Source: Niveispirillum lacus
GTDB lineage: Bacteria; Pseudomonadota; Alphaproteobacteria; Azospirillales; Azospirillaceae
Length of the DNA stretch: 64,000 nucleotides
NCBI RefSeq assembly: GCF_002251795.1
Contig: NZ_NOXU01000032.1
Location: forward strand, 310,001-374,000
Direction: 5' to 3'
The translations under genes were made by a program, and so were the position numbers. The notes below the pieces were generated by a model. That model made no database searches. It saw only the letters and a list, made by a program, of their open reading frames with translations, and was not told the DNA's origin. Below are positions 1 through 64,000 of the stretch, in pieces. Position 1 is the first letter of the stretch. Each line of letters starts with the position of its first letter.

Positions 1-585
1 CAGGGCCACCATCAGGATGGAAGTCAGCATCGTCCAGGTCGATGTGCTGCTCCACACCGTCGGCTGTATGGTGCGGCGGTTCACGGCATTGAGCCACTGA
101 CCATCCGGCAGCCGCACCGAAAACTTCATCCCCATTTCCACCGGTTCAATCGCGGCCCAAGGGTTGTGGAACCAGGAAGGTTCAGCATTCTCGGCCTTGT
201 TCCACATCTTGAACAAAACGGCACTGCGCGGCAGGTCCAGCAGGTCCATCAGTCGGTCACGGGCTGCAATTGCCTGCGGATCGGTCAGCACCAAATCAGG
301 GGAAAGCAGGGGTTTGTCATCAACGGAATAGCGGGTTTCGCGCGCCCGGATGCCACTTAATGTCTTCTGGCGCAGTTCTCGGGGCAGGATGCCCATGATG
401 CGGCTGGTATTGGCAATGCGGGGCAGCATCTCCTCCACATGCGTGCGGCGCACCGTGGCAGCTTTGTCATCCAGCGATGCTGTCCAACTGCCCAGCTTGG
501 CCACCAGCATGGCGCCAATCAACAGCGCCACCATGTGGGTAAACAGGCTGCGCGGCTGCCGCAGCAAAGCCGTCAGCCCTTTCAT
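1..585 (-). CDS. Sensor histidine kinase, N-terminal part (runs off the window)
   Basis: The reading frame opens at ATG 585 and stays open to base 1, so only about 195 N-terminal residues are present. The start has a basic, hydrophobic segment (residues about 8-32, a likely membrane helix), followed by a soluble region with no cysteines that looks periplasmic, and a second hydrophobic segment begins at the cut end. This is the usual input half of a membrane histidine kinase; the HAMP, dimerisation and ATPase domains would lie outside the window. The ATG overlaps the stop of the response regulator by four bases (ATGA), so the pair is translationally coupled. Histidine kinase is inferred from this pairing and topology, because no catalytic motif is visible. 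Confidence 0.72.
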   Translation of the reverse strand, partial: MKGLTALLRQPRSLFTHMVALLIGAMLVAKLGSWTASLDDKAATVRRTHVEEMLPRIANTSRIMGILPRELRQKTLSGIRARETRYSVDDKPLLSPDLVLTDPQAIAARDRLMDLLDLPRSAVLFKMWNKAENAEPSWFHNPWAAIEPVEMGMKFSVRLPDGQWLNAVNRRTIQPTVWSSTSTWTMLTSILMVAL

Positions 586-1313
586 GCCGCCTTGACCTCA
601 GTCGCCAAGCAGTAGCCGCCACCCCAGACTGTCTTGATCAAAGTAGGATTGCGAGGATCGGGCTCGATCTTGCGGCGCAGGCGGCTGACCTGGTTGTCGA
701 TGGATCGGTCGAAAACATCGGCCTCCCGCCCCTTGGTCAGGTCCAGCAGTTGTTCGCGGGTCAGGACCATGTTGGGATGGCGCACAAAGGCTTCCAGCAA
801 CGAGAATTCGGCGGTGGACAGCGACACAACGACCCCGTCCGCGCCCAACAATTCACGCCGGTTCAGGTCCAGCAGCCAGCCATCGAACGTCAGACGGCTT
901 TCATCGGCCTTTCGGCGTATCCCTGTCACGGGCAGGCTGTGGCTACGGCGGAGGACCGCGCGGATACGGGCCAGCAATTCCCGTGGTTCAAACGGTTTGG
1001 TGACGTAATCATCAGCCCCCATCTCCAGCCCGACGATGCGATCGGTGGCCTCACCAATCGCGGTGAGGAAGATGACAGGCGTATCCATGCTCTCACGGAT
1101 ATGGCGGAACAGGCTGAGCCCATCCTCACCGGGCATCATGACGTCCAGGACAATCAGATCAGCGGCGCAGGCGCGCAGCCGCCGCCGCGCCACCGCCGCA
1201 TCCTCTGCCGCTGTCACCCGCATCCCATGTTTTTCCAGGAAGCGGGTCAGGGTTTCGCGGATATCGCGGTGGTCATCGACCAGAAGGATATGGGGGTTCT
1301 CGGTAGCCTGCAT
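582..1313 (-). CDS. OmpR/PhoB-family response regulator
   Basis: 243 residues. The receiver domain (about 1-125) has the acidic pair D13-D14, the phospho-acceptor D57 in VLDVMMPGEDG, T84 in FLTA and K106 in VTKPF. The C-terminal winged helix (about 145-240) has the OmpR-type ending with LTREQLL, DRSIDNQVSRLRRKIE and WGGGYCL. It should bind DNA as a dimer after phosphorylation by the kinase encoded immediately downstream, with which it overlaps by four bases. Targets cannot be read from the sequence. The start ATG at 1313 has only a weak ribosome site. Confidence 0.93.
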   Translation of the reverse strand: MQATENPHILLVDDHRDIRETLTRFLEKHGMRVTAAEDAAVARRRLRACAADLIVLDVMMPGEDGLSLFRHIRESMDTPVIFLTAIGEATDRIVGLEMGADDYVTKPFEPRELLARIRAVLRRSHSLPVTGIRRKADESRLTFDGWLLDLNRRELLGADGVVVSLSTAEFSLLEAFVRHPNMVLTREQLLDLTKGREADVFDRSIDNQVSRLRRKIEPDPRNPTLIKTVWGGGYCLATEVKAA

Positions 1314-1483
1314 CGGTACTTGATCAAATGATTTGCCTGCCCCTCAACATGGCATGCGTTGATAGTCACGGGAAGGCGTGACTGCGTCTCAAATTGTATC
1401 GGTTTGTGGCACCTTGCAGTCTTGACCTTGTGGTGTCGCGCGCAAAAAATGCCGCGTCGACCTCACACCGGAAATTGTCGCCC

Positions 1484-1969
1484 ATGTCCGCAAAGGCAAC
1501 ACCCGCCATCAACGCCCTGAAAAAGGCCGGTGTTGCGTATCGGCTGCTGGAATATGAATACGATCCCGACGCAGATGCGATCGGTATGGCTGCCGCAGCC
1601 GCCTTGGGTGTCGATCCGGCATTGTTGTTCAAAACACTGGTGGCCGATGTCGAGGGGGTTGGATTGGTCTGTACCGTCATCCCGTCTCCTGCCCGGCTTG
1701 ACCTGAAAGCTCTGGCCGTTGCGGCGGGCGGAAAGAGGGCGGCCCTGGCCGACCCGAAGGTGGCCGAAAGGGTCTCGGGCTACGTCATCGGCGGTATCAG
1801 CCCGCTTGGCATGCGCAAACGCCTGCCAACGCTGATTGATGCCAGTGCCGCCGACCTGATCGAAATGATCATGAACGGCGGACGGCGAGGCCTTCAGATC
1901 GCGGCCGCACCCGCCGATGTGCTACGCGCAACAGACGGGACGCTGGCGCCGATCACTGTTCTCAACTAG
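1484..1969 (+). CDS. ybaK: YbaK/EbsC-family Cys-tRNA(Pro) deacylase
   Basis: 161 residues from ATG 1484. The frame is open further upstream, but the family homology begins at MSAKATPAINAL and a GGAAA sequence sits about nine bases before this ATG. YbaK proteins hydrolyse Cys-tRNA(Pro) made by mistake by prolyl-tRNA synthetase. Family features visible are the lysine in FKTLVADV and the conserved stretch ending GGISPLGMRKRLPTLID. The protein is of normal family length and appears to be a single-gene unit between divergent neighbours. Confidence 0.88.
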   Translation: MSAKATPAINALKKAGVAYRLLEYEYDPDADAIGMAAAAALGVDPALLFKTLVADVEGVGLVCTVIPSPARLDLKALAVAAGGKRAALADPKVAERVSGYVIGGISPLGMRKRLPTLIDASAADLIEMIMNGGRRGLQIAAAPADVLRATDGTLAPITVLN

Positions 1970-2148
1970 CAACAGCTTGATAAAGAACGGAGATCATGGC
2001 ATCGTCCCTGAGTAATCATTCATCCGCCATAAGCGCTGGCACCGGACTTCCGCTTCCACAGCGAATGGATAGGTATCGCCCACACCCGAAGTGAATATAC
2101 ATTTTGAAACGACAATGATCGCCAGCGATCATGAGAGGTGGGGCGAGC

Positions 2149-3207
2149 ATGACGGCCAGCATCGATACCCAGCCGCCGGACCCACAAGCGTCAGGCGATG
2201 ACGCCTTTGCCAATCCCTGCGGTCTGCTGTCGGACGAAATTTTGCGTCTGCACGCGCTGGACCGTTATCACATTCTGGACAGCCAGCCGGAACCGCAATT
2301 CGATCGTATTGTTGCCCTGGCCAAACGCATCCTCAAGGTGCCGATCGCCCTGATTTCGTTGGTGGATCAAGAACGGCAATGGTTCAAGGCCCGCGAAGGA
2401 CTATCAGTAGCGGAAACGCCGAGGTCACTGGCCTTCTGCGACCATGCCATCCGGCGGCGGACCGTGATGGTGGTGGAGGATGCGCGCGTAGACCCAAGAT
2501 TCCAGGACAATCCACTGGTGACCGGAGAGCCGGGAATTCGCTTTTATGCTGGCGCCCCGCTGGTCACCCGCGATGGCCAGGCCCTAGGCACCATCTGTGT
2601 GATCGACCGCGTGCCCGGCAGCCTTGACGCAGAGCAACAGGCAACGCTGGCCGATCTGGCCGCCATCGTCATGGACGAGTTGGAGCTACGGCTGGCCAAC
2701 CGTGAATTATCAGTGCTGGCGCAGACCGACCCGCTGACCGGTGCGCTGAACCGACGCACGTTCTTTTCGCTGGCGGAACGGGAAATCGGGCGGCAGCAGC
2801 GGATCGGTTCCGATCTTGCCGTTCTGGTGCTGGATATCGACCATTTCAAAAAGATCAACGATACCTATGGCCATAATACCGGCGATCAGGTCCTGGCGCA
2901 GTTCGCTGCCCAAATCAGCCAGTGCATTCGTGTACAAGATGTCTTCGCCCGCCTGGGAGGCGAGGAATTTGGCCTGATACTGCCGGACACCAACGCACAT
3001 CAGGCGGCTGAGACGGCGGAGCGTCTGCGCCGCAGTGTCGAGCAGACACCCATCCATACCGATTCCGGTTCACCAAGTATCACGGTCAGCATCGGCGGTT
3101 CTGTGGTGTTACCCGGAGACACCAGTATAGAGCCGGTCCTGCGCCGCGCGGATGTCGCCTTGTACCGGGCCAAAAACTGCGGGCGTAACCGGGTGATCGC
3201 CGCCTGA
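2149..3207 (+). CDS. GAF-domain diguanylate cyclase (GGDEF)
   Basis: 352 residues from ATG 2149, which has a strong ribosome site (GAGAGGTGGGG, 2133-2143) just upstream; an earlier in-frame ATG at 2131 is less likely. An N-terminal GAF domain (about residues 35-175) is followed by a GGDEF domain (about 185-350). The active-site loop is GGEEF, and RVQD lies five residues before it, matching the RxxD inhibitory site, so product inhibition by c-di-GMP is expected. It should make c-di-GMP from two GTP in the cytoplasm. No EAL domain and no membrane segment are seen. The GAF ligand is unknown. Confidence 0.93.
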   Translation: MTASIDTQPPDPQASGDDAFANPCGLLSDEILRLHALDRYHILDSQPEPQFDRIVALAKRILKVPIALISLVDQERQWFKAREGLSVAETPRSLAFCDHAIRRRTVMVVEDARVDPRFQDNPLVTGEPGIRFYAGAPLVTRDGQALGTICVIDRVPGSLDAEQQATLADLAAIVMDELELRLANRELSVLAQTDPLTGALNRRTFFSLAEREIGRQQRIGSDLAVLVLDIDHFKKINDTYGHNTGDQVLAQFAAQISQCIRVQDVFARLGGEEFGLILPDTNAHQAAETAERLRRSVEQTPIHTDSGSPSITVSIGGSVVLPGDTSIEPVLRRADVALYRAKNCGRNRVIAA

Positions 3208-3211
3208 CCCG

Positions 3212-4615
3212 TCAGGATTGCGACCAGCCGCCGCCAAGAGCGCGGTACATCGACACCGCCGCCTGCAACTCTGCCAGCCGCACCTGCGTTAACTGATCCT
3301 GCGCTGACAGGAGTGAACGCTGTGCATCCAACAGGGTCAGAAGATCGGTTGCCCCCTCCCGGTAGCGTGTTTCGGCCAGACGGAACAGTTCGCGCGCCAG
3401 ACGCACCGCCTCTTCCTGTAACTGCCGCTGGCGTTCGGTATTGCGCGCGGCAGAAAGGGCCGTCTCCACATCGGCAAAGCCGGTCAGAATGGCCTTGCGG
3501 TAGGTTTCCACCAATTCCACGCGGCGCGCCTCGGCCACATCCACCTGGGCACTGCGGCGCCCCCCATCAAACAGGCTTTGCGCCAAAGACAAGCCGGCAT
3601 TGGCAACCGCAGTGGGAGCGTTGACCAGTCCAGACAGCCCCCCCGCGGCCAACGAACCGGAAAGATTGAGTGTGGCTGACGGATAAAGAGCCGCCCGTGC
3701 AGCCACGATATCAGCGCCCGCCCCTTCCAACTGCCGGGCCGCTGCCTTCAGATCGGGACGGCGTTCCAGCAGGTCGGCCGGGGTGCCGACGCCAGTGGCT
3801 GGCAGGCCCAGCCCGCCCAACCCTGTGGCTCCCAGGGACAAATCACCGGGGCCGCGGCCTAACAGGACAGCAAGGGCATTGGTCGCCGACAGTTCCTGCT
3901 GTCGAAGGGCCGGCAGGGCTGCCTGCTGGCTGGTCAGAGCGGTTTTTTGTTGCGCAACCTCCAGCGCGGTGGCGGCGCCATTGCGATAACGGGCCTCGAC
4001 CACCGCCATCACCCGTTCGGCCAGCCCCAGATTCTCCTCAGCGCTGCGAATGCGATCGCGCAGCGACAGGACCTGGAAATAGGTATTGGCGATGGTTGAG
4101 GTGACGGTCAGGGCCACCGTCTCCTGGTCCAGCCGGCTGATGATGGCACTGACCGCCGCGCTGTCAGCGGCGGCACGGTTTGCGCCCCAGAAATCCAGTT
4201 CATAACTGGCACTGACACCAGCGCTGGCATTGGTCCGGCCGGAACGGCCACCGGCACCGGCGGCATCCGTTTCCTGGCGGCTGAGACCTGCGGAAGCGCC
4301 AAAGTTCGGCAAAAGATCGGCCCCCGCCGCGCGGGCACGGGCATCAGCCTGCAACAACCGGGCGGCGGCAGCCGCCAGATCGGGATTGGCTTTACGGGCG
4401 TCCGACAGCAGCGCCACCAGTTCAGCCGACCCGAAACCGCCCCACCAGTCGGCGGATGGCCATGGGGTGGCATTGCTGTCAGCCGCTGCCTGCTGCCAGA
4501 CAGACGGGGGGGTAACGGGGCTGGCGCTGTGGCCATAGTCACCCTGGGCACAGCCACTCAGGATGGTACCGGACAGCAGCAGCGACAGGATCAGGTGCTG
4601 GGATCTGACGATCAT
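3212..4615 (-). CDS. NodT-family RND/MacAB efflux outer-membrane lipoprotein
   Basis: 467 residues. The signal peptide ends in a lipobox (LSGC, Cys about 21), so the mature protein is lipid-anchored. The rest is a TolC-like outer membrane factor with duplicated long helical segments (for example RNGAATALEVAQQK and YREGATDLLTLLDAQRSLL). It lies 25 bases downstream of macB on the same strand and is the likely outer-membrane exit duct of the MacAB pump. It stops four bases from the convergent diguanylate cyclase gene. The specific substrate is not deducible. Confidence 0.9.
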   Translation of the reverse strand: MIVRSQHLILSLLLSGTILSGCAQGDYGHSASPVTPPSVWQQAAADSNATPWPSADWWGGFGSAELVALLSDARKANPDLAAAAARLLQADARARAAGADLLPNFGASAGLSRQETDAAGAGGRSGRTNASAGVSASYELDFWGANRAAADSAAVSAIISRLDQETVALTVTSTIANTYFQVLSLRDRIRSAEENLGLAERVMAVVEARYRNGAATALEVAQQKTALTSQQAALPALRQQELSATNALAVLLGRGPGDLSLGATGLGGLGLPATGVGTPADLLERRPDLKAAARQLEGAGADIVAARAALYPSATLNLSGSLAAGGLSGLVNAPTAVANAGLSLAQSLFDGGRRSAQVDVAEARRVELVETYRKAILTGFADVETALSAARNTERQRQLQEEAVRLARELFRLAETRYREGATDLLTLLDAQRSLLSAQDQLTQVRLAELQAAVSMYRALGGGWSQS

Positions 4616-4640
4616 TCGGGGACATCATCCGGAAAAGAGG

Positions 4641-6623
4641 TCAATCGGCGGCCAGCGCCACAACAGGGTCCAGCAACGCCGCCCGACGGGCTGGCGTGTA
4701 GCCGAAGATCAGGCCGGTGGCGAAGGCGCAGGAGAAGGCCAGGAGCATGGGCGGTAAGGTCAGTTGGATATCGACCTTGAACAATGTGAGGAACAGAGAA
4801 ATGCCGATGCCCAACACCACGCCGATGACGCCGCCCAGCGCCGATACCAGCAGTGCTTCCAGCAGGAATTGCTGCATCACATGGCGGGCGCGGGCGCCGG
4901 TCGCCATACGGATACCGATCTCCCGTGTCCGTTCAGTTACGTTGACCAACATGATGTTCATCACGCCGATCCCCCCCACCAGCAGCGAGATGGCAGCGAT
5001 GGAGCCCAGAAGGATGGTCATGGTCTCTCGCATGGCCGACAAGGTGTCGATGAAGGAGGCAGTGTTGCGGATCTGGAAATCCTCTGCCTGATGCCGGGCG
5101 ATCAGCAGGCTGGTGATCATGGCCTGCGTCTCATCTATCACGGCCAGATCATCGACCAGGACCGTAATTGTCCGCAGGTCACGACGCCCGAACAGGCGGT
5201 AAGAACCGGTGGTCAATGGGACAAAGACGACATCATCCTGGTCCTGGCCACCGGGGTTCGCCCCTTTGGGCGCCATGACACCAACGATCTGAAAGGGGAC
5301 ATTGCGCAGCAGAATGTAGCGACCGACAGGGTCCTGACCGGGAAACAGATTATTGGCAACGGTCTGACCGATTACGGCGACCGGTGCATATTGCCCCAAT
5401 GCCTCCTGGTCAAAGAACGTACCAGATGCCAGATCCCAGGCCCGGGCGGCCTGCACATCGGGTGTGGTTGCCGTGATCTGGGTCTGGTAGTCCAGGTTGC
5501 CGGCCCGCACCGTCATATTGCCGGAAAATTCAGGAACGGCGACCACCACATTCGGCACTCTGGCGATGGCCGCCGCATCATCCGGCACCAATGTCGCAAC
5601 CCCGTTGGCATTGCGCTGGCCAGGCGCACCAGGCCGAATCACCAACAAATTGGTGCCCATGGCGCTGATCCGTTCCACCATGGCCTGTTGCGAGCCATTG
5701 CCCACAGCCAGCATGGTGACGACCGACGCCACACCGATGACGATGCCCAACAGGGTCAGTATGGTGCGATAGAGATTGGCCGACAGGGCACGCCGGGCCA
5801 TACGGAACGCCTCCAGCAACTCCTTCGCTGTCCAGCCTGTGTCCTGGCCCGGTTCAGGGACAAGGATGGTGCGGGCAGCCACTGGCGGTGGGGCCGTTTG
5901 GGCCAGCGCGCGGGGTGTCGGCCCGTCGGCCACAATCTGCCCATCCTTGATTTCGACCAGACGGCGGGCGTTGTTGGCCACATCGCGGTCATGGGTGATC
6001 AGGATGACGGTGTGGCCCTTGGATGCCAGATCGGACAGCAGGCGCATCACCTCTTCACCACTGCGGCTGTCAAGTGCGCCGGTGGGCTCGTCGGCCAGAA
6101 TGACCTGACCGCCATTGACCAGGGCACGGGCGATGGACACGCGCTGCTGCTGTCCACCGGAAAGCTGGTTGGGCTTGTGGTCCATTCGTTCTGACAGGCC
6201 CAGCGCGCTCAGCAGTTCCTCCGCGCGGTCGCGCCGCGCCTCCCGGCCCAGCCCGGCGTAAATCGCCGGCACTTCCACATTCTCCACGGCCGTGGACATC
6301 GAAATCAGGTTGTAGGATTGGAAGACAAAGCCGAACGCTTCCCGGCGCAGCAAAGCCAGCATGTCGCGATCAAAAGTCGAGACATCCCGCCCATCGAACA
6401 GGTATTGGCCCGTTGTTGGCCGGTCGAGACAGCCCAATATGTTCATCAGGGTCGATTTACCCGACCCCGACTGGCCCATGATGGCCACAAATTCCCCAGG
6501 ATGGATCTTCAGCGAGATGCCTTTCAGCACCTGGACTGCCATTTCTCCGGTGGAGTAGGTCTTGGTGATATCGACCAGTTCGATGAGGGGAGAGGCGTCG
6601 CCCCGGCTGTGTGGCGTGCTCAT
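4641..6623 (-). CDS. macB: MacB-type ABC transporter, ATPase-permease fusion
   Basis: 660 residues. The N-terminal ABC ATPase (about 12-240) has Walker [10 protein letters not shown] (about 50-58), signature LSGGQQQR and Walker B with [11 protein letters not shown] first membrane helix follows near residue 285 ([18 protein letters not shown]), then a large periplasmic MacB core domain, then three helices near the C-terminus ([19 protein letters not shown] onward) with the FtsX-like end. The layout and length match MacB, which exports macrolides, peptides or glycolipids by mechanotransmission with a MacA adaptor. The start overlaps the macA stop by four bases, so the two are co-translated. Confidence 0.93.
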
Positions 6624-7996
6624 AGCATCCCCGGGGGCCGCATGCGCTGCATGTTCTGCTGCTGCTGTTGCTGCTGAACCTTCAACTGGCCGGCGGAGGG
6701 TTTGCGGCCCACGACCACAAGGTCGCCCTCATTCAGGCCCGACAGAACCGCCGCATAGACCCGGTCGCTGACGCCAATCATAATACGTCGTTCCTCCACC
6801 GTACCATCAGGCTTCAACACCTGGACCATGCGGGGGCGTTCGCGCTGGCCGGCAGGATCAGCCGGCGGCGCACCAGCGGACGTCGCCCCATCGCGGCGAC
6901 GACGCTCCCCTTCGACACCGGCTTGCGGCGGACCACCAGCCTGCTGCGGGCCACCGGCTTGGCGCGCGGCCGGACGCTGAAACGCCGCGACGGGAACCCG
7001 CAGCACATTGTCGGCCGCGGCGACGACAAAGAAGGTCTGCGCCGTCATCTGCGTCATCAGAGCGCCGCCAGTATTCTCCACATCGAACAAGGCATTATAG
7101 AGAACAACGTTGTTCACCACCTCAGGTGTCGGATTGATCTTCGCCAATGTACCGCGCCACTGCCGATCGGGGCGACCCAGGGTGGTGAAATAGGCTGGCA
7201 TGCCGATACGAAGACGCGAAACATCGGCTTCGGACACCTGGGTGGTCACCGTCATCACGGCAAGATCGGCGATCCGCAGGATGATGGGGGCTGACTGGTT
7301 GGCGTTCAGCGTCTGACCCTGCTTGGCATTCTGTGACACCACGGTCCCCGACATCGGGGCAAAGATCTTGGTGTAGCCCAAATTGGCCTCGTCGCCGCGC
7401 AGGGTGGAGGTTGTCTGACGGATCTGGGCATTCACCGCCTTCACCGCTGCCTCTGCGGCGCGCAGTGTCTTCTCAGCGTTCTGGAAGGCATCCTCGCTGG
7501 TTGCATTCTCCGCCAGCAGGTTCTTCTGTCGGGTGAATTGCTGTTGCGCCAGGGCCAGTTCCGCCTGCCGCTGGGTCAGTTGCGCCCCCAGATTTTCAAG
7601 CTGGGCGCGATTGGCCTCGACACGGGTCAGATAGACGGTCGGGTCGATTTCCGCCAGCAGGTCGCCTTGATTGACTTGCTGACCGATCTCTACATGCACT
7701 TTGCGCAACTGCCCCGACACTTGGGTGCCGACATCGACAAAGTCGCGCGGTTGCAAATTACCAACAGCCGTCACGCTGTCTTCAATATTGCCGCGATCAG
7801 CCGCCGCAGTCAGATAATCGGCTGCGCCTTCCCCGTTTCCGCCGCTACCCGCTTGCCACCAGTAGACACCGGTGGCAATAGCCAGCGCAACCACCCCGAT
7901 CAGGATGTTTCGGAGGCGGAACAGGCTTGGTTTCCGGCGACCGCCCGGCGGCTTGCTATGGGCCTTGGTCGTGACTTGCGCAGCAGGTTGCATCAT
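6620..7996 (-). CDS. macA: MacA-type periplasmic adaptor (HlyD/RND family)
   Basis: 458 residues. An N-terminal inner-membrane anchor (about 28-47, [18 protein letters not shown]) is followed by lipoyl halves around a coiled-coil hairpin (about 110-185), a beta-barrel and a membrane-proximal domain. It should link MacB to the outer-membrane lipoprotein encoded downstream. The C-terminal part differs from typical MacA: a Gly/Pro/Arg-rich insert (about residues 345-385) and a run of glutamines just before the C-terminus, encoded by CAG/CAA repeats near 6655-6680. The gene heads the operon macA-macB-nodT, and its promoter must lie in the 214-bp gap shared with the divergent glycosyltransferase. 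Confidence 0.9.
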
Positions 7997-8210
7997 CGCT
8001 TCTTTGGCAGGACTGGTTTCGTAACCTCTTATACGCTGCCCTGCGGCAGACCCTGCGGCAAAAAATGTTTAATTTTTTGGTCACGAGCCAATGAAGACCC
8101 TGCTGGTCAGCGCATTGCTGCAATGCGTGCGGTTCCATCATAAACAGGGGCATGGTCAGAAAACTGTCAGCATCGGCCGCTATGGTTGATGACGATATCT
8201 GTGACAAACA

Positions 8211-9389
8211 GTGACTGACATGCATATTGCCCTCTTCCTCCACGCGCTCAGCACCGGGGGCGCGCAGCGCCGGACGGCGATGTTGGCTAATGGGCTGGCC
8301 GCGCGCGGTCATGATGTCGATCTGATCACAGCCACCGCTGGCGGACCGCAGGCCGGGCTTGTCGCCGCCAACGTGAATATCATCGCCTTGGCCGCTAACT
8401 CTGCCAGTGATGTCGCGACTGGGGGTGTAAGGGCCGGTGAACTTCTTTCGGCCATCCGACCACTCGCCCGCTATATCCAGCAGCAGCGCCCGGCGATGCT
8501 GGTGGCCATGGCCAATCACGCCGTTCCACCAGCCGTCATGGCCCATTTGCTCGCACGGCAAAAGGCGACACGTCTGGTTCTGCGTGCCAGTAACCATCTA
8601 TCCCGCAACCGGACCGGTGGGCCTTCCTTGCGCCGTATGGCCGAGAGTTGGCTGTGGCAGCGTGCTGACGGAGTCCTGGCGGTGTCGGACGATGTGGCAC
8701 GGGATGTTGCACGCCTGACCGGCCGGAGGGCGGATCGCATCATTTCAGTGCCCAGTCCCATTTTGCCCGACAGCCTGTCCTTGCCCGTCCGATCCCTTCA
8801 TCCGGATGGCGCCCCGGCAGAGATCCTGGCCATGGGCCGTTTTGTTCGCCAGAAAGGTTTCGATACCTTGCTGCGGGCCTTTGCCCTGCTGCTGGAACGC
8901 CGTCCAGCCCACCTGACCCTGGCAGGCGATGGTCCCGATGCAGCGAGCCTGAAGGCCTTGTGCCGGGATCTTCGTATTCAACAGCATGTAAGCTTTCCCG
9001 GTCTGGTGAAAGACCCGTTTACGCGCATGGCGGCGGCGGATCTGTTTGTGCTGTCGTCACGCTGGGAAGGGATGCCGGGCGTGCTGGTGGAAGCGATGGC
9101 CATGGGCTGCCCCGTGGTCTCAACCGACTGCCCCGGCGGTTCGCGCGAATTGCTGCGCCATGGTGCGCTGGGTCCGCTGGTGCCGGTCGATGATGCCGCC
9201 GCATTGGCCGACGGGATGGACGCAGCCCTGTCCCATCCGGTGGCGTCCACGGTCCTACGTGAACGGGTGCGTGGTTTCACGGTGGCTGGCGCGACCGCAG
9301 CCTATGAACAGGCGCTGCTGGCCCTGGCAGGACGCCCGTCGAGCTTCCCCAACCAGCCACAGCCCACCCCCCCGCGTCTGGCAGCCTAA
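8211..9389 (+). CDS. GT4-type (GT-B fold) glycosyltransferase
   Basis: 392 residues from GTG 8211; an ATG three codons later (8220) is an equally good start. The N-terminal Rossmann half begins HIALFLHALSTGGAQRR, typical of family GT4 enzymes with a glycine-rich acceptor loop. The C-terminal donor half has GRFVRQKGFDTLLRAF, LAGDGPD and the EX7E signature within SRWEGMPGVLVEAMAMG. It is a retaining transferase using a nucleotide sugar at the cytoplasmic membrane face; donor and acceptor are unknown. The next gene starts two bases after its stop, so the two probably serve one glycan or glycolipid. Confidence 0.88.
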   Translation: MTDMHIALFLHALSTGGAQRRTAMLANGLAARGHDVDLITATAGGPQAGLVAANVNIIALAANSASDVATGGVRAGELLSAIRPLARYIQQQRPAMLVAMANHAVPPAVMAHLLARQKATRLVLRASNHLSRNRTGGPSLRRMAESWLWQRADGVLAVSDDVARDVARLTGRRADRIISVPSPILPDSLSLPVRSLHPDGAPAEILAMGRFVRQKGFDTLLRAFALLLERRPAHLTLAGDGPDAASLKALCRDLRIQQHVSFPGLVKDPFTRMAAADLFVLSSRWEGMPGVLVEAMAMGCPVVSTDCPGGSRELLRHGALGPLVPVDDAAALADGMDAALSHPVASTVLRERVRGFTVAGATAAYEQALLALAGRPSSFPNQPQPTPPRLAA

Positions 9390-9391
9390 GG

Positions 9392-10897
9392 GTGGATCAG
9401 AACCGGTTGGTCCTCGCCTATTGGCTGTTTCTGGGATTGCTGCTGACCGGTTTTGTGCTGGGGCGCGGCTATAATCATGATGAGGAACAGTTCCTGGCCG
9501 CCGCCGTACTGGCCATGGATCAGGTGCCGTACCGCGACTTTCTCTATCTGCAACCGCCGGCCTATCCGGCTCTCCTGTCCGGTCTGTTCCGACTGCTGGG
9601 TCTGACGGAGGGCTTTTTCCTGGTTGCGCGGCTGGCCAATCTGGGTTTCACGCTGGCTGCGCTGGCCGCCCTCTGGTGCTTTGCGCGCCGGCAGGCGGTG
9701 GCCCCGTGGCCGGCATTGGCCGTCACCTTGCTGTTCGCCACCTGCACCGCAATCCAGCCCGCCATCGACAGCATGCGCAACGACATGGCGCCTTGCGCCC
9801 TGGCGCTGTGGGCGGTTGTCCTGCTTCTGTGGGAGGGGCAGCGCGAACGGCCGCGACAGGCCATGACGGTACTGGCGGGTCTGCTGCTGGCGGGGGCGGT
9901 GGGCATGAAACTGTCCTATGTATTCGCGCCTTGCCTGCTGATCCTCTGGTCGCTCTGGCAACGGCGCACACTGTTGCCCGGCTTGATTGCTGGCGGGTCT
10001 TTGGGCGGATTGTTGCTGCTTCCCTGGCCGGTCGCCGGGTGGGATGGTTTTTTGGAGGGTGTGTTTACCTATCACCGTGTCACACCGGCCCTGTGGCATG
10101 CGGAAGCCGGTCTAGGCAGTTGGTTCGAGATGGAATATCTGGCGGAGTTCCTGAATCGGCGGGTCTTCACCGATGCCGTGCTGGCGGGCCTGCTGTTCCT
10201 GGTAACCGCCTGGGTACTGGGCCGGCGGGATGCGGCAGTGAAGGCGGTGTTGCGGGACCGGCAGATGGGTTTGCTGGCCGCGCTGATGCTGGGGGCGCTG
10301 GTTTTCGGGCTGCTGCCGCGCCCGCCCTATATCCAGTATTTCATGCCCTTTGCCGCCTTCACCCTGCTGGCCATGGCGGCGGCTTGGCCGGCCCTGGAAA
10401 GTGTGGGGCGGATGCGAGCGGCCCTGCTGACGGCAGTGGTGCTGCTGGGCGCCCTGCCCGGCACGCTGGTCCTGCTGGCCAACGCACCCCGGCTGTTGCA
10501 GCCGGAAAAATGGATGGTCAGCCGTATTACCGAAGCGGGGAACGGCATACGGGCGGCCATGCAGGCAGCCAATGTGACTGCCGGCCCCGTCGCCACCCTG
10601 TCGCCCATTCCGGTGCTGGAGGTCGGGTTGAGCATCTATCCCGAGCTGTCAACGGGCCCCTTCTTCTACCGCACCGCCGACCGGTTGAGCGCGGAAAGCC
10701 TGCAAGCGTTAAACGCAGTGGGACGGCGGGACCTCCCCGCGCTGCTGGCAGCAAAGCCGCCGGCGGCCATCCTGATCGGACGGGAAGGCCTGGCGCTGGA
10801 ACAGCCGCTGCTGGACTACGCCATGACACACGGGTTTGTGGAAAGACCCGTGCCCGGCCTGCGGGGAATGCGGCTGTTTATCGCCGCCCCCCGCTAA
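9392..10897 (+). CDS. GT-C fold polyprenyl-phosphate-sugar glycosyltransferase (ArnT/GT39-like)
   Basis: 501 residues from GTG 9392. About ten membrane helices fill residues 8-360, and the first loop after helix 1 holds an acidic motif (NHDEEQF, about residue 29), the position of the catalytic Asp/Glu in GT-C enzymes. A soluble C-terminal part (about 370-500) would face the periplasm. Such proteins transfer sugars from undecaprenyl-phosphate donors to lipids or proteins outside the membrane. It follows the GT4 gene by two bases, suggesting coupled expression. It could alternatively be an uncharacterised membrane protein of the same fold. Its end is convergent with pssA, only nine bases away. 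Confidence 0.75.
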   Translation: MDQNRLVLAYWLFLGLLLTGFVLGRGYNHDEEQFLAAAVLAMDQVPYRDFLYLQPPAYPALLSGLFRLLGLTEGFFLVARLANLGFTLAALAALWCFARRQAVAPWPALAVTLLFATCTAIQPAIDSMRNDMAPCALALWAVVLLLWEGQRERPRQAMTVLAGLLLAGAVGMKLSYVFAPCLLILWSLWQRRTLLPGLIAGGSLGGLLLLPWPVAGWDGFLEGVFTYHRVTPALWHAEAGLGSWFEMEYLAEFLNRRVFTDAVLAGLLFLVTAWVLGRRDAAVKAVLRDRQMGLLAALMLGALVFGLLPRPPYIQYFMPFAAFTLLAMAAAWPALESVGRMRAALLTAVVLLGALPGTLVLLANAPRLLQPEKWMVSRITEAGNGIRAAMQAANVTAGPVATLSPIPVLEVGLSIYPELSTGPFFYRTADRLSAESLQALNAVGRRDLPALLAAKPPAAILIGREGLALEQPLLDYAMTHGFVERPVPGLRGMRLFIAAPR

Positions 10898-10906
10898 CCG
10901 CCGGGT

Positions 10907-11758
10907 TTAGTCTTTAGCGTCCGGTTCCGCCGTCGGCGGCACTTCCTGCAAAATGGCCGCCGCTTCGGCCAGTTCCTTGTAGCGGCGGGCAGAGAAGGGG
11001 ATGGAAATGATATAGGCCAGCCCCACCACCGACAGCGTCATCCAGGGGGCGCTGACCAAGGCAGCGGCGATGGCCCCCACGCCCAGCAGCACGAAAACGA
11101 CATAGCGCTGCGGGATGCGCAGCCCCTTCATGGAGAAGGTGGGGACGGCGCTGATCATCAGGCCGGCCACCGCCACCGTCCAGGGGGCGACGATCCAGGG
11201 GCTGTCGAACCATCCCGGACCTGCCTCCAGCGTCGCGATCAGCGGTAACAGCGCCAGGAACGCCCCGGCCGGGGCCGGAACCCCCGTAAAGTAATTATAG
11301 GCAAAAGCCGGCTTTTCCGCCGCCGCCCCCAGCATGGTGTTGAACCGCGCCAGACGCAGGGCCGCACACACACCCATGAGCAAAGCCGCCATCCAGCCCA
11401 GCGTTCGGGCATCGTCCAGCGACCATAGATAAAGGATCATGGCCGGGGCCACGCCGAAGCTCACCACATCGGACAGGCTGTCCAGTTCCTCGCCGAACTT
11501 GCTCTGGGCGTTCAGCATGCGGGCGATACGCCCGTCCAGCATGTCGAAGACAGCGGCCACGGCGATGGCAATCACCGCTTCCTGCCACTTGCCCTCCATG
11601 GCGAATCGGATCGCCGTCATGCCCGATGCCAGATTGAGCATCGTCAGCATGTTGGGCAGCAGCTTGTTGATGGACAGGCCCTTCAGGCGCGGCGGCCGCA
11701 ACCGCCGGACCCGGTGCCGATGGTGACCCGCGCGGGGCGGGTTCTCCTCGGACGACAT
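10907..11758 (-). CDS. pssA: CDP-diacylglycerol-serine O-phosphatidyltransferase
   Basis: 283 residues. It makes phosphatidylserine from CDP-diacylglycerol and serine at the inner membrane. The CDP-alcohol phosphotransferase motif is present (DGRIARMLN, then GEELDSLSD, about residues 73-97), along with about eight membrane helices. The first 25 residues are Arg/His-rich and cytoplasmic. The ATG shares one base with the psd stop (TGATG), so pssA is translated directly after psd, the usual alphaproteobacterial order for phosphatidylethanolamine synthesis. Confidence 0.95.
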   Translation of the reverse strand: MSSEENPPRAGHHRHRVRRLRPPRLKGLSINKLLPNMLTMLNLASGMTAIRFAMEGKWQEAVIAIAVAAVFDMLDGRIARMLNAQSKFGEELDSLSDVVSFGVAPAMILYLWSLDDARTLGWMAALLMGVCAALRLARFNTMLGAAAEKPAFAYNYFTGVPAPAGAFLALLPLIATLEAGPGWFDSPWIVAPWTVAVAGLMISAVPTFSMKGLRIPQRYVVFVLLGVGAIAAALVSAPWMTLSVVGLAYIISIPFSARRYKELAEAAAILQEVPPTAEPDAKD

Positions 11759-12450
11759 CAGCGGACCTCACCCTCGCGCTGTTCCTCGCTGCTGTTCAGA
11801 TCGGCCAGAACGGTTTCACCGGCGATCATCTTCTGACCCACAACAACCTGCGGATGGACGCCGTCGGGCAAATAGATATCGCAGCGGCTGCCAAAACGGA
11901 TCAGACCATAACGTTCGCCAGCCTTCAACGACTGACCCGCCGTCACCCACCAGATGATGCGGCGGGCCACCAGCCCGGCAATCTGCACAAAGGCGATCTC
12001 GCGTCCATCGGGCAATCCCAAGCGAATGGACATCCGTTCATTCTCTTCGCTGGCCTTGTCCAGGTCGGCGTTCAGGAACTTGCCGGGCTTGTACTCCGCC
12101 GCCTTGATGACACCATCGGCAGGGCAGCGGTTCACATGCACGTCAAAAACGTTCAGGAACACAGAGATACGGGTCAGCTTCTCCTCCCCCATGCCCAGTT
12201 CGGGCGGCGGGGCGACCTTGGTGATCAAGGTGACACGCCCATCGGCGGGCGACACCACAAGGCCGGGTTTGGTCGGCGTCACCCGGTCGGGATCGCGGAA
12301 GAAATAGACGCACCAGGCGGTCAGGACCAACCCGATCCAGCCCAACGCCGGGGACCAGGTGGCCAGCAGGGCCGAGACCACGGCGAACAGCGCGATAAAA
12401 GGCCAGCCGGCCTTGTTGATCGGGACGATGACGGTTTTCAGCGCGGACAT
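11758..12450 (-). CDS. psd: Phosphatidylserine decarboxylase (short, Psd-A type)
   Basis: 230 residues. It decarboxylates phosphatidylserine to phosphatidylethanolamine. Two N-terminal hydrophobic segments (about 12-50) anchor it in the membrane. Near the C-terminus [13 protein letters not shown] contains the Gly-Ser bond where autocleavage makes the pyruvoyl group. The short length and the FGS form fit the small archaeal/alphaproteobacterial class rather than the longer E. coli enzyme. It is the first gene of the psd-pssA operon and is divergent from the lipoprotein gene at 12634. Confidence 0.95.
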
Positions 12451-12633
12451 ATCTTTCGCGGCTACCCGCTAATGGTGGACCCAAGACACCCATACTAGAC
12501 AGTCGGGACCCGGATTTGAAGCGCCATGGTCAAGCCCTTGGAACAGGTCCACTTTTCCCAACGATGGAGGTAGGCCGGCGGATGTATTGACCCGTATCGA
12601 CGGGCGGGCGACTATCACCCCGGTTGCATTGCG

Positions 12634-13434
12634 ATGGGAGTTTTACGCTTGTCGATCCGCCTTGCCCCGCTGGCCGCCCTTTGCACCCTTCTGCTGCTGG
12701 CCGGATGCGGCACGACCAAGCCGACGGCCCTGGTGGAGCGACCGCCCGATGCCCGCTTCGTTGCCAATCTGCCCGAGGGTCCCATCACCCCGCCCGCAGA
12801 GCCGGCAGAAGCAGCAGCGGCGCTGGCCGGCGCGGAGGCTGCGTCCAAGTCGAGAAGTGACGCCGCCACGCAACTGTCGGCGTGGCAGAAGGCGGCGGAG
12901 GCCGGCAGTCCGGAAGGCAAGTACCACTACGCCACGCTGCTGTCCTTTGCTGCCGCTGGGCCAGACAAGGTGGGTGACGGATTTGACATGCTGCTGGACC
13001 TCGCCAAGAAGGGCCATGGACAGGCGGCCATGTCGCTCTGGCGGCTGTCGAAAATGTCCCGGTCGGGCAATCTGAACCAGCACGCGCCCTATTGGTTCAA
13101 CATTGCCCGCCGGTCAGGCGATGCCATGGCCCTGGAGGTCTATGGTAAGCTTCTGGCCGATCTCCGCGGCACCGGTGAACTACCTCCCGGCACAGGCACC
13201 GGCGATTATTTCGATAGCGCTATGACCTTCACTCAGCCGCTGGCCGGCAGCCATGAGGGTGTGCCGCTGGAATACAAGGTCATGGCGGTACTCTACCCGG
13301 GCTGGAAGCGGGTAACGCAGGCGCTTCACATGGACAAGGAAGGTAAGGATTACGATGTGCTGGAACTGGAGAATGTCGACGGGCAGCGGGTGAAGCTGTA
13401 TTTCGACATTACGGGGTGGATGACGCGGCAGTAA
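12634..13434 (+). CDS. Lipoprotein with Sel1/TPR-like helical region
   Basis: 266 residues. The N-terminus is a lipoprotein signal peptide with lipobox LAGC (Cys about 25). An Ala/Pro-rich linker follows, then a helical region (about 85-180) with Sel1-like spacing (AAEAGSPEGKYHYATLL, AKKGHGQAAMSLWRLS, ARRSGDAMALEVYGKLL), then a C-terminal beta-rich part of about 75 residues. I recognise no specific family. It is probably a periplasm-facing lipoprotein involved in protein-protein contacts. ATG 12634 lacks a convincing ribosome site, and a TTG at 12649 is possible. The next gene starts 43 bases downstream. Confidence 0.72.
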   Translation: MGVLRLSIRLAPLAALCTLLLLAGCGTTKPTALVERPPDARFVANLPEGPITPPAEPAEAAAALAGAEAASKSRSDAATQLSAWQKAAEAGSPEGKYHYATLLSFAAAGPDKVGDGFDMLLDLAKKGHGQAAMSLWRLSKMSRSGNLNQHAPYWFNIARRSGDAMALEVYGKLLADLRGTGELPPGTGTGDYFDSAMTFTQPLAGSHEGVPLEYKVMAVLYPGWKRVTQALHMDKEGKDYDVLELENVDGQRVKLYFDITGWMTRQ

Positions 13435-13477
13435 GTGCCCTGGCCTTGCAGCCAACCACCCGCTATAGCATCGGCCC

Positions 13478-15973
13478 ATGCCCGACTTTCCCGCCCTTCC
13501 CATTGATGATGCCCTGCCAGCGCTGCTGTCGGCGCTGAACAGTGGCACGACAGCTGTGCTGCAGGCCCCGCCGGGGGCCGGCAAGACCACCCGCGTCCCC
13601 CTGGCCCTGCTGGACCAGCCCTGGGCCGCGTCGGGCCGCATCATCATGCTGGAACCCCGCCGTCTGGCCGCACGCGGGGCGGCGCGGCGGATGGCGCAGA
13701 TGCTGGGGGAAGAGGTCGGGCAGACGGTCGGTTACCGGGTTCGCATGGATGCCCGCGTCTCGGCCGCCACCCGGATCGAAGTGGTGACGGAGGGGATTTT
13801 CCTGCGCCGCCTGCAATCCGACCCGTCGCTGGAGGACGTGTCGGCGGTGCTGTTTGACGAATTTCATGAACGCAGCCTGGATGCCGATCTGGCGCTGGCC
13901 TTCTGCCTGCAGACGCGCGACCTGCTGCGCGATGATCTGCGACTGGTCGTCATGTCTGCGACCCTGGATGGTGGGCCGGTGGCGGCCCTCCTGGGTGGGG
14001 CACCGCTGGTGACGTCGGAAGGGCGGGCCTTTCCGGTGGAGACGCGGTGGGTGGAACCCGGCCCCACAGACCGACCGGACGAGCATATGGCGCGCACGAT
14101 CCGCCGGGCGCTGGCCGATGAGGCGGGTTCCGTCCTGGCCTTTCTGCCCGGCAGTGGGGAGATCCGGCGGGTGGAGAAGCTGCTGGCCGACGGCCCCCTG
14201 CCCGCCAATGTCCTGCTAACACCGCTTTATGGCGACATGAGCCTGGAGGCCCAGGATATCGCTATCCGCCCGGCCCCAGCAGGCCAGCGCAAGGTGGTGC
14301 TGTCCACCAGCATCGCCGAGACCAGTCTGACCATCGAGGGTATCCGCATCGTTATTGATAGCGGGCTGTCGCGCCTGCAACGATTTGATCCGCGTAGCGG
14401 CATGGGTCGGCTGGAAACTGTTAAATCGTCGCGTGCGTCGGCCGATCAGCGGCGGGGCCGTGCCGGACGTCTGTCGGCAGGTGTCTGTTACCGGCTGTGG
14501 TCGGAGGCCAGCGACCGCGCCCTGATCCCCTTCACCCCTGCGGAGATCACCCGCGCCGACCTGACGCCCCTGGCCCTGGAACTGGCGCAATGGGGCATTA
14601 CCGATGCCGATGAGCTTTCCTGGCTGGACAGTCCGCCCGCCGCAACCCTGGCCCAGGCGCGCAAGCTGCTGCAACAGTTGGGTGCCATTGATGAGGCCTT
14701 GCGCATAACGGCCCATGGCAAGGCCATGGCCGGGCTGGGGGTACATCCGCGTCTGGCACATCTGGTCCTGCGCGGTAAGGAGTTGGGCCGCACAAGGCTG
14801 GCCTGCCGTATCGCGGCCCTGATCGGAGAGCGGGATATTCTGCGCGGTGGAGGGCGGCGGGATGCCGACCTGCGCACCCGCCTGGAACATCTGGATGAAC
14901 GCGGGCGCGGCGGCGATGTCGACCGGGGCGCCCTGCATCAGGCACTGGAACAGGCCCGCCAGTTGGAACGGCAGGTGGGCGGACCGCCCGGTCCCATCGA
15001 CCATGAGGATGCCGGCCTGCTGCTGGCACTGGCCTATCCCGACCGGATCGGACAGCGGCGGGCGGGCGCGGCGGGCCAATTCCGCCTGTCGGGCGGGCGC
15101 GGGGCCATGCTGGACCCGACCGATGCGCTGGCCACCGCCGACCTGCTGGCCGTGGCCGATCTGGACGGTCAAGGGCGGGATGCCCGCATCTTCCTGGCCG
15201 CACCCGTCACGCAAGGCGCATTGGAAGAGGCCTTTGCCGACGTGATCCGGGCCGAAACGGAAGTGGTCTGGGATGGGCGTGAACAGGTCGTACAGGCGCG
15301 CCGGCGGCGGCGGCTGTTCGAACTGTCGCTGAAGGATGAACCGCTGACCAATCCACCGGCCGATCTGGTCCTGCCCGCCATGCTGGAGGGGGTGCGTTCC
15401 ATGGGACTGTCCTGCCTTCCCTGGAGCAAGGAGCTGGAAGGATGGCGGCGGCGGGTGGCGTTTCTGCACCGTGCATCGCCCGACCGCTGGCCCGATGTCT
15501 CTGACGACGGGCTGCTGGCCAGTCTGGAGGATTGGTTGGCGCCCTACCTGTCGGGTATCACGCGGCGGTCGCATCTGGACCGGGTCGATCTGTATGCGGC
15601 CCTGACTGGCATACTGGATTGGAACCAGCGCCAGGCCATGGATGCGGAAATCCCCACCCATCTGACGGTCCCCACCGGCAACCGCATCCCCATTGATTAT
15701 TCCGGTGAGGAGCCGGTTCTGGCGGTACGATTGCAGGAACTGTTCGGGCTGGCCGAAACGCCACGGCTGGGCGGCGGGCGCATCCCGGTGCTGCTGCATC
15801 TTCTGTCACCAGCCCATCGCCCAGTTCAGGTCACACGCGACTTGGCAGGCTTCTGGGCCGGATCATACAAGGAAGTGAAAAAGGAGCTGGCGGGACGGTA
15901 TCCGCGCCATTACTGGCCCGACGACCCTTTGATCGCCGAACCGACGGCGCGGGCCAAACGTCGGGGCACATAA
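13478..15973 (+). CDS. hrpB: ATP-dependent helicase HrpB (DEAH box)
   Basis: 831 residues, the normal HrpB length. Helicase core motifs are in order: Walker A GAGKTTRVP (about 32), motif Ia, DEFHER in place of DEAH (about 128), SATLDG (about 165), and motif VI QRRGRAGR (about 325). The helicase-associated C-terminal domains and the HrpB-specific tail follow. It is an RNA-type DExH helicase whose cellular role is poorly defined in the family. A strong hairpin four bases after the stop ends the transcript and faces the convergent phaZ gene. Confidence 0.95.
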   Translation: MPDFPALPIDDALPALLSALNSGTTAVLQAPPGAGKTTRVPLALLDQPWAASGRIIMLEPRRLAARGAARRMAQMLGEEVGQTVGYRVRMDARVSAATRIEVVTEGIFLRRLQSDPSLEDVSAVLFDEFHERSLDADLALAFCLQTRDLLRDDLRLVVMSATLDGGPVAALLGGAPLVTSEGRAFPVETRWVEPGPTDRPDEHMARTIRRALADEAGSVLAFLPGSGEIRRVEKLLADGPLPANVLLTPLYGDMSLEAQDIAIRPAPAGQRKVVLSTSIAETSLTIEGIRIVIDSGLSRLQRFDPRSGMGRLETVKSSRASADQRRGRAGRLSAGVCYRLWSEASDRALIPFTPAEITRADLTPLALELAQWGITDADELSWLDSPPAATLAQARKLLQQLGAIDEALRITAHGKAMAGLGVHPRLAHLVLRGKELGRTRLACRIAALIGERDILRGGGRRDADLRTRLEHLDERGRGGDVDRGALHQALEQARQLERQVGGPPGPIDHEDAGLLLALAYPDRIGQRRAGAAGQFRLSGGRGAMLDPTDALATADLLAVADLDGQGRDARIFLAAPVTQGALEEAFADVIRAETEVVWDGREQVVQARRRRRLFELSLKDEPLTNPPADLVLPAMLEGVRSMGLSCLPWSKELEGWRRRVAFLHRASPDRWPDVSDDGLLASLEDWLAPYLSGITRRSHLDRVDLYAALTGILDWNQRQAMDAEIPTHLTVPTGNRIPIDYSGEEPVLAVRLQELFGLAETPRLGGGRIPVLLHLLSPAHRPVQVTRDLAGFWAGSYKEVKKELAGRYPRHYWPDDPLIAEPTARAKRRGT

Positions 15974-15976
15974 TGT

Positions 15977-16008
15977 GAAGGGGCGTCGGTGCGCACCGAC
16001 GCCCCTTC
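15977..16008. terminator. Bidirectional hairpin between hrpB and phaZ
   Basis: A perfect 14-bp inverted repeat (15977-15990 with 15995-16008) with a GCGC centre lies between the stop of hrpB (+) and the stop of phaZ (-). It is GC-rich with A/T only at its outer ends and has no long T tract on either side. It is likely to act as a terminator in both directions for the convergent pair. Confidence 0.75.
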
Positions 16009-16028
16009 CTTCTCATTGTTCCCCGCGC

Positions 16029-17282
16029 TCAGGCTGCGGCCGTTGACCGGCGGCCAGAGCGTACAGCGTCATTTTCCAGGATGAAACGGCGAACCCGCGG
16101 TTCAATCTCTTCGCGCCATTTACGGCCATTGAAAATGCCGTAATGACCGACACCCTTTTGCAAATGATTATGCTTCTTGGCCTGGGGAATGTTGTTGCAA
16201 AGATCATGGGCAGCGATGGTCTGGCCCGGAGCGGAGATATCGTCCAACTCCCCTTCGACCGTGAGCAAAGCCGTCTTTTCGATGGCCGAGGGGTCCACAG
16301 TCAGGCCCCGCCATTTCATGCGACCAGTCGGCAGCGTGCGCTCCTGGAACACCTGATTGACGGTCTGCAAATAGAATTCTGCTGTCAGATCCATCACCGA
16401 CAGATATTCATCATAGAACTTGCGATGCCCCTCAGCGCTTTCACCGTCACCGCGCACCAGATGCTTGAACAGCTTCAGATGTTCGCCAACATGCCGGTCG
16501 AGGTTCATCGACATGAAGCCCGTCAACTGCACAAAACCCGGATAAACCTGACGCATGGCGCCCGGGTAGTAGAACGGAACGCTGGAGATGACATTGCGTT
16601 CAAACCAGCTGATGTCTTTGTCTTCCGCCAGTTTGGTCACGACGGTCGGGGCGGCGGCGGTATTGATCGGCCCCCCCATCAGGGTCATGGTCGCGGGCTG
16701 ACATGGGTCGTCCAACTGCGCCATCAGGGCCACGGCCGCCAATGTCGGCACCGCCGGCTGGCAGACTGCCATCACATGAGTGTTGGGACCTAAGTGACGG
16801 ATAAAATCCATCACATAGTCAATGTAATCTTCCAGATCGAAACGACCACGGGCGAGCGGGATGAGTTTCGCATCGTGCCAGTCGGTGATGTAAACATCGT
16901 GATTCTGCATCAGTGCCTGGACCGTGCCGCGTAGCAGGGTCGCATAATGGCCCGACATCGGCGCTACAAGCAGCACTTTGGGGTCATCATGCGGAACGGC
17001 ACGTTCAAAATTGACCAGATTGCCGAACGGACGCTCCAGCACCACACGTTCGGTCACCGCCACTTCCCGCCCATTGACGCGAGTGGTCGGCAGACCGAAA
17101 TCGGGTTTGCCCCAACGCCGGGTGGTTCGCTCGATCAGTTCTGCACCGGCAGCCACCGCACGGCCAACCTTCGTGTAGGATGCGGGAAGAAACGGGTTCT
17201 GGAAGGTCTGCTGTGTTGCTTCCGCCATCAGACGCAGGGGCGTCAAGGCTGCATGGTGAAGATCATAAAGGTGATAGAGCAC
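16029..17282 (-). CDS. phaZ: Intracellular polyhydroxyalkanoate (PHB) depolymerase
   Basis: 417 residues from GTG 17282, with AGGGGA about nine bases upstream. It matches the PhaZ1-type intracellular depolymerases that mobilise native PHB granules. The N-terminus MLYHLYDLHHAALTP is characteristic, and the nucleophile is the cysteine in AVCQPAVP (about residue 170) where esterases have Ser. The histidine of the triad is probably in KGVGHYGIF near the C-terminus. No phaC or phasin gene is nearby, so it stands alone, and its promoter must lie in the 251-bp gap before recR. Confidence 0.93.
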   Translation of the reverse strand: MLYHLYDLHHAALTPLRLMAEATQQTFQNPFLPASYTKVGRAVAAGAELIERTTRRWGKPDFGLPTTRVNGREVAVTERVVLERPFGNLVNFERAVPHDDPKVLLVAPMSGHYATLLRGTVQALMQNHDVYITDWHDAKLIPLARGRFDLEDYIDYVMDFIRHLGPNTHVMAVCQPAVPTLAAVALMAQLDDPCQPATMTLMGGPINTAAAPTVVTKLAEDKDISWFERNVISSVPFYYPGAMRQVYPGFVQLTGFMSMNLDRHVGEHLKLFKHLVRGDGESAEGHRKFYDEYLSVMDLTAEFYLQTVNQVFQERTLPTGRMKWRGLTVDPSAIEKTALLTVEGELDDISAPGQTIAAHDLCNNIPQAKKHNHLQKGVGHYGIFNGRKWREEIEPRVRRFILENDAVRSGRRSTAAA

Positions 17283-17455
17283 TTCGAACGTCCCCTTTCA
17301 ACCAACTGGTCGCCCCAACGCCGGACGATCCTTTACCTACAAAAGTGGTACCCCTGCGGCACCCTGTCTCAGGTCTGCAGCGTAACCACGCCTGACAAGG
17401 TTGCAACAGATAAATCTCGAAACAGTTAAGAAGATGCCCCCACGACCAAAGTAGG

Positions 17456-17472
17456 GGTGTCGCCCTGACACC
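17456..17472 (-). terminator. Small hairpin downstream of recR
   Basis: GGTGTC (17456-17461) pairs with GACACC (17467-17472) around a five-base loop, about 60 bases after the recR stop. There is only a short T-containing stretch after it on the minus strand. It may terminate recR transcription before the phaZ promoter; the evidence is weak. Confidence 0.3.
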
Positions 17473-17533
17473 GGTCTCACCTGCCCGCTTTTGCAGCAGA
17501 GCGGATTGTTGACCAGGGGGTGATCTTGGCCGG

Positions 17534-18127
17534 TTACAGTGTGCGGCGTGACCGGAGCGCTGCCGTCAAGGTGCCATCGTCCAGGTAGTCCAGTTCACCT
17601 CCCACCGGCACCCCATGGGCAAGGCGTGATATCCGAACGCCGCAAGGCGCCAACCGGTCTGACAGATAGTGGGCCGTCGTCTGACCGCCGACGGTGGCAT
17701 TCAAGGCCAGAATCACCTCACCAACCTGTGGCTGGCTTGCCCGCTCCAGCAGGCCAGGGATCGACAGATCATCAGGACCGACTCCATCCAGCGCCGACAG
17801 TGTCCCTCCCAGGACATGGTAGCGCCCACGGAAAGCCCCCGTACGCTCCAGCGCCCAAAGATCGCCAACATCCTCTACGACACATAACAGGCTGGGGTCG
17901 CGGCCGGCACCGGTGCAGATGAAACAGGGATCGTGGCTGTCCAGGTTGCCGCAGACAGAACAGGTACGGATAGATGATGCCGCAGCGGCCAGCGCCTCTG
18001 CCAGCGGACCCATCAGCCCCTCCCGCCGCTTGATCAGGTGCAGCGCCACACGACGCGCGGACCGAGGGCCAAGGCCCGGCAGCTTGGCAAGCAACTGGAT
18101 TAGGCGGTCGATTTCAGGTCCGATCAT
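17534..18127 (-). CDS. recR: Recombination mediator RecR
   Basis: 197 residues, normal length. The N-terminal helix-hairpin-helix ([19 protein letters not shown]), a four-cysteine zinc finger ([16 protein letters not shown], about residues 57-72) and a Toprim domain ([19 protein letters not shown]) appear in the RecR order. It works with RecF and RecO to load RecA on gapped DNA. The usual neighbours dnaX and ybaB are not present here. Confidence 0.96.
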
Positions 18128-18188
18128 GGTGGCGACGCTACAAGATGTTCGCCGAATGTTCCAGAGAAACCTTGCTGGGCGAACAGGT

Positions 18189-18944
18189 TCACAAGGCGGT
18201 ACGGCGGGCCAGTTCGCTGCGCCGGGCCGCCACCTCCGACTGGGCCCGTTGCACGGCCTCCATTTCAGTGGCGGTCAACAAATTTTCAATCACCGTGCCT
18301 AGGTGGTGATGCATGGCCGCCCGCGCCTTCCTGGGGTCACGGGTTTTCAGGGCGTCCAGGATTTCAACATGATCATCGACCAGCGGGCGGACACCAACTG
18401 CACGGGCACGCGCAAGCATGTTCCGACATAGCGGGGATTTGTAGCGCAGGTCCCACAGTGTCTCGACCACCAGGACAATGGCGGTGTTACGTGTGGCCCG
18501 AGCGATCGCAACATGGAAGCGACGGTCAGCCTGATCGCCAACAATGTCGCGTTCATTTTCATCCACCATATCCGCCAGAATGGCCGACAGTTCCGTCAAC
18601 TCTTCATCTGTAATGGTGGTGGCCGCCAGCGCCACCGCCTCACCCTCGAACAACCGGCGCGCCTCCGTCAGCTCAAACGCCCCGATATCCAGATCATCCG
18701 ACTGTTCAGCCGGGCGCGAATGCGTGACATAGATGCCAGACCCCTGCCGCGCTTCCACCAGTCCCATGATATCCAGGGCGATCATAGCCTCCCGGATCGT
18801 AGGGCGGCTGACATTGAACTCCTCCGCCAACTCCCGCTCCGGCGGCAAACGCTGGCCCGGCTGGTAGGTTCCGTTGCGAATGGCCTTGGAAATGGCGGTC
18901 GCGATATTCTGGTAGAGTTTGCGGCCTTCGGTGGGGGGCATCAT
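18189..18944 (-). CDS. FadR/GntR-family transcriptional regulator
   Basis: 251 residues. An N-terminal winged helix-turn-helix (about 10-75) carries the GntR signature [20 protein letters not shown] and the wing GSGIYV. A C-terminal all-helical FCD domain (about 95-235) has the Asp and His residues that usually bind a metal and a carboxylate effector (including [15 protein letters not shown] and MHHHLG). Regulators of this class repress sugar-acid or organic-acid operons. No such operon lies next to it here, so the target is unknown. Confidence 0.9.
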
Positions 18945-19079
18945 CTCAACAACGCGAAAGAGGTTGATTTACACGGCTTCAAACCATGCACGCCGCGAGC
19001 CGGGGCGAGTGGTCTGACCAATACGACCCAACATTACCACAGTTCCGACGAGAACGGGAGTATGATTGGCCTAACCTAT

Positions 19080-20744
19080 TCACGTTCCAGAAGCGGTTAA
19101 GGCTCGTGCCGTCGGGTTTGCGGATGTGATCATGTTCCGCACATAGGCGGCCAGCGGGTCACCCAGTGCTGCCGAGCGGTCGAGCCAGAGCTGGGCACCG
19201 GTAGCATCCTGGTCCATACGCCACAGCAGTTCGGCAAGCATCGTCATCGCTTCCATGACACCGGCCTCTGCCGGTTCTTGCAACTGCGCGCGCACCTTCA
19301 CCAAGGTTGCATGATCCTGCGGCCGGTAAAGAAGGGTCATGCGCGCCAGATTGATCTGGGACGACACATGACCCTGTGCGGCCGACGCAGCAAAAAGTTC
19401 CAGGGCACGGTCATTGTTTAGTGGCAGTTCCCTGCCCAGCGTCATGGCGTGGGCAACACGGAACTGCCCTGATGCACTGCCCCGTTCCGCCGACAGGATA
19501 TAGTAGTCGAACGCCGCCTTACGATCCTGCGGCACGCCGTTCCCATGATACAGCAGGGTTCCGTAGTTATAAGTTGCATCCGGATGGCCAAGTTCGGCTG
19601 CCATTAACAGATGTTGCGCCGCCTGGGCCGGATCAGCGGGGACGCCGCGGCCGAGGAGGTAGGAAAGACCGAGTTGGAACCGCGCCTCCAGATGTTTGTC
19701 AGCCGCCCTGGCAAACAGGTCCGTCGCCCGTACCGGGTCTTTCGGCACCCCCTTCCCCTCCAGATGGGCGAGCCCCATTGCCGTCATGGCGGGGGCGAAA
19801 CCCGCCTCCATGGCGGCCGCGTACCAGACAATCGCCTCTGCCGGGTTGGGGATATGCGCCTTGCCCAAGGCATGGAGGTCGGCAATGAACACCATGCTTT
19901 CAACGTCGCCTTTCACGGCGCCGCGGCGAAACCAGGTTTCCGCCTGCCCGATATCCACAGGCTGATTGCCAATCCCTTTCAGGTAAATCTGCCCAAGCAT
20001 GCGCATGGCACCGGGAACACCTTCACCGGCCGCACGCAAAAGCCACTTACGCCCTTCTTCCGGATCAGCAGTAACACCTGTCCCGCTCAACAGGCTGCTG
20101 CCCAGATAATAGAAGGCTGTTTTGTTACCTTGTTCCGCAGCCCGGCGATACAGCGCGTAGGCATCTTCGGGCCCCTGGCCCGGTACTTCGCCCACACTGA
20201 TCAGACCGGCCAGACCCACCATTCCGGTGGCGTTGCCCTGTTCGGCGGCGCGGCTGTACCATTCAATCGCTTGGCTGACATCGCGCCCTTCCGGGTCATC
20301 GGCCATACTACACAGCCAGCCCAGCAGCACCTGTGCCTCGATATGACCCTGTTCGCTGGCCAGCCGCGCCCAATGCCGAGCCTTGGCTCTGTCCCGAACC
20401 ACGACCAGCGGACCGCTATCATCCTTCACACTGTCCTTTTTGGAGGGGGCGTTACCGACTCCGGTGGCATAGATGGCCGCAAGTCGTGCCTGCGCAGCGG
20501 CCTTTCCCGCGTCCGCTGCCTTCTGGTACCAGTGCATGGCCATGCGAAGATCGCGCAAGGCGCCTTGGCCCTGCCAGACAGCCTCTGCGACGGCCAACTG
20601 ACAGTCAGCATCGCCTTCCTGAGCCGCACCAAGCCAGATATCCACAGCCTTGGTCAGGCGTCCCTTTTCGGCAGCCTGCTTGCCGCGCGTGAAGGGCGTG
20701 CCGTAGAGGCTGGTTTTCAACCGGTCGATATATGTTTTTGCCAC
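19080..20744 (-). CDS. Long Sel1-repeat protein
   Basis: 554 residues from GTG 20744. Almost the whole protein is tandem Sel1-like repeats of about 36 residues (for example AMHWYQKAADAGKAAAQARLA, AIEWYSRAAEQGNATGMVGLA and DLFARAADKHLEARFQLGLSY), about twelve in all. There is no signal peptide, so it is probably cytoplasmic and a scaffold for protein contacts. It lies just before the glycan locus on the same strand as the GT4 gene at 20828-22066, 83 bases downstream of it. Whether it belongs to the locus is open. Confidence 0.87.
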   Translation of the reverse strand: MAKTYIDRLKTSLYGTPFTRGKQAAEKGRLTKAVDIWLGAAQEGDADCQLAVAEAVWQGQGALRDLRMAMHWYQKAADAGKAAAQARLAAIYATGVGNAPSKKDSVKDDSGPLVVVRDRAKARHWARLASEQGHIEAQVLLGWLCSMADDPEGRDVSQAIEWYSRAAEQGNATGMVGLAGLISVGEVPGQGPEDAYALYRRAAEQGNKTAFYYLGSSLLSGTGVTADPEEGRKWLLRAAGEGVPGAMRMLGQIYLKGIGNQPVDIGQAETWFRRGAVKGDVESMVFIADLHALGKAHIPNPAEAIVWYAAAMEAGFAPAMTAMGLAHLEGKGVPKDPVRATDLFARAADKHLEARFQLGLSYLLGRGVPADPAQAAQHLLMAAELGHPDATYNYGTLLYHGNGVPQDRKAAFDYYILSAERGSASGQFRVAHAMTLGRELPLNNDRALELFAASAAQGHVSSQINLARMTLLYRPQDHATLVKVRAQLQEPAEAGVMEAMTMLAELLWRMDQDATGAQLWLDRSAALGDPLAAYVRNMITSANPTARALTASGT

Positions 20745-20827
20745 GGCACCCTACATGGTCGACCACCGGAACTGACCTTGGACTACCCCAACTCTGGCCC
20801 CGGAGAAAGAACGAAGCATTGTCATCA

Positions 20828-22066
20828 TCAACGAGGTCGAGGCAAACCGAATTCCTGGTGAAGCATCTCCAGCCATCCAGGCAGTCCGATGGTTTCCAGA
20901 TCATAGCGTTCGACAACCGTCCGACGGGCGGCATTGCCCAATCGTAGGCGTTGCGCCATCGGCATGTCCAGCGCAGCAACCAATCCGGACGCGACGGCCG
21001 CGGGGTCATGAAACGGCACCAACAACCCATTGACACCATGTTCCACGACTTCTGTGACCGGCCGCGTATCGGACGCAACCAGCACGACACCGCAGGACAT
21101 CGCCTCCAGCATCGACCAACTGAGGACAAATGGATAGGTGAGGTAAAGATGCGCCCGTGAAAGACGCATCAGGTTGATGAAATCTGCATGCGGGACGCTG
21201 CCCAGGAAATGCACCCTGTCGAGGGGGAGGTCCGCGCCCAGTTCGGCCAGCAAACGTTCCCGCCAGTTCCCACCGCCATCGGGCGGTGGTCCATAGGAAC
21301 AACCATCGCCCCCCGCGATCACAAGCTGTGTCGCCGGGCGGGACCGTAACAGTGGCACCGCTGCCCGCATCATAATGTGAAAACCCCGGTAGGGTTCCAG
21401 GTCGCGCGCCACATAAGTGACGATCTCTTGGTCAGCAGACAGCGATCGTCCATCGGACAAAGTAACCGCTTCCGGTGATCCGGGGCTGGCAAAGGCGGTA
21501 TCGATCCCTTCATGGATCTGTGTCAGACGCTCCCGGAAGGGCGAGGGATGCAGGTTCCGCTGCCAGCGGGTCGGCGACACGCCCCTATCCACCGCTTCGA
21601 GTTGTGTCAGGTTCACCATGTTCAGGGTGCGGACACGGGCCAAATCAAAGAGACTGACCGGCCCCGGCGGATCGAAGCCCACATCTGCGCCGGTACCCTG
21701 ATAGTAAAATTCAAAGTACCCAACAAGTGGCACGGTCGGCCACAGGTCCTTCAGGTACAGCAATTCACCCCAACCATGGTGGCCAATGATCAGATCGGGA
21801 CGATATCCGCCCTGCGCCAGGAGGGTACAGGCCGCCAGAACGGATTGCCCTTGGCAAACTGCGGCTTCCGTGCGGGTCAGGTAGGGATGAATGCGGCCGT
21901 CCCCCTGATTATGGAGATCATAGTGGTGCAACCTGACACCTGCCACGTTGCCGGCGGGGTCACTGGCCATCGCATCGACCTGCACCCCCGGAAATCGGGT
22001 AAGGCGACGGGCCAAATGCACAAACTGCCCTGGAAAAAACTTATGGATAAACAATACTTTATACAT
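20828..22066 (-). CDS. GT4-type glycosyltransferase
   Basis: 412 residues from ATG 22066, which fits the family N-terminus MYKVLFIHKFFPGQFVHLARRL better than in-frame codons upstream. The sequence has the GT-B layout: an acceptor half with HHGWGELLYLKDLWP and FEFYYQ, and a donor half with RDLEPYRGFHIMMRA, VIAGGDG and YPFVLSWSMLEAMSCG carrying the second Glu of the EX7E region. Its opening resembles large GT4 proteins of cyanobacterial and azospirilla polysaccharide loci. It is transcribed divergently from the methyltransferase gene, and the two starts lie almost back to back. Confidence 0.87.
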   Translation of the reverse strand: MYKVLFIHKFFPGQFVHLARRLTRFPGVQVDAMASDPAGNVAGVRLHHYDLHNQGDGRIHPYLTRTEAAVCQGQSVLAACTLLAQGGYRPDLIIGHHGWGELLYLKDLWPTVPLVGYFEFYYQGTGADVGFDPPGPVSLFDLARVRTLNMVNLTQLEAVDRGVSPTRWQRNLHPSPFRERLTQIHEGIDTAFASPGSPEAVTLSDGRSLSADQEIVTYVARDLEPYRGFHIMMRAAVPLLRSRPATQLVIAGGDGCSYGPPPDGGGNWRERLLAELGADLPLDRVHFLGSVPHADFINLMRLSRAHLYLTYPFVLSWSMLEAMSCGVVLVASDTRPVTEVVEHGVNGLLVPFHDPAAVASGLVAALDMPMAQRLRLGNAARRTVVERYDLETIGLPGWLEMLHQEFGLPRPR

Positions 22067-22068
22067 TG

Positions 22069-24243
22069 ATGTCCCACATGGCCGCCACCGCATTCAGAAG
22101 CCCAGGGTCGCGCAACTGTCGATGGGCAGCAAGACAATTGGGTTGCACCACACGGGCAGCCGCTTATGGTGAAAATGCAGACGGGGACGTCCCGGCATCT
22201 CTTCAGGACAAGTGGAGCCAACCTTTGCAGTTCATCTGGCCGGACCTATCCAGCGAGCCTGTCCCAGGAAACTGTCCGGTCTGTGCCGATCCGGGACCGC
22301 ACAGAGCGGCACTGATCCTCACCGGCGCTGGACCTGGCGGTAGCGACTGGTGCGTGATCGAATGCCGTTCCTGCCGGTCCCGATTCTCCACGGATCGGCA
22401 AGGGGCCGACTATCATGGCGGCGATGTGCCGGATACGCCCTTCCTGCACTATTATATGGAACAGGGGGCCGGCCTGCGCCCGATGCTGGAACCACTGGGC
22501 TTTGCCGAACCAGGACCGCGCCGGATGCTGGAAATCGGTGGTGGGTTTGGCTTTCCCAGTGATTATGTACAGACCGTTTTGGGCTGGACAGCCAAGGGCT
22601 TCGACCCGTCCGGCCTTGCCGTTATGGGCCAGCGTTACCTGGGCCTGGATATCACCCGCGACTACTGGACAAGCGACACACCCCTGGAGCAGCCCTTTGA
22701 TGTCGCCTATGCGTCAGAGGTAATCGAACATATTCCCGAACCGGGACCGTTCCTTGCCGCCATGCGCCGAGCTGTCGGGCAGCAGGGTGTTGTGGCATTG
22801 ACCACACCCAATGGTGCAGCTCTCAATCCCGGAACGACGCCCGGTATGCTGGTTCCCATTGCCAGCCCTGGACTGCACCTGACGCTGTTCAGCGCGCAAG
22901 GGTTGGACCTGGCCCTGCGGATGGCCGGATTTGCCCATGTCCAGGTCGAAGAAGATGGCGCCCAGCTTCGCGCCTTTGCCAGCGCAAGCACCCTGCCGCC
23001 GCTGCGCCCGCTGAAAGCTGAGTATTATGTCGAGTATCTGCGACGCCGGATTGCCACCCCGGACATCGCACCCGCACTGCTGTCTGGTTTGCGTTACCGC
23101 CTGTTCAAGGAACTGGTCAATCAGGGCGATCAGGCCGGCGCCCTGCAGCTCTATGCCGAAATGGCTGCGGCGCTGCGGCAACGATTCGGTGTTGATCTTG
23201 ACGACCCGGCAAGTCTGCTGTTGCCGCCAGCCGGGATAGAGAGCCGGGAATGGCTGGCATTAATGCCCGGCAACATTACCGGGCTGCTCTATTTCCGTGC
23301 GGTGCTGGCCAACAATGCCGAGCAGGATGCCCGGTCAGCCGCTTTTTATGCCGGACGGGCGGCACAGGCCGGGGCATCACTGCGCTTGGCCTTGCGTGCC
23401 GTGGGCATCGAAGATGGCGAAACCGAAGCACTGGCCATGGCTGCCATGCACCTGTATCTGACCGCCGCCGCCGGTGTGGGCGTGGATACCGCACCCTTAC
23501 TGTCAGCAGTAGAACATGGCGACGAAAACGGCGGTCTGCTGTTGCCCGCCCGTTTCCGTTGCCAGTTACGGGATCTGGTGGTGCGCGACCTGCGGGCGAC
23601 ACGGCATCCGGCGCTGCTGTGGCGGGCTTTGCAGGTCATCAATCCGGCCCCGCTGGACGAGGCGGCAATATTGTCAGACGCCCTGGCCACCGGACTGCCT
23701 GTGGCACCCGTGGCAGCGTTTGAAGCCCTGCAGACAGCACCGGATGCCGATAGCGTGCGTCACGCGTTATGGCAAATCTGGTGTACGCCAGGGATCAGCG
23801 AGGCGCCGGCCAGCCTCAGCCATGCCCGCAAGCTGGCGTTGATTCGGTTGGTTCTGCTCGGTGCTTATGCGGATGCGGAGACATTATTCGAGGTCTGGGA
23901 AGATCAGACCCTGGCGGATGACCGGTCGGTCGCTGACGCCCTCGCCATTGCCGCCGCCGCAAGACGCCAGGGTCGCGTGACACCGGCGGGTGACTACACA
24001 GCCATCGAACAAGCAGCCGATGCCCAAGGCGTCAAACAAGCGCTTTGGGCCCTGTGGACACGGCCGGGTGCCGCGGAGTCGCCGGCCCTGATCCGGCAGG
24101 CCCGCAAGCTGGCCCTGATCCGGCTGGTTCTGCTGGGCGCATTCGCAGATGCGGAATCACTTTTCACAGCTTGGGAAGATCCGGGTTTGGCCAACGATGA
24201 GCCCGTTGCCACAGCGCTTGCCATCGCCGCGTCGGCCCGCTGA
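22069..24243 (+). CDS. Zinc-ribbon SAM methyltransferase with duplicated helical tail
   Basis: Up to 724 residues; the true start is uncertain (TTG 22066, ATG 22069 or 22078, or later), because homology seems to begin only near residue 55. A two-CxxC zinc knuckle (CPVC at about 67 and CRSC at about 102) precedes a class I methyltransferase core: LEIGGGFGFPSD (motif I, about 157), FDVAYASEVIEHIPEPGPF and LTTPNGAAL. After about residue 310 the protein is helical and Ala/Leu-rich. It ends in two near-identical 74-residue repeats (23743-23964 and 24019-24240). It may methylate a sugar or lipid in the locus. The role of the tail is unknown. Confidence 0.8.
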   Translation: MSHMAATAFRSPGSRNCRWAARQLGCTTRAAAYGENADGDVPASLQDKWSQPLQFIWPDLSSEPVPGNCPVCADPGPHRAALILTGAGPGGSDWCVIECRSCRSRFSTDRQGADYHGGDVPDTPFLHYYMEQGAGLRPMLEPLGFAEPGPRRMLEIGGGFGFPSDYVQTVLGWTAKGFDPSGLAVMGQRYLGLDITRDYWTSDTPLEQPFDVAYASEVIEHIPEPGPFLAAMRRAVGQQGVVALTTPNGAALNPGTTPGMLVPIASPGLHLTLFSAQGLDLALRMAGFAHVQVEEDGAQLRAFASASTLPPLRPLKAEYYVEYLRRRIATPDIAPALLSGLRYRLFKELVNQGDQAGALQLYAEMAAALRQRFGVDLDDPASLLLPPAGIESREWLALMPGNITGLLYFRAVLANNAEQDARSAAFYAGRAAQAGASLRLALRAVGIEDGETEALAMAAMHLYLTAAAGVGVDTAPLLSAVEHGDENGGLLLPARFRCQLRDLVVRDLRATRHPALLWRALQVINPAPLDEAAILSDALATGLPVAPVAAFEALQTAPDADSVRHALWQIWCTPGISEAPASLSHARKLALIRLVLLGAYADAETLFEVWEDQTLADDRSVADALAIAAAARRQGRVTPAGDYTAIEQAADAQGVKQALWALWTRPGAAESPALIRQARKLALIRLVLLGAFADAESLFTAWEDPGLANDEPVATALAIAASAR
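23743..24240 (+). repeat. Two-copy 74-residue repeat at the protein C-terminus
   Basis: Codons 23743-23964 and 24019-24240 encode two copies with a period of 92 codons. By my count 48 of 74 residues are identical, including a 14-residue stretch (ARKLALIRLVLLGA) and WED, LAIA and AR positions. They look like alpha-helical hairpins. Confidence 0.85.
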
Positions 24244-24389
24244 TCGGACAGGTTACTCCCTACCCCCTTTGCGGTACGCCCACGGGCATGAATATCCAAA
24301 CCCTTTCCAATCAGATACATAGGATGCAGCACCTTCGGCCCTGATGGGGCCTATAACTTTTGATCGAAGAGTTGACGCTTCTAACGCCA

Positions 24390-24418
24390 TTGCGAAAGAC
24401 AGCGAAGGGTGATAAATA
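24390..24418 (+). promoter_or_regulatory. Possible sigma-70-type promoter for the RTX-like gene
   Basis: TTGCGA (24390-24395) and TAAATA (24413-24418) are separated by 17 bases in a locally AT-rich stretch about 90 bases before ATG 24506. It is the best-spaced match I see in the 262-bp gap. It is only a pattern match. Confidence 0.35.
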
Positions 24419-24505
24419 AAGATAAAATTTGATGCGGCTGATTGGGGCTGCCGGTTATCCCCTGTTGGGCGGACCGGGTTGATGTTTTGGAGATGGGGGT
24501 AGGTT

Positions 24506-25417
24506 ATGGCTACGTTGGCTGGCGGCACGACGGTCGCAACAGTGGGGACGACCCAGCAGGAGAACACGACGATCTCGCAGATCCTGCAGTCCAACTTTTC
24601 AACTGCGCCTGTCATTCAGCAGACCGTGACGTTCACGCCCCCGGTCACGCAAACTCAAACGATCAACGTCGGCACCTTTGATGCGACATCAGTATCGAAT
24701 GTGACAGTGAGTGCCACCGGCACCAATGCCGTGGTTGTGGCAAACGTCTCCTCAGGAAGCAGCTCGTCGGGCTCCATCAACAATTTGGTTGTGGACAACA
24801 ATATCGGCAGCGTCCTGATCCAGGGTACCCCTACTGGCACTGTCACTGGCCTCGTGATTTCGTCCAATAGCACAGCGTCGTTGATTGTTGGCGATGCCGG
24901 GACGCAGTTGATTGATGCTTCTCAGAGCACCGTCAACCAAACCATCGTGACCGGTGCTGGCAATGATACGGTTGTTTCCGGTGGGGGTAACGATACTGTT
25001 CGCCTCGGCGATGCTGGTGTGGCCAATGGTGGCGCTGGCGCTGATACAATTGTTGGCGGTCTTGGGGTAGCGACGCTTGGCGGTGGCGGCGGCGCTGACA
25101 GTATTGTGGCATCCTCTGGCGGCGGCGTGCTGATTGGCGAGTCTGGCAACGATACGATGGTTGGCGGTGGTGGTAAGGACGTCTTCATCTACACCAGCGG
25201 CGGTGGCAATGACGTGATCTCGTCTTTTGATCCCGCCAACGATACGCTTGGGATGGCGAATTTCGGTGATATTACGGCTGCTGGTCTGACCTTGGTTGAT
25301 ATTATCAACCGTGCAACGGTTTCCGGCGGGAACACGATCCTGACGATGCCGGATGGCTCGACCATCACCATCGCAGGTGTCACAGGCATTAATGTCAGTT
25401 GGTTCACTCTTAAGTAA
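24506..25417 (+). CDS. RTX-like (hemolysin-type Ca-binding repeat) secreted protein
   Basis: 303 residues from ATG 24506, with a GGGGGTAGG ribosome site. The first half is Ser/Thr/Val-rich with no cysteine and no Sec signal peptide. Residues about 150-230 hold glycine-rich repeats with Asn-Asp or Ala-Asp steps (GAGNDTVV, GGGNDTVR, GGAGADTIV, GGGGADSIV, SGNDTMVGGGGKD), a somewhat degenerate RTX nonapeptide array that should fold as a calcium beta-roll. The C-terminal about 60 residues could be the type I secretion signal. The ABC exporter and adaptor at 30.6-34.2 kb are the obvious candidate secretion system. Function outside the cell is unknown: adhesin, matrix or surface-layer component are possible. 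Confidence 0.82.
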   Translation: MATLAGGTTVATVGTTQQENTTISQILQSNFSTAPVIQQTVTFTPPVTQTQTINVGTFDATSVSNVTVSATGTNAVVVANVSSGSSSSGSINNLVVDNNIGSVLIQGTPTGTVTGLVISSNSTASLIVGDAGTQLIDASQSTVNQTIVTGAGNDTVVSGGGNDTVRLGDAGVANGGAGADTIVGGLGVATLGGGGGADSIVASSGGGVLIGESGNDTMVGGGGKDVFIYTSGGGNDVISSFDPANDTLGMANFGDITAAGLTLVDIINRATVSGGNTILTMPDGSTITIAGVTGINVSWFTLK

Positions 25418-25444
25418 GACCCTACCCAAGCTCATCATTCGTGG

Positions 25445-25470
25445 AAATGGCGGACTTATGTCCGCCATTT
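25445..25470 (+). terminator. Rho-independent terminator after the RTX-like gene
   Basis: An 11-bp perfect stem (25445-25455 with 25460-25470) with a TTAT loop, followed by TCATTTGTTA. It begins 27 bases after the stop codon and should separate this gene from the next one. Confidence 0.85.
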
Positions 25471-25517
25471 TCATTTGTTAGTCTGCTTATGCAGAAGCTG
25501 CTTTGAATGTGGTGGTC

Positions 25518-26303
25518 ATGTCGATGACGAATGGGTTGGTTTCAACGGCAACGATTGATGGCGGTGCGCATCGTTTTCGGGCCACACCACAGGTCGTGGG
25601 ATTGCCGGAGGGCTTATACCTCGCTGCCTTGAAACCGGCCTTTCAGGTCCCGACTCTGGTGAATGGCGTATCCTTTCCAGCCACCCAGATTTCCAGCATT
25701 CCGCAGCCTGGAACAACAGCACCCATCATCTTGCATAAGGGCAATCTTTCGCCAGTCGTTTGGCTGAGCGGCCTTGATGTTGCGGTCATCACCGTGCCTG
25801 CTGGTGCAGCACCCCTGTTGATTACAAACTATCTCTACGGTCCGGAATTGCAGAAATCCATGGATCTGGAGATTACAAGGCTGGACCGTGTACAGAAGAC
25901 ACCGCCGGTCGGTTTGATTGTTCATGCCCATATTCAGCAAGTGGGTGAACAACGATTTGCCGCAGGTGAATGGGCGGCAGCCGATGCGCCCTATTGGATC
26001 GAGGCCTTATGGTTGGACGTCACGCCCAGCATCGGACAATTGCTGCAATACCGGGTCCCGGGTGTCAGCACAACCGATGGTGCCTGGACCCCGGCTCCAG
26101 GTCGAATCGGCACGCCGGGTGGAGCACCATTGGCGGGCATCGCCTTCCGTCTGTTACCACCTTTGGCAGAAACCCATCGGGTCGTGTATGCCGCTCGCTT
26201 CCTGCGCCATGGTGAGGTCACGGGTACCGATGGCGAACCCTGCCGATCCGCACAGGCACAGGACCCCCTGATTGCCGTTCGGGTGGCCGTTGTCCCCCGG
26301 TGA
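25518..26303 (+). CDS. Hypothetical protein, beta-rich, glycan locus
   Basis: 261 residues from ATG 25518; TTG 25503, GTG 25509/25512 or ATG 25524 are alternatives. I do not recognise a family. The composition is rich in Val, Pro, Gly and Thr with short alternating hydrophobic stretches, suggesting beta-sheet. One cysteine lies near the C-terminus, and there are no signal peptide, membrane helix or repeats. The downstream 974-residue glycosyltransferase frame overlaps its 3' end by up to 32 bases, so the two are coupled and probably function together. Confidence 0.65.
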   Translation: MSMTNGLVSTATIDGGAHRFRATPQVVGLPEGLYLAALKPAFQVPTLVNGVSFPATQISSIPQPGTTAPIILHKGNLSPVVWLSGLDVAVITVPAGAAPLLITNYLYGPELQKSMDLEITRLDRVQKTPPVGLIVHAHIQQVGEQRFAAGEWAAADAPYWIEALWLDVTPSIGQLLQYRVPGVSTTDGAWTPAPGRIGTPGGAPLAGIAFRLLPPLAETHRVVYAARFLRHGEVTGTDGEPCRSAQAQDPLIAVRVAVVPR

Positions 26304-29196
26304 CGACAGGGATAGGGACGCCCACCCAGCCGCGCCGGCAGCGTCCCCGACCGATCGGTCAGCCATCCGGGCCCGTATCTTTACGGCCATCACCAATCGG
26401 GACTTTGATCAGGCCGCGCTGTTTGCCCAGTATCTGGCCCGGATATCCCCTGTTCATGCCGATGATCTGACCGTTGCTGCGCTGGCCTGGGCCTGCAAGG
26501 GGGAACTGGTGGCGGCGCGGCGACTGCTTGACCAAGCGTTGGAGTTGGACCCGCACCAAAAGATGGCGGCGATGACATTGGCACGGGTGGCCCCCCCCCT
26601 GACCGCATCGGCCTTGCGCGCTTTACGTTGGCATACGGAAAGCGACCCGGCTGTCATCGATCTGCTTGTTTCCCATGTGGTCGCAACGGGCGAACCGCAG
26701 GGTTACGTGGTCGCGCGGACCGTCCGATGTCTGTTGCCACCTTTGGCCCGGCATGCCGCCCTCCGCTGGCGACACCTCACCCTGGCGGAAATACATCTGG
26801 AACCGTCGGATCAGGTCCGCCAGATCGCGCTGCCCGTCCCTGGACCGTTGCGTGGGATCGTCGATCCCACATTGTTTGTCGATGGGATCGCTCTGCCGCA
26901 GGGGCCTTTCCCCGCCAGCCTATTGGCCGCACCCCGATTGGCCGCTGTTACCCAGGTCATGAACCCCAGCCTTTGGCATGTACAGGCGATGGACCGGGCA
27001 GCACCGGACCGACCGGTTGCCCTGCAATTGCGCAACGGCGATCAGATTATTGGCCGCCATATCTGTGTACCGGTCACGAATTATGCCGTTACTGGTCTCG
27101 AAGACATACCAGCCACACCTATCGAAATTCCAGCAGGCACCGAAAACCCTGTTCTTTACGCCGACCTGACCGGGGAACCGATCGGCCCCCCGCCCCCTGT
27201 CGGCGCCGATGATGGCATCGTGGATGTCATCATCCCGGTGCATGGCGATTTCGACGCCACCCAATCGTGTTTTACCGCCTTGCTGACGCAGGACCCCGGT
27301 ACGCCCATGCGGGTGATTGCCATTGATGATGCCAGTCCGGATCCCCGGATCAGCGCTATGCTGGATGATCTGGCCCGGGGGCGACGGATCGCGCTGGTCC
27401 GCAATCCCACCAATCTTGGCTTCGTGCGATCGGTGAACATCGGGATGGCCCTGCATCATGGCAGGGACCTTGTATTGTTAAATGCTGACACGGTGGTAGC
27501 GGCCGGCTGGCTGGGGCGCTTGCGCCAGGCGGCGCTGGCCAGCACGGAAACCGGAACGGTCACGCCCTGGTCCAATGACGCCACGATCTGTTCTTATCCC
27601 GCCGCCAACCAGCCAACGCCGCTGGCTGGCCTGGATATCGCGGCATTGGACCGGTTGGCGGCAAGCACCCTGTCCGGACATACCATCCGCCTGCCGACGG
27701 CTGTCGGCTTCTGCATGTATATACGCCGTCCCTGCCTGGCCCAGACAGGATGGTTTGATGCCGATACGTTCGGTATCGGCTATGGCGAAGAAAATGATTT
27801 CTGTCTGCGGGCCACCGCCCAGGGGTGGCAGCATCGGATGGCGCTGAATGTGTTTGTGGGCCATGTTGGCGGCGGTTCTTTCGGCACTGCCAAGCAGGCG
27901 CGAATCCAATCGGCTCTGCGCGTTCTCGAACGGCTTTATCCCGGTTATGGCGAGGAGGTGCAGTCCTTCATTGCAACCGATCCCTTGCGGACCGCCCGCC
28001 GGATATTCGATCTGGCGCGGTTACGTGACTTATCGGAACAATGGCCGTTGCTGATCCTGTGCGCCAGTCTGGGTGGGGGCACCGACCGTTTTATCCGCAC
28101 GCAAATCGACCAGGCCCAAGTTCAAGGACGGCGCGCCCTTATCCTGCGCCCGGAAAAACAGGGCGATATCGTCACCTTGCGCCTGGAAGTGCCAGATCGG
28201 CTGGATTTTCCCAACCTTGTTTATGATCCCCGTGTTGAATTGCCGCAGTTGCGCGATGATCTCAACGACATGGGTGTTGCGACGTTGGAACTGCATCACG
28301 CCATGAACCTGCCGCCTTCCCTACTGCTGGAACTGGCCTCTTGGTTCCCGAACCACGCCTATATCCATGATTACGGGTGGATCTGCCCGCGTTACACCTT
28401 GATTGACGGTTCTGGCCGGTATTGTGGGGAACCGCAGGACACCAAAATCTGTGATCAATGTGTCGCCGACCATGGTGATCTGATGGGGCTGGGCATACCG
28501 GTGGCCGAATGGCGGGCAATTGCCGGGCGGGTGCTGGCGGCTGCCCAGTCCGTTACCTGTTCCAGTGCTGATACGGCCCGCCGCATGGGCCGCTACGTGC
28601 CAACAGCACGGTTTAAGCTGTTGCCAGCAGAGGCCGCACACACACCGCCGTCGGCAATAATGGCGCCGGCACGGTCCTCCACAAGCGAACCGCTGCGCGT
28701 TCTGGTGCCGGGTGCCATCGGCCCCAGCAAGGGCTATGATGTCCTTCTGGCCTGCGCCCATGATGCCGCCCACCGGCAGCTTCCACTGCAATGGCAGGTG
28801 CTGGGGTACAGTATGGATGATGCAGCCCTACTGGAAACCGGTCGGGTGGTGATCAGCGGACAGTATCGGGAAGAAGAAGTACCGGCCCTGATGGCGCAGT
28901 TGCGGCCCCATATGGCGTTTCTGCCGTCAGTCTGGCCGGAAACCTGGTGTTATGCCTTGACCCATGTGATGGCGGCGGGCCTGTTTATCGCCGCCTTCGA
29001 CCTGGGGGCACAGGCAGAGCGGTTGCGCCAACGTGGCCACGCCATGCTATTGCCGATCCACGCCGCTGCACCGGCTATCAACGATGCGTTGCTGCAAAGT
29101 GCTGCGTCTTTCACCCCAGACCAACTGGGTCTGCACGTGCCTGCGCACTACAATGACGCAGATTCTCCCACTCGCTACAGCCCTGACCAGGAATAA
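26272..29196 (+). CDS. Large TPR-GT2-GT4 glycosyltransferase
   Basis: Up to 974 residues; the start is TTG 26272 or TTG 26290, since no ATG or GTG fits. Residues about 25-110 form TPR-like helices (DRSAIRARIFTAITNRDFDQ, LLDQALELDPHQKMAAM). A GT-A family 2 domain follows (about 316-560) with VDVIIPVHGDFDATQSCF, IAIDDASPD and LLNADTVV as the DXD-type site, and GYGEENDFCLRA. The last about 350 residues resemble a GT-B family 4 enzyme (VPGAIGPSKGYDVLLACA, LPSVWPETWCYALTHVMAAG). Two transferases in one chain suggest sequential additions to one acceptor. Confidence 0.85.
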   Translation: MPFGWPLSPGDDRDRDAHPAAPAASPTDRSAIRARIFTAITNRDFDQAALFAQYLARISPVHADDLTVAALAWACKGELVAARRLLDQALELDPHQKMAAMTLARVAPPLTASALRALRWHTESDPAVIDLLVSHVVATGEPQGYVVARTVRCLLPPLARHAALRWRHLTLAEIHLEPSDQVRQIALPVPGPLRGIVDPTLFVDGIALPQGPFPASLLAAPRLAAVTQVMNPSLWHVQAMDRAAPDRPVALQLRNGDQIIGRHICVPVTNYAVTGLEDIPATPIEIPAGTENPVLYADLTGEPIGPPPPVGADDGIVDVIIPVHGDFDATQSCFTALLTQDPGTPMRVIAIDDASPDPRISAMLDDLARGRRIALVRNPTNLGFVRSVNIGMALHHGRDLVLLNADTVVAAGWLGRLRQAALASTETGTVTPWSNDATICSYPAANQPTPLAGLDIAALDRLAASTLSGHTIRLPTAVGFCMYIRRPCLAQTGWFDADTFGIGYGEENDFCLRATAQGWQHRMALNVFVGHVGGGSFGTAKQARIQSALRVLERLYPGYGEEVQSFIATDPLRTARRIFDLARLRDLSEQWPLLILCASLGGGTDRFIRTQIDQAQVQGRRALILRPEKQGDIVTLRLEVPDRLDFPNLVYDPRVELPQLRDDLNDMGVATLELHHAMNLPPSLLLELASWFPNHAYIHDYGWICPRYTLIDGSGRYCGEPQDTKICDQCVADHGDLMGLGIPVAEWRAIAGRVLAAAQSVTCSSADTARRMGRYVPTARFKLLPAEAAHTPPSAIMAPARSSTSEPLRVLVPGAIGPSKGYDVLLACAHDAAHRQLPLQWQVLGYSMDDAALLETGRVVISGQYREEEVPALMAQLRPHMAFLPSVWPETWCYALTHVMAAGLFIAAFDLGAQAERLRQRGHAMLLPIHAAAPAINDALLQSAASFTPDQLGLHVPAHYNDADSPTRYSPDQE

Positions 29197-29369
29197 GCGT
29201 GCTGCGGCCAGTGGCCACCCTCGGCCCGGTCGCCGCAGTGCAGGGGTAGGACGGATCGCCGGTGTACCAATCCCTTCTATACCCCGATTCTCACCCTGGA
29301 TAGGGTCGACTTCTCTCGCACCTTCCGGCCCTGGCCGCCCCACCATCAGGGGTGCCGGGCGCAGCGGGA

Positions 29370-30392
29370 TCAATAAACCCGGTTACGCATCGAATATTCC
29401 AGATGCTTAACGATTAACTTCCCGTCATAGGACGAGACTTCATTCATCAGTATTTCCCAATGATGCAAATAGGGAATAGCGATCGGGTTACGCTGCAACA
29501 AGTCGCGTTTGATGAAGGGACAGCGTGCCGTCACCAGCAACTCGTCCCAGAAAAAATGGGTCTGATTCAACGCCACGCCTTCCCGCAAGAAACGGGCGAT
29601 CATCTCCAGATAACGATACCGGATGGGGTCTTTTTCGACGTCGGTTTCTTCCAGATAGGCTTCAATCCGGGGCGCAACATTGGCAACCATGGCCCTGTAG
29701 GGAAACAAAGCCTGACAGCGCAGCGACCGACGCAGGAAAAACTGGGTCAACCCGATCTCACCATATTTGATAACCCAGTGCTTATGACGGAAATAGGGAA
29801 GATAGCCCCAGAAACGCTTGAATGAAGGCGACTGCAACGCTGCGCGATGAAACAGCAGAAAGTAGCTTTGCAGGTGATAATAGTGGGACCAGCAATCCGT
29901 GATACCCCAGATTTCTGCTTCCTGCGGGTCAGCCTTCTCAATAACGCTTACAAGATCCTGCAACGGGCCATAGATACTGTCATTCGTCACCAGAAGCATT
30001 TCAAGGGCGGTGACATCGGGCACCTGAGCAATGCCATCCTTGAAGGCGCCGAAATCATAGCCGACATTTCTGCGCCACAGAATCCGGGCGACCAGGGGGG
30101 TCAACCGGTCGACGCTCGCCTGCGGGAACTTGGGTGAATTGCTTGTAAAGACAATGGCGAAGCCGGCCCGTTTCAATTCGCTGAGATAAAAGACAACATA
30201 ATCATGGATGATGCCCCTTTTGTCGTAGTGATTGAACACAACAACACGACGCGCACTGTTGATGTCATCGGCACCGTCCCATTTACGCCGAATGTAATTC
30301 GGCCGAAATGGGAGCATCGCATAGGCGCGCCCAAAATCCACATAATCGAGGGTTTCATTCCAAAGACGATTGATCTTATGCTTAAGCGCCAT
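29370..30392 (-). CDS. Rhamnan synthesis protein F (RgpF)-family protein
   Basis: 340 residues. It matches the RgpF-like glycosyltransferase-associated family: VVVFNHYDKRGIIHDYVVFY near the start, RNVGYDFGAFKDG (about 108-120), TNDSIYGPL and WGITDCWSHYYHLQSYFLLF. Such proteins are found in rhamnose- or mannose-rich polysaccharide loci and are thought to be glycosyltransferases. It is a monocistronic gene on the minus strand, convergent with the 974-residue transferase, with an AT-rich upstream region. Confidence 0.87.
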   Translation of the reverse strand: MALKHKINRLWNETLDYVDFGRAYAMLPFRPNYIRRKWDGADDINSARRVVVFNHYDKRGIIHDYVVFYLSELKRAGFAIVFTSNSPKFPQASVDRLTPLVARILWRRNVGYDFGAFKDGIAQVPDVTALEMLLVTNDSIYGPLQDLVSVIEKADPQEAEIWGITDCWSHYYHLQSYFLLFHRAALQSPSFKRFWGYLPYFRHKHWVIKYGEIGLTQFFLRRSLRCQALFPYRAMVANVAPRIEAYLEETDVEKDPIRYRYLEMIARFLREGVALNQTHFFWDELLVTARCPFIKRDLLQRNPIAIPYLHHWEILMNEVSSYDGKLIVKHLEYSMRNRVY

Positions 30393-30489
30393 GATTATTT
30401 TCGATCCGTAATATTAAAACCATAAAAGGCAAACAGACCAGGCATTCTTTTTAGGTTTCTGACGCTCACCCACTGAAAACCCAACGCAC

Positions 30490-30508
30490 ACGCCGGCCCC
30501 GTCGGCGT
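30490..30508 (-). terminator. Small hairpin downstream of the secretion operon
   Basis: ACGCCG (30490-30495) pairs with CGGCGT (30503-30508) about 140 bases after the adaptor stop, followed on the minus strand by a G/T-rich stretch ending in GGGTTTTC. It is a weak terminator candidate. Confidence 0.25.
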
Positions 30509-30650
30509 CAATTATACGGGTTCGGGGCATCCAACCAAAGACAAAACATAATAGAGGGACCCGATCCTGTGCGACAGTGGCGGAGCAGGCCTGCGGACAC
30601 TGCCCCCCGCTGCCCATAAGGATTTCCACAGGGGCCTTCGAAGGGACGGA

Positions 30651-32015
30651 TCAGGGTTCCCGCAATCCCTCCTGGGCATTGGCAATGACACGATCCAGAA
30701 GATTCGCGATGATCGGACGGCTCCCCACCACTATGTCAGCCTGTAGTGGCATCCCCGGCACCAACCGCAGATTCTCCGGCACGTTGCGCAGCTCAATGGC
30801 TTTGATCTCCGCCCGAACCTTATAAAAGCGTTCTGCTGCCACCGTACCGTCGTCACGCTGCGAGAAACTGTTCTCGCTGATCGAACGCACTTCCGCCTTG
30901 ACCATACCGTATCGCGTAAACTCGTAGGCATTGAGCTTGACCTGAACCTCATCCCCTACCTTGACGAAGCCCTGGTCCATACCAGCAACATCTGCTTCTA
31001 CCTCCAGGGCGGCATTGACCGGCATCAACGACACCAGCACTTCGCCCGACGGCACCACAGCACCAGAACCAAGATCGGCGACACTGACGACCGTGGCGTC
31101 CGCCGCAGCCCGCAACTCAACAAGGTCGCGGATATATTCCGCCTTGGACAAGCTGTCTTCGACCTGAGAAAGCTCGGTCCGTTTGCTGGCCAACTGTGTG
31201 GTCAGTTCCGAGCGCCATTGCTGCAAAAACGCTTCACGCTCGGCACGGATGGATTCAAGCTCGTTGCGGGAGGTCAGGACCTGCTGTTCACTGTTGGATA
31301 GATTGCGCGCAATCTCGGCTTTTGTGTCCTGGGCGATCAGAACGTTGAGCCGACTGCCCACTTCCTTGCGGGCCAGTTCGGACCGCATACCTTCGATTTC
31401 TTCACTGACCTTCAGGCGGGCCCGGAAATGTTCTGCGTCGCGCAGGCCGCTGGCAATCAGCCCGGTGGTTGCCTGAATACGCTGGTCAAACACGGACAGA
31501 CGCGCTTCCCGTTCGGCCTGCCGCGATGTCCAGATCGAAAATTCAGTCACGGCCGCCTGATCATTCGCATCCGGCGGGTCAAGGGGACGCTCCTCCTGTT
31601 CCGCTGACAGCCGGGCAACCTGGGCCTTCAGCGCCGCGAGATTGGAGCGCAGGGTCGAGACATCGGCAGCGGAGATCGTGGGGTCAAGGGTCGCAAGGAC
31701 ATCGCCCTTTGCCACCTGGTCACCAGGACGCACCATGATTTCCCGCAGGACCGAGGATTCCAGCGGTTGCACTAACAGTGTTGGCGTCCGGGAGACCAGT
31801 CGGCCCGTCGCGGTCACGACGCGATCAAGGTGCACAACGAAGCTAAGGGTGATGGCGATGACCACCATCAGTACCAGCACATGGACCGTGACACGCAGGC
31901 TACGGGGATAAGGCGCACCAATGATTTCAGCCATATGCGACTGGAAATCGTTGATGGTCTGATCGGCGGCTTTGTCCCGACGGTCAGGACGCAGGGCCAG
32001 TGATCGACCGTTCAT
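30651..32015 (-). CDS. Type I secretion membrane fusion protein (HlyD family)
   Basis: 454 residues from ATG 32015, chosen because GGAGC sits seven bases upstream; the frame is open further upstream but overlaps the ABC gene. There is one membrane helix (about 37-57, VTVHVLVLMVVIAITLSFVV), lipoyl halves (PLESSVLREIMVRPGDQVAKG), a long coiled coil (about 115-300) and a beta-barrel ending in the HlyD signature region (VPGMPLQADIVVG). It should bridge the inner-membrane ABC exporter and a TolC-like outer-membrane protein. It overlaps the ABC gene by 32 bases. No TolC gene is adjacent. Confidence 0.9.
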   Translation of the reverse strand: MNGRSLALRPDRRDKAADQTINDFQSHMAEIIGAPYPRSLRVTVHVLVLMVVIAITLSFVVHLDRVVTATGRLVSRTPTLLVQPLESSVLREIMVRPGDQVAKGDVLATLDPTISAADVSTLRSNLAALKAQVARLSAEQEERPLDPPDANDQAAVTEFSIWTSRQAEREARLSVFDQRIQATTGLIASGLRDAEHFRARLKVSEEIEGMRSELARKEVGSRLNVLIAQDTKAEIARNLSNSEQQVLTSRNELESIRAEREAFLQQWRSELTTQLASKRTELSQVEDSLSKAEYIRDLVELRAAADATVVSVADLGSGAVVPSGEVLVSLMPVNAALEVEADVAGMDQGFVKVGDEVQVKLNAYEFTRYGMVKAEVRSISENSFSQRDDGTVAAERFYKVRAEIKAIELRNVPENLRLVPGMPLQADIVVGSRPIIANLLDRVIANAQEGLREP

Positions 32016-34236
32016 GGCTTGCTCCGGTGTGTGGGGACTGGTGACGGTTCTGCTGATACCAGAAATGGCGATAGATCGCGCAGCGATCCAGAAGCTGCTC
32101 GTGAGTACCGATATCGAAGACTTTGCCGCGCTCCATGACGATAATCTGGTCACATTCCACAAGCGACGCCAACCGGTGCGAAATCACGATCATCGTCCGA
32201 CCAGCAGCAATATGCCGCAGGTTGTTGTTCACGATCGCCTCGCTGTCCGGGTCCAGCGCACTCGTCGCCTCGTCCAGGATCAGGATTGGCGGGTCCACCA
32301 GCAGCGCACGGGCAATGGCCAAGCGCTGCCGTTGACCACCCGACAGGTTGCTTGCCCCCTCGCTCAGCACCGTGTCATAGCCGGCAGGAAGCCGCTCAAT
32401 GAACTCCTCGGCTCCAGCCAGTCGGGCGGCCTCAATAATGTCCTCAAACGTGGCCTCGGGTCGGACAATGCCGATATTCTCCCGGATCGTGCCAGTGAAC
32501 AGGAAATTCTCCTGCAGGACGACGCCCAGATTGGCACGAAGATGTAGCAGATCCATCTGACGCAGGTCAGTGCCATCGATCTTGATGAGACCGTCATAAT
32601 CCTGGTGCAAGCCCTGGAGCATGCGGGTGACCGTGGTCTTGCCAGATCCGCTCCGACCCATGATCCCAGTGACACTGCCGGGTGGGAGTTGGAAACTCAC
32701 CTGATCAAGGGCATAGGCTTGTGCACCGGGATAGCGGAAACGCACCTCGTCAAAGACAATGTGCCCAACGAAACGCGGGCGCAGACCATGCGTCGACCGC
32801 GTGTCCTCTGCGGGTACATTCACCAGCGAGGCCACCTGCGACAGTGCTCCCCGAATTTCCTGTAAGGATTGAAGCAGACCGGCGATCTGCACAAAGGGCT
32901 GGGTGATGCGGCCGGCCAGCATGGTGAATGCCACCAGACCGCCAATGGCCACAGCTCCTTCCTTCGTGGTCAGGGCCAGATAGCAACCAAGCAGCAGTGA
33001 GCCGGAATAGATCAGCTTCTCGATGGGCTGCAATATCGTCTGCGGCAGGTTCGTCAAAAAACTCATATCGCGGAAGGCCTTCACGGCCTCGGCCGCCGCA
33101 TCGTCCCATTGGTGCCGTCGGCGCCCCTCCAGGGCCAGGGTCTTGATGGTGCGCATGCCGTGGATTGTTTCAATCAGCAACGCCCCCTTTTGCTGCTCCG
33201 CCCGGACAAGCCGTCCATAGGCCCGACCAATGGATGGCATGAACAGCACGATGGTGATGAACATGAGCAGCGCCAGACCAAGGACAAAAAAGGTCAGGGG
33301 GGCGTGCATGTAGAACATGACCGGCAGCAGGACGATCAGAACCGTACTGTCCAGCAATGTGGAGAAGGCTTGGCCCGTCAGAAAGGCCCGAATACGGTTT
33401 GCTTCACCCACCTTGTAGCTGATGACGCCTGTGCTTTGTCGCTCAAAGACATCCAGCGGCAACCCGATGACACGGTCAAAAATATAGGTGCCGATGCGGG
33501 CATCCACGCGGGCGGTGCCTTCGGCCACCAAACGACGGCGCAGATATCCAAAGATCGTGTCGAAGACCACGACAAAGGCCACGCCGACAACCAACACAAA
33601 TAAGGTGGATAGCCTCTGGTGAACAAGAACGCGGTTGACCACCAGGAAGTACAACAGCGGCGGAACCAACGCAAAGATAGACATCACGATGGCCGAAAGC
33701 CCGACATCGCGATAAATCGCCCTGTCCTTGCCCAGTTGCCGGATCAACCAACCCAGGCTGAAATCGCTGTTATCTGCCTGCGCCGCCTGCTTGCGCTTGA
33801 ATACAATAACCTCGCCGTCCCAAATGGCGGACAGGCCAACCTTGTCAACCGGCACCGGCTGGCTGCCATCCATCGGGTGACGCAGGACCACAACCGGCGG
33901 CGATCCACCGGCATGAACGGTGACCAGAATGCGTGCAGTGCCGTCGCGCAAGCGAAGCAGGGCGGGAATGGCGCGGCCTAGGCGGAGGAGATGGTCAAAG
34001 CGCATGCGCGAGACTTTGGCCGCCAGGCCGGACCGTTCCGCAGCACCAACAATGACCGCAGAGGAAACCTCGTCTTCATCGCGTACATATTGACGTAAAA
34101 GCTGCTCGCGCGACAGATGAAGTCCATGATGACGCGCAACATACCGCAATCCTTCGAGCATACTGTGGGCGTTGGCTTTCTGCAGGACCTCTTCCGCCCC
34201 CACGGTTGCCTCGTACTCCGTCTGCACTCTGCACAT
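31984..34236 (-). CDS. Type I secretion ABC exporter with inactive C39-like domain
   Basis: About 750 residues from ATG 34236 (TTG 34248 and GTG 34227 are alternatives). The N-terminal about 130 residues align with C39 peptidase-like domains, but the catalytic cysteine position is not Cys (NAHSMLEGLRYVARHHG), so this is a docking domain of the HlyB type rather than a leader protease. Six membrane helices (about 165-430) are followed by an ATPase with Walker A GRSGSGKTT, signature LSGGQRQR, Walker B LILDEATSALD and switch His ISHR. It is co-transcribed with the adaptor gene. The RTX-like protein at 24506 is the probable cargo. Confidence 0.92.
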   Translation of the reverse strand: MCRVQTEYEATVGAEEVLQKANAHSMLEGLRYVARHHGLHLSREQLLRQYVRDEDEVSSAVIVGAAERSGLAAKVSRMRFDHLLRLGRAIPALLRLRDGTARILVTVHAGGSPPVVVLRHPMDGSQPVPVDKVGLSAIWDGEVIVFKRKQAAQADNSDFSLGWLIRQLGKDRAIYRDVGLSAIVMSIFALVPPLLYFLVVNRVLVHQRLSTLFVLVVGVAFVVVFDTIFGYLRRRLVAEGTARVDARIGTYIFDRVIGLPLDVFERQSTGVISYKVGEANRIRAFLTGQAFSTLLDSTVLIVLLPVMFYMHAPLTFFVLGLALLMFITIVLFMPSIGRAYGRLVRAEQQKGALLIETIHGMRTIKTLALEGRRRHQWDDAAAEAVKAFRDMSFLTNLPQTILQPIEKLIYSGSLLLGCYLALTTKEGAVAIGGLVAFTMLAGRITQPFVQIAGLLQSLQEIRGALSQVASLVNVPAEDTRSTHGLRPRFVGHIVFDEVRFRYPGAQAYALDQVSFQLPPGSVTGIMGRSGSGKTTVTRMLQGLHQDYDGLIKIDGTDLRQMDLLHLRANLGVVLQENFLFTGTIRENIGIVRPEATFEDIIEAARLAGAEEFIERLPAGYDTVLSEGASNLSGGQRQRLAIARALLVDPPILILDEATSALDPDSEAIVNNNLRHIAAGRTMIVISHRLASLVECDQIIVMERGKVFDIGTHEQLLDRCAIYRHFWYQQNRHQSPHTGASHERSITGPAS

Positions 34237-34248
34237 CCTTCCAGGCAA

Positions 34249-34565
34249 CTACCACCGGCTCGCGTTGGGAAAGTGGCCGCTTAGGCAGGCAGGTGTCAAG
34301 TGACGGTCGCGCATCAGCCTATTGATCAACGGCTTGCGGTCGCTGCCCAGAGCGCACGACCTTCATCCACAAAAGGTCATAGCATGTCCGAGCGGCGATA
34401 TTCGTACCTATCGCACTTGGCCACTTCTTTACGTTATACAACAGCGTGACATTGCGGCGATGTGATGGTGCCGCCGCAGATCGTACCGATCATGGCCTGT
34501 GCTATGGGGTGGCAGGGGGTAACCGGAACTCCACGTCGTGACCCGGAATAATCGTTGGGGTGAGG
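34249..34565. other. 317-bp divergent intergenic region
   Basis: It lies between the secretion operon (minus) and the two-gene glycosyltransferase operon (plus), so it must hold promoters for both. The middle (about 34420-34450) is AT-richer. I found no convincing -35/-10 pair, no RNA gene and no conserved small frame. GGGGTGAGG just before 34566 serves as the ribosome site for the plus-strand gene. Confidence 0.5.
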
Positions 34566-35160
34566 ATGCGTATCGTCGGGTATGTCGAGGGCTACGCCGA
34601 AAACACCCTGGTTGGTTGGGCGTACTCACCAGACCGACAGGGGGAACGTCTGGTGCTGCTGGTGGAATGTGATGGCGTTCCCGTCGCCGCCGGTCTTGCC
34701 AATCTTGATCGTCAGGACGTTGCTGCGGCCGGACATGGTGATGGGCAGTGCGGTTTTCGGATCAGAGTTCATCTCCCACCCGGTCAGGAACTGGTGGTGC
34801 GAGAGGCGTCGACCGGCACCCTCGCCTTCAGCCATGCCAACAAAGCCGAGCAGGATGACGGCACGGATGGGGGTGACCGGCCCGCACTGCGGTCGGATAT
34901 TGTTCAAGGAAATGTGGATAATGTGCTGGGCACAGTGATCCGCGGCTGGTGTTGGCAACCCAGCCATCCAGACCGGCATGTCAAGGTTCAAGCCATGGTC
35001 GATGGCCGGATCGTGGCTGAAGCCATGGCCAACGAGATTCGCGGAGATCTGGTCAATGCCGGTATCGGCGCGGGTGATCATGCCTTTAACCTGCGCATGC
35101 CCTATTGGTGTCTGGACGGCCGACAGCGCGATGTCATGGTGCATGCAGAAGGGCATGGCG
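34566..35160 (+). repeat. Tandem GWA-type modules in the GT2 protein
   Basis: Module 1 starts at the first codon and module 2 at 34899 (IVQGNVDN). Both read G-x-V/N ... GW-A/C-x-x-P ... V-x-V/A ... DG-x-x-V-A ... AN ... R-x-D-L/V ... AG-x-G-x-G ... F. The pattern recurs at 36794 and 57010-57297 in other glycosyltransferases of this locus. Confidence 0.8.
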
Positions 35161-36797
35161 CCATCCATGAATTTGCCATTCCTTTCCTCTGTTTTGCAGG
35201 CGGTCCGCTTTCGCTTCTGGAGCAGGCGACGACCGATGCCAACATGCGCAACCCCGATACGGCAACCGCGGTGCGCTTGCTGCAATGCTATCTGGAACAG
35301 GTCCAACAACAGATACCCGCAAGCATAGGGTTCGGGTTTTACCCCGAATGGCGGGCGGCCCTTACCGGCACCCAAAAGGACGACGTCCCCGCAGCCTTTG
35401 CAGCAGACAGACCCGGCTTAAACGCAGCCGTGCAGATGATCCGTCAGCCGGACGGCGCTGAATGGATCGCCGTGCTGGATCAAGGGGCCTTGCTCTATCC
35501 CGGCGCCTTGTCCCGGATCATAGATGTGATGCAGACCGTGGATGCCGACATCATCTATGGCGACGCTGATCTGCCGGTCGATGGTGGCCTGATGCCCTGG
35601 TTCCGCCCCGACTGGAACTATGATCTGTGTTTGTCACAGGACTACACCCGGGGATTGACCCTGTTCAGGGCAGCTTTGCTGCGGGAGATAGGGTCTTGCT
35701 CCTCAGCGACCCTGCTGCGCCTGCGCGCGTTGTTAAGGCAGGGGCCGAACGGGCGCATCCATCATGTGCCGGAGGTATTGTCCCAGCTCACCCGTTCACC
35801 GGGACCTGAGCTGGCCCTACATGCCCGTCAGGCGGTCTTGGAACATTTGCATAGTCGGGGGGCAGATCAAGCCATTGTAACGACTATCGACGAGCATGAA
35901 GGGCTGCGGCGCGTGGAATGGCCATCCCCCAAGGAGCCCCCCTTCTTCAGCCTGATTATCCCAACCCGCGACCGGTTGTCGCTGGTTAAGGCGGCGGTCG
36001 ACAGTATCGAGGCTAAGACGGTCGATGCACGGTACGAAATCATTATCATCGACAATCAAAGCCAGCAGGAAGAGACCTTGGATTGGCTGAACGAAGGACA
36101 GCGGCGCGGACGCTTTCGGGTCATTCCTTATGACGCCCCCTTCAATTTTGCCGACATGAACAATCGCGCAGCGGAACAGGCCCGGGGAACGATTCTGGGT
36201 TTCATTAACAATGATGTGGAATTGATCAGTGGCAATTGGCTGACCGTTGCCGCCAGCCACTTGGAACGCCCGGAAGTTGGTGCCGTCGGTGCGCGGCTGC
36301 GCTTTTCAAATGGCATGATCCAGCATGCCGGTGTTGTGGTCGGCACAGGGGGTCTGGCCGAGAATGCTTTTCAGACCGTACATGTCGATGATACCGGCTA
36401 TTTCCACCGGACAAGGGTTACCGGCAATTACAGTGCCGTCACCGCCGCCTGCCTGTTCTGCAGGCGGTCTGATTTTACAATCCTGGGGGGGTTCGACGCC
36501 GACAACCTGCCTGTCGCTTTCAATGATGTCGATTTCTGCCTGCGCTTGCGAGAGACGGGAGCGCTGATCGTCTGGACACCCGACATCGAACTCTACCATC
36601 ATGAGAGCGTCAGCCGCGGCCGGGACAACACGCCGGAGAGGGTGGCGCGAGCCATGAAAGAGGAAAATTTTATGCGGCGGCGTTGGAAAAATCTCTCCAT
36701 GTCTGACCCCCATTATAATCCCAATCTGAATCTTGATGGGGTGCCCTTCACCGGATTGGCACTGCCTCCACGCCACCCCTGGAGGATTGGTCGGTGA
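34566..36797 (+). CDS. GT2 glycosyltransferase with two N-terminal GWA-type modules
   Basis: 743 residues from ATG 34566 (GTG 34560 possible). Two copies of an about 85-residue module open the protein (see 34566-35160). A degenerate GT2-like segment follows (about 230-435, with DADIIYGDADLPVDGG and WFRPDWNYDLCLSQDY), then a complete GT-A family 2 domain (about 455-690) with SLIIPTRDRLSLVKAAVDS, IIIDNQSQQEE, LGFINNDVELI and FNDVDFCLRLR. This tandem arrangement is common in O-antigen and rhamnose glycosyltransferases. The next gene overlaps its stop by four bases (GTGA), so the two proteins are made together. Confidence 0.88.
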   Translation: MRIVGYVEGYAENTLVGWAYSPDRQGERLVLLVECDGVPVAAGLANLDRQDVAAAGHGDGQCGFRIRVHLPPGQELVVREASTGTLAFSHANKAEQDDGTDGGDRPALRSDIVQGNVDNVLGTVIRGWCWQPSHPDRHVKVQAMVDGRIVAEAMANEIRGDLVNAGIGAGDHAFNLRMPYWCLDGRQRDVMVHAEGHGAIHEFAIPFLCFAGGPLSLLEQATTDANMRNPDTATAVRLLQCYLEQVQQQIPASIGFGFYPEWRAALTGTQKDDVPAAFAADRPGLNAAVQMIRQPDGAEWIAVLDQGALLYPGALSRIIDVMQTVDADIIYGDADLPVDGGLMPWFRPDWNYDLCLSQDYTRGLTLFRAALLREIGSCSSATLLRLRALLRQGPNGRIHHVPEVLSQLTRSPGPELALHARQAVLEHLHSRGADQAIVTTIDEHEGLRRVEWPSPKEPPFFSLIIPTRDRLSLVKAAVDSIEAKTVDARYEIIIIDNQSQQEETLDWLNEGQRRGRFRVIPYDAPFNFADMNNRAAEQARGTILGFINNDVELISGNWLTVAASHLERPEVGAVGARLRFSNGMIQHAGVVVGTGGLAENAFQTVHVDDTGYFHRTRVTGNYSAVTAACLFCRRSDFTILGGFDADNLPVAFNDVDFCLRLRETGALIVWTPDIELYHHESVSRGRDNTPERVARAMKEENFMRRRWKNLSMSDPHYNPNLNLDGVPFTGLALPPRHPWRIGR

Positions 36798-37966
36798 TCC
36801 AAGGCAATTTTGACTGTATCGCCGGGCGCGATGTCTGCGGTTGGGCGTGGTCTCCGGGTAAACCCTTGGAGGCCCAGCCGGTTACCGTCCTTCTGGACGG
36901 CATGGTCGTGTGCCAGGGTCTGGCCAACCACCATCGCCCCGACCTTCATGCCGCCGGGATCGGTCTGGGCAACCACGCTTTCTATCTGCCGCTTCCTGAA
37001 GCCTTGACCGATGGCCGCACCGGCACCTTGACCGTGATCGCAGGCAATCCTGGCCAGGCGTTGGGCGGGACGCCGGTGCGGATCACGCTGCCGAACAATC
37101 GTTTCAAACCCGTGGCTCCGCCACAGGTACCACCTCCGCTGACATTATCCATTTGCGCCATCGTCAAGGATGAAGGCCCCTATCTGCTCGAATGGATCGC
37201 CCATCATCGGATGGTCGGTGTTGAACATTTTGTAATCTTCGATAATGCCAGTACGGACAATACAACCAGCCTGCTGTCGGCTTTGGCGCGCGCCGGTATT
37301 GTGGATCACGTCCCCTGGCCCGATATTCCCCATGTCGCCGCCCAGCGGCCTGCCTATGTCGCCGGATTGGCCCGGCTTTCGGATCGCTGCCGCTGGGTCG
37401 CTTTTATCGATACCGACGAATTCCTCAATCCGATCGACGGCCGCGACGTGCCGGCCATCCTGGCCGATTACGATCTTGCGGCGGGTCTTGTCATCCCCTG
37501 GCGGATCTTTGGATCAAATGGCCTGCTGGAGCAACAAGACGATCTGGTCATCCGTCGCTTCACCCGTCGTGCGGCTGCGGACCATCCCTTGAACAGATCC
37601 GTCAAAACGATTGTCCAGGCACGGCTGGTGGCAAGGCCTGATATTCATACGCCAAGCATTACCGACGGATCGCTGATCGACGAATTTGGGCGCGTGGCAG
37701 GCACGCAAGGCCACCCCTCCCACCACGCGGTTCCCGACGCCCGGAAACTAGTGATCAACCATTACTTCACAAAATCCAAGGCAGAGTGGGCACGCAAACG
37801 CAGCCGGGGGCAGGCAACAGAAACCGTCGATAGCAGCGCGCGTCTGCGACCGGACGAGCATTTCGCGACACACGACATCAATGATGTCGAAGATCTGAGC
37901 CTTGCCAACCGCGACCAACTGGTGCGGGAGGAGATGGAACGGCTGAAGCACCTCATTTCACTGTAA
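36794..37966 (+). CDS. GWA module plus GT2/GT92-like glycosyltransferase
   Basis: 390 residues from GTG 36794, overlapping the preceding stop by four bases. Residues 1-90 are another copy of the GWA-type module (CGWAWSPG, LANHHRPDLHAAGIGLG). The catalytic part (about 115-380) resembles the GT2_4/GT92 group: LSICAIVKDEGPYLLEWIAHH, VIFDNASTDNT, VAFIDTDEFL as the DXD site, and a late KLVINHYFTKSKAEWARK. These are inverting transferases, often on galactose or rhamnose chains; the donor is not predictable. A strong hairpin follows the gene. Confidence 0.85.
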   Translation: MIQGNFDCIAGRDVCGWAWSPGKPLEAQPVTVLLDGMVVCQGLANHHRPDLHAAGIGLGNHAFYLPLPEALTDGRTGTLTVIAGNPGQALGGTPVRITLPNNRFKPVAPPQVPPPLTLSICAIVKDEGPYLLEWIAHHRMVGVEHFVIFDNASTDNTTSLLSALARAGIVDHVPWPDIPHVAAQRPAYVAGLARLSDRCRWVAFIDTDEFLNPIDGRDVPAILADYDLAAGLVIPWRIFGSNGLLEQQDDLVIRRFTRRAAADHPLNRSVKTIVQARLVARPDIHTPSITDGSLIDEFGRVAGTQGHPSHHAVPDARKLVINHYFTKSKAEWARKRSRGQATETVDSSARLRPDEHFATHDINDVEDLSLANRDQLVREEMERLKHLISL

Positions 37967-38048
37967 AGCTGGCTGGCAACAGCCACTGCCAAGCGGCTTC
38001 CCAGTGACAACGCCCCACTGAGGATCGGCATTATAGGGCCTCAATTCT

Positions 38049-38094
38049 GGCTGGAACCGGATCAGGCTGTGACAGACCCTGATCCGATCCAGCC
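38049..38094. terminator. Long imperfect hairpin between convergent glycosyltransferase genes
   Basis: GGCTGGA (38049-38055) pairs with TCCAGCC (38088-38094), and CGGATCAGG (38058-38066) pairs with CCTGATCCG (38078-38086), with a small internal bulge and an 11-base loop. It lies between the stop at 37966 (+) and the stop at 38112 (-). No T tract, but the position fits a bidirectional terminator. Confidence 0.65.
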
Positions 38095-38111
38095 GTCAGC
38101 GGCAGCAAGGA

Positions 38112-40040
38112 TCATCGCCGCAGGCCAAGACTGTCGGCATAAATTCTGCCCACAATGTCGGCAGCATAAGTCTGTTGAATCAGTGCCTGCCCTGCCAGTG
38201 CCAGCCGGCTACGGTTGCCATGTTCCAACAATACATGTCGCATCCACCACGTTGCATGGGCGATGTCCGGTTCTGCCCATATCATGCCCTCTGCGTAAGG
38301 ATATTCGCCCGCCTCAACTGGTCGGCAGTCATGGTCGACCAGCGCAGCAGTACCCGGCAAGGTGAAATCCATATTGCCGGAATATCCGGTAACAATGACT
38401 GGTTTGCCAAGCAGCATGGCTTCGGCGATGCAGCGACCAAAGCCCTCGGCCCGGTGCAGCGACACAAAACAGTCGGCCGCCAACAGGAGACCCAGCATGT
38501 CGGACCGCGACAAAGTCCCGTCGATCAGCCGGATTCGCGGGTCTTGGCGGCAGGCCTGCTCCAATTGCCGATAGGCTTCCTCACCCGCCGCGGCCGCGCG
38601 CATCCCCTTGACAACCATGGCCACCGGTTCATCGCCCGCAGGAAAAGCTCCTCGGAACGCCGCAACGGCCGCCTGAGGGTTCTTTCTGGACATGCCAGAA
38701 AGCCCGTCAAAGGCGCATGCGAACATGAAAACCCCTTCCCGTATGCCCAACCGGGACCGGATATCACCGGCAGCGCCAGCGACAGTGACGGTCATGGGCA
38801 TGTGGCGAACCTTCCGCCCAACAACAGATCGGAACGCGCCATAGGTAAAGCGACTGGAGGCCCAAACCTCGTCCACCAGATCAAAGCAATGACGCCACCC
38901 GTCCGGCCATTGGGGCAGTTCCCAAGGCCAGAAGCCGATGGTGCGCCGGCCCTGGAAGATCCGGTCACCCCGGTCAGCCTGAAGCCGGGCCGTCTCCATG
39001 GCGGTCATGCACAAAAGGCTGGTGTCGAAGGGCAACCGATCACCGATCTGTTGTTCAAGCAGCCGGTCGCCTTGGCCAATAGCGGAACCGGGCGGAATGT
39101 CGACAACGGCGAAGGGAATGCCCGCCGCCGTCAGCGCACGCGCCGCTTCCCGTACATCTTCGCCAACACCAAATTCACTCCGGGCATGGCCGATAAGGTT
39201 CACCCCATCAGAACGCAGCGGCATCGGCCGCGGAGCCTGAACGGCCGGCGCTTCGATCGCGGCTTCAACGGGGTGCCCTGCCACGCGGTACAGCATCTCG
39301 ATGATGGGATAACGCTTCAGCCCTTCTCCTTGGAGCCAGGCTTGCACGGCACCGGGTGCTGGTTCCTGGGCCCATCCAGTCTCGTGTTCATACAGGAAAC
39401 GGGGCGCCTGCGCCGCCAGATGCCGTGCGGTGTCCAGGTCAAGAACGTCGATCAGACCGGTTTCGACCAAACCGTGAACCAGATACCAGCGGATGAATTC
39501 GCTGGCACCGGCTGGCTGAGTTATGTCGATCGCCGCTTTGAGGTCCGCCCGCGCCAGCCAGACGACCTCCATCAGCTTTGACAGGGCGATGGCCCCGCCC
39601 TGCCGCCCGTCAGCCGGTTGGTGCAGCAGCGCCAAATCTTCCTGGCCAACAAACTCCAACAAGCCTAGTTCACGCAGGCCGCAACCATAGAACCACACCA
39701 GCAGTGCCGCTGCCCCCTCCGGCCGGTTCACATCGAATATTCCGGAAAGGTCTGACCGCGACCGCCAGATCAACAACGCCAGTGGCGGTACCGACAGCGA
39801 TCCGGCAGTGAGGGGCGGGGTAGGATGGGCGGACAACTCCCTGTACAGTTCCCGGATGATCTCCGGCTCAGCAAGGGGCGGGTATTCCTTGGAGCCCTGG
39901 GTCAGCATCCAAAGGTCGAAACGGGAACGATCATTAGCGCAAACACTGCGGACATCCGGCCGCAACATCCACAATGTCTGTCGCGTTTGCGCCAGCCGCT
40001 GTTTGGTCTGGTGGTCGGTGTCAGCCGGATTGGAAGTCAT
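38112..40040 (-). CDS. GT4-type glycosyltransferase with repeated helical N-terminus
   Basis: 642 residues. The first about 270 residues are helical and contain a repeated motif: IWRSRSDLSGIFDVNRPEG at about 91 and VWLARADLKAAIDITQPAG at about 160, each followed by W(F/Y) ... HGL/CGL ... E-x-GL. The GT-B domain starts at about 276 (VNLIGHARSEFGVGEDVRE) and has FWPWELPQWP, FDGLSGMSRKNPQAAVAAF and HRAEGFGRCIAEAMLLGKPV, the EX7E region. It overlaps the hddC-gmhB fusion upstream by four bases (ATGA), so the transferase and the heptose enzyme are coupled. This makes it a good candidate heptosyltransferase, by context only. Confidence 0.87.
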   Translation of the reverse strand: MTSNPADTDHQTKQRLAQTRQTLWMLRPDVRSVCANDRSRFDLWMLTQGSKEYPPLAEPEIIRELYRELSAHPTPPLTAGSLSVPPLALLIWRSRSDLSGIFDVNRPEGAAALLVWFYGCGLRELGLLEFVGQEDLALLHQPADGRQGGAIALSKLMEVVWLARADLKAAIDITQPAGASEFIRWYLVHGLVETGLIDVLDLDTARHLAAQAPRFLYEHETGWAQEPAPGAVQAWLQGEGLKRYPIIEMLYRVAGHPVEAAIEAPAVQAPRPMPLRSDGVNLIGHARSEFGVGEDVREAARALTAAGIPFAVVDIPPGSAIGQGDRLLEQQIGDRLPFDTSLLCMTAMETARLQADRGDRIFQGRRTIGFWPWELPQWPDGWRHCFDLVDEVWASSRFTYGAFRSVVGRKVRHMPMTVTVAGAAGDIRSRLGIREGVFMFACAFDGLSGMSRKNPQAAVAAFRGAFPAGDEPVAMVVKGMRAAAAGEEAYRQLEQACRQDPRIRLIDGTLSRSDMLGLLLAADCFVSLHRAEGFGRCIAEAMLLGKPVIVTGYSGNMDFTLPGTAALVDHDCRPVEAGEYPYAEGMIWAEPDIAHATWWMRHVLLEHGNRSRLALAGQALIQQTYAADIVGRIYADSLGLRR

Positions 40041-41296
40041 ACCGCAATTTCCGATTTAAGTTTATGCTTGGCAACCAGGGCGCGCACCTGATCTTGAAGA
40101 TTATTGGCCTCGATGATGTATCCGGGGATACCGGCCGCCAAAGCAGCCTGCACATCACCGTCACGATCACCGATCAGGAAGCTACCTTCCCGCACCACGG
40201 GCCAGCTTTCCAGCAGATCCAGAATCATCCCAGGCGCCGGTTTGCGCCAGTGATGGACCTGACGATATGCGTCGATCGACCCTTCAGGGCTATAGGGACA
40301 ATAGCGCCAATCGTCGATATGGGCGCCGTCACGGCCCAGTTCACCCTGCATCCAGGCATGCAGCGCATGGACTGTGGCCTCATCATAGAAGCCACGGGCC
40401 ACACCAGCCTGGTTGGTGACCACAAACACAAAATAGCCCTGCTCGTTCAAATAGCGCACAGCCTGACGCGCGCCCGGCAGCCATTCAATCTGATCCGGGC
40501 GGTGGGCGTAACCGATATCGGTATTGAGCACCCCATCACGGTCCAGAAAAACCGCGGGTCGACGCCACCAAGCCGGTATCTCCGTCTGTGCCCGCTGGAA
40601 ATCGTCTGGCACGCCGATATCAATAAAATAGCCCTCGCACAGCTCGCCCCCCAACCGGCCGGTTCGGGCAAGGACCGGCAGGATCTCCTGCTCCAGCGAA
40701 CAGGGCAGCGCTCCGATCATGTCGAGAACACCGATATCCAGCCAGTAAATGCCACCATTGATCACAGCGGGGCCAGGCCGGCCCGACTTCTCGGCAAAGT
40801 GGGTGATGCGGCCATCGGTATGCTCGACCGTTCCATAGCGGCTACCATCCGCTACGGCGCGGAGTGCAACCCTCCCCATATCTGCCTCACGCCAGTCCGC
40901 ATCAGCGCGCAGCGACAGATAATTCATGTCCAGAAGCGAATCACCGTTCAGCAGCAGGAAGCGTCGGTCGAGGAGGGAACGGGCATACAACAGGGCACCG
41001 CCGGTACCAGCCGGTTCCGGCTCGATCACACAGGTGATTTCCACACCCAGTTCAGGTGCCTTGTCGATCACGCTCTGCATCTGATCGCCCAAATAGCCTG
41101 CCAGCAGGATGATGCGGCGGAACCCGTGCCGGGCCAGATTGGCAATGAGATGCTCCAGGAAGGGCACGTCCCCGACCGGCAGCAACGGTTTCGGGGTATT
41201 ATCTGTCAGCCGGCCAAGGCGGGTGCCGCGTCCCCCGACCAGGATAACCGCCTGCGGTCCCGACACAATCTGCGCTTGGACCTGGGCTTTGGACAT
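40037..41296 (-). CDS. hddC-gmhB: Fused HddC (heptose-1-P guanylyltransferase) and GmhB (heptose bisphosphatase)
   Basis: 419 residues from ATG 41296 (AGGGG just upstream); the frame is open to 41401. The N-terminal half (about 15-235) is a sugar-1-phosphate nucleotidyltransferase: AVILVGGRGTRLGRLTDNTP, KPLLPVGDVPFL, LLNGDSLLDMNY, GYFIDIGVPDDF. The C-terminal half (about 243-400) is a HAD phosphatase of the GmhB type: VFLDRDGVLNTDIGY, VVTNQAGVARGFY, CPYSPEG and LIGDRDGDVQAAL. GmhB removes the 7-phosphate of heptose-1,7-bisphosphate, and HddC then forms GDP-heptose, so the fusion joins consecutive steps. Partners hddA and gmhA are at 55.8 and 60.9 kb. HddC versus another nucleotidyltransferase is inferred from these partners. 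Confidence 0.87.
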   Translation of the reverse strand: MSKAQVQAQIVSGPQAVILVGGRGTRLGRLTDNTPKPLLPVGDVPFLEHLIANLARHGFRRIILLAGYLGDQMQSVIDKAPELGVEITCVIEPEPAGTGGALLYARSLLDRRFLLLNGDSLLDMNYLSLRADADWREADMGRVALRAVADGSRYGTVEHTDGRITHFAEKSGRPGPAVINGGIYWLDIGVLDMIGALPCSLEQEILPVLARTGRLGGELCEGYFIDIGVPDDFQRAQTEIPAWWRRPAVFLDRDGVLNTDIGYAHRPDQIEWLPGARQAVRYLNEQGYFVFVVTNQAGVARGFYDEATVHALHAWMQGELGRDGAHIDDWRYCPYSPEGSIDAYRQVHHWRKPAPGMILDLLESWPVVREGSFLIGDRDGDVQAALAAGIPGYIIEANNLQDQVRALVAKHKLKSEIAV

Positions 41297-41475
41297 TTCC
41301 CCTGCAATCCTGGCAAACAACACGCACACTCCTCGTCGACCGTCCTGGACATACGAAACAGCGTTCAAGCTAGAAATCAACCTCACCAATTGATCTAGCA
41401 CGATGGGTTGTTCTTTTGCGACGACGCATGTACCTCTGTGGGCGCTATGCCTTATGGTCGGGACAGGAACTAAGA

Positions 41476-42417
41476 ATGATTCTCGTTACAGGAGCCAGCG
41501 GCTTCCTGGGTCGCCACACAATGGCTGTGCTGCGCGCCCGTTATGGGGCCGAGACGGTGGTCGGTGTTTCATCCGCCGATTCAGATTTGATGCAGTTCGA
41601 TCAGGCCCTGGCCCTTCTGGACCGGGTCAAGCCAGAGGTGGTTCTGCACTTCGCCGCTTATTCCGGTGGGATTGGTGCCAACCGTACCTACCCGGCGGAT
41701 TTTTATTTTCGGAATACCATCCTTACCGCCAACATGTTCGAGGCCTGTGCCCGCCGTGGGGTTGGAAAGCTGATTTATCCCATGGGGGGCTGCTCCTACC
41801 CCGCCAAGGCGACCAGCCCGATCAGCGAAGACCAGCTCTGGTGTGGCTATCCGCAACCGGAGAGCGCCCCCTACTCCACCGCGAAAATGATGGGCACGGT
41901 CGCCGCTCGATCCTATCGGTTCCAGCATGGGGTGAAGGCCACCGTCGTCATTCCTGGCAACATGTATGGCGAGTACGACAACTTCCATCCCTTGGACAGC
42001 CATGTCGTCCCGGCCATGGTCCGCCGCTATTACGAGGCACAGCTCAACGGCCTGGATGAAGTGGTGATGTGGGGCACCGGCACACCACAACGCGATTTTG
42101 TCTATGCCGCCGATGTCGCGGCGCTGATGCCCTTCTTCATCGACAATGATATTGGCGAAGGACCGGTCAATCTGTCGTCGGGGACCCGCACTCCAATTAA
42201 GGAACTGGCCGAGACCATTGCTAAGCTGGTGAAATTCGAGGGGCGCATCACCTGGGATACCGAGAAGCCGGACGGGCAGATGGTGAAGATCTTCGCGACC
42301 GACCGTATGGCACAGATGGGCCTCTCCTGCCCCACGCCGCTGGAAGCCGGCCTTCGCAATACCATCGACTGGTTCGCTGCGAACTATGCGACCCGTGGTG
42401 ATGGGCTGCGCCTATGA
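41476..42417 (+). CDS. SDR, GDP-L-fucose synthase-like epimerase/reductase
   Basis: 313 residues from ATG 41476. It is an extended short-chain dehydrogenase: NAD(P) loop GASGFLGRH, HFAAYSGGIGANRTYPADF, and active site YSTAKMMG after the conserved GGCSYPAKA. The GGIGAN and YPxNxx-type features put it near GDP-fucose synthases (WcaG/Fcl), which epimerise and reduce 4-keto GDP-sugars. No GDP-mannose 4,6-dehydratase is in the window, so a role on GDP-4-keto-heptose, as in Campylobacter Cj1428, is an inference. It is divergent from hddC-gmhB and overlaps the next gene by four bases. Confidence 0.83.
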   Translation: MILVTGASGFLGRHTMAVLRARYGAETVVGVSSADSDLMQFDQALALLDRVKPEVVLHFAAYSGGIGANRTYPADFYFRNTILTANMFEACARRGVGKLIYPMGGCSYPAKATSPISEDQLWCGYPQPESAPYSTAKMMGTVAARSYRFQHGVKATVVIPGNMYGEYDNFHPLDSHVVPAMVRRYYEAQLNGLDEVVMWGTGTPQRDFVYAADVAALMPFFIDNDIGEGPVNLSSGTRTPIKELAETIAKLVKFEGRITWDTEKPDGQMVKIFATDRMAQMGLSCPTPLEAGLRNTIDWFAANYATRGDGLRL

Positions 42418-43181
42418 TTTACGTTATTGGTGGCGACGGTTTTGTTGGTTCGGCCTATATTCGGCTGCTGGAACGACTGGGCTTGCCTCACACCAAGGTA
42501 ACCCGCGCAAATTTTGATGAATTGCGCGGGTCATCATGTGATGTGCTGATCAATGCCAACGGCAACAGCAAAAAATTCATGTCGGTGCGCGATCCGGTCT
42601 GGGACTTCGATGCGTCCGTGACCAGTGTTGTGCGCAGTCTGGAATTTTTCAAACCTGGGCGATACGTGTTCCTGTCATCAGGCGATGTCTACCCAGAAAC
42701 GGACACGCCCTGCAAAAGCCTGGAAAGCCAGACCATCGACCTTTCCCGGATCAGCCGCTACGGTTTGCATAAATATCTGGCGGAACAGGCCGTCCAGGGT
42801 GTTCATCGTGACTGGCTGATCATGCGTATGGGCGGATTTGTCGGCCAAGGGCTTCGCAAAAACGCCATCTATGACATGATGCAGGGTGACCCGGTCTGGC
42901 TGTCACCCGAAAGCACTTTGCAGTTCATCAATACCGACAGCGCCGCCGCGCTGGTCTGGTCATTGGTTCAGGCAGGTGTAACCAAGGAAATCATCAATCT
43001 TGGTGCTACCGGCATGGTTCGGTTGGCCGATGTGCATGCGCATCTGGGATCGACGTCCACGTTCAAACCAGATGCCCCGACCATTCGCTACGAACTGTCT
43101 CTGGAAAAGCTGGCGCAGTTGCATGGGCAGGTGCTGCCCGACAGCCAAAGCGAAGTCTTCCAGTTCCTTGATAAACAGTGA
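42414..43181 (+). CDS. Short NAD-dependent epimerase/dehydratase-family protein
   Basis: 255 residues, overlapping the preceding SDR by four bases (ATGA). It has an N-terminal nucleotide loop VIGGDGFVGSAY and a probable catalytic RYGLHKYLAE (YxxxK) with SSGDVYPE before it. It is shorter than typical extended SDRs (about 310) and lacks most of the C-terminal substrate domain. It resembles dTDP-4-dehydrorhamnose reductase-like or 4-keto reductase proteins. The substrate is unknown; its place between the GDP-fucose synthase-like gene and wecB suggests nucleotide-sugar reduction. Confidence 0.8.
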   Translation: MIYVIGGDGFVGSAYIRLLERLGLPHTKVTRANFDELRGSSCDVLINANGNSKKFMSVRDPVWDFDASVTSVVRSLEFFKPGRYVFLSSGDVYPETDTPCKSLESQTIDLSRISRYGLHKYLAEQAVQGVHRDWLIMRMGGFVGQGLRKNAIYDMMQGDPVWLSPESTLQFINTDSAAALVWSLVQAGVTKEIINLGATGMVRLADVHAHLGSTSTFKPDAPTIRYELSLEKLAQLHGQVLPDSQSEVFQFLDKQ

Positions 43182-43214
43182 GACTGGGGCACGCCTGGAA
43201 CGGGGTGATCGTCA

Positions 43215-44312
43215 ATGAAGGTAATGTGTGTTGTCGGGACCCGGCCCGAAGCCATCAAGATGGCACCCGTCATCCTGGCACTGCGGGAAAGCCCGTGGTG
43301 TGCGTTGACGGTTGTTGCCACCGCCCAGCATCGTCAGATGCTGGATCAGGTTTTTGGCCTGTTCGGCATAACGGCCGATATCGACCTGAACCTGATGCGG
43401 GACAACCAGACATTGGCGGACGTGACGGCGCGTGCGCTGACGGGGTTGGATCAGGTACTGGCCGAACTCAAGCCTGACGCCGTGGTCGCACAGGGCGACA
43501 CGACGACAGTGCTGGCGACAGCCATGGCCTGCTTCTATCGCCGCATCCCGTTCTGTCACGTGGAAGCCGGCCTGCGGACCCATAATCTGGAGCAGCCATT
43601 TCCGGAGGAATTCAACCGTATGGTCGCCAGCGTGGTCACGCGGCTGCATTTTGCACCCACGGAGGGCGCGCGTGACCATTTGCTGAATGAACATGTGCCG
43701 CCGGCCAACATCCATGTTACCGGCAATACCGTCATTGATGCATTGTTGTGGATGGCGGCGAAACAGCCGACCCTGCCGGTTCAGGTGACGCCTGGTCGGC
43801 GCCTTATCCTTCTGACCGTTCACCGGCGGGAGAATTTCGGCGAACCGTTGGCCAACATCTGTCGCGCGGCCCTGTCCCTGGTTCGCAACAACCCGGATGT
43901 TGAACTGCTTCTGCCTGTCCACCCCAACCCGCATGTGAAGGAAACCGTGGCGCGCATGTTCGGCGGGCAAGATCGCATTCACCTGACCGCGCCGCTGGAA
44001 TATGACCAGTTCGTCGCCGCCATGCAGCGCAGCTACCTGATCATGACTGACAGCGGCGGCGTGCAGGAAGAAGCGCCGTCACTGCGCAAGCCCGTGCTGG
44101 TGATGCGGGAGGCCACAGAACGGCCCGAGGCCATCACCGCGGGCGTTGCCCTGCTGGTTGGTACCCACGAAAACAATATCCGGGAACAGGCACAGCGTTT
44201 GTTGGACGATGACAGGCATTACGCCACCATGGCCTCGGGTGCATCCCCGTATGGCGATGGCGCCGCCACACAACGCATTATCGGATTGCTGCGCGGATTG
44301 GCGCCAGCGTAA
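43215..44312 (+). CDS. wecB: UDP-N-acetylglucosamine 2-epimerase (non-hydrolysing)
   Basis: 365 residues. It interconverts UDP-GlcNAc and UDP-ManNAc. Family motifs are present in order: VVGTRPEAIKMAPV at the N-terminus, AQGDTTT, CHVEAGLRTHN, PEEFNRM, VTGNTVIDAL, LTVHRRENFG, HPNP and TDSGGVQEEAP. It provides ManNAc for the glycan; no UDP-ManNAc dehydrogenase (wecC) is visible, so the sugar is probably used as ManNAc or modified elsewhere. It lies 33 bases after the short SDR gene and 21 bases before the next coding start, in one operon. Confidence 0.94.
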   Translation: MKVMCVVGTRPEAIKMAPVILALRESPWCALTVVATAQHRQMLDQVFGLFGITADIDLNLMRDNQTLADVTARALTGLDQVLAELKPDAVVAQGDTTTVLATAMACFYRRIPFCHVEAGLRTHNLEQPFPEEFNRMVASVVTRLHFAPTEGARDHLLNEHVPPANIHVTGNTVIDALLWMAAKQPTLPVQVTPGRRLILLTVHRRENFGEPLANICRAALSLVRNNPDVELLLPVHPNPHVKETVARMFGGQDRIHLTAPLEYDQFVAAMQRSYLIMTDSGGVQEEAPSLRKPVLVMREATERPEAITAGVALLVGTHENNIREQAQRLLDDDRHYATMASGASPYGDGAATQRIIGLLRGLAPA

Positions 44313-44333
44313 CAGGCCTTGAGAGAGTGGGGC

Positions 44334-46289
44334 ATGACAACAGCGACGCCTCAGAAGATCCGCCAGCTCGTTGACAAACTGGAACTTGAGGCGGCCCTGG
44401 CCATCATGGCCACGGTGGAACACCCCACCGCAGAGATTGACTACCTGCATGGTTTCAGCCTGCTTCAGGTGAAACGCGACCTGCCTCGCGCGCTGGAGCT
44501 TCTGCGGCGATCCGAAAAGGCGGGCTTCGCCCCTTTCTGGGTGAAGTATATGCAGGCCATGTGCCTGAGCAATCTTGGCAGGCGTCAAGAGGCGTTGGTG
44601 GCTCTGTCGTCGGCGTTGGGTATTGATGGTCAGCATGTCGGCGCCCTTAATCTGGCGCGCCTCTGGTCGCTTGAACTTTTGCGCGAACACTTACCGGCGG
44701 AAACCACAAACATCCTCAAAACGCTCGAACGCCTGATCCCGATACAGACGGCGACAGCACCAGCAGCAAAGGCCACAGGTGCGGCCGTCCGTGCCGACAC
44801 AAATTCCGACGCGATAACAACCGACGACGCGTTGATGATGGCCCTGCTCGGCAATCCACGCCTATTCGCAGCACCGTTGGTGCCATCATCCGGCGTTTCG
44901 GGGGCGGGGATTGGCGGAACCATAAGTGCCGGTCACGCGCAGCCCGCCCGGCATCCCGGCCTTGTTGCCGTGAGCGAGCGACTGATGGGGCGGCGTCTCA
45001 CCGTTCTGGATCTGGCATGTGGAAAGGGGGGGGTGGTCCTGGATTTTCTGCTGCGCGGCCATCGCGCGGCCGGCCTGGAGGGAAATCCGACCTATCAGCA
45101 GCGTCCGGAGGGCCATTGGCTGGCCCTGGCCGATCATCTGCATCTGGTTGATCTGGGTGCGATGACAACCGGGTTCGGGGAGGATCGCTTCGACCTCGTC
45201 ATCGCTTGGGACCTCCTCAACAAAGCGCCGGCTGCAACCGCCGACCGCCTGCTTCGGCTGGTCTCTGAGCAACTTCTGGCCCCCGATGGGCTTCTGCTGG
45301 CCTGGGCACCGCCTGGCGCCGATGATGATGGGGACCCGGACGGCTGGATCAGGCTGGTGCCACCCACCGGCCTGTGTCGTCGCCGACCGCCGGTCACCCC
45401 GGCTGAACTGCCGGTTCTTCCCGGCCTCGTCCCGGTCTTCCACTCCCGACCGGAGGCAATCCCGCTGGTTCAGCATCCCCATAGGCCGGTGCGTGTTGTA
45501 CGGGGCCGGAACGGCCTGCCCGCGCTGCGGGAGGAGCATCGGGACGATCTGCCTCGGGTGGCCGTCATCTCCGTGCCCAAGGCCGGGACCTATCTGGTGG
45601 GGCATCTGCTGAAAACGCTGGGTTATATCGATAGCGGTGCCCATGCCGGCATGGGCGGATTTGATGATTATCGGGACCTGTCGCCGGCCGAGGCCAAGCA
45701 AGGTGGCCCACATCTGGCCCGACATATCGGGCTGTCGGAGTTGACAAGGCTGTTGCATGGCGGACAGTTCCTTGTTGGCCATATCCCCTGCACATTTGCC
45801 AATCGTCGTGATCTGGACGGGTTCCAGAAGCTGCTGCTGCTGCGTGACCTGCGCGATGCGGTGGTTTCGCATATGCGGTTCATGGCGGATGCCGGACGCG
45901 CCGCGGGGCAGGACTGGGTGGACATTCCCCATGGCCCGGATCGGCTGCTACGGTATCTGCAATCAACGGGTCGCATTTATATGCAGATGGTGGCCGGCGT
46001 CCGCCCGTGGCTGGACGTACCTGACATGCTCACGGTCCGTTTCGAGACCTTGATGGGCGACCAGGGGGAACGACAGGCAGCGGCGACCATCCGCGCCCTG
46101 TCCACGCATATTGGCCTGCAAAAACCGCCAGCATGGAACAGGATCCGTCACCAGGTGCTGGGGCAACCGACCAAAACCTGGTCAGGCCAGCGTAGCCGTC
46201 GGGACGGCCTATGGACAGCGGAAGTGGAAAACGCCTTCGCGGCACTGGGCGGTGTGGAGCTGAATGTCGCGATGGGATACTCCGCCTAA
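44334..46289 (+). CDS. TPR, methyltransferase-like and sulfotransferase tri-domain protein
   Basis: 651 residues from ATG 44334, with GAGAGTGGGG just upstream. Residues 1-110 look like TPR helices. A methyltransferase-like core lies at about 210-330 (LTVLDLACGKGGVVLDFLLRG, then FDLVIAWDLLNKAP). The C-terminal third (about 405-650) is sulfotransferase-like: VAVISVPKAGTYLVGHLL matches the 5'-phosphosulfate loop of PAPS enzymes and LLLRDLRDAVVSHMRFM the 3'-phosphate site. A single chain could thus methylate and sulfate a glycan or protein. It is the last gene of the operon starting at 41476, with a terminator hairpin after it. Confidence 0.8.
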   Translation: MTTATPQKIRQLVDKLELEAALAIMATVEHPTAEIDYLHGFSLLQVKRDLPRALELLRRSEKAGFAPFWVKYMQAMCLSNLGRRQEALVALSSALGIDGQHVGALNLARLWSLELLREHLPAETTNILKTLERLIPIQTATAPAAKATGAAVRADTNSDAITTDDALMMALLGNPRLFAAPLVPSSGVSGAGIGGTISAGHAQPARHPGLVAVSERLMGRRLTVLDLACGKGGVVLDFLLRGHRAAGLEGNPTYQQRPEGHWLALADHLHLVDLGAMTTGFGEDRFDLVIAWDLLNKAPAATADRLLRLVSEQLLAPDGLLLAWAPPGADDDGDPDGWIRLVPPTGLCRRRPPVTPAELPVLPGLVPVFHSRPEAIPLVQHPHRPVRVVRGRNGLPALREEHRDDLPRVAVISVPKAGTYLVGHLLKTLGYIDSGAHAGMGGFDDYRDLSPAEAKQGGPHLARHIGLSELTRLLHGGQFLVGHIPCTFANRRDLDGFQKLLLLRDLRDAVVSHMRFMADAGRAAGQDWVDIPHGPDRLLRYLQSTGRIYMQMVAGVRPWLDVPDMLTVRFETLMGDQGERQAAATIRALSTHIGLQKPPAWNRIRHQVLGQPTKTWSGQRSRRDGLWTAEVENAFAALGGVELNVAMGYSA

Positions 46290-46384
46290 ATAGGACTTTT
46301 TTCTTGCACATTCCGGCCACTGTGTCATGATGGGCTTGCATGGTGCCGATCCAGGTGATCGCCCACCGCACCGCACCCACCTTG

Positions 46385-46415
46385 AACGGCCCGTCAGCCC
46401 TGCTGACGGGCCGTT
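46385..46415 (+). terminator. Strong hairpin terminator after the sulfotransferase gene
   Basis: A perfect 14-bp stem (46385-46398 with 46402-46415) and a three-base loop, followed by TTGCGTTTGG. It closes the operon from 41476 and lies 23 bases before the GTG of the next gene. Confidence 0.85.
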
Positions 46416-46437
46416 TGCGTTTGGAAAGGCCGACATC

Positions 46438-46758
46438 GTGAATGCATTTCAACTTGCCACTGACAATATGGGACGGGCCCTGCCCGTTGCGCCGCCATGC
46501 TCGGTGGGTCTTGCTGTCTTCCTGACAGCCGGCACGCCAAGGCTGATCACCGTGCCCGCCAATGCCCGGCTGGTACTGTTCAATGCGACACAGGCTTTCT
46601 GGGCCCGCTTTGGCCTGGCCGTGACCCTGCCCACGGTCGACATCCTGGATGGCACGGCACCGGAGTTGAACCCCGCCGGCCGACGATTGGATGGCATTTC
46701 CCAGATCGGTCTGGTTGCCGCAACCGACAGCATCGTCAATCTCCTGTTTTATCGGTGA
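46438..46758 (+). CDS. Small phage-tail-associated-like protein
   Basis: 106 residues from GTG 46438, with GGAAAGG nine bases upstream; an upstream in-frame ATG (46327) would put the terminator inside the gene and is rejected. The protein has a short hydrophobic beta-rich core (ITVPANARLVLFNATQAFWARFGL) and no membrane helix. Proteins like this sit before tail-fibre genes in phages and phage-derived loci; I recognise the style rather than a named family. It is four bases upstream of the tail-fibre-like gene. Confidence 0.6.
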   Translation: MNAFQLATDNMGRALPVAPPCSVGLAVFLTAGTPRLITVPANARLVLFNATQAFWARFGLAVTLPTVDILDGTAPELNPAGRRLDGISQIGLVAATDSIVNLLFYR

Positions 46759-46762
46759 TCCC

Positions 46763-47575
46763 ATGCAGGCGCTCTTTCATCTGCCGACCATTCCGGCCGC
46801 GATCCCGACCCGCAACCCCGCATTCACCGGACAGGTCACCCTGGCCGGGGGCAGCAGCACAGCCCCGGCGATCGGGTTCAGCAGCGACCCTGACACGGGC
46901 GTCTATCAGCCCTCGGCCGGTGTTCTCGGCCTGACTGCCGACGGCACGGAAATCACCCGCGCCACAGCCAGCGCCATCAGTCTTGGCGGTGTCCCCGGCG
47001 CCGAGTCCCTGCGCGCCACCCTGGTGCCCAACGCCGTCAATCGTGTCGATATCCGCGGCAGCGTTACCGGCGCCTCCCCCACCATCCAGGCCCAGGGCAA
47101 TGATGCCGACATCAACCTGACCCTCATGCCCAAGGGCAACGGCGTGGTAACCGGAACGGGTGGGGTGTTGAAGCTCGCCGCCGTCACCGAGGGCCAGGGC
47201 ATTGCCGGATATGCCGGCGGAATTATGGTGTGGGGTATCACGCGGCTAGTTAACGGACCAAAAATTGCGGCCTTCGGAGATGCCTATGTCGCGACGGGCG
47301 CATCCAGTGGTGCCGCGTCCGGGACCGTGCAATTGACCATCGCGCATACCGCGATGGCCAGCCAATCCGTCAGCATAACTGGTGCGGTGACTGGGGCTGC
47401 GCCGCGCATTGGAACGACTGGGGGCGCTCTTGCCTTCGCACCCGCCGTTCCCGCCGTCTTGTTTCCAGCCTCGGGCAGCGCCCCCGCCGTAACAACAGAC
47501 GGCGCCGTTTACTTCGACACCACAATGGCAAAGCTACGCATCCGTGCTGCCGGCACTTGGGTGGATTTGCACTGA
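46763..47575 (+). CDS. Phage tail-fibre-like protein
   Basis: 270 residues from ATG 46763. The N-terminal part has the tail-fibre repeat style NPAFTGQVTLAGGSS followed by IGFSSDPDTGVYQPSAG and GLTADGTEITRAT, found in many phage receptor-binding proteins. The rest is Gly/Ala/Thr/Val-rich and low in charge, with a C-terminal AVYFDTTMAKLRIRAAGTW typical of fibre ends. No head, portal or terminase gene is nearby, so it is either a remnant or a recruited surface protein. It has no signal peptide, so export, if any, is unexplained. Confidence 0.72.
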   Translation: MQALFHLPTIPAAIPTRNPAFTGQVTLAGGSSTAPAIGFSSDPDTGVYQPSAGVLGLTADGTEITRATASAISLGGVPGAESLRATLVPNAVNRVDIRGSVTGASPTIQAQGNDADINLTLMPKGNGVVTGTGGVLKLAAVTEGQGIAGYAGGIMVWGITRLVNGPKIAAFGDAYVATGASSGAASGTVQLTIAHTAMASQSVSITGAVTGAAPRIGTTGGALAFAPAVPAVLFPASGSAPAVTTDGAVYFDTTMAKLRIRAAGTWVDLH

Positions 47576-48140
47576 CCTAAAAAATCAAACAAATTCATAG
47601 ATCTCGGAGCGGAACCTATGTGAAGGGGAGGTAGGGAGCAATGCAGCCCCCTACCCGCACCGAAACTCCAGGGCCAGCCGGCACTGTGGAGCACTAAACC
47701 GTCGTGAACAAACAGCTAAAACTGACAGGCTCAAACCTTAGAAGCTCGCTTGCGTGATAGATACCTGTAAGAAATCTCAGCCTCACCCGAGGCAGGACGC
47801 ACCCGCCCGTTCTGGAACAGGCGAGGGGGTCTAACCATCGCCGAATGTTGATGAGAAAGTTGGCAACGAACCCCCGCTCTTCCAAAAACTTTTGCTTTGC
47901 GATACGCTCCGACCGTCGGAGACGTGGTTGTTGTTAACGTGTGACTGGCCCACTCGTTGGGTCAGAAGTGTTGGGGAAACATTGTGGCTTGATTTCGAAA
48001 TTATGGGCGGCGGCAAGGGATATCGTCACATCCAACGCAGCTTTTAGGTAACATACCCTTCCAACAAGCTATGCACCTTCTGAAAGGTGCTGTCGCCCAA
48101 TGCTCTTGCGAAGGCGGCCGATTTTATGGAGAAAGAAAGC
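47576..48140. other. 565-bp non-coding stretch at the edge of the AT-richer island
   Basis: No convincing gene is seen. A hairpin (GGTAGGG 47630-47636 with CCCTACC 47649-47655) may end the tail-fibre transcript. Base composition becomes AT-richer from about 47.9 kb. Short open frames on the minus strand lack family resemblance and ribosome sites. No integrase, insertion-sequence end or tRNA is recognisable. Confidence 0.5.
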
Positions 48141-48851
48141 ATGAATTACGATATGTGGTTTCAGAATACATTTAAAACTTACAGGCCACGGCCAAATACT
48201 TTCCCAGCCATGTCATGGACTTTACAAGATCCGTGGGGTCAAATTGTAAATAATGCTATGGTTGATGCTGAAAAGAAGTTCACATCCACACTCCTAAAGG
48301 AATTAAATGAAAAGGAAATAATTGGCGATATTATCGAGTTCGGTGTATTCAGCGGTGGCTGGATGGAATTTTTGATTAATGAGAGCGAAGCGCTAAGTTC
48401 TAGGAGACTTATTCACGGACTAGACAGCTTCATGGGGCTACCGGAACCAGATGCAGACGTTGACCTAAACTGCTGGAAGAAGGGCGACTATGCTGCGGAT
48501 TTTGCAACGGTGTCTGCTCGCCTCCGGGTCAGTGAACGGCCGCATGTACGCCTTTATCGTGGATGGTTTAGTGACACTCTACCCACACCACCACTTCAGT
48601 CCATTACAAAAATTGCTTTTGCCAGGATTGATTGTGATTTGTATGGCCCTACCGTGGAGTGTCTAGACTATCTTAAATCGCGTCTCGTTGATGGCGCTAT
48701 TCTCGTATTTGACGATTGGACCTTCGATCTCGCTAAAGGGGAAACAAAGGCCCTTTATGAAGGCCTTCAGAATTGGCCTGGCGTCAGGTTGGAATTTCTT
48801 TGCTTCACCTCAATTGGGCACATTTATTTCAGGGTGCATCGGGAGAGCTAA
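48141..48851 (+). CDS. TylF-like SAM-dependent O-methyltransferase
   Basis: 236 residues from ATG 48141, preceded by GGAGAAAG; ATG 48126 and GTG 48087 are upstream alternatives. The TylF/macrocin-type pattern is clear: IIEFGVFSGGWMEFL (SAM loop), HGLDSFMGLPEPD, and RIDCDLYGPTVECLDYL plus FDDWTFD as the metal-binding stretch. Such enzymes methylate sugar hydroxyls, so this one probably caps or decorates the glycan. Base composition and codon use are clearly more AT-rich than the neighbours, suggesting recent acquisition. It is 81 bases upstream of the sulfotransferase-like gene. Confidence 0.85.
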   Translation: MNYDMWFQNTFKTYRPRPNTFPAMSWTLQDPWGQIVNNAMVDAEKKFTSTLLKELNEKEIIGDIIEFGVFSGGWMEFLINESEALSSRRLIHGLDSFMGLPEPDADVDLNCWKKGDYAADFATVSARLRVSERPHVRLYRGWFSDTLPTPPLQSITKIAFARIDCDLYGPTVECLDYLKSRLVDGAILVFDDWTFDLAKGETKALYEGLQNWPGVRLEFLCFTSIGHIYFRVHRES

Positions 48852-48931
48852 TACACAGCCCCATTCGGATTAGCACCACAGCATAAATCGAGAGACAACT
48901 TAGCGATTACTCACGCGATTAAAGGCTGATC

Positions 48932-50158
48932 ATGTCAAGGGACAAAAGAATTTTTATTTACGGTACCGCACGGTCTGGAACAACAACGGTATTGTCTGCG
49001 CTTAACTCGCACCGGGATTGCCTGATTCTTTCAGAGGCCGATATACATCTGCACTGGGACAGGAAAGGATTCTCAAAGACTTTTAATCTCCGGAAATGGG
49101 AAGAGGGTACACTGTTTTCAGGGAAGGGTAATATTTTACTCAGTAATATCGATGAGAGCTTGACAGGCGCAGAGGCACTAACGCGTCTACAAAGGACCTA
49201 TGGTTATGTTGGCGATAAGTTTGCTGTCGGCCCTGGGCGTGTAGAGAATACACAAATTCTAGGCTTTCTTGCCACGCACTGCTTTGATGCCACCCATATC
49301 GTTAGCGTCCGACATCCAGACAGCAATGTCGAATCTCTCAAGAAAATGTTTCCGGAGTTCAGCTACCTCAATCTCTACCAACATTGGATAAACTCCTTCA
49401 TTATTGGGTACATCATCGCTACATCCTTCCCCTACTCATATGTGGTGTTTCATGACGATTTGAATGAACTGACCATGCAACGCATGGCAAGCCACATTGG
49501 CTTGGAACTGGCCCTACCCGTCGGTTGTATAGGGGCAAAATTTTGGAAGACCGCCACTGCTCCGATTAACCTGACTGAAGAGGAAGAAGAGAAGCGCGCG
49601 GAAGCCATCTCCTATTTTGATTTGATCCAAGTTAACTATGACCCGGAAACTTTTTCGATCCCCGTCATTAACAGAAACACTACTCCAGGCGGGTTAATAT
49701 CTGAGCACTTTACGGCTGCGGTAAAGCGAAGCAATACAGACTACGTTATGACATCACTGAATCCAAACTCTAACACAGAAAGCAACTTTGTTACCTCGCT
49801 TCACAAGTTAGAACTTGACCAACGTCTCGGGAGTGAAGAGGCTTTTGATTTGGCGCGGGTTGCTGTGGAGCAATTTCCACAAAGTGATCGTTTGAATTAT
49901 CTTTACGGTGTGATTTTATTGCTCCGTAATTCTACACCCAGCGTCGCCATTACACATTTCAATACATCTTTGGCATTGGGTGGAGATCGTTTCTGGAACC
50001 TCATTCACAGAGCCCAAGCGTACTTGCAAATCGGTGACGCTCAGAGTGCTAAGCTAGACATCGATGAAGCAACTTCCATTAATCCGACCAGTCCTCAGGT
50101 CAATCGGATCAAAAACCTTATCGAAGAAAGCGTTGACAGCAACACACCGTCGAAGTGA
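48932..50158 (+). CDS. Sulfotransferase-like protein with C-terminal TPRs
   Basis: 408 residues. The N-terminus IFIYGTARSGTTTVLSALN is the PAPS-binding P-loop-like motif of sulfotransferases, and a partner motif lies at IVSVRHPDSNVESLKKMF (about 125). The C-terminal third (about 300-400) is TPR-like (LARVAVEQFPQSDRLNYLYG, ALGGDRFWNLIHRAQAYLQ). It is AT-rich like the preceding gene and is probably acquired with it. Sulfate transfer to a sugar is the likely activity, fitting the cysDN genes at 62.9 kb. A different nucleotide-dependent transferase cannot be excluded. Confidence 0.77.
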   Translation: MSRDKRIFIYGTARSGTTTVLSALNSHRDCLILSEADIHLHWDRKGFSKTFNLRKWEEGTLFSGKGNILLSNIDESLTGAEALTRLQRTYGYVGDKFAVGPGRVENTQILGFLATHCFDATHIVSVRHPDSNVESLKKMFPEFSYLNLYQHWINSFIIGYIIATSFPYSYVVFHDDLNELTMQRMASHIGLELALPVGCIGAKFWKTATAPINLTEEEEEKRAEAISYFDLIQVNYDPETFSIPVINRNTTPGGLISEHFTAAVKRSNTDYVMTSLNPNSNTESNFVTSLHKLELDQRLGSEEAFDLARVAVEQFPQSDRLNYLYGVILLLRNSTPSVAITHFNTSLALGGDRFWNLIHRAQAYLQIGDAQSAKLDIDEATSINPTSPQVNRIKNLIEESVDSNTPSK

Positions 50159-50212
50159 CCTGATCGGCCTCTGTAGTTTTATCGCCAACACCGTCATCCG
50201 GCGGCTGCGCTG

Positions 50213-50251
50213 AATCCCATCCCGATGAGTTACAATCACTGGGATGGGATT
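50213..50251 (+). terminator. Hairpin in the 300-bp gap after the sulfotransferase-like gene
   Basis: AATCCCATCCC (50213-50223) pairs with GGGATGGGATT (50241-50251), an 11-bp perfect stem with a 17-base loop. It lies between convergent genes (stops at 50158 and 50460) and could terminate both. The rest of the 50159-50459 gap shows nothing else I can support. Confidence 0.6.
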
Positions 50252-50459
50252 TATAGGGTCTCAGATAGCCCTACCTTAGACCGGCATAATGCCTCCCTCA
50301 GCGGGAAACCGACGATATGATTGATACCTTGTTATGCCTCAGCAGCCTGGGCAACCATTAGGTCTCACAACAACGCGTTCATTATTGGACGCTTCATCAA
50401 CAGCCCAATACAAGCGCTATCCCATTGCACCTCGTCCCGACTGCACACCTAGACAATAC

Positions 50460-51617
50460 TTACACAAACGCTTCAAGAGCCATTTCAACCTTTTTGAACT
50501 GCTCCGGGATATTGAGCTTCTCTTCGACTGCAATTTTGCAGTTGGCTACAAGTTGTTCATATCGAGAAGTGCCAACAATTGAAGATGCTTCTTTCATAGC
50601 CTCGATGAAGGCCCCCAACGACCAATCCTCCATGAGCAAACCACAGCCGAACTCGTCAATCACCTCCGCACATTGGGGATGTGGTGCACAAATCGGCGGC
50701 ACGCCGGAAGCAATCGCCTCGAAGAACTTATTCGGTGAAGCATAGAGTTGATTGATGTCGGTGGGAGCCCACATCACGATACTGTACGCATATTGTTGCC
50801 TAACAGCATCAAGCTCCAGCGAGCTTAGAACGCCAAGATAGCGGATATTATTACGCTCTTGAACAGATTTGAGTATCTGGTTGGCATCTTCACTATAGGC
50901 TGGCCCGGCCAAGTCTATTCTGTAGCCGGACAAGGCGGAATCCAGCAGATAGTGGCATTGCGTCTGCCTGCCGATGGTGCCAGCATACATGAATGAAGGC
51001 TCCGTCTTGACGGCGGGCGGCGTAAATCCCTGGTGCGTCAAGTTCAAGACCTCAACAACACGCGCATCATTCCACCCCAGTGTTGTGAGGTCATGATCGG
51101 CGCGGCGCCGTTCGGGCACGATCACCAGATCCACGAGATGTTTTGCCATCTCGTTCAGACGGATAAAGTTCTCCCCGCCCGCCTGCCGCTGATGGTGCAG
51201 GCTTTCCAACATGTAATAGATGCAAAGCGGGGGCCGGCGTTTTTGCAGAAGCAGAGCTGGCAGAACAGCCGCATTCACGAACACAACAATGTCCGGTTCA
51301 ACCTCTTTCAGGAACCGTTCGATCTGGATGTTGTACTCAATATGGAACGTCTCATCATGCGGCGGCATCCGCGAGCCGAAACGGACAATCCGTAGCCCCT
51401 CCCGTTCGTGCATCTGTCGCCGGAACTTCATATCCGGTTCAACGATATAGGCCTCTGCAGCCCCATATTTCTGGGCCAGAGCGGTGACCATCAGTTCCAG
51501 TTGCTGATAGCCATAACCAAGTGCAACATCGGCCAGCCCGACAACCTTGACGCCGGTGCCACGCATTTTCGGGCGCTCCAGCAGGGGAACCATATCCGTC
51601 ATCATAGGGATCACCAT
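50460..51617 (-). CDS. GT4-type glycosyltransferase
   Basis: 385 residues from ATG 51617. It has GT-B layout with a donor half: PSFMYAGTIGRQTQCHYLL, IRYLGVLSSLELDAVRQQYAYS, and a final YASPNKFFEAIASGVPPICA, where Glu is the second acidic residue of the GT4 site. The first half (about 15-180) has VVGLADVALGYGYQQLELMV. It overlaps the 1050-residue protein gene by seven bases, so it is translated after it. Donor and acceptor unknown. Confidence 0.84.
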   Translation of the reverse strand: MVIPMMTDMVPLLERPKMRGTGVKVVGLADVALGYGYQQLELMVTALAQKYGAAEAYIVEPDMKFRRQMHEREGLRIVRFGSRMPPHDETFHIEYNIQIERFLKEVEPDIVVFVNAAVLPALLLQKRRPPLCIYYMLESLHHQRQAGGENFIRLNEMAKHLVDLVIVPERRRADHDLTTLGWNDARVVEVLNLTHQGFTPPAVKTEPSFMYAGTIGRQTQCHYLLDSALSGYRIDLAGPAYSEDANQILKSVQERNNIRYLGVLSSLELDAVRQQYAYSIVMWAPTDINQLYASPNKFFEAIASGVPPICAPHPQCAEVIDEFGCGLLMEDWSLGAFIEAMKEASSIVGTSRYEQLVANCKIAVEEKLNIPEQFKKVEMALEAFV

Positions 51618-54600
51618 TCGCGAGCGGAGAAGCGGGAGACAGTGGAACCGTCGATCGTTGCCGGGGCGTTTTCGGGCGCCAGCATTTCTTCGACAAGTCT
51701 TCCCGGTGTGAAATAGTCACCCAATTTCCGGTGCAGCCAATCGGCAGAGTGGGCGTAAGCTGTGTAATTGTCCGCCAGCAGGCTCAACCCCTTGGTCAGT
51801 TCCTCGCATATCTTTCCGTCCGACCCATCATCGACATACACGATGGCGCCTGGCTGTATGGCGATCGGGTCTTTTCGCATCAGCCAATGGATCTTGACCT
51901 TGCTGATATAGAAGTCGATATCACTGTAGGCGTTACAAAAGCCCAGCCAGATGCTGCGCCCTTCGGATGCGACAGGCAGCACGACCGAGAAGACCGTATC
52001 TGCGGCGCCATTTACAATCACATCCGTTCGGGAAATCTCGTTGCTGAAACCTTCCTTGTCCTGGAACGCAAAAACGATACGGGCGGTCAGGTCGTTAATG
52101 GCCACCTGCATGTGGTTAAAGGTCAACCAGATATGGGTGGCGCCGGCGGGGACCGGAATGTGGGTATAACTGGTGCAGCCCCGGCGTACCTTCACCTGAC
52201 GGGGAATATGGGTCATTTCCTGGTTGGTCAGCGGCTGACCGTTACTGGCATATTCGGCCCACCGCGCCGGGGGGACGACATTCCAGGCCAGGATCTCTTC
52301 CTCCGCGACAGCGGCATTATGGAATTCATGCGCATGTTCATTGATGATCTGCGACATCCAGGTCCCGGCCGGGATGATGGACGGTTTGCGCGCCGCGATG
52401 GCCTCTGTGAAGATACCCGAACTGCGCGCGACATAGTTTGTGCGCAGGTAGGGAACGATGACGGCATCGACAGTCTTCAGAATGGCATTATAGGACGGCA
52501 CATCCAGGGCGCCCTTGGCGATTGAAACCATGCCGGCCGGCAGGCTGCGCAGCCTGCGGTCCAGCAACTGAATGCTTGTCAGCATATTGACGTCGATATG
52601 CGCGGATTTTGGCGCATAGACCTGCAGAAGAAACTCGATCTGCGTGGCCTCGGCAGACCGGCTGGCCAGCAGACGTCCCATGACGGCAGGAAGGTGATGG
52701 AACCCCTTTTCTTTGCGCGCATCGCCTAAGAACCCGATCTTGATGGCGCTCTTTGGCTGTTCCTGGTCGGCATCCACGGCGCCGGCATCCTGCAGGATCT
52801 GTGTGAAACTCTCCAGTTCCCCCTGCAAGCGCATGACCGCGCGCGTTACAACCTCTGTGGTTTCATCCATCCTTTGCCCCGGCAGGAAGCGAATCCCGCC
52901 ATAGGTCGCCGGCACCCACCGCGCAACAGCCATTTCACGGCAGCTTAACTTGGCAATGTGGAAGCCGTTATGGAACAGACTGCTGAAGCCAAGCCAGACG
53001 GCACCAGCCTTGGGCGGGACGGAAATGACCACCGAATGTTTGTCACGCCGCCCGGCCTTCACCGTGAGAAGCTGAACATCCTCAGAATGTTTGGCGCCAC
53101 CATGATCGGTGAAGCCGGCGACGACACGCACACCCATGCGTTCGCCCGGCAAGCCCATTCCATCCGTCTCAAACGTGATCCACAGATGGGTACAGCCGGG
53201 GGACAGCAACAATGATACGTATGCATCCATATGCAGGCGAAGCAACAGGCGATCGTCGCTCAGGCACTCCGGTGCATCACGGTCCACACCAGAATATTCA
53301 TAGGCGCGCCAAACAATATCCCGGGCATGTTGAATGGACAGTTCACGGCCGCTGGAGAAGCTACGTTGATGGTAGCTGAAATTCTTCAAATCCAGTTCTG
53401 CGGCCAATGAATTGCCGGCAGGGACGATGGAGGGCGTGGCTGTTTCCTCCAGCGCTTTCACCCGCCCATTCACCGCACGCTCGTCGCAGGCGCTGTAGCT
53501 GTCAGCAAAGACAGCGATTTCGTTCCTGGCGAGGATCGTCTGCAGCGACTTAGGGTCCTGCATGGTCTGTGTGGAGGGCTTCAGCAGGACCTTGCTGCTG
53601 ACTTGTACCCGTTCCTGAACCACCGACCGATCACCAACGACAGACAACAGCCATGGCAGGTCTGACATCCTGGCGAGGTTGGTTGCGACCTGGTTACCGA
53701 AAGCAGCGCTATTCAGTGATCCCGTCTCATGAATGACAGCAACATTAATCCCTTGCTCAGTGGAACGTTCCTGCCACACAGGCGCGGCGGCCAGCGCATC
53801 GGGATCAACCGGGACCGGCAAGGTCTTGAACGGCACAGTGCCGAACCGGTTGTACTGATCGGTAAGCGGGTCTGTGTCGGTGTAGAAGTTCAGCCGTGTG
53901 GTCCGACGGATATCATCCATCATGGCAAAGGCGGTACGGTGCGAATGGACCGGCCATTCCTGCCCATTGTGAAAAGTCGAATAGCCATCATAGACGTTGC
54001 GGCGGAACAAAAGATGATAGCGGGGCCGCCGCAATGCGCGATGTCTGCGAAGCGCCGACGACAAAGCCGTTATCTCGAAAAACGCCATGGTCGGGAAGAA
54101 GATGTGATCCTCTTCGCCCAGCGCCAACCCCTCAACGACGCGGATCAACGCCTTTTTGAAGGACTCCGCTGCGATGCCCATGTTGGTCAGGTTGGAGAAA
54201 TACTGCTGATCCCGCTCAGGCAACTGCTGCGCAGCCGTACCGTTCTGGGCCAGCGCCTGACGGAACAGACGACGCTGGCGACCGATCTCCCAGCGGCGAC
54301 GCTGCGGCCCCTTTGGCGGCGGGGGATCGAACGTCTCCGCCGCTTCGGACTGTTCCAAGCCCGTCAGCAAACGGCGTGCGATCACCGCCCGTTTAAAACG
54401 CAGGGTATCCAGGGCGCTAAGCGGGAATTGGGTATTGTAATGCTGGAAGCTGTTCAGATTGTTTGCGGCAGCAAAGATCAAGCCGCTTTTTGAATAGCGG
54501 CGACGCAGCCAACGGCGATCATCAACGGTAAAGCCACTCTCAGCGGGCTTTTGCTCGCTCGGCCGTTGTCCCCAGATGTCATATTCAAATGCCTTGATGA

Positions 54601-54763
54601 TCCTGAATTGACGGTTGCCGTCATCGTTGAAAGCCGAATTTACGACCAGAATACATTCAAACCCATGCTTCTCAGCAGCACGCAGCACTTGCTCTGCGTA
54701 GACCAGATAGTGGCCACCAACATCGTGTATCGAAGGATCGCACAGAACAAACCGCTGCCGCAT
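51611..54763 (-). CDS. Very large GT4-like protein with two inserted beta-sandwich modules
   Basis: 1050 residues from ATG 54763 (GGGGAG six bases upstream). It opens with MRQRFVLCDPSIHDVGGHYLVY, similar to the start of the 1294-residue protein at 57010. An incomplete GT-B region (to about 500) precedes module 1 (about 53195-52930), then a GT4 donor-like domain with IGFLGDARKEKGFHHLPAV and IVPYLRTNYVARSSGIFTEA (about 690-850), then module 2 (about 52142-51880) and a C-terminal DDGSDGKICEELTKGLSLL part. The modules look like beta-sandwiches that might bind carbohydrate. This is a likely multi-step glycosyltransferase; no family name fits the whole chain. Confidence 0.8.
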   Translation of the reverse strand: MRQRFVLCDPSIHDVGGHYLVYAEQVLRAAEKHGFECILVVNSAFNDDGNRQFRIIKAFEYDIWGQRPSEQKPAESGFTVDDRRWLRRRYSKSGLIFAAANNLNSFQHYNTQFPLSALDTLRFKRAVIARRLLTGLEQSEAAETFDPPPPKGPQRRRWEIGRQRRLFRQALAQNGTAAQQLPERDQQYFSNLTNMGIAAESFKKALIRVVEGLALGEEDHIFFPTMAFFEITALSSALRRHRALRRPRYHLLFRRNVYDGYSTFHNGQEWPVHSHRTAFAMMDDIRRTTRLNFYTDTDPLTDQYNRFGTVPFKTLPVPVDPDALAAAPVWQERSTEQGINVAVIHETGSLNSAAFGNQVATNLARMSDLPWLLSVVGDRSVVQERVQVSSKVLLKPSTQTMQDPKSLQTILARNEIAVFADSYSACDERAVNGRVKALEETATPSIVPAGNSLAAELDLKNFSYHQRSFSSGRELSIQHARDIVWRAYEYSGVDRDAPECLSDDRLLLRLHMDAYVSLLLSPGCTHLWITFETDGMGLPGERMGVRVVAGFTDHGGAKHSEDVQLLTVKAGRRDKHSVVISVPPKAGAVWLGFSSLFHNGFHIAKLSCREMAVARWVPATYGGIRFLPGQRMDETTEVVTRAVMRLQGELESFTQILQDAGAVDADQEQPKSAIKIGFLGDARKEKGFHHLPAVMGRLLASRSAEATQIEFLLQVYAPKSAHIDVNMLTSIQLLDRRLRSLPAGMVSIAKGALDVPSYNAILKTVDAVIVPYLRTNYVARSSGIFTEAIAARKPSIIPAGTWMSQIINEHAHEFHNAAVAEEEILAWNVVPPARWAEYASNGQPLTNQEMTHIPRQVKVRRGCTSYTHIPVPAGATHIWLTFNHMQVAINDLTARIVFAFQDKEGFSNEISRTDVIVNGAADTVFSVVLPVASEGRSIWLGFCNAYSDIDFYISKVKIHWLMRKDPIAIQPGAIVYVDDGSDGKICEELTKGLSLLADNYTAYAHSADWLHRKLGDYFTPGRLVEEMLAPENAPATIDGSTVSRFSAREW
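51880..53195 (-). repeat. Two-copy THxWxTF/WLGF module inside the large GT4-like protein
   Basis: Copy 1 (about 53195-52930) reads THLWITF ... VVAGFTDHGG ... HSVVISVPPKAGAVWLGF ... HIAKL. Copy 2 (about 52142-51880) reads THIWLTF ... IVFAFQDKEG ... VFSVVLPVASEGRSIWLGF ... YISKV. The shared pattern over about 85 residues suggests a duplicated beta-sandwich, separated by a GT4-like domain. Confidence 0.75.
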
Positions 54764-54808
54764 TTTTGGCTCCCCGAAACCTGTAATCGGCACATCACAA
54801 ATTAGGAC

Positions 54809-54837
54809 ACCGGCCCGCCTTCCCCGTGCGGGCCGGT
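54809..54837 (-). terminator. Hairpin between SDR gene and large GT4-like gene
   Basis: ACCGGCCCGC (54809-54818) pairs with GCGGGCCGGT (54828-54837), a 10-bp GC-rich stem with a nine-base loop, 17 bases after the stop of the SDR gene and before the start region of the next gene. No T tract, so it may attenuate rather than end transcription. Confidence 0.5.
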
Positions 54838-54853
54838 TCGTGCAATTGCATTG

Positions 54854-55792
54854 TCACACGTTCGAATAAATCTCGTTCCGGATCATCCGGTAGCCCTTGA
54901 TCAACTCCTGGATTCCCATCTCCAAAGAATGGGCGGGCCGCCAGCCAGTGGCCTCCAGCTTGGCGTTGGAGACGATATAGTCGCGCTTATCCGGGTCCTC
55001 GCCCACCGGGGCCTCCAGATAGGCGAAAGCGGGCACCTGTTCCTTGATCTTGGCACAGAGTTCCAGCTTGGAGAGGTTCGCGTCCGACAAGCCCATATTG
55101 TAGACTTCGCCATTCATCGCTTCGAACTGGTTCATGCCATGCATGAAACCCTTGGCCACATCGCGGATATGGATGTAGTTGCGTTTGAAATGCCCTTCAA
55201 AAATTACCACAGCCCGATCGCGGACCGCACGATAGGTAAAATCATTGACCAGCAGGTCAATACGCATGCGGGGCGCAAAACCGAAAACAGTGGCCAAACG
55301 GAACGAGATTGCGTTGCCGCGATCCATGACGGCCTTTTCGGCATCCACCTTTGTCTGGCCATAGATGCTGATCGGGCGCAGCGGCGACTGCTCGTCACAG
55401 AAAATACCAGCTTCACCAACACCATACCCACTGTTGGTAACCGGGAAGATAACGCGCTGGTCGGATGACAGCATGCCGAGCAACATGCGCACCGCATCCA
55501 GATTGATCGAGGTCGCGGCCAGCGGGTCCTGCGCACAGGCGGGCGCACCAACCACGGCCGCCAGCGGGATCACCCAATCGGCGTCCTTAGCATATCGAGC
55601 CACCAACGAGCGGTCACGGCAGTCACCCCGGACGGCATCGAAGGCAGGATGCGCCGCGTGCAGCCCCAGCGAGTTGAAGCCATGCTGGAAGTTGTCGATG
55701 ACCGTAACGGCATAGCCATCTTCCAGCAACAGCGGAACCAGGATACTGCCGATATAGCCACCGCCGCCGGTGATCAGAACCTTGCCCTTCAT
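54854..55792 (-). CDS. SDR, Cj1427-like GDP-heptose C4 dehydrogenase
   Basis: 312 residues from ATG 55792, with GAGGAAAAA upstream. It is an extended SDR: VLITGGGGYIGSILVPLLL, IPLAAVVGAPACAQDP, NSGYGVGE, active site IYGQTKVDAEKA, and FRLATVFGFAPRMRIDLLVN, FKRNYIHIRDVAKGF, GEDPDKRDYIVSNAKLEATG. These last stretches closely recall Campylobacter jejuni Cj1427, which oxidises C4 of GDP-D-glycero-alpha-D-manno-heptose with tightly bound NAD(H) recycled by 2-oxoglutarate. hddA is 44 bases upstream, as in the Campylobacter heptose locus. The Cj1427 match is from memory, not from a search. Confidence 0.82.
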   Translation of the reverse strand: MKGKVLITGGGGYIGSILVPLLLEDGYAVTVIDNFQHGFNSLGLHAAHPAFDAVRGDCRDRSLVARYAKDADWVIPLAAVVGAPACAQDPLAATSINLDAVRMLLGMLSSDQRVIFPVTNSGYGVGEAGIFCDEQSPLRPISIYGQTKVDAEKAVMDRGNAISFRLATVFGFAPRMRIDLLVNDFTYRAVRDRAVVIFEGHFKRNYIHIRDVAKGFMHGMNQFEAMNGEVYNMGLSDANLSKLELCAKIKEQVPAFAYLEAPVGEDPDKRDYIVSNAKLEATGWRPAHSLEMGIQELIKGYRMIRNEIYSNV

Positions 55793-55836
55793 TTTTTCCT
55801 CACATTTCGCCCGAAAACCAGAACCCAAAGGGGCGA

Positions 55837-56835
55837 CTATCGCATGATGATGGTGGACCCTAGTGTGTCTAGGCCGACAGGAACCACCCGTGCCGGCGAC
55901 ACAGCCTCAATGACAGACTTTTGATAAGCTGGCGGAACAACCATCAACAAGAAGCCGCCACCACCAGCGCCGCACAGTTTACCACCAAGTGCCCCATGGC
56001 GCCGTGCAACATCGTAAAGGGTGTTAATGTCGCTGGAGCTGATCTTGCTGGACAAGGACAGTTTGATCTTCCAGCCCTCATGCATCATGGCGCCAAAATC
56101 ACGCAGCATCGTCTCGGGATCATTCCCCTGGAGAAGATCCATGCCCTGATCCACCAAGGCCAGAAGATCGGACAACTCCCGGTCAACCTTGTTTTCGGTC
56201 GTTTTCTGAATCTGTTCGTCCAGGGTTGCCGAGGCATGCCGCGTCTGGCCGGTATAAATCAGCAGCAAGGACGAGCAGAGCGCCTCCAGACAGTCCGAAC
56301 TCATGGCGACAGGGCGGATGCTGAAACCGTTTGCATCGAAGTCGAAACGATTGATTCCACCAAAGGCCGCATGCAGTTGATCCTGCACGCCCACCCGCTC
56401 CTGCAAAAGATCACGCTCGATATGGATGGCCTCCTTGGCCAAGTCCAACTTCGTCCGGGGTCGGTTTTGCAGGGCACTGAGAAGATTGACAAAACCAACG
56501 GTGAATGCCGAGGACGACCCAAGCCCCGTAGAGGCCGGCATGTCCGACATAATCGAAATATCGAGATCTTCGTTACAACCATACACAGACAAGCCAACGC
56601 GAACCACATTGTGCTGAATGTCCGAAGCCTGCGTGACTGTTTCCAGACGGGAATAACTTAACCGATATCGATAAGGCTGAATACCGCTCAATCGGAGTGC
56701 GGATATGTAAATGTATTTATCTATCGCCATCCCAATAACGGCACCGCGGCGACCAGCCCTCTTGAAATACTCGGGGTAATCAGTACCGCCCCCGAAAAAA
56801 CTCACCCTCAACGGCGTCCTGCACGTTATTATCAT
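55837..56835 (-). CDS. hddA: D-glycero-alpha-D-manno-heptose 7-phosphate kinase (GHMP family)
   Basis: 332 residues from ATG 56835, with GGGGAAT upstream. GHMP kinase motifs: RVSFFGGGTDYPEYF (motif 1), ASTGLGSSSAFTVG (motif 2, ATP loop) and LCGAGGGGFLLMVVPP (motif 3). The form FFGGGTDYPEYF is typical of HddA, which phosphorylates C1 of heptose 7-phosphate, and of the related fucokinase-like kinases. The presence of gmhA, gmhB and hddC in the same locus supports HddA. It is followed by the Cj1427-like gene. Confidence 0.9.
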   Translation of the reverse strand: MIITCRTPLRVSFFGGGTDYPEYFKRAGRRGAVIGMAIDKYIYISALRLSGIQPYRYRLSYSRLETVTQASDIQHNVVRVGLSVYGCNEDLDISIMSDMPASTGLGSSSAFTVGFVNLLSALQNRPRTKLDLAKEAIHIERDLLQERVGVQDQLHAAFGGINRFDFDANGFSIRPVAMSSDCLEALCSSLLLIYTGQTRHASATLDEQIQKTTENKVDRELSDLLALVDQGMDLLQGNDPETMLRDFGAMMHEGWKIKLSLSSKISSSDINTLYDVARRHGALGGKLCGAGGGGFLLMVVPPAYQKSVIEAVSPARVVPVGLDTLGSTIIMR

Positions 56836-56934
56836 AATGAATTCCCCACAACGCACAAAGTACCCATAGAGCCAAGCTCAGCCAGCTCGCAAGAGAAAAC
56901 TTTACTTTCCTTTTGAACGGTCATTTAGCAAGCG

Positions 56935-56948
56935 AACGAACATTCGTT
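56935..56948 (-). promoter_or_regulatory. Palindrome upstream of hddA, possible operator
   Basis: AACGAA-CA-TTCGTT is a perfect 6-2-6 inverted repeat in the AT-rich 174-bp gap between hddA and the 1294-residue gene, about 100 bases before the hddA start. No matching repeat is seen elsewhere in the window. A regulator site is possible, but chance is not excluded. Confidence 0.3.
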
Positions 56949-57009
56949 TCCAACATAACGCATTCAAGGTAAATTTTCCAATAAATTTATGGGCTTGGCA
57001 TTTTTTGCT

Positions 57010-57297
57010 TCAGGGCCAAACAAGGTCTTCCGCAAGGCACACCGGGGCACCGGCGATCTCTACGCGGAACGGCTTCCCACGCGCTGAGACAGGCAGGCTC
57101 AGGGAGAAGCCACAATAGCCCTCCCCGAACCCGGCTTTCCGGACATCCGGCCGTTCGCCCCATGCCGAAGTGGAAACCAATAGCCCGTCATCGTTAACGA
57201 TTTCGACAGTCAGACGGCGCCGCGGTGCCGCAGTGTCATAGGCCCAGCCGGTGACCCGGCCGTCAGCCGAAACCGAATCCACATGGCCGGCGACGAC
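57010..57297 (-). repeat. GWA-type module, fourth copy
   Basis: The last 95 codons encode VAGHVDSVSADGRVTGWAYD ... GERPDVRKAGFGEGYCGFSL, matching the modules at 34566-35160 and 36794-37060 in the positions GW-A, R-P-D, AG-x-G-x-G and F. Confidence 0.75.
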
Positions 57298-60200
57298 CGG
57301 AGCCTGCTCACCAGGAGAGGGGGGGGGCAGCAGCGAGACCGTCTGCGAAAGCGATGCCAGTGCCAATCCCCGTTCCGCACCGACCGACATAAGCCGAACC
57401 GTCCCCGTTTCGATAAACTGCGCTTCCATTGGATCGTGAAACCGGACGCGGATACCGCCCGCTACTGGTTCGGCATGTGCGGCTGCCAGGTGCAGGGACT
57501 GACCCAGATTTATCTGGATGGAAGGCCAGTCTCGTCCCCCAAGATCCAACAGTGTCATCTCCACACTTGGCCGCCAACCGCATAGCTGGGCGACCGCCAA
57601 GCTAGCCGGACCCGTGAGCGGCCCCCGAGCATAAGGAATGCCATTGCTGCTCTTTGCCACCCCTTGCCACCCCTGTCGGGTTTCTAAGAGGATCGCCGTC
57701 TGTTCCTGCCCAGGCTGAGGCCACGGGACATGACACATAGAAAGCTGGCAATCTTCTATGGTGATGGGTTGATCGTTGCCCCTGAGTTCAATCCCGACCA
57801 GCACCAAAGCCAGTGGCGAAGACTGGGTGCGACATAAAAAGGTCGTGTGGCCGGAATCACTTCCGACTTGGTGTGCATGTTGAATACCGGAGAGATGCAG
57901 ATTGGGCGCCGACGGCAACGATGCGCTCGCCTGTCCGTTGCTGCACCACAATGTCAGTTGGAAAGGCGCATCGGCCGGCAACACAACCCAGTAGCGGACC
58001 ACGCTGCCGGCGGACAAAGAGATCCTGCCACCTATGACGGGCACGGGCCGACCATCCGGGAAGCTCCAGACAACGTGACCTGACAACACTTTCAGCATCG
58101 CCAGCAGTAACGGCTCCAGTCTGGCGGCATTCTCATTTGTGGACAGCAGGGAAAGCCGCTGTGCAGTATCCATGCCTTCCAGCAGCAGCAGACCCCGACG
58201 CAGCAGAGGCAGACTTGTCGGTTCCCCGGCAGTGAGCAAGGAAACACAGGCATTAATGGCGCGCCAGTCGGCACTCCATTCGTGGTAATCGGGGATAGAC
58301 AACGGCGTCAGGGCCAGCGCGGCGCCCCCCGACAAGCCCAGCACCTGAGCCGCCAACTGCGCAAACCTGCGGTCTCTGCCCTCGCCGGCCTGTTGTGTCC
58401 TGGCGATTGCTAAACCGGCCAGTGCCACCTCTCGTCGGGCATCCGGGCTGATAGAAAGTCGGCAGATCTCCTGGCCAAACCGATCCGGTGTATCTGCGAT
58501 GGGCAAGCGGATGCCGGTGGCATCCATCAACTCCCGCAAAGCGTATGACGTACCCACCACGGCCCGGCCCAGGGACAGCGCCTCCAAGACCTTGATAGGA
58601 CTGCCGGCACCGCTGAAAATCGGCAGAACCACTATCTGCGCCGCAGCATAGAAAGGTCGAAGATTGGATACACGTCCGACAAGAGCGATATTCGGATGGA
58701 CTGGCCAATCCTGCTGATCGGCGATATCGCCTACGACGGCCAGGGTCATATCCATCGGCGCCAGCAACGGCAGGTACACTTTTTCGATGAACCAACGGAG
58801 CGCGTCAATATTCGGCTTGTGCGCGGAACTGACGAACAGGAGATCAACCTGTCGCCAGCCAGCCAATTGCTGGACCAAAGCCTCAAGACGTTGCTGATCC
58901 TCAATCCAGCTTCCCGCCAGAAGCGGCAGGGCATCCAGCCCGGCAATGGCAGCCAAATCGGCGGGACCGATCGGATGGTCGGGGACCGGTGCCGGCAAAT
59001 GTCGGACCGCGAGCGATGGCAAATGTCGACGCAGCAGATCTGCTTCGAAGGTGGAGAGCGATACCGCCATCGCAGATCGGGCGAGCATGGCCAGTTCCCG
59101 CTTCAGATCCTGTTCCGACAGGTCCCGATGCCCATAGATGGCCGTCTGGAAACTTTGGATATCATGAATTTCGCAAAGCACGGGAACCGGCCGGGGTTCG
59201 TCCAGCAGCCCCAACTTCTCTATCAAGGGTAGGTTGGTGATATAGTTCAAAACCACAAGTTCAGGGCGCTGCCGTGCGATAGACCGCCACAACGCAGCCG
59301 GGATCTGAAGACACGCGCGGTAGTGGATATCCCGCTCTATGGAGTATTCCCCCTTATCCTCGGCTGCCCTGAACAGGTCTTGCGCCGCCTGGGATGTAGC
59401 ATCCGGTGCATAGGAGCACACATGCACCGCAGCAAACGGGAACGCCGACAATGTCTCGTCCAGCGCGCGGGAGAAGTCGAACAGCGCATCTGCGCTGGCA
59501 GGCCGGTTCATCTGAACGAACAGTCCCGTGACTTGGCACCCCAGGTCAAATAGGCCCTGTAACTGCGACCGGGCAACGCTGCTGGCCCCATTACGCAGGA
59601 CCATCGCATTGCCATCCATCACAAACAGCACTGGCGGCCCCGGGACAGCGGGGGCGGCTGGAACGGTCCAGTCGTGAGCCTGCTCCAACACCGCCATGAA
59701 ATGGTCGGCCGATGCTTCGGAACGCCACGCTTGTGCAGCCGCCGCCGCTTGCTGCTGAAGACCAGCAAATCCGTCAGCGGCACGGCGAACCGCAGCGACA
59801 AAGTTTGCGGGCTCATCAAATGTAACAGTCCCGGTCGCGCCGCGGGTCTCCATCCACGACCCGCTGCTGGTCACCACCACTTTGCCGGCGCATTGGGCCT
59901 GAACCATGATACCGGAGCTGCGGGCTTGATACCGCTCACAATCGTAGGGGATCAGAACAATGTCGGCAGCGGCCAGCAGCCCATAGTAAGCCTGCGTATC
60001 GAGGGCCGAGGTCAAAAGCTGAACCTCCGGCGACGGGAACTGCCGCAAGCGCTGCCGCGCCTCCGGCACGGACGGCTCACCGCCTGCGACATTGAAGTTC
60101 GACTGCGCTAAAAGCCGGACCCGGCCGGTTCTGAAATGGCTGTCCCACATTTGCCGGACCATTTCCGGCAGGAGGGGGTAGCCCTTTTCCTCTCTGGCAT

Positions 60201-60894
60201 CGCCGATATAGGCAAGGGTCAGGGGGGCTTGCGGGCCAAAGCCGTTTGCATCCTTGTTTGCCACCTGCTCCAACGCACGCACCATGGCGGCTTGATCAAA
60301 TGGAATGGGCAGGGTGGAAGCCACGGCACGCAACAGCCGCCCACACAGTGCGGTCAACCGATCTGTGTCCGTATGGAAGCGAACGCGGCCTGACATCAAT
60401 TTGTTGGCGGCCAACCGCCCGAACAGCCCTGCCAGTTTCGAGCTGTAAGCCGGGTTCAGGTCACGCGGATCATAACGCAGGACAATGCTGAACCGGGGCA
60501 GGCCCGCCGCTCGCCATGGCGGTATTGCCGATAAGGACCATAGCAGTTGGGCCAATTGCGACCAGCCGAGCGTATGGATCAGGACCAGATCGTCCGAACC
60601 CGCCCCCGCCGCCGCCAGTTCCTGCAAAACATCATGACCGAAATGTCCCGAAGCCGGACGATGCGGCGGGATGTCGGACCAATGGTTCCAACCATATGAA
60701 AAGACGGGCCGGACCGCCTGCACACCCAAAGCCTGCTCCAAAGGGACATCATTATCCAAACGGAGCTGGCAATTAGCCAGAATTTGAACCTGCCATCCGC
60801 GCTGGACCGCCCCCTGCGCCACGGCGCGGGAATACTCAAAGTAATGCCCGCCCTGCGACGACAAGGAGTGATCGACAATGACCAACTGGCGCAT
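57010..60894 (-). CDS. Giant double-GT4 protein with C-terminal GWA module
   Basis: 1294 residues from ATG 60894; GTG 60912 or GTG 60924 are alternatives, the latter overlapping the gmhA stop. The N-terminal GT-B unit (about 1-420) begins MRQLVIVDHSLSSQGGHYFEYS and has a donor half LTLAYIGDAREEKGYPLLPEM and YQARSSGIMVQAQCAGKVVV. A second GT4 unit follows (about 450-870) with CEIHDIQSFQTAIYG, LLFVSSAHKPNIDALRWFI and IFSGAGSPIKVLEALSLG. A beta-rich stretch then leads to the C-terminal GWA-type module (95 codons, 57297-57010). Two complete transferase units suggest two consecutive sugar additions. It is just downstream of gmhA. Confidence 0.85.
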   Translation of the reverse strand: MRQLVIVDHSLSSQGGHYFEYSRAVAQGAVQRGWQVQILANCQLRLDNDVPLEQALGVQAVRPVFSYGWNHWSDIPPHRPASGHFGHDVLQELAAAGAGSDDLVLIHTLGWSQLAQLLWSLSAIPPWRAAGLPRFSIVLRYDPRDLNPAYSSKLAGLFGRLAANKLMSGRVRFHTDTDRLTALCGRLLRAVASTLPIPFDQAAMVRALEQVANKDANGFGPQAPLTLAYIGDAREEKGYPLLPEMVRQMWDSHFRTGRVRLLAQSNFNVAGGEPSVPEARQRLRQFPSPEVQLLTSALDTQAYYGLLAAADIVLIPYDCERYQARSSGIMVQAQCAGKVVVTSSGSWMETRGATGTVTFDEPANFVAAVRRAADGFAGLQQQAAAAAQAWRSEASADHFMAVLEQAHDWTVPAAPAVPGPPVLFVMDGNAMVLRNGASSVARSQLQGLFDLGCQVTGLFVQMNRPASADALFDFSRALDETLSAFPFAAVHVCSYAPDATSQAAQDLFRAAEDKGEYSIERDIHYRACLQIPAALWRSIARQRPELVVLNYITNLPLIEKLGLLDEPRPVPVLCEIHDIQSFQTAIYGHRDLSEQDLKRELAMLARSAMAVSLSTFEADLLRRHLPSLAVRHLPAPVPDHPIGPADLAAIAGLDALPLLAGSWIEDQQRLEALVQQLAGWRQVDLLFVSSAHKPNIDALRWFIEKVYLPLLAPMDMTLAVVGDIADQQDWPVHPNIALVGRVSNLRPFYAAAQIVVLPIFSGAGSPIKVLEALSLGRAVVGTSYALRELMDATGIRLPIADTPDRFGQEICRLSISPDARREVALAGLAIARTQQAGEGRDRRFAQLAAQVLGLSGGAALALTPLSIPDYHEWSADWRAINACVSLLTAGEPTSLPLLRRGLLLLEGMDTAQRLSLLSTNENAARLEPLLLAMLKVLSGHVVWSFPDGRPVPVIGGRISLSAGSVVRYWVVLPADAPFQLTLWCSNGQASASLPSAPNLHLSGIQHAHQVGSDSGHTTFLCRTQSSPLALVLVGIELRGNDQPITIEDCQLSMCHVPWPQPGQEQTAILLETRQGWQGVAKSSNGIPYARGPLTGPASLAVAQLCGWRPSVEMTLLDLGGRDWPSIQINLGQSLHLAAAHAEPVAGGIRVRFHDPMEAQFIETGTVRLMSVGAERGLALASLSQTVSLLPPPSPGEQAPVVAGHVDSVSADGRVTGWAYDTAAPRRRLTVEIVNDDGLLVSTSAWGERPDVRKAGFGEGYCGFSLSLPVSARGKPFRVEIAGAPVCLAEDLVWP

Positions 60895-60920
60895 AGCGTC
60901 CAACCCGGCAGTCACGAGAC

Positions 60921-61502
60921 TCACTCCACAGGCGCCATCGCGTTTTCCACTAGCTCGCAAATGGTGTGGCCGACAGCGATATGCATTTCCTGGATACGGG
61001 CCGTCATCGTGGACGGAACCGGCAGCCACAGGTCAGCCAGCGGTGTCATTGCGCCCTCCTTCGCCCCAGTCAAACCAATTGTGCGAATACCCATCTGGCG
61101 GGCCACATGCATGGCATCGACAACATTGGCGCTGTTGCCGCTTGTGGACAGACCGACCAGCACGTCACCGGCCCGGCCGACACCTCGCAGTTGGCGCGAA
61201 AACACATCGCGGAATCCGTAATCATTGCCGATGGCGGTCAGGGCGGACGTATCGACCGTGAGGGCAAGCGCCGCCAGCGGCGCGCGGTCGCGCATGAAAC
61301 GTCCCATCAACTCTGCCGCCAGATGCTGGCTGTCGGCAGCCGACCCACCATTGCCACAGAACATGACCTTGCCGCCGTTGCGCAGCGACGCGACCATGAT
61401 GTCGGCAGCTTCGACGACCTCTCCCGACAAATCCTGAAGTTTCTTGAAGTTTTCGGAGATCGTGGCAAAGGTCTCGATGACAGCGTTCAAATTGTTAGAC
61501 AT
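60921..61502 (-). CDS. gmhA: Phosphoheptose isomerase (sedoheptulose 7-phosphate isomerase)
   Basis: 193 residues from ATG 61502, chosen because the family N-terminus starts at MSNNLNAVIETF; the frame extends to TTG 61553. SIS-domain features: GGKVMFCGNGGSAADSQHLA, ALTVDTSALTAIGNDYGF, LVGLSTSGNSANVV, and the metal-binding EMHIAVGHTICELVE near the end. It converts sedoheptulose 7-phosphate to D-glycero-D-manno-heptose 7-phosphate, the first step of both heptose pathways. Downstream it may overlap the giant transferase gene; upstream is the FAD oxidoreductase gene. Confidence 0.94.
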   Translation of the reverse strand: MSNNLNAVIETFATISENFKKLQDLSGEVVEAADIMVASLRNGGKVMFCGNGGSAADSQHLAAELMGRFMRDRAPLAALALTVDTSALTAIGNDYGFRDVFSRQLRGVGRAGDVLVGLSTSGNSANVVDAMHVARQMGIRTIGLTGAKEGAMTPLADLWLPVPSTMTARIQEMHIAVGHTICELVENAMAPVE

Positions 61503-61549
61503 AGTGCCTCTGTATAATAGCGCCCCGATAGGAGGGGCATTTACACTAC

Positions 61550-62668
61550 TCAAGCCTGATAGCGCAGAGTATCGACCACCCGCTGTGCGATAGCAAGGGA
61601 GGAGGTCAAGCCGGGGGACTCTATACCGAATAGATGGACCAAGCCTGGGACATGATGGTCAGCCTCCGTTTGGAGCAAAAAGTCCGCCTGTTTTTCACCC
61701 GGCCCCGACAGTTTGGGGCGGATGCCGCAATAGGCCGGCACCAGAGCCCCATCTGGCAATCCAGGCCAATAGAGTCGGATGCGCTGATAGAAGGCGTCAG
61801 CGCGCCGTGGGTCCACCTGATAGTTCAGCGGACCTGACGGAAGCCATTCGACATCCGGGCCAAACCGTCCCTGCCCTGCCAGGTCCAGCGTCAGATGAAC
61901 TCCCAGACCACCATCCTCGGGGATCGGATAAATGAGACGACTGAATGGGGGCGACACGCCCTGCAGGGCATAATAGTTGCCTTTGGCATAATGGCGCGGT
62001 GGTATGTGGGCCGGATCATAGCCCAACAGGCTCCGGGCCACACTCCAGGCCTCAAGCCCCGCAGCATTGATCAACTCCCGGCAACAAATGGTCGTCGGCT
62101 CCCGACCACCAGTGTGAACCGTGAAGCCGGAACCAGTCCATTCCGCCCCAACAACCGGTGTCTCCCGCACAAGGATCGCACCGTGATCCTCCGCGTCACC
62201 CAATAGAGAGACCATCAATGCATGGCTGTCGACAATACCAGTGCTGGGCGACAACAACCCGGCCACACATCGCAACGCCGGTTCCAATTCCTGCACCCCA
62301 GCAGCATCCAACAGGCGCAGATCGTCAACGCCATTGGCACGTCCCTGGGCTAGCAGATCGTGAAGCTTTGATACCTGGGCGGTGTCGGTTGCCACCACCA
62401 GTTTTCCCAGGCGTCGATGCCCAATGCCGCGTTCCTGACAATACCGATAAAGCCGCTCCCGGCCATCGAGACATAATGCGGCGCGGACCGATCCTGTGGG
62501 ATAATAGAGCCCGGCATGGATAACTTCAGAGTTGCGCGAACTGATACCCTGGCCGAAATGCCTTTCCGCTTCCAGAATAAGCACCTCACGGCCAGCGATG
62601 GCCAACGCCCGGGCAACCGCAAGCCCGACTACCCCGCCACCAATAACCACTGAGCTCATCTGGTCCAC
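61550..62668 (-). CDS. L-2-hydroxyglutarate oxidase (LhgO) family FAD oxidoreductase
   Basis: 372 residues from GTG 62668 (GGAG eight bases upstream); ATG 62659 is an alternative. The N-terminus VVIGGGVVGLAVARAL is the FAD-binding loop, followed by GISSRNSEVIHAGLYYPTGS, the hallmark of the LhgO/L2HGDH group in the DAO fold. LSPSTGIVDSHALM, YPIPEDGGLGVHLTLDLAGQ and GIESPGLTSSLAIAQ complete it. The family oxidises L-2-hydroxyglutarate to 2-oxoglutarate and passes electrons to the quinone pool. Its place next to gmhA is unusual and fits recycling of the by-product expected from the Cj1427-like enzyme. Another 2-hydroxyacid or amine substrate cannot be ruled out. Confidence 0.85.
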   Translation of the reverse strand: MDQMSSVVIGGGVVGLAVARALAIAGREVLILEAERHFGQGISSRNSEVIHAGLYYPTGSVRAALCLDGRERLYRYCQERGIGHRRLGKLVVATDTAQVSKLHDLLAQGRANGVDDLRLLDAAGVQELEPALRCVAGLLSPSTGIVDSHALMVSLLGDAEDHGAILVRETPVVGAEWTGSGFTVHTGGREPTTICCRELINAAGLEAWSVARSLLGYDPAHIPPRHYAKGNYYALQGVSPPFSRLIYPIPEDGGLGVHLTLDLAGQGRFGPDVEWLPSGPLNYQVDPRRADAFYQRIRLYWPGLPDGALVPAYCGIRPKLSGPGEKQADFLLQTEADHHVPGLVHLFGIESPGLTSSLAIAQRVVDTLRYQA

Positions 62669-62941
62669 GCCTGCCGCTCCGGCCGTTCATCCCCCAGCCT
62701 GGAGGCCACAATGTCTTGTTTGGCATACACAAACGGCCAGGGCAACAACAGCAAGGTTACGCCGCGATCCATCCAAAGGTGGCATCTCTTGGTTCGGGCT
62801 CTGCCATGGGGTACGGTGGCAGAGCCGTATTGACGGAAGCAACGTCCAACCTTTGGCAAGAACAACACGCGGGAGTTTGTCCTTGGCGACGCGAACGGAG
62901 AGGATTTTGGCCGAAGGGCAGCAGTTTCAGGATCATCTGAC

Positions 62942-63847
62942 ATGAAAGCCGACCTGACCCATTTGGACCGGCTGGAAGCAGAGGGCATCTACATCATTCG
63001 CGAGGTTGCCGCTCAATTCCAGAAACCCGTCATGCTCTATTCCATCGGCAAGGACAGCGCCGTCATGCTGCATCTTGCCATGAAGGCCTTCTATCCCGCA
63101 AAGCCCCCCTTCCCCCTGCTTCATGTTGATACGGGATGGAAATTCAAGGAGATGATCACATTCCGGGACGAAACGTCGGCGCGGCTGGGCCTGGACTTGC
63201 TGGTGCATACCAATCCAGATGGGTTGGCACGCGGAGTCGGACCGTTCAGCCATGGTTCTGCGGTTCACACCGATGTGATGAAGACACAGGCGTTGAAGCA
63301 GGCGCTCGATCAATACGGCTTCGATGCCGCGTTCGGCGGCGCCAGGCGCGATGAAGAACGATCGCGGGCAAAGGAGAGGGTCTTCTCGTTCCGTGACCGC
63401 AGCCATGGCTGGGATCCCCGCAACCAACGACCGGAACTCTGGAACCTTTACAATGGCCGTATCGGCCCGGGAGAGAGTATCCGGGCCTTCCCCCTGTCCA
63501 ACTGGACCGAACAGGATGTGTGGGCCTATATCGCGCGGGAGAATATTCCCATCGTACCGCTTTACTTTGCTAAACCGCGCCCTGTCGTGGAACGGGACGG
63601 CACCTTGATCATGGTCGATGATGATCGCTTGCCGCTCCACCCCGGAGAGGTACCGCAGAACCGCTGGGTGCGGTTCCGCACACTGGGCTGCTACCCCCTT
63701 ACCGGGGCCATCGATAGTCAGGCGGACACTTTGGAGGCGATCCTGGCGGAACTGGCCGCAGCACGGCAATCCGAACGGCTGGGACGGCTGATCGACATCG
63801 ACGCCGGCGCTTCGATGGAACAGAAAAAGCGCGAGGGCTATTTCTAA
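62942..63847 (+). CDS. cysD: Sulfate adenylyltransferase subunit 2
   Basis: 301 residues from ATG 62942. It is a PP-loop ATP pyrophosphatase: [16 protein letters not shown] is the SxGKDS loop, with [27 protein letters not shown] and [12 protein letters not shown] later. It makes APS from ATP and sulfate with the CysN GTPase and ends REGYF as expected. The cysN start shares one base with its stop (TAATG), so they are coupled. The upstream 273 bp must hold the promoter; I see no riboswitch-like structure. The homologous NodP serves Nod-factor sulfation in rhizobia. Confidence 0.95.
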
Positions 63848-64000
63848 TGGCCGGACTGCTGCACTTTATCACCTGTGGTTCCGTCGATGATGGCAAATCC
63901 AGCCTGATCGGCCGGCTGTTGCATGATTGCGGCGCTCTGGCTGAGGATCAGTTGGAGGCGTTGCGCCGGGACAGCGCACGCCACGGCACAACCGGTGCCG
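63847..64000 (+). CDS. cysN: Sulfate adenylyltransferase subunit 1 (CysN), 5' part
   Basis: The frame opens at ATG 63847 and is cut by the window end after 51 codons. It begins [20 protein letters not shown], the EF-Tu-like GTPase P-loop (GSVDDGKS), followed by RLLHD. The GTPase drives APS formation with CysD. Whether it is a CysN-CysC fusion (NodQ type) with APS kinase, which would give PAPS, cannot be seen. Confidence 0.92.

Follow-up and report, generated by a model that had tools for sequence, protein, structure and literature searches.

The window, by which we mean the whole 64,000-nucleotide stretch of Niveispirillum lacus DNA that was analysed, holds a glycan locus in which gmhA-, hddA- and hddC/gmhB-like genes for GDP-heptose synthesis, recognised at family level and scoring below their equivalog cut-offs, lie together with an SDR and a flavoprotein (Table 1). 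The gmhA-like SIS gene is open from 61553, with an ATG at 61502, preceded by GAGG, as its likeliest start; this start lies 47 nt past the flavoprotein stop, so that the sequence-only reading was right to place the flavoprotein next to gmhA. The reading frame of the large glycosyltransferase overlaps gmhA, and its real start is perhaps a GTG near 60915. Homologues of the hddA-like kinase (50-63%) were found at seven loci where it was the best query, among the best 80 of 544 relatives of the SDR, and homologues of the reductase-like SDR at 41416 (58-70%) occur in related SDR loci L062, L095, L106, L128 and L135. Deinococcus rfbC, used as query at 1e-3, found no RmlC-type epimerase in the window, and a promoter and terminator scan yielded no more sites than shuffled sequence.

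Table 1. Features of the heptose locus, with positions in the window.
Feature	Position	Strand	Remarks
hddC-gmhB fusion, nucleotidyltransferase and heptose-bisphosphate phosphatase	40037..41401	-	NF049965 114.2 bits, NF006506 134.6 bits, both below cut-off
SDR resembling GDP-L-fucose synthase, candidate C4-reductase for the heptose of this locus	41416..42417	+	family match
Second small SDR, accompanies the reductase in related loci	42414..43181	+	homologues of 53-63% in L062, L095, L106, L135
385-aa protein, probable glycosyltransferase (inferred)	50460..51617	-	no NCBIfam match
1060-aa protein, probable glycosyltransferase (inferred from context)	51611..54793	-	downstream of the Cj1427-type SDR; no NCBIfam match
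Cj1427-type SDR, predicted 2-oxoglutarate-reset GDP-heptose C4-dehydrogenase	54854..55828	-	312 aa from ATG, 54857-55792
hddA-like GHMP kinase, candidate D-glycero-D-manno-heptose 7-phosphate kinase	55837..56856	-	NF049969 111.9 bits, cut-off 600
Large protein carrying group 1 glycosyltransferase domains	57010..61029	-	Pfam PF13692
gmhA-like sedoheptulose-7-phosphate isomerase	60921..61502	-	TIGR00441 199.1 bits, cut-off 209.45
L-2-hydroxyglutarate dehydrogenase-family flavoprotein, short Bp3253/3DME-like clade	61550..62668	-	first gene of the minus-strand run

Identity of the SDR and the flavoprotein

The SDR frame encodes 324 aa from a TTG or 312 aa from an internal ATG. Its closest solved chain was 6vo6 (E 1e-112, 379.5 bits; listed as 'putative sugar-nucleotide epimerase/dehydratease'), which we take to be Cj1427, and the runner-up chain scored 7e-26. 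This gap sets the protein with Cj1427, apart from other extended SDRs, and rules out an ordinary UDP-sugar epimerase. Alignment of the 312-residue protein gave 55% identity to Cj1427, bearing out the resemblance first proposed from the letters alone, and at this orthologue-level match the SDR is predicted to be a Cj1427-type GDP-heptose C4-dehydrogenase. Y156 and K160, presumably the catalytic Tyr-Lys pair, are invariant in both alignments made. The genome holds a single close copy, its remaining matches being weak paralogues, and phage records searched at 1e-40 contained no relatives. Separately, a PRMRxD stretch is common to GDP-type and CDP-type SDRs and is a candidate 2-oxoglutarate site; stretches like it occur in UDP-glucuronate decarboxylases. 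Cj1427 itself requires 2-oxoglutarate and yields L-2-hydroxyglutarate, according to the available text of PMC10680097.

For the 372-aa flavoprotein, also the sole close copy detected in the genome (other matches are weak paralogues), the closest solved chains were 3dme (8e-131), from Bordetella Bp3253, and 8w75 (1e-37; listed as 'FI05204p'), which we presume to be Drosophila L2HGDH. The residue numbering in PMC10726252 agrees with that presumption. Flavoprotein residues S47, H51, Y247 and H258 align directly with S88, H92, Y289 and H302 of the Drosophila enzyme, while R317, an invariant column, was equated with R393 by motif rather than by direct alignment. The substrate residues of L2HGDH are likewise retained in Bp3253 (PMC10726252, in the part available). 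The protein belongs to the FAD-dependent DAO-type fold family (Pfam PF01266, 6.6e-63), and its top NCBIfam family was L-2-hydroxyglutarate oxidase, NF008726, at 206.6 bits against a cut-off of 299; the earlier assignment to that family is therefore correct, and the label 'LhgO equivalog' is not. The retained substrate residues speak against the refuting condition set out with the earlier reading, a flavoprotein specific for another substrate. We regard the flavoprotein as a putative L-2-hydroxyglutarate dehydrogenase relative in a short sister clade of LhgO.

An enzyme acting on some other substrate of the glycan pathway, such as another 2-hydroxy acid or a sugar derivative, would fit the sub-threshold score and the unknown function of Bp3253 (PMC10726252, in the part available). 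We consider this very improbable, given the conserved L2HGDH substrate residues and the presence of above-cut-off LhgO in the same place at eight of ten related loci scanned (not L100 or L120), as well as at L059. Glycerol-3-phosphate oxidase was rejected (NF033460, 111 bits against a cut-off of 460), with GlpO carrying Ile at the position of L2HGDH His302; the comparison rests on this position alone, because our alignment gives Phe at Tyr289, a residue that PMC10726252, in the part available, describes as conserved in GlpO. An LhgO serving glutarate catabolism was ruled out in turn: a search of the genome for CsiD found no match, which suggests that L-2-hydroxyglutarate is not made here by its known route from glutarate. 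Among the plasmid contexts viewed (11 of 213 records with long LhgO, seven of 46 with the short form), short-clade genes were also found in phosphonate, quinoprotein and amino acid settings.

Linkage and co-occurrence of the two genes

In the order to which the window belongs, the flavoprotein is a near-core protein (74/82 genomes) and shows no association with the SDR, being present in 21 of 22 SDR genomes and 53 of 60 without it (P 0.68); among the 21 genomes of the order with both genes, they lie less than 10 kb apart in just two, the window and the closely related G074. The window alone is thus weak evidence for a partnership. In two Azospirillum plasmid regions viewed, moreover, the flavoprotein sits among sugar and glycan genes with the SDR absent. 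Each of these observations, together with the single close copy, favours a genome-wide clean-up enzyme that handles L-2-hydroxyglutarate from all sources and borders a glycan region by chance. We judge this reading unlikely, as it leaves three patterns unexplained: tight linkage to the SDR in other phyla, repeated changes of linkage on the LhgO-family tree, and adjacency of lhgO to gmhA in three genomes with the SDR from the genus of the window (the window, G074 and G066).

Across several phyla, an LhgO-family gene was found within eight of 80 SDR loci (the best 80 of 544 relatives), where chance would give about 0.42 (P about 2e-8); this expectation was scaled from 50 genomes, and two Pseudanabaena loci in the count are near-copies. 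The stored flanks of the other 72 loci held no LhgO-family gene, though many loci are truncated by contig ends. The 50 genomes were taken from the 80 in such a way that all eight linked ones were among them; the linked copies there (9/51, one a broken LhgO-like fragment) therefore give no rate, for which the 80-locus figure serves. Where linkage occurs it can be close: the LhgO-family gene lies 4-28 nt from the SDR or hddC in L067, L092 and L120, and in G260 the LhgO match starts 13 nt beyond the SDR stop. A heptose cluster of Solidesulfovibrio, on a plasmid of S. magneticus, unites hddA-, hddC- and gmhA-like genes with the SDR and an above-cut-off lhgO (four of seven plasmid contexts with the SDR were viewed, one of them lacking annotation, and plasmid gene tables are incomplete). 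Adjacency of lhgO to gmhA recurs in G086 as well as in G066. The repeated shifts in linkage state were seen on a tree built by a quick method from 85 of 108 sequences, leaving out 22 of 28 of the Azospirillum set and one fragment, with unlinked entries picked by hand. Linkage was also more frequent than for SDR paralogues (2 of 98 listed from the 50 genomes, P 0.04), a weak contrast in which the two CDP-type paralogues are counted and one orthologue fragment (G119 C611) is left out.

In 299 Pseudomonadota genomes, with at most six or seven candidates scored per genome, the LhgO family was present in 15/15 genomes with the SDR and 90/284 without it (P 8e-8). Genomes with hddA-like genes were enriched for the family overall (27/38 against 78/261), with 15/15 for those that have the SDR and 12/23 for those that lack it (P 0.001), the latter being weakly enriched in their own right (P 0.06). 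The survey that the sequence-only reading had called for thus favours the pairing in co-occurrence, in linkage and on the tree; the statistical association whose absence it had named as refuting appears across the 299 genomes and is missing within the window's order. These counts ignore kinship among genomes, and several SDR genomes belong to the same genera, which leaves some room for lifestyle or phylogeny, in that large, glycan-rich environmental genomes may tend to carry both genes. Such an origin is highly improbable, since gmd, another accessory GDP-sugar gene, is unassociated with the LhgO family in the same genomes (55/160 against 50/139, P 0.66), and the only two listed paralogues near an LhgO gene are both of CDP-sugar type. 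Seven of 50 SDR genomes, including Kordiimonas gwangyangensis and Methylobacterium phyllostachyos, had no LhgO-family match at 1e-50, so the partner is not obligatory.

A predicted by-product loop and its relatives

Taken together, the family-level gene identities, the retained substrate residues, the co-occurrence of the two genes and their repeated linkage support the earlier claim that the cluster carries an enzyme which would dispose of the SDR's by-product and feed its electrons to the respiratory chain, and the same pairing in other bacteria suggests a real working partnership. In this probable loop, GDP-heptose made via gmhA, hddA and hddC-gmhB would be oxidised at C4 by the Cj1427-type SDR; the tightly bound NADH of this enzyme would be reset as it reduces 2-oxoglutarate to L-2-hydroxyglutarate. 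From the latter the flavoprotein would then regenerate 2-oxoglutarate, delivering the electrons to the quinone pool of the respiratory chain, and the 4-keto sugar would probably be reduced by the fucose synthase-like SDR at 41416. The 2-oxoglutarate/L-2-hydroxyglutarate couple could thereby serve as a soluble electron shuttle through which respiration pulls an unfavourable sugar oxidation, regenerating the co-substrate and keeping an inhibitor of 2-oxoglutarate enzymes from accumulating. That both reactions occur in the organism is our inference, as are the transfer to quinone and the nature of the sugar finally made.

Known systems share parts of this scheme. In WbpB-type nucleotide-sugar dehydrogenases, 2-oxoglutarate accepts the hydride of the bound cofactor; their fold differs from that of an SDR, and a partner aminotransferase supplies the 2-oxoglutarate. 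The GDP-heptose C4-dehydrogenase Cj1427/MlghA of Campylobacter jejuni has in common with our locus an SDR of 55% identity, GDP-heptose genes alongside and the 2-oxoglutarate reset (predicted here), but an enzyme for disposal of L-2-hydroxyglutarate goes unmentioned in the available text of PMC10680097 and PMC7949155. In L-serine synthesis, SerA reduces 2-oxoglutarate and D-2-hydroxyglutarate dehydrogenase reoxidises the product, driving biosynthesis (available part of PMC5974017); the principle of a 2-oxoglutarate-reducing dehydrogenase with a second, reoxidising enzyme is the same, but the enantiomer is the opposite one, the flavoenzyme is unrelated (available part of PMC10726252) and the product is an amino acid rather than a nucleotide sugar. 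E. coli CsiD-LhgO (GlaH-LhgD) also has an LhgO-family enzyme, there a quinone-linked membrane dehydrogenase (available part of PMC6265302), clearing L-2-hydroxyglutarate made by an operon partner, but that partner is a glutarate hydroxylase.

A published survey of lhgO neighbourhoods gives csiD/gab and lhgR contexts, and 'heptose' is absent from its main text as far as available (PMC8206213). In the open-licence literature, heptose was treated together with L-2-hydroxyglutarate in PMC10680097 alone, and a genome paper found there for a hydroxyglutarate oxidase with a polysaccharide gene cluster and epimerase has, in its available part, an lhgO of the csiD-gab type. The pairing would give a fate to the L-2-hydroxyglutarate from Cj1427-type enzymes, which the available text of PMC10680097 leaves unaddressed, would couple glycan synthesis with respiration, and would extend the role of the LhgO family beyond lysine and glutarate breakdown.

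A related cassette, rfbF-lhgO-SDR-rfbC, was found on four Deinococcus plasmids. It is possible, at slightly less than even odds, that LhgO-family enzymes are dedicated partners of 2-oxoglutarate-reset nucleotide-sugar dehydrogenases generally, the shuttle letting respiration drive the oxidation both of GDP-heptoses in several phyla and of CDP-sugars through this cassette in Deinococcus and cyanobacteria. No paper naming the rfbF product together with hydroxyglutarate was found in the open-licence literature. The SDR of the cassette is likewise predicted to use 2-oxoglutarate, and a 2-oxoglutarate-dependent CDP-sugar dehydrogenase would be new biochemistry.

The two enzymes and the proposed loop

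The sequence-only reading was that the heptose locus appears to encode its own 2-oxoglutarate/L-2-hydroxyglutarate recycling loop, formed by a Cj1427-like SDR and a flavoprotein of the L-2-hydroxyglutarate oxidase family. The likeness of the SDR to Cj1427 was borne out: its closest solved chain is 6vo6, which we take to be Cj1427 (1e-112; runner-up 7e-26), and it is 55% identical to Cj1427, with Y156 and K160 among the 114 invariant columns of an eight-sequence alignment. Cj1427 is described as holding tightly bound NADH that is oxidised by 2-oxoglutarate, yielding L-2-hydroxyglutarate, in a ping-pong reaction (PMC10680097).

The flavoprotein assignment stood at the level of the family. The closest solved chain is 3dme (8e-131), followed by 8w75 (1e-37). 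Drosophila L2HGDH is reported to bind 2-oxoglutarate via Ser88, His92, Tyr289, His302 and Arg393, and alanine changes at substrate residues abolish or lower its activity (PMC10726252). In our alignment S47, H51, Y247 and H258 of the window flavoprotein match the first four of these, and R317 stands for Arg393 on the basis of an invariant column. The same report notes that Bp3253 (3DME), of unknown function, keeps all substrate residues, and suggests the same specificity (PMC10726252). It does not reach the level of LhgO itself: against a cut-off of 299, the LhgO model gives it 206.6 bits, and we place it by sequence in a sister clade and exclude the LhgO equivalog. One strong copy, plus two weak matches, was found in the genome, and a search of the genome for a CsiD gene found none.

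The flavoprotein gene does adjoin gmhA, as had been read, with a gap of 47 nt, and the gap after gmhA is a few bases. The names gmhA, hddA, hddC and gmhB rest on similarity and context, since their NCBIfam equivalog scores fall short of the curated cut-offs. Homologues of the GDP-fucose-synthase-like SDR lie near a Cj1427-like SDR in related loci L062, L095, L106, L128 and L135, and those of the second small SDR in L062, L095, L106 and L135; in these last four, from Kordiimonas and others, the two travel as a pair. Their window genes overlap by 4 nt, and together they are candidates for the reduction of the 4-keto heptose. Sulfotransferase-like proteins are suspected in other parts of the window.

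Features of the window and loci of other genomes and plasmids
Feature or locus	Source	Position	Observation
Minus-strand run	window	62668-50460 (-)	in order: flavoprotein, gmhA-like, glycosyltransferase, hddA-like kinase, Cj1427-like SDR, two further large proteins
Flavoprotein	window	61550-62668 (-)	
Cj1427-like SDR	window	54854-55828 (-)	
hddC-gmhB fusion	window	40037-41401	completes the GDP-heptose set together with the SDR pair at 41416-43181
GDP-fucose-synthase-like SDR and second small SDR	window	41416-43181	complete the GDP-heptose set
cysD	window	62942-63847	sulfate adenylyltransferase subunit, above cut-off; divergent from flavoprotein gene
L067	Planctomycetia		lhgO starts 5 nt past the SDR stop
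L092	Verrucomicrobia		LhgO-family gene at a gap of 28 nt
L124	Verrucomicrobia		LhgO-family gene in flank
L117, L126	Pseudanabaena, two loci		LhgO-family gene in flank
L120	Omnitrophota		LhgO-family gene 4 nt past hddC
L141	deltaproteobacterium		LhgO-family gene in flank
L100	Hyphomicrobium		LhgO-family gene ~7 kb off
L157, L158, L180, L183, L184, L185	Calothrix, Nostoc, four Deinococcus plasmids		CDP-sugar cassette
L178	Rhodovulum plasmid	4365-8035	short-clade flavoprotein near CDP-type SDR and rfbC

E. coli LhgO is described as a quinone-linked membrane enzyme (PMC6265302). Together the SDR and the flavoprotein would convert GDP-heptose and quinone to 4-keto-GDP-heptose and quinol, with 2-oxoglutarate catalytic. 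The same idea has a precedent for the D-enantiomer, in which SerA is paired with D-2-hydroxyglutarate dehydrogenase (PMC5974017); here an L-2-hydroxyglutarate version of the shuttle would serve nucleotide sugars. That version would be what is new, the Cj1427 chemistry, the quinone-linked LhgO and the D-enantiomer analogue being known. Consistent with the earlier impression of novelty, titles and abstract openings of the open-licence papers retrieved gave no description of the SDR-flavoprotein pairing.

Linkage and co-occurrence across genomes

A scan of GTDB genomes yielded at least 544 SDR relatives, and among the best 80 an LhgO-family gene lies in the stored flank (at most 10 kb) of eight loci, against a chance expectation of ~0.42 (P ~2e-8; scaled from 50 genomes, loci taken as independent). 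For 98 SDR paralogues listed from 50 of these genomes, an LhgO gene is found at 10.5 kb or less from two, and both belong to the CDP type; the difference between these paralogues and the eight of 80 loci is weak with the CDP-type pair included (P 0.04) and has P 0.0015 without it. A Solidesulfovibrio magneticus plasmid unites the SDR, hddA-, hddC- and gmhA-like genes and an lhgO that scores 327.7 bits, above the cut-off, and adjoins the gmhA-like gene. Elsewhere, an LhgO match starts 13 nt past the SDR stop (genome G260), and a second SDR copy has a broken LhgO-like fragment ~10 kb away (G126). With the SDR on a separate contig, lhgO adjoins gmhA in G086 and also in G066, of the window's genus, where a gmhB-like match follows. 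The LhgO cut-off is passed by eight of the ten LhgO-family proteins scanned from linked or gene-adjacent loci, L100 and L120 falling below. Separately, an hddA-like kinase lies ~4.4 kb from an LhgO-family gene at G300 C199 (L238), in a genome 71% complete in which no Cj1427-like SDR was detected.

Co-occurrence of the two genes, which the sequence-only reading had proposed to survey, amounts to an association across Pseudomonadota and not within the window's order. Among 299 Pseudomonadota genomes (SDR in 15, flavoprotein family in 105), the family is present in 15/15 genomes with the SDR and 90/284 without (p=8e-8, Fisher's exact test, relatedness uncorrected; P 2e-7 minus the window genome). 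By genus, all 12 SDR genera carry the family, which occurs in 65 of 154 genera (P 2e-5). The control gene gmd, found in 160/299 genomes, shows no such association (55/160 with gmd, 50/139 without; P 0.66), and within the 38 genomes bearing an hddA-like kinase the family accompanies 15/15 with the SDR versus 12/23 without (P 0.001). Of 50 SDR genomes in the GTDB set, 43 carry the family at 1e-50 and seven lack it; Kordiimonas gwangyangensis (G082) and Methylobacterium phyllostachyos (G124) have the SDR and no LhgO-family match at 1e-50. Within the window's order (82 genomes; SDR in 22, family in 74) there is no association, at 21/22 with the SDR versus 53/60 without.

From those 74 genomes, 20 flavoprotein loci were hand-chosen with ~9 kb on each side. 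They hold no SDR match; in G066 and G039 the flavoprotein gene has gmhA as its neighbour, and five loci (G011, G040, G007, G008, G066) carry an hddC/gmhB-like match at ~9 kb or less. We thus regard the window's arrangement, which is common to its sister genome G074, as local and the partnership as wider. On a tree of 85 flavoprotein sequences, linkage to a GDP-heptose SDR marks 12 rows, drawn from the short clade as well as the long one, and requires at least seven changes, at least five of them forced by strongly supported branches. These changes may be gains or losses; a single arrangement inherited across both clades is no simple reading, and repeated assembly is likelier.

lhgO in CDP-sugar cassettes and other settings

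In Calothrix and Nostoc, lhgO has an SDR gene on one side and, on the other, rfbF, whose product, glucose-1-phosphate cytidylyltransferase, passes its cut-off in both; the Calothrix lhgO scores 620 bits. The order rfbF-lhgO-SDR-rfbC, all in one direction, recurs in 4/4 Deinococcus plasmid records, with genes overlapping or at most 5 nt apart; next in line there comes a Gfo/Idh or SAF-domain protein (rfbC rests on a family match in Calothrix and on annotation in Deinococcus). The closest solved relative of the cassette SDR is again 6vo6, in Calothrix (1e-26 vs 1e-16) and, by a small margin, in one Deinococcus record (1e-19 vs 4e-16), and we judge it from these matches to be a distant Cj1427 relative. 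The Rhodovulum locus has a dTDP-sugar setting (rfbA, rfbD), with toxin-antitoxin genes in between.

Flanks of 5-8 kb held no annotated SDR of the cassette type around long-form LhgO in Niallia, Streptomyces, Priestia, Parageobacillus, Bernardetia, Pseudomonas and Sinorhizobium, or around the short form in two Azospirillum, Salipiger, Haematobacter and Variovorax. In Agrobacterium, the short form is found next to galE, within an O-antigen region.
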